Source of the DNA: Erysipelotrichaceae bacterium
Lineage (GTDB): Bacteria > Bacillota_I > Bacilli_A > Erysipelotrichales > Coprobacillaceae
Length of the DNA stretch: 36,637 bases
Reading direction: 5' to 3'
NCBI GenBank assembly: GCA_021201315.1
Contig: JAJQFG010000120.1
Location: forward strand, 18,016-54,652
In this document: piece after piece, positions 1-36,637 of the stretch
Numbering within the stretch: the first letter of the stretch is position 1
How the letters are laid out: every line of letters starts with the position of its first letter
The notes under the pieces: generated by a model
Databases searched by the model: none
Told to the model about the DNA's origin: nothing
The model's input: only the letters and a program-made list of their open reading frames with translations
Translations under genes and position numbers: made by a program

Positions 1-490
1 ATTCGATGACATAAGTTAAAATATCTCCTACCTGTACTGTCTCTTCATTGATTGAAGTTCCTTCTGAATCAACGACATCTTTTACTGGTTCCTCTGGTAC
101 GTCATTAGTAACTTCGTTTGTTTCAAGATCATATTCATTGTTGATTGTAACTGTTGCAGTATTTACTACTGTATTGTTATCCAAATCCAATGCTTCACTT
201 GTTACTTCTACCTGGAAGCTTACTGTGATTGTTGATCCTGCTGCTAGAGTATCTAATGTCCATGTTACCTTTCCATCTACTGGATCAATATCAACATCTG
301 CTGAATCTACACCGTCAACTTTTGCTGTCTCATTACCAACATATGTTGTTCCTGCTGGTGCTTCATCTTTGATCACTACTGACTGTTCATTTGCTGTATC
401 ATTTGTATATTCGATGACATAAGTTAAAATATCTCCTACCTGTACTGTCTCTTCATTGATTGATGTTTCTTCTGAATCAACAACATCCTT
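1..490 (-). repeat. 408-bp DUF11-type coding repeat inside the adhesin gene
   Basis: The sequence at 1-85 recurs at 409-493 with few changes, a period of 408 bp (136 residues). Both copies encode EETVQVGDILTYVIE. The repeat continues past the left edge, so copy number cannot be counted. Long near-identical repeats like this can expand or contract by recombination and can collapse in assemblies. Confidence 0.85.
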
Positions 491-3400
491 TACTGGTTCC
501 TCTAAAGTAGTATTATTAAATGTTATTTCATTAACAGTTTCGCCATTAGCGTTACTTATTTCATAAGTTGGATCATCTAAAACACCTTCAGAATATGTTA
601 CAGTTACTGTAATAATATAAGCTTCACTACTATATGAAATTCCATCAATAATTTCACCTTGATTAGCTTCTACCATCATATATTTATATGTACCAGCATC
701 TTTATAAGTATAAGGAATAGTAAATGAGATGTTACCATTTTCATCACTTGTAGCAGTTAATACTGAACTTTCAATGATTTCATCATTATCATCTAATTCA
801 TATAAATAGAATGTATAACCACTAGCATTTTCTCCATCTAAAGTTTTATTTCCTTCTAATGTTATTGAAGTAGCTGGATAAGTATTAGTAATTGTATACT
901 CATCTTGATCGTATGATACATAGAAAGTATGACCATCATGTTCTACTAATAAACTAGTTGCATCTACATCATCTTCAGCAATAGTATAGGTAATAGGATT
1001 TCCATCACTTGTATAAAGTGGAAGATTTTCAAATGTATAAACCCAATTTTCATAACTATCTTCATCAGTTTCAGTTAATGTATAAGAATAAGTTTCTGTA
1101 TAATCAACAGCAGTTCCTGTTAAAGTTACTGGAATACTTAATTCATTGATAAATTCATCATCGCTATCAATATCCCAAACCTTTGTAACAGTTAATTCAG
1201 TTGTACCAGTTAAAGTGTTTGTGATTATTGTTTTACCATCACTATCTTCATTTGAAACAATATATGTTGAATTGTTGTTTCCTGAAATACTAGAAGCAAC
1301 TGTCTTTGTACCATCAGCGTTCACAATGACTTCACGAACTGTATAAGAAATAGGATTGCCATTTGAATCATATTTATCTAAATCAGTAAATGTATATGTC
1401 CATGTACTATCAGTTCCAGTAAAAGTGACTGTATCTACAACACTTGTACCATTAGCATATAATACAACTGTAATAGATTCAAGTCTTGTCTCATATGCAT
1501 CATTATTATCATTCCATACTTTTTCAATACTAACGCTTGTCGCTTCTGTATTTGTAATTGCATATCCGTCAGTTGCATTGCCAGTTATAACGCTGTTATA
1601 GCCTTCTACATCTACCTCATCAATTGTATAATCAATAGCATTACCATCTGAATCATACTTATCAAGATTTGTGAATGTATATGTCCAGCTATTTTCTGAA
1701 CTTAACGTTGCAGTATCAACTACTGTTGTGCCGTTCATTAGATTTACTGTAATTTCATCATTATCATGATTCTGACCATTATCATTCCATACTTTTTCAA
1801 CACTAACGCTTGTCGCTTCTGTATTTGTAATTGTATAGCCATCAGTTGCATTTCCTGATATAACACTGTTATACCCTTCTACATTAACTTCTTCAATTGT
1901 ATAATCAATAGCATTGCCATCTGCATCATACTTATCAAGATCTATAAATGTATATGTCCAGCTGTTTCCTGAATTTAAAGTTACAGTATCAACGACTGTT
2001 GTTCCATCCATTAAATTCACTGTTATTTCATCATTATCATGATTTTGACTATTATCATTCCATAGTTTTGTAACAGTTACTTCAGTTGTTTTATATTCAT
2101 TTGTAAAAGTTATTTCACTTATTTCTATACTAGTATCTTCAGTATATGCATATGTTGTAGTTTCATTATACGTATATGTAGAACTATAATTTAATTTAAC
2201 ATAGCTTACTGTTGCGTTTCCTGAAGAATCAATAACAATTGTAACACCATATATACTTGAATCATAAGTTGTATCAGCATAACCTGTATCATTTTCTTGT
2301 ATTACATAATAATATGTTCCATCAGTATCTGATACATCAAAACTTAGTGTAACTTTATAACTATTTGATGTACTATCATAGCTACCTGCACCATTCGTTA
2401 TTGTATCATAAGCTGTATCTCCAAATGACCAAACACTATTACTTACAGTTGCTTCATAAAGACTAAAACTAAATTTTCCTGCTTCCAAAGAGCCAGCATT
2501 AGTATATTCTTTAGTAAAATTCAATGTTACATCTGCTGTCAATGCTTTAATAACAGCAACACTTAAAGCAAAATCCAATCCCCAATTCTTATAAGTATTA
2601 TTGCTACCTGCAGTTCCAGTAACAGAACCTTGTGATACACTAGAACTATCACAAAGAATGGATGCAACGAGGTATAAACTCATACCACTAATATCAATAT
2701 CAGCTGTACTATTTGAATCTATTCCGAGATATGTCCTAAGTTTACTAGCATTAGCACCATCACCAGGATAAGTTGTTCCTGTTGGATAAACTGTAGTTGA
2801 ATCAATCGTTAATGTTCCACTTGTACCATCATCTAGTGTATAAGATATTACTACTGTATATGTATCATAAAAAGATATTGAATGCGTATCAGATGTACCA
2901 TAATGGGTTTGCCAATTATGTGTAGCTGAAGCATAAGAAATTGTATTGCTTGTATAAACAGTATTACCACTTAGATCATATACCACTACACTATCAATGC
3001 TACTAATTTCATTAGAAGCATCGGCACCATCTGTAGAAGCCATAACATCTTTTATATCAATATGTTCATAAGCTGATGAAGCTTTTAATAATACATATGA
3101 ACCTTTATCCTCATAAGTAACAGAACCATCTGAGTCGATCGTTATAGTAGTTTCACATTCATAAACTGTTGAACCACTTGAATAATAGCCAACAACTGTA
3201 TATGTTCCTGGTAATACAGTTAAAGTTACATTACCCGAACTGTTTGTTGTTCCAGTAGCAACTGTATTATCATCTGAATCTCTTAATACTATTGTTGCAC
3301 CACTTGCATTAGAATTAGAACTTGATGTGCCATATTTTACTGAAATAGTTGTATCTACTTTACCATAAGTTAGCGTATATGTGTCTACTACTTTAATTTT

Positions 3401-5026
3401 ACCGTCTTCAGTTGTTGCTATAGCGGTAACAGTTACTGTATCTCCAGCACTAAGAGAAGCACTGTCATTCCATTTAACCACAATTGTATTATCATCACTT
3501 GTAGTAAACGTAGCATTATTATTACTTAATGACCATGTCACATTTACTATGCCATTATCGTCCGTATCATAATCATATGTCGAATCTGTTGTCGCACTTA
3601 AGGTATAACCATCTGTATCATTACCTGAATCTTCACTAATAGTAATATAAGCATCAGAAGCATATGTAAATGTATAACTTGCTGTTGCAGTTTTTGTTGT
3701 CCCACTCATCACACTTTTTCCAGTTGCAGTAGAAGTTGCTGTAACAGTAACCGTAGTTCCTGCAACAGTTCCATCAACCCAAGATAATGTTGTACTATCT
3801 CCAGTCGTAGTGCTTAAAGTTGCAACATTGCTATTACTAATAGTCCATGTAATGTCTGAATAATCATAATAAGTCGTATTTACTTTACTAGCAGTTAATG
3901 TAGTATTACTTGCTGATAAAGTCAAGCTTGCATTAGGAGTATAATACAAAGAAATTGAAATACTAGGTGCACTTGTTGTACTACTAACAAGAGTTTGGGA
4001 TTCACTATTAGAATCTGTATAAGTCACTGCGTAAGTAGTAGTTCTATTACCTCCATCACTTGAAGTAGACATCGTTACTGTAACACCAGTAGCAGTTACA
4101 GTTGTATTACCATTAGTTATAGTTGCACTTGTTAAAGTATAACCACTGATATCCAAAGCTGAATTACTGCTAGTCAAACCAATTGTATCACCAGAAGTTG
4201 CAATAATCGAACTAATACTATTACTTATTTCTGTTGTCGTGCCAACTAAATAAGTTGTTGTATTAATTGATAAACTAGATGATTGCTGTTCACCAGGTCC
4301 TCCTCCAGTACTACTTGTACTCCAAGTAATTGTAAAAGTAGAAAAACTTTCTACTGTAAATTCAGCTACAGAATCACTAATTGTACCCTCTGATCCATTT
4401 TGTGCATCAGCTACAAGTTCAGAAGTGATACTACCACCACTTTCTTCTAAGTGTTGTACTTCAATAGTAGATTCATCTGCATCAGTAGGGATAATCGCAG
4501 ATGCATCAATAGTCACCTTAACTTCTTCAGTTGGTTCTACTTCTTCACCATTTACCATAAATGAAATATCTAAAGCAGCCATGCTTAGATCATCATCTAA
4601 ATCTATCGCATTACTTGCTTCATTATATTCATCACTATTTTCATCAAATAAGGTAACTACTAATTCAGCATTTTCAGGTAAAGCATTAGAAGATGCTTCT
4701 ACTGTTACCTTAACACTACTAGCTGTTGCTGTATAGGTAACTGGCTCATTGACTTCTGCTTCCTCAATAGTTTCTTCTTCTGTAGCTTCAAGTTTTTCCG
4801 AAGTTTCCTCATTAACTTCTTCATCTTCAGCTACTTCCTCTTCGTTTTCATCAGTTTCATCAAGATTTTCTTCTTCTGTTTCAACTATTTCTTCAATGTC
4901 TTCATCATCTGCTACTTCAGTAGCATATGTTGTGAAACCAGAAACATTGAGTAAAGAAATTGCTAAAACTAAAGATAAAATAATCTTAATAAAGCCAAAC
5001 AATTTGTTCCTTGTTTTTTTCTTCAC
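2..5026 (-). CDS. Giant multi-domain surface adhesin (Cna-B/FctA/DUF11 repeats), C-terminus off window
   Basis: The minus strand is open for at least 1675 codons and runs off the left edge. It starts at GTG 5026 behind TGGGAGG (5033-5040); an in-frame ATG at 5047 would lie upstream of that site. A signal peptide (K-rich start, then a hydrophobic stretch to about residue 33) is followed by an acidic Glu/Asp stretch (about 35-95). Ig-like Thr/Ser-rich modules lie at about 240-560, a SpaA-like module at about 560-620, an FctA-like isopeptide domain at about 820-970, Cna-B repeats (KVWND ... WTYTF ... YTIEEV) at about 980-1290, a second FctA-like domain at about 1380-1510, then DUF11-type repeats (VQVGDILTYVIE). 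Such proteins are exported and usually sortase-anchored for adhesion; the anchor is not visible. The domain names are from motif recognition. Confidence 0.9.
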   Translation of the reverse strand, partial: MKKKTRNKLFGFIKIILSLVLAISLLNVSGFTTYATEVADDEDIEEIVETEEENLDETDENEEEVAEDEEVNEETSEKLEATEEETIEEAEVNEPVTYTATASSVKVTVEASSNALPENAELVVTLFDENSDEYNEASNAIDLDDDLSMAALDISFMVNGEEVEPTEEVKVTIDASAIIPTDADESTIEVQHLEESGGSITSELVADAQNGSEGTISDSVAEFTVESFSTFTITWSTSSTGGGPGEQQSSSLSINTTTYLVGTTTEISNSISSIIATSGDTIGLTSSNSALDISGYTLTSATITNGNTTVTATGVTVTMSTSSDGGNRTTTYAVTYTDSNSESQTLVSSTTSAPSISISLYYTPNASLTLSASNTTLTASKVNTTYYDYSDITWTISNSNVATLSTTTGDSTTLSWVDGTVAGTTVTVTATSTATGKSVMSGTTKTATASYTFTYASDAYITISEDSGNDTDGYTLSATTDSTYDYDTDDNGIVNVTWSLSNNNATFTTSDDNTIVVKWNDSASLSAGDTVTVTAIATTEDGKIKVVDTYTLTYGKVDTTISVKYGTSSSNSNASGATIVLRDSDDNTVATGTTNSSGNVTLTVLPGTYTVVGYYSSGSTVYECETTITIDSDGSVTYEDKGSYVLLKASSAYEHIDIKDVMASTDGADASNEISSIDSVVVYDLSGNTVYTSNTISYASATHNWQTHYGTSDTHSISFYDTYTVVISYTLDDGTSGTLTIDSTTVYPTGTTYPGDGANASKLRTYLGIDSNSTADIDISGMSLYLVASILCDSSSVSQGSVTGTAGSNNTYKNWGLDFALSVAVIKALTADVTLNFTKEYTNAGSLEAGKFSFSLYEATVSNSVWSFGDTAYDTITNGAGSYDSTSNSYKVTLSFDVSDTDGTYYYVIQENDTGYADTTYDSSIYGVTIVIDSSGNATVSYVKLNYSSTYTYNETTTYAYTEDTSIEISEITFTNEYKTTEVTVTKLWNDNSQNHDNDEITVNLMDGTTVVDTVTLNSGNSWTYTFIDLDKYDADGNAIDYTIEEVNVEGYNSVISGNATDGYTITNTEATSVSVEKVWNDNGQNHDNDEITVNLMNGTTVVDTATLSSENSWTYTFTNLDKYDSDGNAIDYTIDEVDVEGYNSVITGNATDGYAITNTEATSVSIEKVWNDNNDAYETRLESITVVLYANGTSVVDTVTFTGTDSTWTYTFTDLDKYDSNGNPISYTVREVIVNADGTKTVASSISGNNNSTYIVSNEDSDGKTIITNTLTGTTELTVTKVWDIDSDDEFINELSIPVTLTGTAVDYTETYSYTLTETDEDSYENWVYTFENLPLYTSDGNPITYTIAEDDVDATSLLVEHDGHTFYVSYDQDEYTITNTYPATSITLEGNKTLDGENASGYTFYLYELDDNDEIIESSVLTATSDENGNISFTIPYTYKDAGTYKYMMVEANQGEIIDGISYSSEAYIITVTVTYSEGVLDDPTYEISNANGETVNEITFNNTTLEEPVKDVVDSEETSINEETVQVGDILTYVIEYTNDTANEQSVVIKDEAPAGTTYVGNETAKVDGVDSADVDIDPVDGKVTWTLDTLAAGSTITVSFQVEVTSEALDLDNNTVVNTATVTINNEYDLETNEVTNDVPEEPVKDVVDSEGTSINEETVQVGDILTYVIE
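1150..2090 (-). repeat. Tandem Cna-B coding repeats, about 273-bp period
   Basis: Near-identical blocks carrying CATTCCATA are spaced about 273 bp apart near 1510, 1783 and 2056. Each encodes one Cna-B module: a KVWND start, a WTYTF core and a GYNSVI...TNTEATSV end. A more divergent copy follows near 1150-1200. Conservation at DNA level is high over the two central units, which suggests recent duplication. Confidence 0.8.
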
Positions 5027-5030
5027 GTTT

Positions 5031-5040
5031 TTTCCTCCCA
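5031..5040 (-). promoter_or_regulatory. Ribosome binding site of the adhesin gene
   Basis: On the minus strand TGGGAGG lies about 7 bases before GTG 5026. This decides the start over the ATG at 5047, which has no purine-rich site in front. Confidence 0.7.
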
Positions 5041-5043
5041 AAT

Positions 5044-5202
5044 TCATGAAATTTTTTTGAATATATCATTAAATATATATCCTCTATATCGCCCATATGA
5101 GATGCCATCCTCTCTTCCCTTACTCACTATGACATCTATATACTCATTATTAACAGTCTCTTATAAATTGCCACTTAAACAATAAACATCATATCTTCTC
5201 AT
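5044..5202 (-). pseudogene. Possible small degraded ORF with one in-frame stop, in the adhesin leader
   Basis: The gap 5027-5342 is mostly non-coding leader. Within it, ATG 5202 on the minus strand has a good AGAGGAG site and encodes MRRYDVYCLSGNL, then TAA (5161-5163). The same frame continues open for 38 more codons to TGA at 5044. An overlapping upstream frame ends in GKENKEELVYEKI. The arrangement looks like the remains of a small gene pair, or a leader peptide ahead of the adhesin. I recognise no family, and chance is a real alternative. Confidence 0.25.
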
Positions 5203-5342
5203 ACACCAACTCCTCTTTATTCTCTTTACCTAATAAATAATCATTAACTGTTAACAATCCAAACTAAAAAACTAAACGTTTATTTATTTTAATTAGTTAA
5301 AAAATACGCCTTATAATATATCATTTCCTCACACTCCTTCAT

Positions 5343-6259
5343 TTATATATTCGGTTGTATCTTATTCATTTGCTTTCGTTGATAATCCATTTCTTTATAG
5401 TATGTATTATCAATATTTATTTCAATCTTCGACATTCCAAATGTATTCAACAATGTTTTAATATCTACATTATTATTAATACAATTATTTTTACATGTAT
5501 TTCTTAACGTCAAATATCCAAATTCAAATCCCAACTGCTTTCCTAAAACTTTTACTTTATTCTGATATGTCCTTTTAACAGGAATTCTCAATGTACGTGT
5601 TAGCAAATATACTTCAGAATAATCATTTTGAATATAACATTTTAAATAATCAATAAGAAACGGTTGTAAAACAACTTGTCTTTTTTCTGGCCATGATAAG
5701 TCGATAATATGAAATATTGTTTTTGAATCATCATTTTGCCTATTCACATTTCTTTGAACCTTTTTATCGATTTCAATATATCCTTCACCTAAATTTATAT
5801 CTTTTACTTTTAAAGCACATATTTCTGAAGATCTTAAACCAGCATACAATGCCAACATAATTGAAACACTTAATGAATCAATATGAAGCAAACAATACTG
5901 GTACAATAATTCTTCTTGTTCCTTACTTAGAATCTCAATATTTTTTTATCATTATCCATTTCTATTTCTATCTTGTTAAAATTAATTAATTGATAATTAT
6001 ATTCATTGTGAGCATAATCACAAATTGAATTAAGTATAACTTTAATGAGCCTGACCATATATGATGATAGACCGTTGTTTTTGTATAACAATAAGAATTC
6101 CGTGATTTTCTTAGGTGTAAGGGAAGATATTGGATTTTCTTTAAAAAATGGTAAAAGATACTTATTGATGATTGTTTCATATTTATCATAGGTTAGAGAT
6201 TGGACTTCTTTTTCTTTCATCTTTAGCCATTCCTGACAAATTTGAGTTTCATCAATCAT
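5343..6259 (-). pseudogene. Tyrosine recombinase/integrase split by a single-base frame break
   Basis: ATG 6259 opens a SAM-like core-binding domain (about 110 residues) that stops at 5927. The catalytic domain continues in another frame to 5343. Adding one A to the A7 run at 5941-5947 joins them as DKKNIEILSKEQEELLYQYC, a normal linker for this family. The first catalytic Arg is present (AGLRSSEI) and the terminal Tyr appears kept (NTYY). However, the HxLRH box reads LTLRNT and the usual LGH reads FGM, so two conserved His positions are lost. It is therefore a decayed or specialised recombinase. A plausible start site is AAAGGAG about 11 bases upstream of 6259. Two palindromes lie just upstream. 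Confidence 0.75.
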
Positions 6260-6290
6260 TGTTTTACCACGCTCCTTTCATTTGTTTTAT

Positions 6291-6324
6291 GCAACTGTCA
6301 AAAAGTATACTTTTTGACAGTTGC
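6291..6324. repeat. Perfect 34-bp palindrome upstream of the recombinase
   Basis: The arms GCAACTGTCAAAAAGTA and their exact complement meet at 6307/6308. The inner 26 bp recur at 6441-6466. It lies 31 bp before the recombinase start. A recombinase crossover site or operator is more likely than a terminator, because no free T-run follows the stem on either strand. Confidence 0.85.
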
Positions 6325-6438
6325 TAAAAGCATCATGAAAATTGAAGTTTTTTTCGCAGATATGCGATTTTTTACATTATTAATTGCATTAAGTATTGAT
6401 TTTATGTGTTTTTTACTCTATAATGAGGTTAATAGATG

Positions 6439-6468
6439 TTCTGTCAAAAAGTATACTTTTTGACAGAA
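6439..6468. repeat. Second copy of the palindrome, 30 bp, perfect
   Basis: The arms TTCTGTCAAAAAGTA and complement meet at 6453/6454, with a core identical to the copy at 6295-6320. The 114 bp between the two palindromes holds no gene. On the minus strand the core supplies TTGACA (6447-6442), followed about 17-19 bases later by an AT-rich TTATAG-like -10. It could therefore double as the recombinase promoter. Confidence 0.8.
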
Positions 6469-6626
6469 GTTTTTGTTATTTTCACAAATATATACATATT
6501 TTATTTAGCTTATCCATAACATTTGAATACAATCTTGATATTTATATATGCTTTAAGCTATTTTTTTGACGCAAAAAAAAGACAAGTTTCCTTTAAAATG
6601 TACCCCGTAAAATGGACAGTTAAATA
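6469..6626. other. Gene-free stretch with a possible remnant of an element end
   Basis: No credible ORF was found. It contains an A-rich tract and the sequence TGTACCCCGTAAAATGGACA (6599-6618) just outside the IS66 left end. That string resembles a transposon terminus, but no partner was found in the window. Confidence 0.3.
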
Positions 6627-6649
6627 GTATGCGTCAAATAGCGAGGTGG
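6627..6649. repeat. IS66 left terminal inverted repeat
   Basis: It matches the complement of 9393-9415 at 22 of 23 positions. Confidence 0.88.
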
Positions 6650-6714
6650 GACGCCCTATATAGTATGATACAGAATATATAGATAATGAAACCAACCGTG
6701 TATAATGGTAGGAT

Positions 6715-6767
6715 ATAAAAAAACAGAACCATCAATATAGGTATATCCTATGATTGACCATTCTGTT
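6715..6767 (-). terminator. Terminator at the end of IS66 tnpC
   Basis: On the minus strand an imperfect stem with arms AACAGAA and TTCTGTT (6761-6767 and 6722-6728) plus inner pairing is followed by a T-run. The stem overlaps the tnpC stop codon. Confidence 0.55.
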
Positions 6768-8496
6768 TTAATAATCTATCTATTTCCTTCTTGCTCATGA
6801 TTTTAGTTGATTCAGGTAGTGTATCACTGTATGGTAATAACTTTCTTAATTCAGCTTCATTTGTTAAGTCCATGTTTGCCAACCTTTCAAGTATATATGT
6901 AAAATACATATATGGCTGTATTCTATTTTCAAGACATGTGATTATCATTGAGTATATTAATGCACTGGCTTCAGCCCCTTTTGGTGATACATAGAACTTA
7001 CAACGATTCCTTACTACCGCAAATGGTCGTACAGCTCTTTCGGTACTTGAATTATCCATTGGTAGATAACCATCATCAATAAATCTCTTTAGTTCTGTCG
7101 CATTATGTAGTGTATAGTAGATTGCACCAGACATCGTGCTACTTCCAGCGTTTTTCATCTGTATCTCTTTTAGCCATGCTAAAAACTTGTCAAACAGTGG
7201 TTCTATGACTTCTTTCCTTCTTTTTTGTATATATTTTGCCTTTGCCTCACCCTTTAGGTGTTTTTTATTGGCTGCATTTTCTATTTCATGATTTTCATGG
7301 AATATCTCATCATATTTGACTATAGCTTTGGCTTCATCACTATTTTTTTCTCTCTTCACCTTTAGGAAGCAGCTTAAATGCATCCTTGAATTTCCTTAAG
7401 GCATGGACATTGCACATACAGCGTACAATATTATCTACCTTATTATATCCTGGATACGCATCTGTTACCAGATACCCTTCAAATCCTTTGAGAAATTCCT
7501 TTGGTGCTTCACCAGCTCTTGTTGGACTGTAGTCATATAATACAACAGGCTTATTATATTTAATACTCCTGTATACAAACATATATGACTTTGTCGTTGC
7601 AGCCTTGTTCTCTTCATTAAGTACCTGTGTTGTTGTCTCATCTGCTTGCAGATATTTCGATGAAATCAAATCTTTTTTCATTATTTCATACAATGGTTTC
7701 AGATATCTTATTGAAGCGATAACCCAGTTTGCCATATTGGCTTTTGGCACTACAACTCCCTGCTGATAAATGAGTTTTTCAAGAGAATGGAATGGTATTC
7801 CATAATTGTATTTCATATCCATTATATATGCCAACAGTTCTGGTGATACTATACTGCCCTTGAATAACTTATTTGGATGGCTAACCACATGATAGCTTGA
7901 TTTGCCTTCTTCGTTATGTGACTGGCATTCAACGCATTCCAATACTGGTATGCGTGTTACTCTTAAATAAAATCTTGCTGGTTCATAAACAAGCACAGTC
8001 TGCTCATCATATTTCTTGACATGCATTTTTGCCCCGCAGACTTCACATATATCCTCACCCTCTGGTACTGGCAGTGTTTCAACAACTCTTTCAAGATCTG
8101 AGCTTTATGAGCTTCTATTTCGGCCTCGTTAAAAAGACCAGGTATATCATAAAGACTTAGCTGGTCTGATATTTTTAATTTGTTCTGCTGTGACTGGTAT
8201 TTTGCAGCCTTTAATAGCTGATATTCCTCATTGAGTTTCATCAGCTGTTGGCTTAGGCCTTCAACATTGTTCTGTAGTTCAATGTTGGTTTCTTTAAGAG
8301 TGCCTTTTTCCTGCTCGATTTTTTCTATATATGCAGCTTTTTTTACGTTGTCATCTTTTAAATCTTTGTTTTCAGTGCTAAGAGCTGCATTTGCTTGCTG
8401 AAGTTCGCTGATTCTATTGAACATAAAAGCTCGTTCGTTAATATACTGTGATTTTAACTCTTCAAATGATAGATCATTAATATCTTTTACAGCCAT
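6748..8496 (-). pseudogene. tnpC: IS66 transposase TnpC, broken by two frameshifts
   Basis: ATG 8496 follows an AAGGAG site. The N-terminal part has a coiled-coil-like Glu/Lys-rich stretch, then the frame is lost near 8086, where a missing G would restore ETLPVPEGEDICEVCGAK, the usual IS66 zinc-finger segment. The middle part holds the DDE core (YLQADETT, VTDAYPGYN). The frame breaks again in the A7 run at 7343-7349, one A short. The last part has the conserved NSSTERAVRPFAVVRNRCKF box with the catalytic Glu, ending at 6748. Joined, the protein would have the normal IS66 length of about 580 residues. As read it is inactive unless slippage or sequencing error explains the breaks. Confidence 0.85.
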
Positions 8497-8657
8497 CTTC
8501 AGCACTCCTTCCTGACACTATCTATTATATCATATTTCAGCCTTTAATACAACCAAAATATGTTGATTAAATCAATATATTTTAAAATGCACGTAGGCAT
8601 CTTTAAGGCAATAAAAAACTGCCCACTTTTTATTTGTAAGCAGTTTGTTTTTATTGA

Positions 8658-9025
8658 TTATAATCGCATTTCCATTACTGGTTCAACTGTGTGGTGCGCA
8701 TGCTTTTGATGTATCTCAAGACCATCAAGAAGCCATTCAAGCTGTCGTTCATCAATGATCATTGAATCACCCTCACTGGCCTTTGGCCATCTGAACCTGT
8801 CTTTGCCTATAAGTTTCTTGGTGTGAACCCAGAAGCCATTACCATCCCATTCAAGTATCTTTATGATGTTTTTGGTTTTGTTGCAGAAAATAAAAATGTT
8901 TGTTGAAAAGGGGGGTTGCAGTATAGTTGATACTGTACTATTGCTGCACAGCCATCAGCCGATTTTCTCATATCAGTTGCACCTGGTACTAAATAGATAT
9001 TATCTATCTTTGATAAGTCAATCAC
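8658..9025 (-). pseudogene. tnpB: IS66 accessory protein TnpB (Orf2), one frameshift
   Basis: GTG 9025 overlaps the tnpA stop by one base (TAGTG), the usual IS66 coupling. The first part reads IDLSKIDNIYLVPGATDMRKSADG, typical of TnpB, up to a run of six C (8910-8915 on the complement). One more C restores the frame and gives FIFCNKTKNIIKILEWDGNG, then GKDRFRWPK and a stop at 8658. Full length would be about 123 residues, normal for the family. TnpB is needed for transposition, with an unknown molecular role. Confidence 0.8.
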
Positions 9026-9339
9026 TAGGCTAGCACCTCCATTACTTTGGAAAGAAGTTGAAGATTGGTACTATCATCAACAGTTATTGATGCTTTACCA
9101 ATATTAATATCTATTGTGTTTTTAACAGGTTCCTGTTTCGCAGGAATAACTTTTATCAAGGAAGCAGCTTTAGTAGATTGATGATGTGTTTTATATTTCT
9201 TAGCGTCATACATTTGATATTTCATTTTATTGAATGATACATTATTTAATTCACACCATCTTTTTAGTCCAATACCACTTTCCTTGTACTGTTTCTTTAG
9301 TTTATCCCAGTTAATATTATTAGTTGCGTTTGTATCCAT
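9025..9339 (-). CDS. tnpA: IS66 accessory protein TnpA
   Basis: This 104-residue protein starts at ATG 9339 after a strong AGAGGAGG site. Residues 10-45 (WDKLKKQYKESGIGLKRWCE...) match the helix-turn-helix region typical of IS66 TnpA. The C-terminal half carries INIGKASITVDD, the usual beta-strand section. It is the first gene of the IS66 operon and looks intact, unlike tnpB and tnpC downstream. Confidence 0.8.
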   Translation of the reverse strand: MDTNATNNINWDKLKKQYKESGIGLKRWCELNNVSFNKMKYQMYDAKKYKTHHQSTKAASLIKVIPAKQEPVKNTIDINIGKASITVDDSTNLQLLSKVMEVLA

Positions 9340-9375
9340 ATAATATATCCTCCTCTTGGATATATTATCCCATAT

Positions 9376-9867
9376 TTACAAATATTTTAGAACCACATCG
9401 CTATTTGACGCATACCTTAGTCCAGTGTTTCTTATATATCGCTGAAGTGTATCAACTGATACATCTTTCATTGTAATTAATCCTTCCTTCATCATATCCT
9501 CATAGATTCTAACTCCAGTTATTTTTGGATATTCCTCAATCTTCTGCTTTATAAATGCCTTGTGCTCCTCGCTTAGCTTTCTGCTTTTGCCTGCATCCGA
9601 TCTGTTTACAGGTATAAGCCCTTCATAATTATATTTTCGATAATCATGAAGCCAGCGCTTCATTGTTGCCACCGAATATTTTCGTACTGTGCCGTCAGGC
9701 CACTCAATTCCCTTCTCTGATATACGTCTGAAATACGCATTGATACTGTCATCATCATAAAGGTTATGAATAACTGGTCCAATAACTGCATGCTTGGTAT
9801 CAGCTACTTTCTTTCGATACTCATAATCATCAATATTCTGTTTCTTCACTGCTTTTTTCACCTCCAT
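9376..9867 (-). pseudogene. Mu/IS481-type DDE transposase, N-terminal part, cut by IS66
   Basis: The likely start is ATG 9867; a GTG at 9885 is in frame. The visible part is the helix-turn-helix N-terminus of an rve-type transposase: YFRRISEKGIEWPDGTVRKYS, TMKRWLHDYRKYNYEGL, and RSDAGKSRKLSEEHKAFI, all known patterns of this group. After NTGLR the codons come from the IS66 inverted repeat (YASNSDVVLKYL) and stop at 9376. The DDE catalytic domain is absent and was not found left of the IS66. With the DUF6431-like gene upstream it probably formed one transposable element. Confidence 0.7.
9393..9415. repeat. IS66 right terminal inverted repeat
   Basis: It is the complement of 6627-6649 with one mismatch. 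It begins inside the codon series of an interrupted transposase gene. Confidence 0.88.
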
Positions 9868-9885
9868 GGCTACAGTATATAACAC

Positions 9886-10107
9886 CTTTCAGATAAGATA
9901 TATTCCGATTCTATTTGTTCGCAATCAGAAACGATTGCTCAAAGCATCGATATTGAATAATCTGCAGTTATGAAAAACGGGGATATTTATAATTATCACC
10001 GATAATGATGCTTTAGTTATCATAAAATTATTATTTAGCGATACGCAAAAAGGTCCCGCCATCATATGATGGTGAGATGATAATGATGTTTTGCACGTTG
10101 TTTGTTG
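9886..10107. other. Gene-free stretch between the two element genes, with one TGCAGTT site and a hairpin
   Basis: At 9950-9969 a sequence ending AATCTGCAGTT matches the repeats at 11041-11154, in the same orientation. A short stem CCATCAT/ATGATGG near 10060-10076, with a T-run on the minus strand, could end transcription of the upstream gene. Nothing coding was seen. Confidence 0.45.
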
Positions 10108-10824
10108 TTATGTTTGTTCATGAAGACCTATGCATTTTATTTTTGAATGCCTCAAATATGCTTTGAAAACTCTTTTATAGAATATAAAGGATCTCAGCAG
10201 TTTTCGGTCGAGCTGGAGAATGGTTCTTGAACTAAAATCCAATATATCATCAATAACACTTTCATGATTGTCACGTAGATCTTCTATCATATTAGTACCT
10301 TTATGTTCTGATGATCTTCTTGCACGGATATAATAATAGAGGTGTGCTGAAAATCTATCCAGCCATCGGTAAAGAGTTGATACGGCTATCTGATATTTTT
10401 CTATGATTTCCGTGACTTTAAAATGATTATAAATCTTGTCATAGATAACCTTGAGTATGAAAAAAATTGAATAACGGTAGTGAGGAATTATCAGAGCTGA
10501 TGGAAGAACGGCATGATAATGCTCACAGTTTTTACATTTTAATACAGGTACTGTTATCGGTTCATCTACAATTCCTCTTCCTTCTACATATGTAATATTG
10601 CTTCTGCTGTATTCGCTGTGTTTTTCCATGTTTGGAAATTGACAGATTTTATCACGTTCTTTTGAGTTATGAGAAAGATGGATATGATTGGAAATTTCTT
10701 TCTTCCAGTTTTCATAGATATAAGCAGTAACCCTGTTGACATCTCTTGAACATACTGGATGTTTAAAACTTATTTCACTTATTTTTAATATGGTCTTGAT
10801 TTCTGTTACGTTTTTTAGTATCAT
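10108..10824 (-). CDS. DUF6431-like protein of a Mu-type transposable element
   Basis: This 238-residue protein starts at ATG 10824 with AAGGA just upstream. The middle (about 85-115) has VPVLKCKNCEHYHAVLPSAL followed by IIPHYRYS. This zinc-finger-like pattern (C-x2-C, H, LPS) is characteristic of DUF6431 proteins, which often sit beside rve-type transposases. Residues around 130-155 (KYQIAVSTLYRWLDRF) look like a helix-turn-helix. It may bind the element ends or assist the transposase; its function is not established. An upstream PVC...C pair may complete a metal site, but its first Cys is replaced (HPVC). Family call is moderately sure. Confidence 0.6.
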   Translation of the reverse strand: MILKNVTEIKTILKISEISFKHPVCSRDVNRVTAYIYENWKKEISNHIHLSHNSKERDKICQFPNMEKHSEYSRSNITYVEGRGIVDEPITVPVLKCKNCEHYHAVLPSALIIPHYRYSIFFILKVIYDKIYNHFKVTEIIEKYQIAVSTLYRWLDRFSAHLYYYIRARRSSEHKGTNMIEDLRDNHESVIDDILDFSSRTILQLDRKLLRSFIFYKRVFKAYLRHSKIKCIGLHEQT

Positions 10825-10948
10825 GTCCTTGTTGGTGAATCATCTATTGATGATCCTATAGAAAAGGCAGAGGAATTAGAGCGTCGGAAACTGTAACTCC
10901 TGCTTTTTCTTTTTTATCCTTTCTAAAAATATATTTCCATAATATATC

Positions 10949-11005
10949 AAAAAAGCAGTCATATAAAGTGAATTATAATAATTCATATTATTTGATTGCT
11001 TTTTT
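10949..11005. terminator. Bidirectional hairpin with A/T runs
   Basis: AAAAAAGCA (10949-10957) pairs with TGCTTTTTT (10997-11005), with further pairing inside (TGAATTA...TAATTCA). It lies in the gene-free stretch 10825-11139. Confidence 0.5.
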
Positions 11006-11040
11006 CTATTGAAATTATATTTTCTATACTTAAATGAACT

Positions 11041-11159
11041 GGTTTATATTATGTGCAGTTCGTCTCTATGCAATTTTTAACTGCATATCTATGAACCAAT
11101 GGTTCATATAATTTGCAGTTTTGCGTTTAGTTTTATTAATTATAATCTGCAGTTCAACA
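11041..11159. repeat. Transposon end with four copies of a 20-bp site
   Basis: Direct copies lie at 11041-11060, 11101-11120 and 11135-11154, ending TGCAGTT with an AT-rich upstream half (GGTTCATATAATTTGCAGTT is typical). An inverted copy at 11079-11097 forms a palindrome with the second copy. The end TGTTGAACTGCAG, read inward from 11159, starts with TG like Mu/Tn7-class termini and abuts the argS stump. A fifth copy is at 9950-9969. They probably bind the element's own transposase. Confidence 0.6.
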
Positions 11160-11304
11160 TATTACTAGAATAATCACCATGACTCTTATCTTTTGGTATT
11201 TCTATAACAATTTTGTCTATATCATAATCTTCTACAAAACCTAAATCTATAATTGCTTCCTTTAATACTTTCTTTAAAGCATATTCAATCTTATTTACTG
11301 CCAT
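11140..11304 (-). pseudogene. argS: 5' stump of arginyl-tRNA synthetase, cut by the transposon end
   Basis: ATG 11304 follows a strong AAGGAGGAAG site. The 48 residues MAVNKIEYALKKVL...IVIEIPKDKSHGDYSSN match the ArgS N-terminal domain, with the typical IEIPKDKSHGDY start of the tRNA-binding/HIGH-proximal region. From residue 49 the reading enters the transposon end (LNCRL) and stops at 11140. The catalytic and anticodon domains are absent from the window. A cell needs one intact argS, so this is either a second copy or a breakpoint with the remainder elsewhere. Confidence 0.75.
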
Positions 11305-11322
11305 ACTTCCTCCTTCTTGAAT

Positions 11323-11348
11323 AAAAAAACGCCTCTATATTAGAGACG
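11323..11348 (-). terminator. Intrinsic terminator just upstream of the argS stump
   Basis: On the minus strand CGTCTCTAATATAGAGGCG is followed by seven T. It lies directly against the IS4-type element's end at 11349. It could be the terminator of a regulated leader of argS (for example a T-box), but no T-box consensus is left to show this. Confidence 0.65.
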
Positions 11349-11476
11349 CAATGGCATGAACTTTAGAGATTCGCATTTCTTTAGCTCATGTTTTTTTATA
11401 CCCTTTTTTATTTGCTTTTTGCTGCATATAGTTAAAATGTAGTAAAGGATATATTGTGTTAAATATTATAAATATA

Positions 11477-11505
11477 TTGTATATAACATATTAATATGTT
11501 ATAAT
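11477..11505 (+). promoter_or_regulatory. Promoter of the IS4-type element
   Basis: TTGTAT (11477-11482), a 17-bp spacer and TATAAT (11500-11505) precede the first ORF. The string GTAGTAAAGGAT occurs just after it (11507) and also at 11439; a variant is at 11730 before the transposase. Confidence 0.6.
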
Positions 11506-11528
11506 TGTAGTAAAGGATGGTGTTGTTT

Positions 11529-11726
11529 ATGTTTGTTAAAGTTATTAAAAACAACCGAGGTAGACCTAATACCTCTTTCCTCTCTCTCGTTGAATCTTAT
11601 CGTGAAAATGGAAAGGTTAAACATCGTACTATCAGAAAGCTTGGCCTTTTTGAAGATGATCAGGTTCCTTATATCAAGGCTGCCTTTGCCGAGAAAAAAC
11701 CTCGTCTGGTCTATGATGATGAATAA
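11529..11726 (+). CDS. Small N-terminal ORF of the IS4-type element
   Basis: From ATG 11529 (site AAAGGATGG about 8 bases before) it encodes 65 residues: MFVKVIKNNRGRPNTSFLSL, then VESYRENGKVKHRTIRKLG. That is the beta-rich N-terminal module usual at the start of IS1634-type transposases. It is in the same frame as the 502-residue transposase, separated by TAA (11724-11726) and 15 bases. It may be a separate accessory protein, or the two may be one protein if the stop is read through or is a mutation. The separate Shine-Dalgarno-like AGTAAAGAG before 11742 favours two proteins. Confidence 0.6.
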   Translation: MFVKVIKNNRGRPNTSFLSLVESYRENGKVKHRTIRKLGLFEDDQVPYIKAAFAEKKPRLVYDDE

Positions 11727-11741
11727 TTCGTAGTAAAGAGT

Positions 11742-13250
11742 ATGAAGACTCTGCACGATCTTCTCTCCGATTTTTCTTCTATTATCTCTGACCCTACTCT
11801 ACTCCCTTTTGCTCAGATTTATCCTGGTGGTTTTACTAGAAGTCGAAAAATCACCTTGAATCTTTTGCTTCTTTATCTCATTTTTAGAAACAACAATGTT
11901 CTTTCAGAAGATATTGTCAATTTCTTTGGCGCTGTACGCAATTTTGAGGATTTGCCTACACGTCAGGCAGTTATCAAAAGAATGTCAGTTCTCAATTTTA
12001 ATGTCTGGGATGAAATCTTGCGTAGATATCGTGAAAACATCTATTCAAATGTTACACTCTATAAGCTAAAGGATTATATTGTTGTTGCTGTAGATGGCTC
12101 CTTTGTTGATCTACCACCACATTATGTTCTTAATCGTTATTTTGGTGGTGATATGAAGAAAGATATGACTTTTGAGGATATCAAGAAACCTCAGGCAAAG
12201 GTTTCAATGATTTATGATGTTCTTAATCAAAGCATTCTTGACTTTTCGGTTGCACCTTATAAAACTTCTGAGATTCCTCTTCTTTTTGATCATCTTAGAG
12301 AGCTTGATTCATTTTTCGAGAATAAAAAAATAATACTTCTTGCTGACAGATATTATGGTTCTGCCGAACTGTTCAAGTATTGTGAAATGCATAATATTAA
12401 ATATATTGTTCGTGCCAAGAAAAACTTCTTTAAGAAACATATTGCCAAGCACGAACAGGATGAAACTGATTTCCATATCAATTTCGAAATGGACAAGGCA
12501 TGGATAAGAAGAATCAAAAATGATGATATAAGAGATTATATTAAGACTGAACCAGTTCTTGATATTAGAGTTGTTAGAGGTGAATATACTTATTTTGAGA
12601 AAAAGAATGGTAAAGAAAATGAAGTTACCATCAGCTCACAGTATTTCACCAATCTTGACGAAAGTGAATTTGATACCGCAGAAATAATTGATATATATCA
12701 TTTTGAAAGATGGAAAGTGGAAACAGACTATGATGTTCTTAAGAATCAGCTTGATATTGAGCAGTTCAATGTGCATAATCCAATTGGTATAATCAATGAG
12801 ATTATGGGCAAGGTTGTATTTCATAATATAGAAAAATTGATATTTATGGAATCAAAGAAGATTATTGCTGAAAAAGAAGAAGCTGACAAGGCTGAAAGTA
12901 ATAATATAAACGCCATTATTAATGAAAGCATAGAAAATGCTAATGTTGTTGTAAGTGATGATACCAGCGATGCAAATAAATATGAATATATACCAAACAA
13001 TAAATATGTTATTGAAATGGTACATCATATTAATTTTGTGCTCAATTTCAAAAATGGAATTGATGAAGTTATGCTCGAAAATATGGTTGCTTCTAGTTCA
13101 AGGGTAAAAGTTCCTGTAAGAAAAGGAAGACATTATAAGAGATGGAAGAAATTTTTGAGAAGTATTCCTAATACCAGACACAGAATAGATGGGCGAAGAA
13201 ACCCACCTGTCACAAAAGGAAAAACTGGATTTATAACGACCAAATCATAA
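11742..13250 (+). CDS. IS4-superfamily transposase (DDE)
   Basis: A 502-residue DDE transposase in the RNase H-like fold. First Asp: VVAVDGSFVDLP (about 124-135). Second Asp: ILLADRYYGS (about 199-208). Catalytic Glu lies in FERWKVETDYDVLKNQLDIEQF (about 324-345), the IS4-type helix with Arg, Glu and Lys in the expected order. The C-terminus is basic (VPVRKGRHYKRWKKFLRS) and probably binds DNA. The insertion between the second Asp and the Glu is beta-rich, as in IS4 relatives. Length is typical. The frame is uninterrupted, so the protein looks functional. Confidence 0.88.
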   Translation: MKTLHDLLSDFSSIISDPTLLPFAQIYPGGFTRSRKITLNLLLLYLIFRNNNVLSEDIVNFFGAVRNFEDLPTRQAVIKRMSVLNFNVWDEILRRYRENIYSNVTLYKLKDYIVVAVDGSFVDLPPHYVLNRYFGGDMKKDMTFEDIKKPQAKVSMIYDVLNQSILDFSVAPYKTSEIPLLFDHLRELDSFFENKKIILLADRYYGSAELFKYCEMHNIKYIVRAKKNFFKKHIAKHEQDETDFHINFEMDKAWIRRIKNDDIRDYIKTEPVLDIRVVRGEYTYFEKKNGKENEVTISSQYFTNLDESEFDTAEIIDIYHFERWKVETDYDVLKNQLDIEQFNVHNPIGIINEIMGKVVFHNIEKLIFMESKKIIAEKEEADKAESNNINAIINESIENANVVVSDDTSDANKYEYIPNNKYVIEMVHHINFVLNFKNGIDEVMLENMVASSSRVKVPVRKGRHYKRWKKFLRSIPNTRHRIDGRRNPPVTKGKTGFITTKS

Positions 13251-13450
13251 TCCAGTTCTACCTTGTAGTATAGGGAACCTCTGCGGATTCCATTTTGCAC
13301 TTTAATGATACAACGAAAAGAGGGAAAAATCAACAGCTAAATAAATTGCTTTATGTTATTTATTTGAATATCAATTTTGTATGGGCCTTTTTTGCGCTTT
13401 TTTTCGGTTGCTTGTTGTGTTAAATATTTTCGTGATTTTTTTAAAATAAA

Positions 13451-13478
13451 GAGGTACCCTCTCATGTGAGGGTACCTC
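13451..13478. terminator. Strong hairpin at the right end of the IS4-type element
   Basis: GAGGTACCCTC and GAGGGTACCTC form an 11-bp perfect stem with a 6-base loop. On the minus strand it is followed by TTTATTTT. It overlaps the inner edge of the right inverted repeat and may block outside transcription from entering the element. Confidence 0.65.
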
Positions 13479-13495
13479 TAAAGTTCATGCCATTG

Positions 13496-13519
13496 GGAAC
13501 TTCTTAAGAAGTTCCTTTT
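13496..13519 (+). terminator. Perfect 20-bp hairpin next to the IS end
   Basis: GGAACTTCTTAAGAAGTTCC is fully self-complementary and is followed by TTTT. It begins at the first base outside the IS. Its gene of origin is not in the window. Confidence 0.55.
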
Positions 13520-13553
13520 AACATAAATTTTAATTTTAACGAATATATTTTTC

Positions 13554-13582
13554 ATGACATAGATGCTAAAAAATAGTATAAT
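13554..13582 (+). promoter_or_regulatory. Promoter of bglA
   Basis: ATGACA (13554-13559), a 17-bp spacer and TATAAT (13577-13582) precede the gene, with GGAGG at 13596-13600. No catabolite or antiterminator site was recognised. Confidence 0.7.
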
Positions 13583-13590
13583 AGAAGTAA

Positions 13591-15057
<1,467 letters not shown>

Positions 15058-15063
15058 TATACA

Positions 15064-15090
15064 AAAAGTTCTCTTTATGAGAACTTTTTT
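15064..15090. terminator. bglA terminator, also the attL region
   Basis: AAAAGTTCTC (15064-15073), a 5-base loop and GAGAACTTTT (15079-15088) with T-run form a stem that works on both strands. Its 3' half is the att core of the downstream element. Confidence 0.85.
15073..15090. other. attL core
   Basis: CTTTATGAGAACTTTTTT is identical to 23928-23945. It lies in the bglA terminator loop and 3' arm. Confidence 0.8.
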
Positions 15091-15135
15091 AATTGAAAAT
15101 AATTTAGATAAAATATTGATAAATTCAATATAATT

Positions 15136-16314
15136 TCAATTAATCAAATTTGAAATATCATTTTCACCCACATTTGAACCACATTTTTTATCAAAAACAT
15201 GGTTTATTGCCTCTTGTTTGTGTTTTTCATTGACGTGGGTATAAATGTTTAAAGTAGTTGTTACATTAGAATGTCTAAGTATTTCTTGAGTTGTCTTAAC
15301 GTCCACGTTATCCATTATCAAGTTTGATGCAAGAGTATGCCTTAACATGTGAAAATGAAAATCAATATCTAATTTTTTAGCGTATTTTTTGATTCTTGTT
15401 TGTGTATTGCCTGGATGCAGATAATAACCATTTTCATCACAAATAATAACATCATGATGATCAATTTCAAACCAATCAACTAACAATTGCTTTAAATCTT
15501 TAAAAAGTGGTATACTGTCACATGAGGATTTATTTTTTAATAGGTGAGATGCGTATATCTCACTTTTTTTCATACCATTGTAAACAAGTTTCTTATTTAC
15601 ATCTATAATATTTCTTTCAAAGTCAATATCACTTTTTTCTAATGCAAATATTTCAGATGCACGCAAGCCAGTATAATAGCCGATTTTAATAGCTAACGAA
15701 AATACATGATAAATATAATCATTTTCATTATCTAATGAAGTAGTAAGCTTTAAAAAATCTTCATAGCTGATAGTTTTATCATGATCAAGGTGTTTTTCTA
15801 TTCCTAGAACATTAACTTTAGTTATTGGATTAGTTGTTATATAGTCCATATCTAAAGCAAAATTGAAAACACGATTCAAAGCTGACTTAATGGCCTTATT
15901 AGATTCTATACTCTCTTTTTTTCTTTTATTAAAGAATTTTTGGAGCATAGCATAATCAATTTTAGCAATAGGATATTTAAACAACTCTTTAGATAAGTTT
16001 ATATTTTTCTTAGTATTAGTTATTGTATTTTCCTGATACTTGTTAGCACCAATCTCTAAAAATTCATCATAGACTTGTTTAAAAGTCTTAGTACATTCTT
16101 TCTTGAGTCCACCCTCGTTCATTATTTGAGCTTTAATTAATATCATGTGATTTTTAGCATCCTTAGATGATAAAAAGCCACCTTTTGTATATCTCTTATG
16201 GATTCCATAATCATCATACATAAAATTGACTTCATAACGGATACCTTTTTTAGTTTCGTAGGAACGTATGTTATCACGTTTCTTTTCTTTTTTCTCTTTT
16301 TTCTCTTTCTTCAT
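15136..16314 (-). CDS. int: Phage-type tyrosine integrase
   Basis: This 392-residue site-specific recombinase integrates and excises the element. It has an extremely Lys/Glu-rich start, an AP2-like arm-binding domain (about 15-65: KKGIRYEVNFMYDDYGIHKRYTKGG), a SAM-like core-binding domain (about 75-185) and a catalytic domain. The full catalytic set is visible: Arg218 (TGLRASEI), His322 and Arg325 (HMLRHT), His348 (LRHSN) and Tyr358 (IYTHV). It lies directly inside attL and points out of the element. No excisionase gene sits beside it; the HTH protein at 18024 is one candidate. Confidence 0.92.
   Translation of the reverse strand: MKKEKKEKKEKKRDNIRSYETKKGIRYEVNFMYDDYGIHKRYTKGGFLSSKDAKNHMILIKAQIMNEGGLKKECTKTFKQVYDEFLEIGANKYQENTITNTKKNINLSKELFKYPIAKIDYAMLQKFFNKRKKESIESNKAIKSALNRVFNFALDMDYITTNPITKVNVLGIEKHLDHDKTISYEDFLKLTTSLDNENDYIYHVFSLAIKIGYYTGLRASEIFALEKSDIDFERNIIDVNKKLVYNGMKKSEIYASHLLKNKSSCDSIPLFKDLKQLLVDWFEIDHHDVIICDENGYYLHPGNTQTRIKKYAKKLDIDFHFHMLRHTLASNLIMDNVDVKTTQEILRHSNVTTTLNIYTHVNEKHKQEAINHVFDKKCGSNVGENDISNLIN
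15165..15186. promoter_or_regulatory. Probable left integrase arm-type sites
   Basis: CACCCACATTTGAACCACAT contains two copies of a CCACAT motif that recurs four times near the right end (23781-23825). These lie within the integrase 3' coding region, about 75 bp inside attL. Confidence 0.45.
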
Positions 16315-16377
16315 TTTAATTCACCCCTATAAATAAATTATTTCATTATGTTATAAGGACTTTTTGAGGTGTAGCAA

Positions 16378-16929
16378 CTAGTCTTTAGGCTTTTCTTTTC
16401 CAATTATCACTTGAGAGCCATTTAAAGAAATTTCAACAAGTGGTTGATCTATAATCTCTTTACTATTTATCAATTCATTGAACTTGAATTTTAGAAAATC
16501 ATTTGAACTCTTTTCAATTTCTAATAATTCATCATCATTAACAACAATATAATTTTCATTATTGTTAAAATAAATAAAGCATTTTCCGTTAGGAATATCA
16601 GAAGATTGTAAAGAAGAAAAGATAACCATACAACCAATGTTTTCAAGGCTTGCAATAATCTTATCAATCCTTCTTCTTTTTGCCTCTTCTTTAAGAATAT
16701 TATCTTCAATTTTTGGATTATATTCTTCATAGCCAAAAAGATTAATAACATCTATTTCTAAAGCCTCGGCAATTTTTTGTAAAGTTTCAATTTTTGGATT
16801 TTGTTTTCCTAATTCATATTTTCTTATATTTGAATCAGTAATTCCACATAAATCACCAAGTTTTTTTTGTGATAGCCCTCTTTCTTTTCTATATTTACGT
16901 ATATTTATGCCTACTTTTGACTTATCCAT
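16378..16929 (-). CDS. CI-like XRE-family repressor of the element
   Basis: This 183-residue protein starts at ATG 16929 after GAGGTGG. The in-frame ATG at 16950 would overlap the -10 box, so it is rejected. Residues 4-60 form an XRE helix-turn-helix (IRKYRKERGLSQKKLGDLCGI, then SNIRKYELGKQNPKIETLQKIAEAL). The C-terminal half has no Ser-Lys peptidase signature that I can see, so LexA-style self-cleavage is unlikely. Satellites often use repressors relieved by a helper-phage protein. It is divergent from the Cro-like gene and shares operators with it. Confidence 0.85.
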   Translation of the reverse strand: MDKSKVGINIRKYRKERGLSQKKLGDLCGITDSNIRKYELGKQNPKIETLQKIAEALEIDVINLFGYEEYNPKIEDNILKEEAKRRRIDKIIASLENIGCMVIFSSLQSSDIPNGKCFIYFNNNENYIVVNDDELLEIEKSSNDFLKFKFNELINSKEIIDQPLVEISLNGSQVIIGKEKPKD

Positions 16930-16948
16930 TTGAACCACCTCATAAGCC

Positions 16949-17036
16949 ATTATAACATTTTACAGTGTGAAAACAATCTTAAATATTGTGAATTTTTAAA
17001 AAATATGTTGCAAGATTGTTTTCACTCTTGTATAAT
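16949..17036. promoter_or_regulatory. Divergent lysogeny-switch promoters and paired operator
   Basis: Rightward promoter: TTGCAA (17008-17013), 17 bp, TATAAT (17031-17036). Leftward promoter: TATAAT on the minus strand at 16954-16949 with a -35 near 16976-16971. A perfect inverted repeat GTGAAAACAATCTT (16967-16980) and AAGATTGTTTTCAC (17012-17025) overlaps both promoters. This is a classic arrangement for CI/Cro competition. Confidence 0.8.
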
Positions 17037-17092
17037 AGCATTAAACAAGAGTGATTTCAAGCTTGTTTAATATAAAAAAAGGTGGTGAAAAT

Positions 17093-17293
17093 ATGACAAC
17101 AAGTATAATTGTTAATCCTAACAAGTTAAACATGGCAATGGCTAATGCTTGTCTAAATGCTTATGAAGTATGTGAAAAGGCTAATGTTTCTTATTCATCA
17201 TTTCAAAGCATGACTAGAAATAAAAGTGTAAAGCCTAAAACAGTCGGCAAGATTGCCAAAGCCCTAAATTGTAAAGTTGAAGATCTTATTTGA
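17093..17293 (+). CDS. Cro-like HTH regulator
   Basis: A 66-residue protein starting at ATG 17093 with GGTGGTGA about 6 bases before; an upstream in-frame start at 17051 lacks a site. It holds one XRE-type helix-turn-helix (NACLNAYEVCEKANVSYSSFQ, then KPKTVGKIAKALNCKVEDL). It is the first gene of the rightward early operon, opposite the CI-like repressor, hence the Cro role. This is inferred from position and fold. Confidence 0.75.
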   Translation: MTTSIIVNPNKLNMAMANACLNAYEVCEKANVSYSSFQSMTRNKSVKPKTVGKIAKALNCKVEDLI

Positions 17294-17336
17294 TTATTAT
17301 TTATTATTGGATTCATGAAAGAGAGGTTATCACATT

Positions 17337-17522
17337 ATGAAGAAACGAGTTAGTAAAGATTACAGAGACGGCTACATTTTAGCTTTAGACTCATGTTTAA
17401 AAGAAGGCTTTATAATCAACCAGGAGAAGGAATTATTAATTAATTCGTTTGATAAGATGTATGAATTATCTCAAATTGTTGATTCTGTAAGCAATAAAGT
17501 GGACTTCTCAAAGCATGAATGA
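17337..17522 (+). CDS. Small hypothetical early protein
   Basis: 61 residues with a GAGAGG site 10 bases ahead of ATG 17337. It is charged and predicted helical (YRDGYILALDSCLKEGFIINQEKELLINSF), with no membrane segment. No family was recognised. It follows the Cro-like gene by 43 bp and is probably in the same operon. Confidence 0.55.
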   Translation: MKKRVSKDYRDGYILALDSCLKEGFIINQEKELLINSFDKMYELSQIVDSVSNKVDFSKHE

Positions 17523-17525
17523 TTA

Positions 17526-17547
17526 ATGAAGGTATTTGTACCTAAAA
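17526..17547. repeat. Diverged copy of the intergenic 21-bp element motif
   Basis: ATGAAGGTATTTGTACCTAA resembles the exact pair at 17922-17942 and 23441-23461. Here the centre GGTA-N4-TACC is palindromic. Confidence 0.5.
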
Positions 17548-17612
17548 AGTATTTTATGATTTTTACCCTTAAACCATGAGGGCGTGAGAGTCAAAGAAAG
17601 GAAGATAAGAGC

Positions 17613-17870
17613 ATGGAAAAGATGAACCAATACGAAAAAGCATATCAAGATGCTATTGGTACAAGAATCACTAAGGCTAAAGCTATTAGATTGAAATGTT
17701 TAGACTGTTGTGCATACCAGGCAAATGAAGTTAAATTATGTGTATGTACAGATTGCCCTTTATGGCGTTATCGTATGGGACATGAAGAAAGAGATACATT
17801 ATATTATGAGTATCAATCCAATAAAAAGCCTATGAGTGAAGAGGTTAAAGAACGATTGAGAAATTTATAA
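17613..17870 (+). CDS. Small cysteine-rich phage protein
   Basis: 85 residues. The centre KAIRLKCLDCCAYQANEVKL followed by CVCTDCPLWRYRMG is a conserved pattern in small proteins of Bacillota phages. The cysteines (C-x2-CC and C-x-C-x2-C) probably bind a metal such as zinc. Its function is not established. ATG 17613 follows GGAAGATAAGAGC; a second ATG three codons on is possible. It lies between two non-coding stretches that carry the repeated element motif. Confidence 0.7.
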   Translation: MEKMNQYEKAYQDAIGTRITKAKAIRLKCLDCCAYQANEVKLCVCTDCPLWRYRMGHEERDTLYYEYQSNKKPMSEEVKERLRNL

Positions 17871-17921
17871 AATTGTTGTTTTGAACGAAACCATTCAATG
17901 GAAATCACAAACAATTATAAT

Positions 17922-17942
17922 ATGAGTATTTATACCTAAAAT
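17922..17942. repeat. 21-bp intergenic element motif, copy A
   Basis: The sequence beginning ATGAGTATTTATACCTAAAA is identical over 21 bp to 23441-23461. It precedes a GCGTGAGGG string and the HTH gene. It could be an operator or a structured leader. Confidence 0.65.
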
Positions 17943-18023
17943 ATTATTTTGTGGCGTGAGGGCTAAATGGTTGACGTTTAAAACGCAAAAAAAGACCATT
18001 CTAAACGAAAGGAGTTGTTTATA

Positions 18024-18473
18024 TTGAGCGAAAAAGAGATTGAGGAACGCAAAGCAATACTTGAAGAACATAATAGACTATTAGATGAATATAATCGATT
18101 ATGTGATAACAAGAACTTATTAACGTCCCAGGAATGGCAACGCCAGGAAGAGAAAAAGAAGTCAATTTTATTGAAGATTGACAGATGCAAGGCAATGGAG
18201 CAATCATTTGATGATGATTCCAACAAATCAGATCCAAGCATTTTCGGATTGCAGATGCTGAAAATGGAAGAGGTACAAACCTTGTTGAATTGCAGCTATG
18301 AAAGCCTTAGAAATTTTATTGAGATAGGAATGTTAAAGCCCATAAAGACTGGTAAATGCTATATGTTTATTCAAAGTGATATTGCAGAATTTCAACAAAA
18401 GTATAAAGGTTATGATTTATCTAATTATCAAAAGGCGTTGCTAGTATACAATGAGGTATTAAGTAATGGCTAA
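18024..18473 (+). CDS. Coiled-coil plus helix-turn-helix protein (excisionase-like C-terminus)
   Basis: The best start is TTG 18024, 10 bases after GGAG; TTG 18015 is too close to that site. The 149 residues begin with a charged coiled coil (about 1-75), followed by a MerR/Xis-type winged-helix segment (LKMEEVQTLLNCSYESLRNF...GMLKPIKTGKCYMF...DIAEFQQKY). Excisionases and phage replication-region regulators have this kind of domain. It overlaps the next gene by 8 bp, so the two are translationally coupled. An Xis or a replication accessory role are both possible. Confidence 0.6.
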   Translation: MSEKEIEERKAILEEHNRLLDEYNRLCDNKNLLTSQEWQRQEEKKKSILLKIDRCKAMEQSFDDDSNKSDPSIFGLQMLKMEEVQTLLNCSYESLRNFIEIGMLKPIKTGKCYMFIQSDIAEFQQKYKGYDLSNYQKALLVYNEVLSNG

Positions 18474-19260
18474 TAGAAGAATGATTTCTTTAAGCGTTGT
18501 TGATAGTGATGTTTTTCTAAATATGCCACACTCAACGCAATCATTATATTTTCATTTATGTGTACGTGCTGATGATGACGGATTTATAGACAGTCCACAA
18601 AAAATATTGCGTATAGTAGGATGCAAAGATAAAGACTTAAATATATTGATTGATAATAAATTCGTTATTCCTTTTAAAAGTGGAGTTATTGTTATAGTTC
18701 ATTGGAAATTAAGCAATAGAATATCAGATAAAAGACGCATCCCCACATTATACAATGATGAATTACAAACATTGATTGAAAAAAATGGCGTATATTCAAT
18801 AAAAAATGACTTGAATACAGAATGTATACAAAATGTAAGCAAAGCGAATACAGAATGTATACAAAATGTAAGCAAAATGTCGGACAGTATAGTAAAGGAT
18901 AGTATAGTAAAGGATAGTATAGTAAAGAATATAAATAACACACCCACGAACCAGGAAGAAACCAAGAAAAAAATAATCAAACATAAATATGGAGAATTTA
19001 AACACGTTCTTTTATCAGATGATGAAATGAAACGTTTAAAAAATGATTTCCCTTTTTATGAAGATCTTATCAAGATTCTTGATGAATATTGCGAGACAAG
19101 TGGCAAGACCTATAAAAATTATAGTTTAGTTTTGAGAAAATGGGTACTTGATGAATATAACAAAAGTCATAAAGTGAACCATTACAATGATAACAGAGAG
19201 GATGCATACAATGAACCAGTTGAAACAGACACATCAACAGATGATTCAATCAAATTCTAA
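18466..19260 (+). CDS. Phage-type replication initiator (replisome organiser)
   Basis: 264 residues. The N-terminus MANRRMISLSVVDSDVFLNM, then STQSLYFHLCVRADDDGFID and PQKILRIVGC, is the winged-helix start typical of phage and satellite DnaD-like replisome organisers. The middle (about 115-155) is repetitive: NTECIQNVSKA twice, then DSIVK three times. The C-terminal part (about 180-250) is DnaD-domain-like. It should bind the element's origin and recruit the helicase loader encoded next, whose start overlaps its 3' end. The repeat tract may itself be the origin. Confidence 0.8.
   Translation: MANRRMISLSVVDSDVFLNMPHSTQSLYFHLCVRADDDGFIDSPQKILRIVGCKDKDLNILIDNKFVIPFKSGVIVIVHWKLSNRISDKRRIPTLYNDELQTLIEKNGVYSIKNDLNTECIQNVSKANTECIQNVSKMSDSIVKDSIVKDSIVKNINNTPTNQEETKKKIIKHKYGEFKHVLLSDDEMKRLKNDFPFYEDLIKILDEYCETSGKTYKNYSLVLRKWVLDEYNKSHKVNHYNDNREDAYNEPVETDTSTDDSIKF
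18813..18927. repeat. Tandem iterons inside the replication gene, candidate origin
   Basis: Two copies of a 33-bp unit (18813 and 18846; GAATACAGAATGTATACAAA core with a GTATAC palindrome) are followed by three copies of a 15-bp unit (18883-18927; AGTATAGTAAAG core). They are exact or nearly exact at DNA level. Phage origins of this type often lie within the initiator gene. Confidence 0.6.
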
Positions 19261-19984
19261 AGATATAAATATTCCTATTGTTGAAATTGTCGGCAAGTGT
19301 GATAAATGTGGCGATGATATAAGAAAGCTGACTTATCCTAATGGTGATACATCATTTATGTGCTTAGGCTGTATAGCAAAAGAAGAGGAACAAAAAGCAA
19401 TTGCTTATGTTAATAGTAAAGAGGGACTTGTTTCTTATAACAAAAAGAATTGTGGCTTTTCAAAAAGAGACGTTGATGCAGTCAACGAACCATACATAAC
19501 AGACGACGGAAACATAGATGCTTATAACATGGCTATGAAATATGCTAATAGATTCAATGAGGACACCTCAATAGGCTTTTATATTTATGGATCTGTTGGA
19601 GTTGGTAAAAGTCTTTTGGCAAAAAAGATAATGAAGATTGTTTTATATCGTGGATATAGTGCTTATATCACAAATATTATTCAATTAATGAACGATATAA
19701 AAAACGATCTAAATAATTTTAGCGATACAACATTAAGAAAATGTCAAAACGTTGATTTATTAGTGATTGATGATGTTGGAACAGAGAAAAATACAGATTT
19801 TGAAAATAGCAGAATGTTTTTAATAACCGATTATCGTTACGAGAATAAAAAACCCACTATATTCACGTCAAACTTAAAGCTTGATGAATTGACAACGAAA
19901 TATGATGAATTTGGGCGTATTTATTCAAGAATCAGAGGAGCTACCCAGGTATTAGAGATTAAGGGCAAAGATAGAAGAATTTAA
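19211..19984 (+). CDS. DnaC-like AAA+ helicase loader
   Basis: 257 residues from ATG 19211, which has AGAGAGGA before it; an in-frame ATG at 19187 lacks a site. The N-terminus has a four-Cys zinc motif (C30, C33, C51, C54). The AAA+ core shows Walker A GSVGVGKS (127-134), Walker B LLVIDD (183-188) and a sensor-like FTSNL. This is the DnaC/IstB-type loader layout, and it would load the host DnaB helicase at the element's origin. It overlaps the initiator gene by 50 bp. IstB of IS21 is excluded by the context. Confidence 0.85.
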   Translation: MNQLKQTHQQMIQSNSKDINIPIVEIVGKCDKCGDDIRKLTYPNGDTSFMCLGCIAKEEEQKAIAYVNSKEGLVSYNKKNCGFSKRDVDAVNEPYITDDGNIDAYNMAMKYANRFNEDTSIGFYIYGSVGVGKSLLAKKIMKIVLYRGYSAYITNIIQLMNDIKNDLNNFSDTTLRKCQNVDLLVIDDVGTEKNTDFENSRMFLITDYRYENKKPTIFTSNLKLDELTTKYDEFGRIYSRIRGATQVLEIKGKDRRI

Positions 19985-20203
19985 AGGAAGTGAAACCAGA
20001 TGAACAAAAGCCCACCAGGTTAATTATAAAACTACTGGCAATAGTTTAATTAAAGTGAATGTAAAAGTTTTTTATGCAAAAAAATAGCTTTAAGTACTAG
20101 CAATACTTAAAGCCGATTCATGAAGAGTGATTCACGAACCATTCAAGATGGCTACATTATATCACTCTTTCTCAAAAATTAAAAGAAGGAAGGATAATTT
20201 AAA
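19985..20203. other. Gene-free stretch with two hairpins
   Basis: GCTTTAAGTA (20087-20096) pairs with TACTTAAAGC (20104-20113). On the minus strand it is followed by ATTTTTTT, so it could stop leftward transcription. A second imperfect pairing joins GAGTGAT near 20120 with ATCACTC near 20160. No coding region was seen. Confidence 0.45.
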
Positions 20204-20311
20204 ATGTTAGATATTTATGATGTTAATTTTATGTTGCTGATAATTGTATTTTTCTTATTATTCGTTATTGGTTGTTTGTTGGTAGTACTAGAAGATAATG
20301 GCAATGAGTAA
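20204..20311 (+). CDS. 35-residue single-pass membrane peptide
   Basis: ATG 20204 follows a strong AAGGAAGG site. It encodes MLDIYDVNFM, then the hydrophobic stretch LLIIVFFLLFVIGCLLVV and an acidic tail LEDNGNE. One membrane helix is clear, with N-in/C-out or the reverse uncertain. It overlaps the next small gene (ATG 20304) by 8 bp. Its size and features fit phage-type small membrane proteins, for example exclusion or holin-like peptides. No function can be assigned. Confidence 0.55.
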   Translation: MLDIYDVNFMLLIIVFFLLFVIGCLLVVLEDNGNE

Positions 20312-20507
20312 GAATAATATTATCAAAACTGTTAAAAACGCAATTAATCAAAAGGTTATTGATGAAAATTATAATATGACATATTTACAAATGAAACAGA
20401 TCATCAAAGCATCAAAGAGTACATTTGATTTATGTTCATATTGTTTTACATATGGATATATTCAAGGCATGAGAGCTGAAGAAAGCAAGAAATCACTTAG
20501 TGATTAG
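20304..20507 (+). CDS. Small hypothetical protein
   Basis: 67 residues from ATG 20304 (ATG 20298 is two codons upstream). It is basic at the start (MSKNNIIKTVKNAINQKV) and helical. The second half, STFDLCSYCFTYGYIQGMRAEE, has a C-x2-C and a region typical of small phage early proteins. No family was recognised. It overlaps the membrane peptide gene and is followed by another small ORF after 14 bp, with GAGGGAGTG as the latter's site. Confidence 0.5.
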   Translation: MSKNNIIKTVKNAINQKVIDENYNMTYLQMKQIIKASKSTFDLCSYCFTYGYIQGMRAEESKKSLSD

Positions 20508-20521
20508 AGGGAGTGTAAGCA

Positions 20522-20749
20522 ATGGAAAAATTAGACATAGTGGAAATAGAAATAACTATTAATGATTTAAAAAATGTAAATGCAAGTTTATGGTTGATTC
20601 AAGGGAATTATAGTGAAGATATGTATAATGCAGTTGGATACCCTGGTAGAGAATTAACTTATGATGGCTTAGGTGGAATTATAAAGGCTAATAAGATGTT
20701 GCTAGACAAGTTAGAGAGATTGTTTTATGGAGTAGATCAAAATGAATGA
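20522..20749 (+). CDS. Small hypothetical protein
   Basis: 75 residues, with GGGAGTG about 8 bases ahead of ATG 20522. It is acidic and helical (NDLKNVNASLWLIQGNYSED), with no membrane segment or Cys motif. No family was recognised. Its end overlaps the next gene by 8 bp, so the two are probably translated together. Confidence 0.55.
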   Translation: MEKLDIVEIEITINDLKNVNASLWLIQGNYSEDMYNAVGYPGRELTYDGLGGIIKANKMLLDKLERLFYGVDQNE

Positions 20750-20963
20750 TTCTGTTTTAAATGAATTATTTTGTCTATGGTGCAATGAAGGTAGTTATGA
20801 ACCACGCAAGGAAGAACTCGATGCACTGGATAGAATAAGAACTTATGCAGAAGGTGAGGCAATAATGGAAGATATTTATAATTATGTTCTTGTAATGCAG
20901 AAAAGAGCATATCAAGAAGGATTTAAACGAGGCTTTCACCTGGCAAGCGAGATTATCAAGTAA
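20742..20963 (+). CDS. Small hypothetical protein
   Basis: 73 residues starting inside the previous gene. Acidic and helical (LCNEGSYEPRKEELDALDRI is approximate in style; the visible motif is EPRKEELDALDRIRTYAEGE), ending YQEGFKRGFHLASEIIK. This ending resembles small phage proteins with a C-terminal amphipathic helix. No function assigned. It is the last gene before a terminator. Confidence 0.5.
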   Translation: MNDSVLNELFCLWCNEGSYEPRKEELDALDRIRTYAEGEAIMEDIYNYVLVMQKRAYQEGFKRGFHLASEIIK

Positions 20964-21410
20964 ATGTTATGTTGCAGTACAGAGGGCTAAACAAAAAAAG
21001 CCCCTGGAACTGTACATATACCAGGAGTTTTTTTGAAATTTTAGAGAGATATGAAGATTTAATACTCACTTAACAAATATTACAGTGATAATACTATAAC
21101 AATAGCTAGGATAATACCATGTTATAGCTAGTCATATTGTATCATTTAAAAGTCAAAAAGAAAAGACTTGTAAAAGATACAAGCCTAAACTCTTAAGGAA
21201 TAGAAAAACTGAAATATCATAACCAAATAACAAATACTAGTTTTTTCTAGATTCAATAGACAATTTTATTCTAGCACTTTATTTATTAAAAATAAAGACG
21301 ATTTTTAAAAAGGAAGGTGATGCCCTATGGTGGTAAGGTTGAGTTGCTACATTTAAAGCAACAAATTAAATAAGATCTAAACAAAATATATACAGAAAGG
21401 ACGATAAAAT
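20964..21410. other. Long gene-free stretch before the capsid-type genes
   Basis: It contains a terminator (21001-21034), then imperfect direct repeats GATAATACTATAACA/GATAATACCATGTTAT with inverted TAGCTA blocks (about 21089-21135). A 17-codon ORF at 21320-21373 (MPYGGKVELLHLKQQIK) has an AAGGAAGG site and could be a remnant or leader peptide. The stretch separates early from late-type genes and may hold a late promoter. Confidence 0.45.
21001..21034 (+). terminator. Terminator of the early gene cluster
   Basis: CCCCTGG pairs with CCAGGAG (one mismatch) around a 14-base loop, followed by seven T. Confidence 0.6.
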
Positions 21411-21845
21411 ATGGCAACTAAAATTACAATAGAATTTGATGATGCAAAAACGATTGCTAAAAATCACGGATTAACGCCAGGTGGTAGTGCTCAAAAATTC
21501 TTCACTAATGAATTATTGAGAGTAAGTGATAAGTATACACCTATGGAAGTTGGTGTATTAAAAAATTCGGCTACGATTGCATTAGATGGTACATTTATTC
21601 AATACAATACACCATACGCAAGATACCATTGGTATGGTAAGCTAATGGTTGATCAAAATACTGGTAGTAGTTACGCACCTAAAGACACGCAAAAAGTTTT
21701 AACAACAAAAGATATGACTTATTATGAACCTGGATCAAGTGTCCCATCACCATTAAGAGGCTCATATTGGGTACAAAGAGCATATAATGATAATAAAGAT
21801 ACTTTATTAGATTCGTTAGAAAAATTTATTAATGGAAATGATTAA
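21411..21845 (+). CDS. Phage minor capsid protein
   Basis: 144 residues after AGAAAGGACG. The sequence ARYHWYGKLMVDQNTGSSYA and the C-terminal PLRGSYWVQRAYNDNKDTLLDSLEKF match the phage minor capsid family found between head and tail genes. That family normally acts as a head completion or tail-joining protein. Here no portal, head or tail gene accompanies it. In a satellite it could modify helper particles; in a reduced prophage it would be a leftover. The frame and start site look intact. Confidence 0.7.
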   Translation: MATKITIEFDDAKTIAKNHGLTPGGSAQKFFTNELLRVSDKYTPMEVGVLKNSATIALDGTFIQYNTPYARYHWYGKLMVDQNTGSSYAPKDTQKVLTTKDMTYYEPGSSVPSPLRGSYWVQRAYNDNKDTLLDSLEKFINGND

Positions 21846-21872
21846 ACATTACAGAAAAGGAGATAAAAACAG

Positions 21873-22520
21873 ATGTTAGAACAATTAAAATCAACTTTAA
21901 ATATTTTTGACCATATTGTTGGTGAGGCTTATCAAAATTATGAACATGAAAAGCAAGAAATAGTTAATGAAACCAAATGGACGGCAAAAGCAAAAGAAGA
22001 GGCTACGCAAGAGGCACTTAAAAAATTCGAAAAAATTAAAGATAGAGAGTTACGAGATGCTTTTAAGTCTGTAAACAGTCAATTTGATGATGCTTATAAA
22101 AAATTAAATGAGATTGTTGCAGAAAGACCACCAGAAGAGGTAAGTCAAACAATTCAAGCTATTAGTATTTGTGGAAAATATATTACTGATTTCGAAGCTG
22201 AAAACATTATAGAATCATATAAGGATAATTATATTTGTTGTAAAGCAGTTACAAGCATTTTCCATAGCAATGATATTTGTAAAAACAAAACATTGTTAGG
22301 TGCTGACTATGTAAAGAATGAACTAGACGGATTAAAAGACGGCATTACAACATTCTTATATGGTTATGGTACTGGCAAAAATAACAATTTATCAGCAGCC
22401 TCTTATTTAAGTGAAGAAATAAATCCAATAAATGGGACAATAGCAAAAATACAACCATTTTTTAATCATGATTTTGTTGTTAGAAGTAATTTAGATGATA
22501 GATTAGACAATCAACGATAA
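21873..22520 (+). CDS. Hypothetical protein with N-terminal coiled coil
   Basis: 215 residues, with AAAAGGAG before ATG 21873. The first 90 residues are charged and strongly helical (KAKEEATQEALKKFEKIKD). The rest is mixed, with four Cys (ISICGKY, YICCKAV, NDICKNK) and a Gly/Asn stretch (YGYGTGKNNNL). No family was recognised. It is 27 bp downstream of the minor capsid gene and ends at a terminator, so the two form a two-gene unit. A structural or scaffold-like role is only a guess from position. Confidence 0.55.
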   Translation: MLEQLKSTLNIFDHIVGEAYQNYEHEKQEIVNETKWTAKAKEEATQEALKKFEKIKDRELRDAFKSVNSQFDDAYKKLNEIVAERPPEEVSQTIQAISICGKYITDFEAENIIESYKDNYICCKAVTSIFHSNDICKNKTLLGADYVKNELDGLKDGITTFLYGYGTGKNNNLSAASYLSEEINPINGTIAKIQPFFNHDFVVRSNLDDRLDNQR

Positions 22521-22596
22521 ATCATTTTTAATATATTGGTGGTAAGTAAACACCAATTAAATATAAACGTGCTCATGTTAAAATTAAGTAATAGAA

Positions 22597-22634
22597 AAGT
22601 CTTATCAATCAATACCTGGTAAGGCTTTTTTTTG
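22597..22634 (+). terminator. Terminator after the capsid-type pair
   Basis: AAGTCTTATC (22597-22606) pairs with GGTAAGGCTT (22618-22627) using two G-T pairs, followed by eight or more T. Confidence 0.75.
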
Positions 22635-22716
22635 TTATGCTTTTAATTAATAACAAATCAATTATTATGCTTTTATGATATAATTAATCAAGATATAAAA
22701 GAGGTGTAGCTGATAC

Positions 22717-22911
22717 ATGAACAATGATAATTTAAAACCATACAAAAAGGGAGAAGAACGAGCTAAAATCAATGGGCGTAAAGGTGGATTGAAAAGCGTT
22801 GAAGTTAGAAGAAAAAAGAAAGCTATGAAAGAGTTAGCAAAAGCATTTAATACAATAGCTTTAGAAGACGTCGAAATTATTATTGATGATTTTACATTGA
22901 ACCAACATTAA
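22717..22911 (+). CDS. Small KGG-motif protein, small-terminase-like N-terminus
   Basis: 64 residues, with GAGGTG 11 bases upstream. It reads EERAKINGRKGGLKSVEVRRKKKAMKELAKAF, the basic KGG segment seen at the start of phage small terminase and related packaging proteins. Those proteins are usually 120-180 residues, so this one is short and may be truncated after TLNQH. A small terminase is a hallmark of PICI satellites, but this short form cannot prove that role. It may also be a free-standing DNA-binding peptide. Confidence 0.45.
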   Translation: MNNDNLKPYKKGEERAKINGRKGGLKSVEVRRKKKAMKELAKAFNTIALEDVEIIIDDFTLNQH

Positions 22912-22957
22912 AGCGTGAGTGAACCCACGAAAAAATGGAAATATTGAAATAATAAAA

Positions 22958-23021
22958 GCCTCTGGAATGAATCGAAATAATGAAATGTGTATAGTTATGC
23001 GTTTCGATTCCAAATAGAGGC
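22958..23021. other. Long imperfect hairpin between two element genes
   Basis: GCCTCT (22958-22963) pairs with AGAGGC (23016-23021), and GGAAT...AATCGAAA with TTTCGATTCC. There is no T-run directly after it. It lies in the leader of the sigma-like gene and may be a structured RNA or protein-binding site. Confidence 0.5.
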
Positions 23022-23033
23022 AATTAAAAAAAG

Positions 23034-23402
23034 GTGGATTGTATGACTGACAATGAAAAGAGAAAGTTTTTAGAATTGTTTTATCATTATTATGATGAAT
23101 ATATAACCTTAAATGAATCATTAGAGGGCTTGAAATGTGCAGATCCAACAAAAGAAGTAAATCATAATGGACATAAAATAACGCTAACAGAGAGGATACA
23201 TCAAAGAGATAAAGCATACATGAGAATGATAAAGCTTATGAAGTTTATTGATGAAAAAAGTAATTGTGATATTTATATTGGTACCAGATATTTATCTATT
23301 CCACCAAAAAGAACATATAAAGAAGTTGCAGAGGCTTTAAACGTTAGTATTTCAACTGTTGCTAGAAAGTTAGATGAAGGTATAAAGAAACTGGATATTT
23401 AA
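23034..23402 (+). CDS. Phage-type sigma-like regulator (region 4 HTH)
   Basis: 122 residues. The best start is ATG 23034 or 23043, after AAAAAGGTGG. The C-terminal PPKRTYKEVAEALNVSISTVARKLDEGIKKL is a sigma-70 region-4-like helix-turn-helix, as in phage late-gene regulators of the ArpU/DUF1492 kind. The N-terminal half is helical and charged with several aromatic residues. It is the last gene of the element and might activate element or helper late promoters. Evidence for that role is position and fold only. Confidence 0.65.
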   Translation: MDCMTDNEKRKFLELFYHYYDEYITLNESLEGLKCADPTKEVNHNGHKITLTERIHQRDKAYMRMIKLMKFIDEKSNCDIYIGTRYLSIPPKRTYKEVAEALNVSISTVARKLDEGIKKLDI

Positions 23403-23440
23403 GGCGTATATGCTTGCAGTTTTGAAACAATTCGTTAGAC

Positions 23441-23461
23441 ATGAGTATTTATACCTAAAAT
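23441..23461. repeat. 21-bp intergenic element motif, copy B
   Basis: It is identical to 17922-17942 and followed 39 bp later by GAGTCAAAGAAAG, as in the diverged copy near 17526. Confidence 0.65.
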
Positions 23462-23622
23462 CAATTTGATGATTGAAGAACGCTTATATATTGATTCCTG
23501 GAGTCAAAGAAAGCATTTTAAGAGATGATTAGATGTTAATGTTTATGATGATGTTTATATTCTTGTATATCCTGGTAATGAATAACAATATCAATTTCTA
23601 ATATGAAAATATGATCTAAAAT

Positions 23623-23658
23623 AAAAGTCCTGCTAGAAAGGAAAATAGCAAGACTTTT
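23623..23658. terminator. Bidirectional terminator near the right end of the element
   Basis: AAAAGTCCTGCTA pairs with TAGCAAGACTTTT, one mismatch, with A/T runs outside both arms. Confidence 0.65.
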
Positions 23659-23780
23659 AAAAAATATGAAATTTAAGATGGGATTCATTGAAATATGCGT
23701 TTTTTTGAAATATATAAGAAATTATTGCAGATGTATTATAACTGATAATGATTCATAAATCAAATGGGCTACATTTTCAA

Positions 23781-23825
23781 CCACATTTCACCCACAAAAA
23801 AGAGCCACCCACATCAACCCACATC
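23781..23825. promoter_or_regulatory. Probable right integrase arm-type sites
   Basis: Four close repeats, CCACATTT (23781), CACCCACA (23789), CACCCACATC (23806) and AACCCACATC (23816), lie about 100 bp inside attR. Matching motifs near attL support a role in integrase binding. Confidence 0.45.
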
Positions 23826-23927
23826 AAAAATAAAGAAAAGAACGTTCATTGAAAATTTCAATAAACGCCCTTTTTATCAGTCCTATAACAAATGAAATAA
23901 AATTGAAAAAAATTAATATAAAAATCA

Positions 23928-23945
23928 CTTTATGAGAACTTTTTT
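23928..23945. other. attR core
   Basis: The copy of the 15073-15090 core sits just before the end of hxlR. The left arm of the terminator hairpin is missing here, so hxlR lost its original terminator on integration. Confidence 0.8.
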
Positions 23946-23948
23946 TGT

Positions 23949-24287
23949 TTAATCTGCATGATCTTTTAATTTGCTACCCCATATAGCTAGTTCAGTTAAA
24001 ATTGGGATTAAAGAACGAACAGCATCGGTTATTTCGTATTCTACTCTAATTGGAACCTCTGTATACTCAGTTCTTTTAATCAGACCATCTTCTTCAAGCT
24101 CTTTTAATGATTTAGCAAGCATAGTGTTAGAAATACCATTCATCTTTCTTTTTAAATCATTATATCTTGTCGCTCCATCATTTGAAAGTGAGCATATAAT
24201 CGACATCTTCCATCTTCCTCCAATAGCACTCATTGCTTTTTGCAATGGACATCCAATTGTACATGGACAAACATGTGTATTAGCCAT
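23949..24287 (-). CDS. HxlR-family transcriptional regulator
   Basis: 112 residues from ATG 24287 with TAAAGGAGG before it. It has the HxlR winged helix: N-terminal Cys cluster (CPCTIGCPLQKAM), IGGRWKMSIICSL, YNDLKRKMNGISNTMLAKSL, LEEDGLIKRTEY and VEYEIT. Family members sense thiols, aldehydes, quinones or other electrophiles, often through an N-terminal Cys. It is divergent from the flavodoxin-led operon and probably controls it. Its terminator was altered by the element integrated just downstream. Confidence 0.88.
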   Translation of the reverse strand: MANTHVCPCTIGCPLQKAMSAIGGRWKMSIICSLSNDGATRYNDLKRKMNGISNTMLAKSLKELEEDGLIKRTEYTEVPIRVEYEITDAVRSLIPILTELAIWGSKLKDHAD

Positions 24288-24343
24288 TTTACATTCCTCC
24301 TTTAGATAATTTTTTTCTTACTTAGTCTACAAAAACTGCGTAA

Positions 24344-24371
24344 TTGACATATTTTTTTATATTACTATAAT
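24344..24371 (+). promoter_or_regulatory. Promoter of the flavodoxin-led operon
   Basis: TTGACA (24344-24349), a 16-bp spacer and TATAAT (24366-24371) lie in the divergent region between hxlR and the operon, where an HxlR dimer would bind. No clear operator palindrome could be fixed. Confidence 0.7.
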
Positions 24372-24442
24372 AGTATTATAACAAGTAGTAAAATAAGAGT
24401 AAAGCTTTTTTTAAGAGTTAAAAGATATAGGAGGAATTTATT

Positions 24443-24862
24443 ATGAACGAAGTAAAGGTGGCTGTACGTTATTTTTCTAAATCTGGTAATACTAAAAAAC
24501 TTGCTGATGAAATTGCCAAAACAACTAATTGTTGTGCAAAACAGATTCCAACACCAGTCAATGATGAGATAGATATTCTTTTCTTGGGTGCATCTGTTTA
24601 TTATGGAGGGATAAGCTCTGAAGTAAAGAAATATATTCAATCTTTAAATGGTGGTAAAATTGGTAAGGTTGTAGTTTTTTCAACATCAGCTCTGGCAGAA
24701 AGAGCATTTCCCCAAATTCAAAAATTATTAGAAGATAAGAATATTCAAGTTGATAAAAGAAATTTTTATTGTCGTGGTGAATTTACAGTACTTCATAAAG
24801 GACGTCCTAATCAAAAGGATTTGGATGAAGTAAGAAAATTTGTAACAGAAATAATTGACTAG
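24443..24862 (+). CDS. Flavodoxin-fold protein
   Basis: 139 residues after ATAGGAGGAATT. The N-terminal FMN phosphate loop is present (YFSKSGNTKKLADEI, about 10-24). The second loop (FLGASVYYGGISSEVKKYI, about 47-65) and VVFSTSALAERAFPQIQKLL complete a flavodoxin-domain pattern. It is a cytoplasmic electron carrier or small quinone/flavin reductase. As first gene of the operon opposite HxlR it may supply electrons to an operon enzyme or defend against electrophiles. The partner is not known. Confidence 0.82.
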   Translation: MNEVKVAVRYFSKSGNTKKLADEIAKTTNCCAKQIPTPVNDEIDILFLGASVYYGGISSEVKKYIQSLNGGKIGKVVVFSTSALAERAFPQIQKLLEDKNIQVDKRNFYCRGEFTVLHKGRPNQKDLDEVRKFVTEIID

Positions 24863-24871
24863 CGAATCTAT

Positions 24872-26218
24872 ATGGATTATTTTATTAATTTTATTGTAAA
24901 TTTATTTGTTTTCATGTCTGATTTTGCTTCGCTTTTTTCTAAAATTGGGTTAATTGATTATAAATGTTTTGATAATTCAGATAATAGTAAAGAACTATAT
25001 GTATTGTTAGTTGGTTATAATGGTGCAAGAAATACGGGTGCTGATGTGCGTGTAGCTGATATTGCTAGGCAACTTCAACAGCATTTTGGTAAAGATCATA
25101 TACATATTTCCATTATGACATTAGATGAAGACAATATGCGTTGCTATTTTGATTCAAGTGTACAGTTGATTCCCTTCAACACAATATTTTTTATAGATTT
25201 GTTTAAGGCTTGTTGTGGCAATCAGGCAGTTATTTTATGTGAGGGATCTACACTTAAGAGTAAATTTGCTAATGCTCTTACACTCTATTTTTGTGAAGCA
25301 GCTGGTATTATGAAAAAACAACATAAACCTTGTATTGCATATGGCTCTGAAGCTGGTGAGATGGATTCATTCCTAAAACGTACAGTAAAGAAACTTTGTG
25401 CTGATACATATTTTATTGCCAGAACTCAAAATTCATTAGACTTGATTCAACAATTAGGACTTAAAGGGCATCTTGGAACAGATGCGGCATGGCAGTTTGA
25501 TAGTTCTTCTTATGAACAATGGGCTATTACGCAATTACGTGAATCAGGTTGGGACAGTGTTTCTCCGCTTTTAGGTATAGCACCAATTAATCCGTTTTGG
25601 TGGCCAGTTAAACCATCAATAAGTAAGTGGTTAAAGTCAAAAATAACAGGTGATTATTCATTGCAGTTTCAATTATGGTATTTCTTTAGCTGGTCTAAGC
25701 AACGTAAGCAACTATTTGATGATTATTTAGATAAAATAGCATTAGCGGTCAATGATTTTGCAACAAAGTACGCTTGTCATGTTTTTATTATGGGTATGGA
25801 AAGGCTTGATGCCGATGCATGCAACAAACTGCAAGCTAAGATTACAACACCTACATCTATCTTTCTCTCATCTGATTATGATGGTTATAAGATGGCTGCT
25901 ATACTAAGAAAACTATCTGTTTTAGTGACTTCAAGGTATCATGCACAAGTACTATCTATGTATAATAAAGTACCTAGCGTTGCCATTTCGATGGATGAGC
26001 GTTTGGATAATATTATGCAAGATATGGACTTGAGTGAGCATCAGCTTCTTTATGTTGATGATAAAAATCTAGCTTCATCATTGAAAAATGCTTTAGAATA
26101 CGTGTGGTTTAATCAAAAACAAATTAAAGATACAATGGAACTAAATCTCATACATTATCAAAATGAATTAGATAAAATGGGTAATTTTCTAATGGATTAT
26201 TTAAACTCATTTGAATAA
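24872..26218 (+). CDS. Polysaccharide pyruvyl transferase family protein
   Basis: 448 residues. An N-terminal hydrophobic segment (about 3-27) suggests membrane attachment. The family signature follows: LLVGYNGARNTGADVRVADI (about 46-65), then ILCEGSTLKSKFANALTLY, AYGSEAGEM, and TSRYHAQVLSMYNKVPSVAIS near the C-terminus with the conserved Arg-x-His. Family members of the CsaB type transfer pyruvyl groups to sugars from PEP; many relatives are uncharacterised. No good Shine-Dalgarno is seen, and the start is 9 bp after the previous gene, so translational coupling is likely. Its substrate in this operon is unknown. Confidence 0.75.
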   Translation: MDYFINFIVNLFVFMSDFASLFSKIGLIDYKCFDNSDNSKELYVLLVGYNGARNTGADVRVADIARQLQQHFGKDHIHISIMTLDEDNMRCYFDSSVQLIPFNTIFFIDLFKACCGNQAVILCEGSTLKSKFANALTLYFCEAAGIMKKQHKPCIAYGSEAGEMDSFLKRTVKKLCADTYFIARTQNSLDLIQQLGLKGHLGTDAAWQFDSSSYEQWAITQLRESGWDSVSPLLGIAPINPFWWPVKPSISKWLKSKITGDYSLQFQLWYFFSWSKQRKQLFDDYLDKIALAVNDFATKYACHVFIMGMERLDADACNKLQAKITTPTSIFLSSDYDGYKMAAILRKLSVLVTSRYHAQVLSMYNKVPSVAISMDERLDNIMQDMDLSEHQLLYVDDKNLASSLKNALEYVWFNQKQIKDTMELNLIHYQNELDKMGNFLMDYLNSFE

Positions 26219-26264
26219 TTAATATATCTGTTTCAATTATGACTTAGAAATGGAGGAATCATTA

Positions 26265-29027
26265 ATGCATCATATATTAATTACTGGTATAACAGGATTT
26301 TTGGGAACGGAAATCGTTTCTGAAATTATGCAAACAAGTGATGATATTGTTTATGGATTGGTTAGAGCTCAATCTATTTTGGAGGCTACTAACAACCTTT
26401 CTACACTTTGGTATAATAGAAATGAATTGACAGACAATATAGGTAGTCGTATTTTTCCTGTACTTGGTGATATCACCAAAAGTGATCTTGGTTTAAACAA
26501 GGATGATCAAGATTTACTAATTCATAATACTGATTATATTATCCATACTGCTGCTATTGTTAATATCAACAACACGCGAAAACAATTTTGGGATGTTAAT
26601 GTGGAAGGAACAAAAAATGTTTTAGATTTTGCTAAACGTATACAAACTAATCATTCATTAAAACGTTTTTCTCATGTATCTACGGCTTATGTAGCAGGAA
26701 TGAGAAGTGGGCTTATTCAAGAAAATTCACTTATTGATAAAGGGTTTTCTAGCTTGTATGAGCAAAGCAAGTTTGAGGCTGAATGTCTCGTATTACAAGC
26801 CAAAGAAGAAATACCAGTATCAATCTTTCGTCCTGGTCAAATTGTTGGAGATTCCAAGACAGGTTATGTTAAGAATTTTAATACACTTTATTATCCATTA
26901 AAGTTATATATAAAGAAACAATTGCGCATTTTTCCTATTCGCAAGTCTATGCATGTTAATATGATACCAGTAGACTATGTTGCGCACGCTATTGTGCAAA
27001 TCACTTATTCCAATTTAGCTGTAGGAAAAACATTTCATCTAACAACACCATCTTCTATGCAACCAACTGTGGCTGAATTAATCGATGCTGTTAGAAATTG
27101 GACAAATAAAAATCTTTCTATTCAATTACCAAAACCATTGTTTTTCCCATTACCATTTCTAAGTCAAATAGGTGCTACTTATAATTTATCCCAACATCAA
27201 TCAACAAAAAAGAGTATGCTAAGAAATATGCTCTCATTAGCACCTTATTTTACGGAAAACAAAATATATGATACCACAAATACCGAAAGCATTATAGGAA
27301 CTTATTCTCTTGATTGGAAGGACTATTTACCTCATATTTTAGATTATGCTGTAAGTAAAAACTTTTTGAATCATAATAGTCGAACTGTTTTTGAACAAGC
27401 TCATTTTGTTTTAAATAGACATCATAAAATCACTTATTATGATGTAAGTGAAGATGGTATTCAAGAAAACAGTGCAACATATGTTAATGATAGTATTGAA
27501 GAAACACTTAAGGCATTACAAGCACTAGGTATAGGTCCTAATAGTAAAGTGGCTATTAGTGGCATTAATAGCGTTAATTATTTCATTATTGACAATGCTA
27601 TTGGCTTATCAGGAGCTACAAGTGTACCTTTATACTATACCACTCCTGCTAAAGAGTTAGATGAATTGTTGAAAAAAAGTCAGGCAAGTTGTTTCTTTGT
27701 AGGAGATGTACGCATCTTATCTCAAATCAATAAGATGAATTTTAATGGCAGGATTATTTCTTTTACGAAAAATGCACCTATAATAGTGGATTCCCGATTA
27801 ATGCTTTGGGATGAATTTATCTCACTAGGAAAAACAAGAAATGTTATAGATGTACAAGTCTTTTATCAAGATATAGCTACACTTCGTTATACTTCAGGTA
27901 CGACTGGTAATTCCAAAAGTGTTGCTTTTACACATGGGCAGTTAAAGTGGATGGCAGAAACGATGGCCTCTTTGCTAAGTTATAAAAGTCGAAGCAAACA
28001 AGCAACATATCTTTCATTTTTACCAATGAGCCATGTGGTAGAGGGCATTTTAGGAGCTTATACACCTTATTATTTAGGAGTACCAGTGTCTCTTTATTTT
28101 CTTAATGATTTTGATATGGTTGCTAAAACACTACCTAAAGTAAAACCAACAATTTTCTTTTCAATTCCTAGATTTTATGAAAAAGTTTGGAATCAATTAG
28201 CAGATAATAGATTGGGTAAAATATATATCAATACTAAAAATGCTATGCCAAAACATATATTACGTCCAATTTTAAAATATATGCTTTTAAAAAAAGCAGG
28301 ATTAGATCATTGTGATCAGCTTATTGTTGGTTCTGCTCCAGTAAGTCAAAAACTTTTGGAGAATTTTAGAAAATTAGGCATCGAAATTCATAATGCCTAT
28401 GGCTTAACAGAAGCACCTTTGATTACTTTAAATCGTCTTGGTGAAAATGATATTACAACAGTAGGACCACCACTTCCACAAACAAATGTCACTTTAGCAG
28501 ATGATGGTGAAATATTAGTAGAGGGTCCTCAGGTTGCGATGATGTATGATGGACGTACTTCTTCATGTCTACATACAGGAGATTTAGGTATAATAACGCA
28601 AAAAGGTCATCTTCAAATTGTTGGTCGTAAAAAAGAAATTCTTATTAACTCTTATGGTAAAAACATTAATCTGCAAAAGGTAGAAACATTATTAAGAGAT
28701 ATTCCAGGTATTAGCGAAGCTATGTTAGTAGGAGAACAAAGACCTTATTGTGTTGCACTTTTATGGTTAGAGGATGAAGAGTCTATTTTAGATAAAGAAA
28801 CATTGATAAATGCTATTCAATCTGTGAATGCTCAGCTGTCTCATCCAGAACAAGTGAAACGATATGCTCTCATGTCTGATCCTTTGAAAATATCTACAGG
28901 TGAGCTTACGCCAAATTTAAAATTACGACGAAATAACATTATAAAACTTCATCAACAAACAATTGATGGGTTATATGCTTCAGAAGTTACTCTGGTTGGA
29001 AATGTTGTTTTTGTAGGTACACTATAA
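26265..29027 (+). CDS. Fused SDR thioester-reductase-type and AMP-forming acyl ligase
   Basis: 920 residues. GGAGG at 26252-26256 sets the start at ATG 26265. The N-terminal half is an extended short-chain reductase of the thioester/fatty acyl reductase type: GITGFLG NAD(P) loop (8-14), VSTAYVAG, and active-site Tyr165-x3-Lys169. The C-terminal half is an adenylating enzyme: YTSGTTGNSK (542-551), HNAYGLTE, and GRKKEILINSYGKN with Lys799. There is no phosphopantetheine carrier domain between. The pair suggests activation of a carboxylic acid and reduction to aldehyde or alcohol. The order (reductase first) is the reverse of classic carboxylic acid reductases. Confidence 0.85.
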   Translation: MHHILITGITGFLGTEIVSEIMQTSDDIVYGLVRAQSILEATNNLSTLWYNRNELTDNIGSRIFPVLGDITKSDLGLNKDDQDLLIHNTDYIIHTAAIVNINNTRKQFWDVNVEGTKNVLDFAKRIQTNHSLKRFSHVSTAYVAGMRSGLIQENSLIDKGFSSLYEQSKFEAECLVLQAKEEIPVSIFRPGQIVGDSKTGYVKNFNTLYYPLKLYIKKQLRIFPIRKSMHVNMIPVDYVAHAIVQITYSNLAVGKTFHLTTPSSMQPTVAELIDAVRNWTNKNLSIQLPKPLFFPLPFLSQIGATYNLSQHQSTKKSMLRNMLSLAPYFTENKIYDTTNTESIIGTYSLDWKDYLPHILDYAVSKNFLNHNSRTVFEQAHFVLNRHHKITYYDVSEDGIQENSATYVNDSIEETLKALQALGIGPNSKVAISGINSVNYFIIDNAIGLSGATSVPLYYTTPAKELDELLKKSQASCFFVGDVRILSQINKMNFNGRIISFTKNAPIIVDSRLMLWDEFISLGKTRNVIDVQVFYQDIATLRYTSGTTGNSKSVAFTHGQLKWMAETMASLLSYKSRSKQATYLSFLPMSHVVEGILGAYTPYYLGVPVSLYFLNDFDMVAKTLPKVKPTIFFSIPRFYEKVWNQLADNRLGKIYINTKNAMPKHILRPILKYMLLKKAGLDHCDQLIVGSAPVSQKLLENFRKLGIEIHNAYGLTEAPLITLNRLGENDITTVGPPLPQTNVTLADDGEILVEGPQVAMMYDGRTSSCLHTGDLGIITQKGHLQIVGRKKEILINSYGKNINLQKVETLLRDIPGISEAMLVGEQRPYCVALLWLEDEESILDKETLINAIQSVNAQLSHPEQVKRYALMSDPLKISTGELTPNLKLRRNNIIKLHQQTIDGLYASEVTLVGNVVFVGTL

Positions 29028-29578
29028 TGAAACGTTTATTATATCATATTTTATCCAGTAAATTTGGTGCATATCTGGAAATAAAAATATTGATGAAACA
29101 AACTGCCAAAGTTTTTGGTGTCAAGAGTCCAACAGGTATTGGTTTCTCCTTGTCAAAGTTATTAAAAGCATATGCTCAATTAACGACAGATATGTCTTTG
29201 AAATTTATTGAAAGCAATCAAGATAGAAATCAACTCCAACAGAATTTATATCACATGGCTTATCGTTTAGGAAATGATTTGCGATGGTGGTTAAGGCCAC
29301 AAAATAATCTAGATTGTTTTTCTATCATTGAGATGCTTTATCGTAATATTGAAATTTCATTATGTGAACAATCAGAAACAATCTGTGTACATCAATGTTA
29401 TTTTAGTGATTTTTATACACCAGAAGTTTGTTCTATTATATCTGCTATTGATCAAGGCATTTTTGCAGGTGTTTACCAAGGTGGTACACTATCATTTTAT
29501 AGGCGTATTACTGAAGAATATGAAAAATGCGAAGCAGAATTTATCTTAGATGATTCTAAATATAATGAGAAAGGATGA
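29027..29578 (+). CDS. ATC-hydrolase-like protein (L-2-amino-thiazoline-4-carboxylate hydrolase family)
   Basis: 183 residues overlapping the previous gene by one base (TAATG). The C-terminal half has TICVHQCYFSDFYTPEVCSI, IDQGIFAGVYQGGTLSFYRR and EKCEAEFILDD, the layout of the small alpha/beta family that includes ATC hydrolase, with Cys, Asp and a late Cys-x-Glu/Asp-Phe. Catalysis in this operon is unproven; many family members have unknown substrates. The N-terminal half is helical. The match is by pattern and is only moderate. Confidence 0.45.
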   Translation: MKRLLYHILSSKFGAYLEIKILMKQTAKVFGVKSPTGIGFSLSKLLKAYAQLTTDMSLKFIESNQDRNQLQQNLYHMAYRLGNDLRWWLRPQNNLDCFSIIEMLYRNIEISLCEQSETICVHQCYFSDFYTPEVCSIISAIDQGIFAGVYQGGTLSFYRRITEEYEKCEAEFILDDSKYNEKG

Positions 29579-29586
29579 GATGTTAA

Positions 29587-30882
29587 ATGAAAAATGCAAT
29601 TGTAATAGGTTCAGGAGCAGGTGGCGCTATGATGGCTAAGGAACTGCAAGGTCATTTTCAAGTAACGATATTAGAAGCAGGAAATGCATTTAAACCATTT
29701 TCTTTTTCTGTTAATAATCTTGGAAAGTTACGTAAAACAGGAATGTTTCTTGATGAGCGTATGATTTCCTTCTTGTTTCCATCTATGCGTGTACAAAAAG
29801 CTTCATCTGATATGATAATGGTACATGGTGAATGTACTGGTGGCACTACAACACTTGCTACTGGTAGTGCATTACGCTGCGATGAGAGTTTAATAAACAT
29901 AGGTATTCATTTAGATGATGAATTTGAGGAACTTGCTCAGGAAATCCCTTTATCTACTGACCATCAGCAATATTGGTCTACTCAGATTAAAGAACTTTTT
30001 GATGTTTGTAAACAATTAGGCTTTAATCCAGCGCCTACAACCAAGTTAATAGATTTTAAACGTTGTGTACGATGTGGACATTGTGTGTTAGGATGTCAAA
30101 CAGGTGCTAAATGGGATAGCCGACAATTGTTAACAGAAAGTATAAGTAAAGGTGCTATTTTAAAAACAAATTGTAAAGTAACTAAGTTAGGTATAGATCA
30201 TAACACCAATACTGTAAACACCATTTATGTAAAAGAGCATGGCAAACAAATAACATATCATGCTGATCTTATTGTTTTAGCAGCTGGAGGTTTTGGAACA
30301 CCAATTGTTTTAGAAAACTCTGGTATTGAATGTGAAAGTTCATTATTTGTCGATCCTGTTCTTTGTGTAGCAGCACCTTATTCTGGTGTAGAAACAAATC
30401 ATCAGATTGTTATGCCTTTTCTCATGCAAAGAGATGGCTATATGCTATCTCCTTATATGGATTATCTTAGTTATTTCTTTAATAAATCCTGGCGTTTTCC
30501 ATCTAAAAATATACTCAGTATGATGATTAAACTTTCAGACTCTAGCTCGGGTGCTAGTTATAATAAAGGGGTAGAAAAAGAGTTAACATCAAAAGATCAA
30601 GAAAGATTAAAATTTGCCGTATCTGATTGCAAAACAATTTTTTCAAAAATGGATATTAAAGAAGAAGATATATTTCTTGGCACACTTAATGCAGGTCATC
30701 CAGGTGGTATGTTACCATTGACAACTGAAGAAGCAGAGACTTTCCACAATCAACGTTTACCTAAAAACTTGTATATTGCTGATGCAACAATTTTACCACA
30801 TTCTATGGGAAATCCACCTATTTGGACTATCATGGCTTTATCCAAACGTATCGCTAAAGTATGTACTGAAACCTTTATATAA
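29587..30882 (+). CDS. GMC-family FAD-dependent oxidoreductase
   Basis: 431 residues after GAGAAAGGATG. The FAD-binding start (AIVIGSGAGGAMMAKELQGH...ILEAG), GECTGGTTTLATGSAL and the C-terminal LYIADATILPHSMGNPPIWT (His and Asn of the GMC active site) are present. RCVRCGHCVLGC (159-170) is the four-Cys motif found in long-chain alcohol oxidase and cholesterol-oxidase-like members. It probably oxidises an alcohol, or reduces an aldehyde, handled by the upstream reductase-ligase. It is the last gene of the operon. Confidence 0.85.
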   Translation: MKNAIVIGSGAGGAMMAKELQGHFQVTILEAGNAFKPFSFSVNNLGKLRKTGMFLDERMISFLFPSMRVQKASSDMIMVHGECTGGTTTLATGSALRCDESLINIGIHLDDEFEELAQEIPLSTDHQQYWSTQIKELFDVCKQLGFNPAPTTKLIDFKRCVRCGHCVLGCQTGAKWDSRQLLTESISKGAILKTNCKVTKLGIDHNTNTVNTIYVKEHGKQITYHADLIVLAAGGFGTPIVLENSGIECESSLFVDPVLCVAAPYSGVETNHQIVMPFLMQRDGYMLSPYMDYLSYFFNKSWRFPSKNILSMMIKLSDSSSGASYNKGVEKELTSKDQERLKFAVSDCKTIFSKMDIKEEDIFLGTLNAGHPGGMLPLTTEEAETFHNQRLPKNLYIADATILPHSMGNPPIWTIMALSKRIAKVCTETFI

Positions 30883-30995
30883 TAGTGTATATACTTCTTT
30901 AATAGTTATAACTTTTCATTTAATGATTTTTATTTTTAAAATTCTTGTGAAACTTTGTCTTTTATAATACAATAATAGGTATAGGAGGTTTTTAT

Positions 30996-31796
30996 ATGGA
31001 CAAACTCTCATCTTTTGTTGCTTATTTGCTAAGTATCGTCAATTATGGCGATATGCACGATAAAAATTATAATATGGCAAAAGCTATTTTAAAATACTAT
31101 CATGAATTACCTTATATGAGCATTAGGGACTTGGCACGTCATAGCTATGGGACAACAACGGCTATTACCAGGTTTTTGAAAACTTGTGGTTTTGAATCTT
31201 ACAAGGATTTAAAACAACAAATTGCTGCATCTAAGTCTGATCGACCTACGTTTAATGATGTTGTGACTTTTGCTGATAAATCAGATTTACAACCTATATT
31301 TATGATGTATACTGAAAAAGTTAAAGAAAATCTTGATTATAGTTTTTCATTATTAGATTATGATCAAATAGATCATATTTGTAAACATATATGCTTATCT
31401 CCTGAAATAGCTATTTTTGGTACACCTTTTGCGACTTGTATTGGTTTACATTTTCAAAAGATGATGGCTAATCTTAATAAATTTGTTCGTATTGGTGTTA
31501 CCGATGCTAAGCAGGACGAAATTGTAAAAACGATTCATCGTACTTCTGTCGTATTCATTATTGATATGAAAGGTGCATTTTTTAAAGAACAAAGAGAAGT
31601 GATTGATGAATTAGTTAAGAAAGAATGTTACATAGTTGCCTTTACACAATTTGAATTAGAGGAAATGAAAGAAACTTGTCGTGAAATTGTTTTATGTAAT
31701 AAATATGATGATGATGGCGAAGGCAGAATTACGATGTTATATATGATAGATATATTGTTGATGTTTTATTCTATTAATTATCAAATGTTTACTTAG
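30996..31796 (+). CDS. RpiR/MurR-family transcriptional regulator
   Basis: 266 residues after ATAGGAGG. The N-terminal helix-turn-helix is clear (MSIRDLARHSYGTTTAITRFLKTCGFESYKDLK, about 37-70). The C-terminal half has a sugar isomerase (SIS) fold outline (IAIFGTPFATCIGLHFQKMM, VVFIIDMKGAFFKEQREVID), but the usual GxGxS phosphosugar loop is not conserved, so its ligand may differ. It is monocistronic, with a terminator at 31795-31817. A target is not obvious; the TIM-barrel gene downstream is a candidate. Confidence 0.8.
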   Translation: MDKLSSFVAYLLSIVNYGDMHDKNYNMAKAILKYYHELPYMSIRDLARHSYGTTTAITRFLKTCGFESYKDLKQQIAASKSDRPTFNDVVTFADKSDLQPIFMMYTEKVKENLDYSFSLLDYDQIDHICKHICLSPEIAIFGTPFATCIGLHFQKMMANLNKFVRIGVTDAKQDEIVKTIHRTSVVFIIDMKGAFFKEQREVIDELVKKECYIVAFTQFELEEMKETCREIVLCNKYDDDGEGRITMLYMIDILLMFYSINYQMFT

Positions 31797-31820
31797 GAAT
31801 GTTTTTATAACATTCCTTTA
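31795..31820 (+). terminator. Terminator after the RpiR-family gene
   Basis: AGGAATGTT pairs with AACATTCCT (9 bp) around a 5-base loop, followed by TTTAATATTTT. Confidence 0.8.
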
Positions 31821-31881
31821 ATATTTTCTTCATTATGAATTCACAATAATAGTATATGATAGATGCAAGGAGTGAATAATA

Positions 31882-32562
31882 ATGAGTAAAAAAGTCCCTT
31901 ATGTTGATTCTACTTTACGTCATACGATAAAAGTACCTCAATGTATCTACGAGGCTAGTGGTATAGTAGTCAATGGTAAACGTATTAAATCACTAGTATT
32001 TTCAACTGATGTTGCGATTATCGCTAATTGTAATGCTGATGCGGTGATTGCTGTTTATCCTTTTACCCCAACCATGCAGATTACTAAATCGATTATTGAA
32101 GTGGCTCAAAAGCCTGTTTTTGCAGGTGTGGGTGGTGGAACCACATCTGGTCCACGTGTCCATAAAATAGCGATGGATGCCGAATTAAATGGCGCTAATG
32201 CGGTTGTTTTGAATGCCCCAACAACAACCGAATTTGTACAAGAACTTTCTAGTTTTTTAGATATACCTATTGTATTAACCGTTGTTTCAATGGATGAACC
32301 ACTAGAAGAACGTATGTTACATAGTGGTGCTAAGATTGTGAATGTATCTGGTGGTAAAAATACTACGGAGATAGTAAAGGCATTAAGAAAGATTGATTCT
32401 CATTTTCCTATAATTGCGACAGGTGGACCAACGGATGAAACCATTAGACAAGTGATTGCCGCAGGTGCTAATGCTGTTACATATACGCCACCTACAAGTG
32501 GAGAAATATTTAAAGAAATGATGGAAGATTATCGTGCACGATGTATAAAAGTTATTGAATAG
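31882..32562 (+). CDS. TIM-barrel protein of unknown substrate (annotated in relatives as hydrolase)
   Basis: 226 residues after GCAAGGAGTG. Repeated beta-strand/helix units and the phosphate-binding end PIIATGGPTDETIRQVIAAG indicate a (beta/alpha)8 barrel of the NanE/ThiG/KDPG-aldolase kind. FAGVGGGTTSGPR (about 80-92) is a second Gly-rich loop. Conserved unknowns with this sequence occur in Bacillota. It sits between an RpiR regulator and a fluoride-regulated antiporter; no metabolic link can be read. The reaction is unknown. Confidence 0.6.
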   Translation: MSKKVPYVDSTLRHTIKVPQCIYEASGIVVNGKRIKSLVFSTDVAIIANCNADAVIAVYPFTPTMQITKSIIEVAQKPVFAGVGGGTTSGPRVHKIAMDAELNGANAVVLNAPTTTEFVQELSSFLDIPIVLTVVSMDEPLEERMLHSGAKIVNVSGGKNTTEIVKALRKIDSHFPIIATGGPTDETIRQVIAAGANAVTYTPPTSGEIFKEMMEDYRARCIKVIE

Positions 32563-32589
32563 ATGTTAAAAATATGATAATATCTTTTT

Positions 32590-32678
32590 AGGGAATGATT
32601 GTCTCCCAGAGGAAACTCGAAGTGCTATAGGCTGATGACATCTACAACATTTTTTTGTTGTGGTCATCAGCTTTTTTT
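32590..32678 (+). promoter_or_regulatory. Fluoride (crcB-type) riboswitch with terminator
   Basis: The leader has the crcB motif: a short GGGA/TCCC stem enclosing ATGATTGTC, a GAGGAAACTC hairpin, then GGCTGATGACATCTAC, the conserved 3' part. The loop GATTGTC pairs with GACATC as the pseudoknot. GCTGATGAC (32631-32639) also forms the 5' arm of a terminator with GTCATCAGC (32663-32671) and seven T. Binding should therefore prevent termination and switch on the antiporter. Motif assignment is from memory of the consensus; the AG-rich insert is longer than in many members. Confidence 0.78.
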
Positions 32679-32694
32679 GATGAGGAGGGAAATT

Positions 32695-33882
32695 ATGTTA
32701 GCGTCTTTAGCATTAATGATTTTAGTGGGTTTATCTTTGGCTTATATTGTAGAAGAATTAAAATTACCAAGAATTATTGGATTGCTTGTTACTGGTATTA
32801 TTTTAGGACCTTATGTCTTAAATGTATTGGATGAAAGTATTTTAAATATTTCATCTCAGTTAAGACAAATTGCTTTAATAATCATATTGATTAAAGCAGG
32901 TTTGACTTTGAATTTGGCAGATTTCAAAAAAGTTGGAAGGCCTGCCTTATTAATGGCTTTTTTGCCTGCTACCTTTGAACTTATAGCTTATATTATTTTT
33001 GCACCATTAATATTAAACGTTACTAGAGTAGAAGCAGCATTGATGGGTGCCGTTTTAGCAGCTGTTTCACCTGCAGTAGTTGTACCAAGAATGGTATATT
33101 TGATTGAAAATAAATACGGCACAGAGAAAGGAATACCCCAAATGATATTGGCTGGGGCATCATGTGATGATATTTATGTGATTGTTTTATTTTCGACATT
33201 TGTGACTATGGCACAAGGTGGTAGTGTACAAATATTAGATTTTGTGAATATTCCTATATCAATTATTTTAGGAATTGTTTTAGGTATAGTGGCAGGATTT
33301 GTGCTTGCTTTCTTATTTAAACATTATGAAATAGAAAACAGTATGAAAATGATTATCATTATGGGTATAGCTTTCTTACTGATGAGTATTGAAACGTGGC
33401 TAGAAGCTTATATATCTTTATCGGGCTTATTAGCAGTGGTATCCATGGCTTGTGTTATTAAATTAACGAGTTCTTCATTTACTTCATCTTCTTTAGCAGA
33501 TATAACAGGTAAGTTATGGTTGTTTGCAGAAATTATGTTATTTGTATTGGTTGGTGCTGCGGTTGATATTCGTTATGCCTTGGCTACAGGTATAGCTGCT
33601 GTATTGATGATATTTGTTGCACTAGTCATACGTGCAATTGGTGTTTGGATTTGTCTTATTGGCACAAATCTTAATATGAAAGAAAGAATGTTTTGTGTGA
33701 TTGCATACTTGCCAAAAGCCACTGTTCAAGCTGCAATTGGTTCAGTCCCATTATCATTAGGATTATCTTGTGGTCCAATGGTCTTATCAATAGCTGTTTT
33801 AGCCATACTTATAACGGCACCTTTGGGAGCTATAGGTATAGATAAGACTTATGCAAAAATACTTGTGAAAGAAAACATTTGA
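32695..33882 (+). CDS. Cation/proton antiporter (CPA family), fluoride-regulated
   Basis: 395 residues from ATG 32695 with TGAGGAGGG before it. A longer in-frame opening at 32599 would be translated from inside the riboswitch and is rejected. About 12 hydrophobic segments are visible, with EELKLPRIIGLLVTGIILGP at the start typical of Na+/H+ exchanger-like proteins and GASCDDIYVIVLFSTF with the acidic pair expected in the ion site. It lacks the C-terminal TrkA-N domain of KefB types. Antiporters of this class are known members of fluoride-riboswitch regulons. Confidence 0.85.
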   Translation: MLASLALMILVGLSLAYIVEELKLPRIIGLLVTGIILGPYVLNVLDESILNISSQLRQIALIIILIKAGLTLNLADFKKVGRPALLMAFLPATFELIAYIIFAPLILNVTRVEAALMGAVLAAVSPAVVVPRMVYLIENKYGTEKGIPQMILAGASCDDIYVIVLFSTFVTMAQGGSVQILDFVNIPISIILGIVLGIVAGFVLAFLFKHYEIENSMKMIIIMGIAFLLMSIETWLEAYISLSGLLAVVSMACVIKLTSSSFTSSSLADITGKLWLFAEIMLFVLVGAAVDIRYALATGIAAVLMIFVALVIRAIGVWICLIGTNLNMKERMFCVIAYLPKATVQAAIGSVPLSLGLSCGPMVLSIAVLAILITAPLGAIGIDKTYAKILVKENI

Positions 33883-33889
33883 TTTTTCA

Positions 33890-33918
33890 ATGACAAAAGA
33901 CTATTTATTCGCTATAAT
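33890..33918 (+). promoter_or_regulatory. Promoter of the thyA operon
   Basis: ATGACA (33890-33895), a 17-bp spacer and TATAAT (33913-33918) are followed at once by AAGGAGG. Confidence 0.75.
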
Positions 33919-33938
33919 ACTTGAAGGAGGTTTTGTAT

Positions 33939-34826
33939 ATGAAACAATATTTAGATATGTGTCAATATATTTTAGATAATGGTGAAGATAGAGAAGATCG
34001 TACTGGTACAGGTACAAGAAGTGTTTTTGGTTATCAGAATCGTTATGATTTAAGAGAAGGTTTTCCATTACTTACAACTAAGAAAATGTTTTTAAGACCA
34101 ATTGCTGAAGAATTGTTATGGTTTATTAAAGGTGATACGAATATTAAATATTTAGTCGATAGAAATGTGAAAATATGGAACGAATGGCCTTATGAAGCAT
34201 TTAAGAAATCTGATGATTATCAAGGGGAAACATTAGAAGAATTTGTTGCAAGGATTAAAGCATTGGATGCTAATGATCCATTTGTTGTTAAATATGGAGA
34301 ACTTGGGCCAGTATATGGTAGACAATGGCGTAATTTTAATGAAGAAGGTGTTGATCAATTGGATAAACTTATTGATTCATTAAAAAATAACCCTTTTTCT
34401 CGTCGACATATTATATGTGCATGGAATCCAGCTGAAGTAGATCAAATGGCTTTACCACCATGTCATGCATTTTTACAATTTTATGTGTCTAATGATAAGA
34501 AGTATTTATCATGTCAATTATATCAAAGAAGTGCTGATACTTTCTTAGGTGTTCCTTTTAATATTGCATCTTATGCTTTATTTACATCAATGATTGCCCA
34601 AGTATGTGGTTATGAGGCTAAGGAGTTTGTTCATTCATTTGGTGATTTACATATCTATAAAGATCATTTTGATGTTGTTAGAGAACAAATATCTAGAGAA
34701 CCATTACCATTATGTAAGTTAAAACTTAATCCAGAAATAACATCTATCTATGACTTTACGATTGATGATATTAAAATCGAAAACTATCAAAGTCATGGAC
34801 GTCTAGTAGGAAAGGTGAGTGTCTAA
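33939..34826 (+). CDS. thyA: Thymidylate synthase
   Basis: 295 residues converting dUMP to dTMP with methylene-tetrahydrofolate. AAGGAGG selects ATG 33939 over a TTG at 33921. Signature sites are RTGTGTRS (folate/dUMP), [22 protein letters not shown] with catalytic Cys175, [17 protein letters not shown] and HIYKDH. Longer than the E. coli form because of the insert typical of many Bacillota enzymes. It overlaps the DHFR gene by one base, making a thymidylate cycle unit. Confidence 0.95.
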
Positions 34827-35302
34827 TGATTAGTATTATTGTCGCAATGGATAAAAATCAGCTCATTGGCAAAAATGATTCTCCTAATGGTATTCCATGG
34901 AATAATAAAGAAGATCTTCAACACTTTAAACAAACAACTATCAATCAAACAATTTGCATGGGTTATACAACATATAAAGCTATTGGTAGACCATTACCAA
35001 AACGTCATAATATTGTTGTATGCTATGATCAATTTGATGATGAACGTGTAGAAGTAAGAACATCTTTAATAGATGTTATTAATGAATATAAAAATAATCA
35101 TAAAGACTTATATATTACAGGTGGTGCTTCTATTTATAAACAAGCATTACCCTATGTAGATCAATTACTCATATCAAGAATCCCTGGAGATTATACAGGC
35201 GAAACCTATTTTCCTGATTTTAAAGAATATGGTTTTGAACTTATCGAAACAATACAAAAAGAAACATTTCAATTAGAAATATATCAAAGAGGAAAGTTAT
35301 GA
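34826..35302 (+). CDS. folA: Dihydrofolate reductase
   Basis: 158 residues. The start [27 protein letters not shown] is the normal N-terminus with the substrate Trp. TICMGYTTYKAIGRPLPKRHNIVV is the NADPH-binding section and DLYITGGASIYKQALPYVDQL the GG motif. It regenerates tetrahydrofolate used up by ThyA upstream. The start overlaps the thyA stop (TAATG), and its own stop overlaps the plsC start (ATGA). It is the chromosomal type, with no sign of transfer. Confidence 0.93.
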   Translation: MISIIVAMDKNQLIGKNDSPNGIPWNNKEDLQHFKQTTINQTICMGYTTYKAIGRPLPKRHNIVVCYDQFDDERVEVRTSLIDVINEYKNNHKDLYITGGASIYKQALPYVDQLLISRIPGDYTGETYFPDFKEYGFELIETIQKETFQLEIYQRGKL

Positions 35303-36021
35303 AAAGAATCATATTAATAGTATTTAAAGTCTTATTCCGTATTCCAGGATGGTTATTAAAAATAAGATATTATAATAAACATATACAAGATACAACTTTT
35401 GAAGAAAGATTCTCTTATATTCAAAACATTTCACATAAAGTAGTTGCAAAAGCTAATGTTAATTTTCATGGCTTTGGCATGGAAAATTTACCTCAGGAAC
35501 AAGGTTATTTGTTAGCTCCTAATCATCAAGGATTATTTGATCCATTGATTGTTTTTGAAACTTTGGATAAACCATATAAAGCTGTTGTAAAACAGGAATT
35601 ATTGGATGTTATAGTGATTGGTGATTGTATTAGAATGTTGGAATTTATTGGTATTGATCGTGAAAATCTAAGATCACAAGTAAAAATGATCAGACAAGTC
35701 TCTAAAGAATTACAAGAGGGTACTAATTATTTAATATTTCCTGAAGGTACAAGATGTCGTCAAAAAAATAAGATGTTAGAATTTAAAGGAGGAACTTTTA
35801 AAGCTGCTACAAATGCTAAAAAACCAATAGTTCCTGTAGCCATGATTGATTGTTATAAAGTATTTGATAATAATTCCATCAAAACTGTTGATGCTCAAGT
35901 TCATTATTTAAAACCTTTATATTATGAAGACTACAAAGATATGAATACTACAGAAATTGCTCAAGTTGTCCAATCACGTATACAAAAATGTATTGAAGAA
36001 AATGAAAATCGATACGAATAG
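35299..36021 (+). CDS. plsC: 1-acyl-sn-glycerol-3-phosphate acyltransferase
   Basis: 240 residues. It has an N-terminal hydrophobic, basic segment for membrane association. The acyltransferase boxes are NHQGLFD (75-81, the H-x4-D site) and FPEGTR (147-152), with KAATNAKKPIVPVAM after. It makes phosphatidic acid from lysophosphatidic acid at the inner membrane face. It overlaps the DHFR gene by 4 bp and ends at a strong terminator. Confidence 0.9.
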   Translation: MKRIILIVFKVLFRIPGWLLKIRYYNKHIQDTTFEERFSYIQNISHKVVAKANVNFHGFGMENLPQEQGYLLAPNHQGLFDPLIVFETLDKPYKAVVKQELLDVIVIGDCIRMLEFIGIDRENLRSQVKMIRQVSKELQEGTNYLIFPEGTRCRQKNKMLEFKGGTFKAATNAKKPIVPVAMIDCYKVFDNNSIKTVDAQVHYLKPLYYEDYKDMNTTEIAQVVQSRIQKCIEENENRYE

Positions 36022-36041
36022 ATATATTCTATTCGTTTTTT
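36015..36041 (+). terminator. Terminator of the thyA-folA-plsC operon
   Basis: CGAATAGA (36015-36022) pairs with TCTATTCG (36028-36035), followed by six T. Confidence 0.85.
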
Positions 36042-36063
36042 CATATAATATTTTGGTGATATG

Positions 36064-36637
36064 ATGAAAAAAATCCTAGTAGTGTTATGTTTTGTATTGT
36101 GTTTATCACATGTTCATGCTGTTGATTTTTATGGTAAAGCATATATTGTTATGGATTCTTTGAATTTAACGGTATTAGAAGGACAAAATATTGATAGTGT
36201 ACAAAGTGTCGCATCGATATCAAAGATAATGACAGCGATTATTGCTATTGAAAATGGAAACTTAAATGATGTTTATACTATTGGTGAAGAAATTAATGAT
36301 GCTTGGGGTAGTGGTGTCTATATACATATAGGGGATACCATTAGTTTAAGAGATTTATTACATGGAATATTATTAAGATCTGGTAATGATGCAAGCTTGG
36401 TTTGTGCTAAAAATATTGGTGGTAATGTTAAAACGTTTGTAGATATGATGAATCAAAAAGCTAGTGAAATTGGCATGAATCATACTCATTTTTCTAATCC
36501 TACAGGTTTAGATGAGGAAGATGATGGTAATCAATCAAGTGTTTATGATATGGCATTATTAATGAGTTATTGTAGTCAAAATGCTATATTTAATGATATT
36601 GTAAGTCAAACAACTTATCAAAGAGAAGATGGTGGAG
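36064..36637 (+). CDS. D-alanyl-D-alanine carboxypeptidase (PBP5-type), truncated by the window edge
   Basis: The first 191 codons are visible. ATG 36064 fits the GGTGAT site better than ATG 36061. A signal peptide (KKILVVLCFVLCLSHVHA) is followed by the penicillin-binding core: SISK (Ser-x2-Lys active site), the SGN motif (LLRSGNDASLV) and TGLDEEDD in the usual order. It trims cell-wall peptide stems outside the membrane. The KTG box lies beyond the right edge. No overlap with the operon before it, since a terminator intervenes. Confidence 0.9.
   Translation, partial: MKKILVVLCFVLCLSHVHAVDFYGKAYIVMDSLNLTVLEGQNIDSVQSVASISKIMTAIIAIENGNLNDVYTIGEEINDAWGSGVYIHIGDTISLRDLLHGILLRSGNDASLVCAKNIGGNVKTFVDMMNQKASEIGMNHTHFSNPTGLDEEDDGNQSSVYDMALLMSYCSQNAIFNDIVSQTTYQREDGG

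Follow-up and report, generated by a model that had tools for sequence, protein, structure and literature searches.

Three adjacent genes, encoding a reductase-ligase fusion, a small protein with the predicted TRAPPC3/V4R fold, and a GMC flavoenzyme, form the conserved core of an operon found in gut Bacillota and Coriobacteriia. We tentatively propose, at a likelihood somewhat short of even, that anaerobic gut bacteria use this cassette to convert a long-chain (fatty) acid to a reduced derivative by activating and reducing the acid, with binding by the V4R-fold protein and handling by the GMC enzyme. The combination of genes seems to be undescribed; a literature search, from whose reach many subscription journals lay outside, gave no match.

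Organization of the operon

The window analyzed here is a 36,637-nt stretch of DNA from an Erysipelotrichaceae bacterium. All of the genes described in the initial annotation lie at the coordinates given there:

23949..24287, minus strand: HxlR-family regulator (PF01638) with N-terminal cysteines (CPCTIGCP), divergent from the operon
24344..24371, plus strand: promoter-like site, TTGACA-16-TATAAT, with 12/12 consensus positions
24354-24384: 15-nt inverted repeat, a candidate HxlR operator, overlapping the promoter-like site
24443..24862, plus strand: flavodoxin, 139 aa (PF12641, Flavodoxin_3, 43 bits), the proposed redox partner
24872..26218, plus strand: pyruvyl transferase of the PS_pyruv_trans family, 448 aa (PF04230, 52.9 bits), accessory
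26250..29027, plus strand: FAR-ACS (reductase-ligase) fusion, 925 aa (PF07993, PF00501, and PF23562)
29027..29578, plus strand: TRAPPC3/V4R-fold protein, 183 aa, assigned from the alignment and predicted structure
29587..30882, plus strand: GMC flavoenzyme, 431 aa (PF00732), with no signal peptide evident

The gaps between the genes, from flavodoxin to GMC, are 9, 31, -1, and 8 bp, and the five genes are therefore likely to form a single transcription unit, in which the fusion, the 183-aa protein, and the GMC enzyme make up the ~4.6-kb core. In comparison with the nearest species, all operon genes have dN/dS values of 0.10 to 0.24, indicating purifying selection.

Conservation and distribution

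A gene-neighborhood survey located another 20 loci, from 19 genomes of Bacillota and Coriobacteriia besides that of the window. The refuting outcome named beforehand, neighbors that are not kept together, did not occur. The genes for the fusion, the small protein, and the GMC enzyme were adjacent and in the same order in all 20 of the other loci with a long enough contig, so the core is kept together across two phyla. The originally suggested set of five genes holds for these three, whereas the flavodoxin, pyruvyl transferase, and HxlR genes come and go and are best regarded as accessory. The trees of the fusion and of the GMC enzyme show the same split between Bacillota and Coriobacteriia, with 100% bootstrap support, and within the genus of the window two of the four species carry the operon, at one site. 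The three-gene core appears to be horizontally distributed together with accessory genes. Searches of viral contigs, phages, and plasmids turned up no close relative of either the fusion or the GMC enzyme. The neighboring integrase is not supported as the mobilizer of the operon, because the operon occurs without that element in genome G072 and no repeat was found at its right end.

Some more distant matches fall outside the conserved set. A GMC homologue in Photobacterium (26%) does not have the other operon genes beside it, and a divergent GMC homologue (G760/L045) has neither the fusion nor the small protein at its locus. A weak match to the small protein (L005) was rejected as an unrelated sequence.

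The reductase-ligase fusion

The fusion consists of an N-terminal NAD(P)-dependent reductase domain (residues ~11 to 370; PF07993, NAD_binding_4, 195 bits at 11 to 248) and a C-terminal long-chain-type AMP-ligase (residues ~400 to 915; PF00501, AMP-binding, 171 bits at 421 to 766), in which AMP-binding is followed by PF23562 (AMP-binding_C_3). The catalytic motifs TGxxGFLG, YxxxK, TSGTTGxxK, TGD, and TPNLK are kept in 17/17 fusions, save for conservative changes in single rows of the alignment, and the relatives are at 43 to 91%. The ligase half was nearest to long-chain acyl-CoA ligases; the reductase half was nearest to thioester and fatty acyl-CoA reductases, and its best PDB sequence match was MxaA. 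The Pfam scan of the fusion detected neither a carrier nor an acyltransferase domain, and a CoA ester is therefore the likely intermediate. The fusion scored 149.9 bits against the carboxylic acid reductase (CAR) model NF041592, for which the cut-off is 1300. Pfam bore out a carboxyl-activating and -reducing fusion without a carrier, but the reversed domain order is not unprecedented: in ElbD of Myxococcus, a single protein, the FAR-like reductase likewise comes first and the long-chain acyl-CoA ligase follows (PMC9131029).

The TRAPPC3/V4R-fold protein

The 183-aa protein had been labeled ATC-hydrolase-like. It has no match in Pfam, even at an E value of 10, and only 3 of the 19 members of its family touch ATC_hydrolase (PF14196), weakly (best E value, 0.013). 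Since there is no family match in the window protein and its predicted fold is different, that identity was rejected. The predicted structure (pLDDT, 93.8) matches TRAPPC3/V4R proteins with Z values of 8 to 12 overall. The top match of the predicted model is TRAPPC3 (6aq3; Z, 12.3; rmsd, 2.9 over 142 residues; Foldseek and VIA-align), and the sensors DmpR, MopR, and PoxR match at Z values of ~10. Members of this fold bind palmitate (6aq3) or phenols, and the modeled protein is probably hydrophobic ligand binding too. Cysteines C124, C135, and C168 are invariant in the alignment and are located at strand and helix ends of the model. In V4R proteins, a metal site ties the sheet to the helix (PMC10933270, PMC7264223), and the analogy suggests that the invariant cysteines are part of such a putative metal site (Zn, Cys/Glu).

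The V4R-fold protein could also be the acyl carrier that is missing from the fusion, holding the chain in its cavity while the ligase, the reductase, and the Fe-S GMC enzyme act. We regard this as improbable; if true, it would let anaerobes make a reduced lipid without a carrier protein. The chain could conceivably be attached covalently at C97, but in the close Bacillota only. This residue is missing in Coriobacteriia and in locus L025, and S-acylation at C97 was consequently rejected as the carrier mechanism; a general carrier would need a noncovalent hold or another cysteine.

The GMC flavoenzyme

The N-terminal GMC domain is well supported (PF00732, GMC_oxred_N, 68.3 bits; cut-off, 23), and the C-terminal domain (PF05199) scored 13.6 bits, under the cut-off of 24.6, with the match limited to the last segment. 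The AGHPGG and GNPP motifs are invariant, and the active-site residues are His371 and Asn409. A ferredoxin-type CxxCxxCxxxC motif (Cys160, -163, -166, and -170) is invariant in 18/18 GMC sequences. The predicted structure is moderately confident (pLDDT, 72); its best structural match is membrane fructose dehydrogenase, and in fold it is nearest to Fe-S GMC dehydrogenases. The relatives also include cholesterol and pyridoxine/aryl alcohol oxidases. The invariant cysteine motif and the likeness to fructose dehydrogenase make an iron-sulfur dehydrogenase more likely than an O2-using oxidase. Of the four-Cys GMC alcohol oxidase initially described, the alcohol-type GMC enzyme and the four cysteines therefore stand, but the latter form a ferredoxin-type motif, which makes an oxidase unlikely in these gut lineages. 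Dehydrogenases of the fructose/glucose type have a small subunit and a cytochrome c subunit; here, no cytochrome subunit gene was found in the operon or nearby, and the adjacent small protein has the predicted TRAPPC3/V4R fold.

Accessory genes and regulators

Pfam confirmed both the flavodoxin (Flavodoxin_3) and the pyruvyl transferase (PS_pyruv_trans) of the initial annotation. The flavodoxin is operon encoded in most of the Bacillota and is kept in L014, L015, L029, L048, and L060. A pyruvyl transferase accompanies the core in most of the Bacillota and in a single genome of the Coriobacteriia; in L013, L014, L015, L029, and G973/L044, the gene also adjoins that of the fusion. The enzyme scored 90.4 bits against the CsaB equivalog TIGR03609, under the cut-off of 213.1.

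The regulator has an HxlR winged helix (PF01638, 98.2 bits; cut-off, 20.8), and an HxlR gene is also found beside the operon in L014, L015, L017, L029, L048, and L060. The intergenic sequence around the promoter-like site is kept in L060 and in the Clostridiales locus L015. A DtxR-type gene lies immediately 3' of the GMC gene in five Clostridiales loci, and a cation-efflux gene is present at L014 and L029. The Coriobacteriia core has none of the HxlR or DtxR regulators adjoining it. Expression would be controlled by HxlR and, in Clostridiales, also by the DtxR-type metal regulator.

Proposed pathway and alternatives

Pfam and the conserved core agree with the original suggestion that linked genes serve to activate and reduce a carboxyl group, through a fusion without a carrier, a flavoenzyme of the alcohol type, and a flavodoxin. 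By family, the ligase half would adenylate the acid and form an acyl-CoA, and the reductase half would use NAD(P)H to reduce this ester to the aldehyde or the alcohol. By its fold, the TRAPPC3/V4R protein would serve as a carrier, a chaperone, or an allosteric subunit, with a hydrophobic molecule of the pathway (substrate, intermediate, or product) bound to it. The motif and fold of the GMC flavoenzyme suggest that it switches a group on this molecule between alcohol and carbonyl and exchanges electrons, via a [4Fe-4S] cluster, with the operon flavodoxin or a housekeeping carrier. The probable role of the pyruvyl transferase, where present, is to decorate a linked glycan or lipid head group. 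A difficulty for this scheme is that reducing and oxidizing enzymes occur together; they may act at different positions on the molecule, or the GMC enzyme may run as a reductase. Nor did an ether-lipid partner come to light: the window genome lacks the AGPS-type family PF02913, and since PlsA-type proteins (PF09989) occur in 15/15 genomes, whether or not the operon is present, the operon is not simply a plasmalogen pathway.

We infer a fatty or lipid product, although the compounds handled by AMP-ligases and by V4R domains include aromatic acids and phenols as well, which counts against a fatty substrate. It is unlikely, but deserves consideration, that a nonfatty gut acid (bile or aromatic/phenolic) has its carboxyl group reduced while the V4R protein binds the ring and the GMC enzyme oxidizes a ring or side chain alcohol. 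Metagenomes of ruminant jejunum or ileum are the source of many relatives, the phenol sensors DmpR and MopR are close structural matches, and the GMC relatives include the oxidases noted above. However, source tissue is a poor guide to substrate, long-chain fatty acid ligases give the best scores for the ligase half, which also has AMP-binding_C_3, and the top structural match is the palmitate-bound TRAPPC3. The pathway could also run in reverse, as alcohol salvage, with the GMC enzyme oxidizing a fatty alcohol (flavodoxin as the acceptor) and the fusion taking the aldehyde via acyl-CoA to the acid. Alcohol oxidation is the usual reaction of GMC enzymes, and in G760 an aldehyde-ferredoxin-oxidoreductase-like gene, identified by eye, is found two genes away from the divergent GMC homologue. 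That locus, however, lacks the fusion and the small protein, and ATP and NADPH drive adenylating ligases and fatty acyl-CoA reductases in the acid-to-alcohol direction; we consider the reverse pathway improbable.

Slightly less probable still is a role in stress or detoxification, in which an HxlR-type electrophile or redox sensor and a DtxR-type metal sensor would induce removal of a toxic acid or aldehyde. The family and N-terminal cysteines of the HxlR protein, the DtxR-type gene of the Clostridiales loci, and the cation-efflux gene of L014 and L029 are consistent with this, but activation and reduction of an acid is a costly way to detoxify it, and the lack of these regulators beside the Coriobacteriia core places them outside the core function. 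That ordinary genes are neighbors by chance, with no joint pathway, is scarcely credible: each family is common individually and the pyruvyl transferase, flavodoxin, and HxlR genes are variable, but the shared order of the three core genes in two phyla contradicts it, as does the congruence of the main fusion and GMC clades.

On the preferred reading, reduction of a long-chain acid, a gene set common to gut Bacillota and Coriobacteriia and absent from most relatives probably makes an overlooked lipid-type metabolite. It would place a stand-alone bacterial TRAPPC3/V4R-fold protein in an enzymatic setting and give a predicted soluble iron-sulfur GMC dehydrogenase tied to a flavodoxin and a predicted ElbD-like fusion operating without a carrier domain. 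The core is small enough for work in laboratory strains.

Comparison with known systems

The closest counterpart of the fusion is ElbD, which acts in ether-lipid synthesis and belongs to the elb operon of Myxococcus xanthus (PMC9131029). Both proteins have an N-terminal FAR-like domain followed by an acyl-CoA ligase domain, but ElbD has acyl-carrier and AGPAT-like acyltransferase domains, which the window fusion lacks, and the elb operon has no GMC or V4R-fold partners, whereas the window operon has both. CAR and the terminal reductases of nonribosomal peptide synthetases (NRPS), such as MxaA, share adenylation and thioester-reductase chemistry with the fusion; CAR, however, is arranged as A-carrier-R with a phosphopantetheine site, while in the fusion R precedes A and there is no carrier. 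Fructose dehydrogenase and FAD-glucose dehydrogenase are GMC flavoenzymes with Fe-S cysteines, like the operon enzyme with its putative cluster, which differs from them in its length of 431 aa, the lack of an evident signal peptide, the ferredoxin-type motif, and the flavodoxin in the operon. The pyruvyl transferase shares the PS_pyruv_trans family with CsaB-type enzymes but, unlike CsaB, is 448 aa long, scores far under the CsaB cut-off, and has no cell wall gene neighbors. Finally, the small protein has its fold in common with the DmpR, MopR, and PoxR sensors and with Thor-TRAPPC3, but in contrast to the V4R sensors, it is a stand-alone protein of 183 aa, without fusion to a regulator, in a fixed position between two enzyme genes.

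Operon layout and distribution

The six genes and the coordinates in the initial annotation were correct, and Pfam and NCBIfam supported its family assignments, except for that of the 183-amino-acid (aa) protein. The five codirectional genes, encoding a flavodoxin, a pyruvyl transferase, a reductase-ligase (FAR-ACS) fusion, the 183-aa protein, and a GMC flavoenzyme, are spaced by 9, 31, -1, and 8 bp. A perfect sigma-70-type promoter sequence (24344 to 24371), overlapped by an inverted repeat, lies between the flavodoxin gene and the divergent HxlR gene. This intergenic block is also recognizable in Clostridiales locus L015, where the fusion is only 74% identical. Purifying selection acts on the operon genes.

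The operon is rare across the genome sets surveyed. There were two true carriers among 295 genomes of the order, the window genome was the sole carrier among 392 genomes of the phylum and 296 of the class, and one carrier Clostridiales family had the operon in 1 of 200 genomes. Six of 298 Coriobacteriia genomes were carriers; a seventh match (G760) was a divergent lone GMC gene. When GTDB genome contigs were scanned, 19 loci were identified, with 43 to 91% identity, from Erysipelotrichaceae, Clostridiales, an Oscillibacter MAG, Atopobiaceae, Eggerthellaceae, and Coriobacteriaceae. The order fusion, small protein, GMC gene was kept in 18 of these, the contig of the remaining locus (L024) ending within the fusion, and, with two further loci (L048, in G721, and L044, in G973), in 20/20 loci from 19 genomes. 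The lack of joint conservation that would have refuted the initial proposal was thus not observed; the set is conserved as a three-gene core plus accessory genes. One Clostridiales MAG (G721) has two core copies, L017 and L048, on separate contigs, each near a similar predicted secreted protein, of which that at L017 was confirmed to have esterase domains.

Most of the close Bacillota have the flavodoxin, pyruvyl transferase, and HxlR genes. A pyruvyl transferase gene also lies immediately upstream of the fusion in G973 (Coriobacteriia clade), whereas the other Coriobacteriia loci consist of the bare core with varying neighbors; no pyruvyl transferase gene was found in 8 of the 13 carriers searched, several of these being incomplete MAGs. 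In each of the five Clostridiales loci of sufficient length, the GMC gene is followed immediately by a DtxR-type (iron-dependent repressor) gene, and in two loci lacking the operon flavodoxin, inspection by eye indicated flavodoxin- or EFR1-like genes upstream of the core:

L014, 13666 to 14064, DtxR-type gene
L015, 13645 to 14049, DtxR-type gene
L017, 6922 to 7323, DtxR-type gene
L029, 6802 to 7191, DtxR-type gene, and 3' of the L029 GMC gene
L048, 65 to 484, DtxR-type gene
L030, 5507 to 6061, flavodoxin- or EFR1-like gene
L017, 246 to 1073, flavodoxin- or EFR1-like gene

A cation-efflux gene is found upstream in L014 and L029. The DtxR-type neighbors could possibly reflect metal control of an Fe-S operon, and the flavodoxin- or EFR1-like genes may represent an independently recruited redox partner or chance.

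Evolutionary history and genomic site

The fusion and GMC trees show the same split into Bacillota and Coriobacteriia clades (100% bootstrap for each), with Oscillibacter as sister within the former and G973 basal in the latter. In both, the window and same-genus species group among Clostridiales sequences, finer branches being partly unresolved. Two of four species of the genus carry the operon, both at the same site, where it is bordered by a GH1 glucosidase gene and a gene of the RpiR type. In the operon-minus genomes, these flanking genes abut directly (G042) or enclose a single 123-aa ORF (G009). Because of the Clostridiales relatives, gain by transfer is likelier than repeated loss.

A separate phage-like integrative element lies beside the operon:

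About 15,073 to 23,945, phage-like integrative element
15136 to 16314, minus strand, its tyrosine integrase

It also carries an XRE-like repressor, a DnaC/IstB-like ATPase, and a minor capsid gene, and is bordered on both sides by an 18-bp repeat, CTTTATGAGAACTTTTTT (15073 and 23928), in the GH1 gene terminator. The element is missing at the corresponding site of G042, G009, and G072, the last of which has the operon, and is found beside the operon in the window genome only. Upstream of the GH1 gene are transposase-like genes (6748 to 8505 and 11742 to 13250), one judged by eye to be of the IS66 type and the other a 502-aa ORF of the DDE type.

Core proteins

The reductase half of the fusion (NAD_binding_4) retains TGxxGFLG and the YxxxK dyad, and the ligase half retains TSGTTGxxK, TGD, and the TPNLK lysine; deviations in the alignment are conservative and occur in single rows. 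The ligase half scored highest with long-chain acyl-CoA ligases, and the best structure matches of the reductase half were MxaA, CAR, and fatty acyl-CoA reductase. As annotated initially, the fusion has no carrier domain detectable by Pfam scan.

The 183-aa protein, previously labeled an ATC hydrolase, has no Pfam match even at an E value of 10, and a hydrolase role is unsupported. Its AlphaFold model, built from 19 relatives (mean pLDDT, 93.8), best matches TRAPPC3/Bet3 (top match 6aq3, with covalently bound palmitate; Z, 12.3; 142 residues; rmsd, 2.9), followed by the DmpR, MopR, and PoxR phenol sensors, V4R protein MJ1460, and H-NOX. Proteins of the TRAPPC3/V4R fold bind palmitic acid or phenols in internal cavities and have a Cys/Glu Zn site linking sheet and helix (PMC10933270, PMC7264223, PMC2253512). 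C124, C135, and C168 are invariant among the relatives aligned. In the model, C124 lies where a strand ends, C135 where a helix begins, and C168 where a strand begins, making a candidate metal site plausible.

The GMC enzyme matches PF00732, and its active-site His and Asn and its CxxCxxCxxxC motif are invariant (18/18). Its moderate-confidence model (pLDDT, 72) best matches membrane fructose dehydrogenases; FAD-glucose dehydrogenase is also among the matches listed. In both enzymes an Fe-S cluster sits between FAD and a cytochrome. Neither a cytochrome gene nor a signal peptide of the GMC enzyme is evident at the operon. In the carrier gut lineages, which we presume to be anaerobic, an Fe-S dehydrogenase donating electrons to flavodoxin is likelier than the alcohol oxidase first annotated. 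The lone G760 homologue (L045, 8219 to 9649) has the same Cys-rich motif without the fusion or small protein; an aldehyde-ferredoxin-oxidoreductase-like gene is located two genes away.

Possible function and comparison with known systems

We tentatively propose, at somewhat less than even probability, that an acid would be activated to acyl-CoA and reduced to an aldehyde or alcohol, that the V4R-type protein would bind the molecule, and that a flavodoxin-coupled GMC redox step would yield a modified lipid, to which some lineages would add pyruvyl transfer. The reducing and oxidizing enzymes may act on distinct positions of the molecule, or the GMC enzyme may itself act as a reductase. The substrate could instead be a bile acid or an aromatic acid, or the pathway could run in reverse, as salvage. 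A stress operon is a further alternative, suggested by HxlR and the DtxR-type genes adjoining the Clostridiales copies. A simple ether-lipid or plasmalogen operon is disfavored, because the window genome has no member of the AGPS-type family PF02913 and PlsA-type proteins are present in operon-plus and operon-minus genomes alike. The original observation is confirmed and its interpretation partly supported; the conserved combination of known enzyme kinds is apparently undescribed, as first suggested.

The reductase-ligase order, initially described as reversed, is not new, since Myxococcus xanthus ElbD, which is required for ether lipids, has an N-terminal FAR domain along with ACS, carrier, and acyltransferase domains (PMC9131029). 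Unlike ElbD, the window fusion is a stand-alone FAR-ACS protein, and this form, with GMC and small-protein partners, is new as far as we could find.
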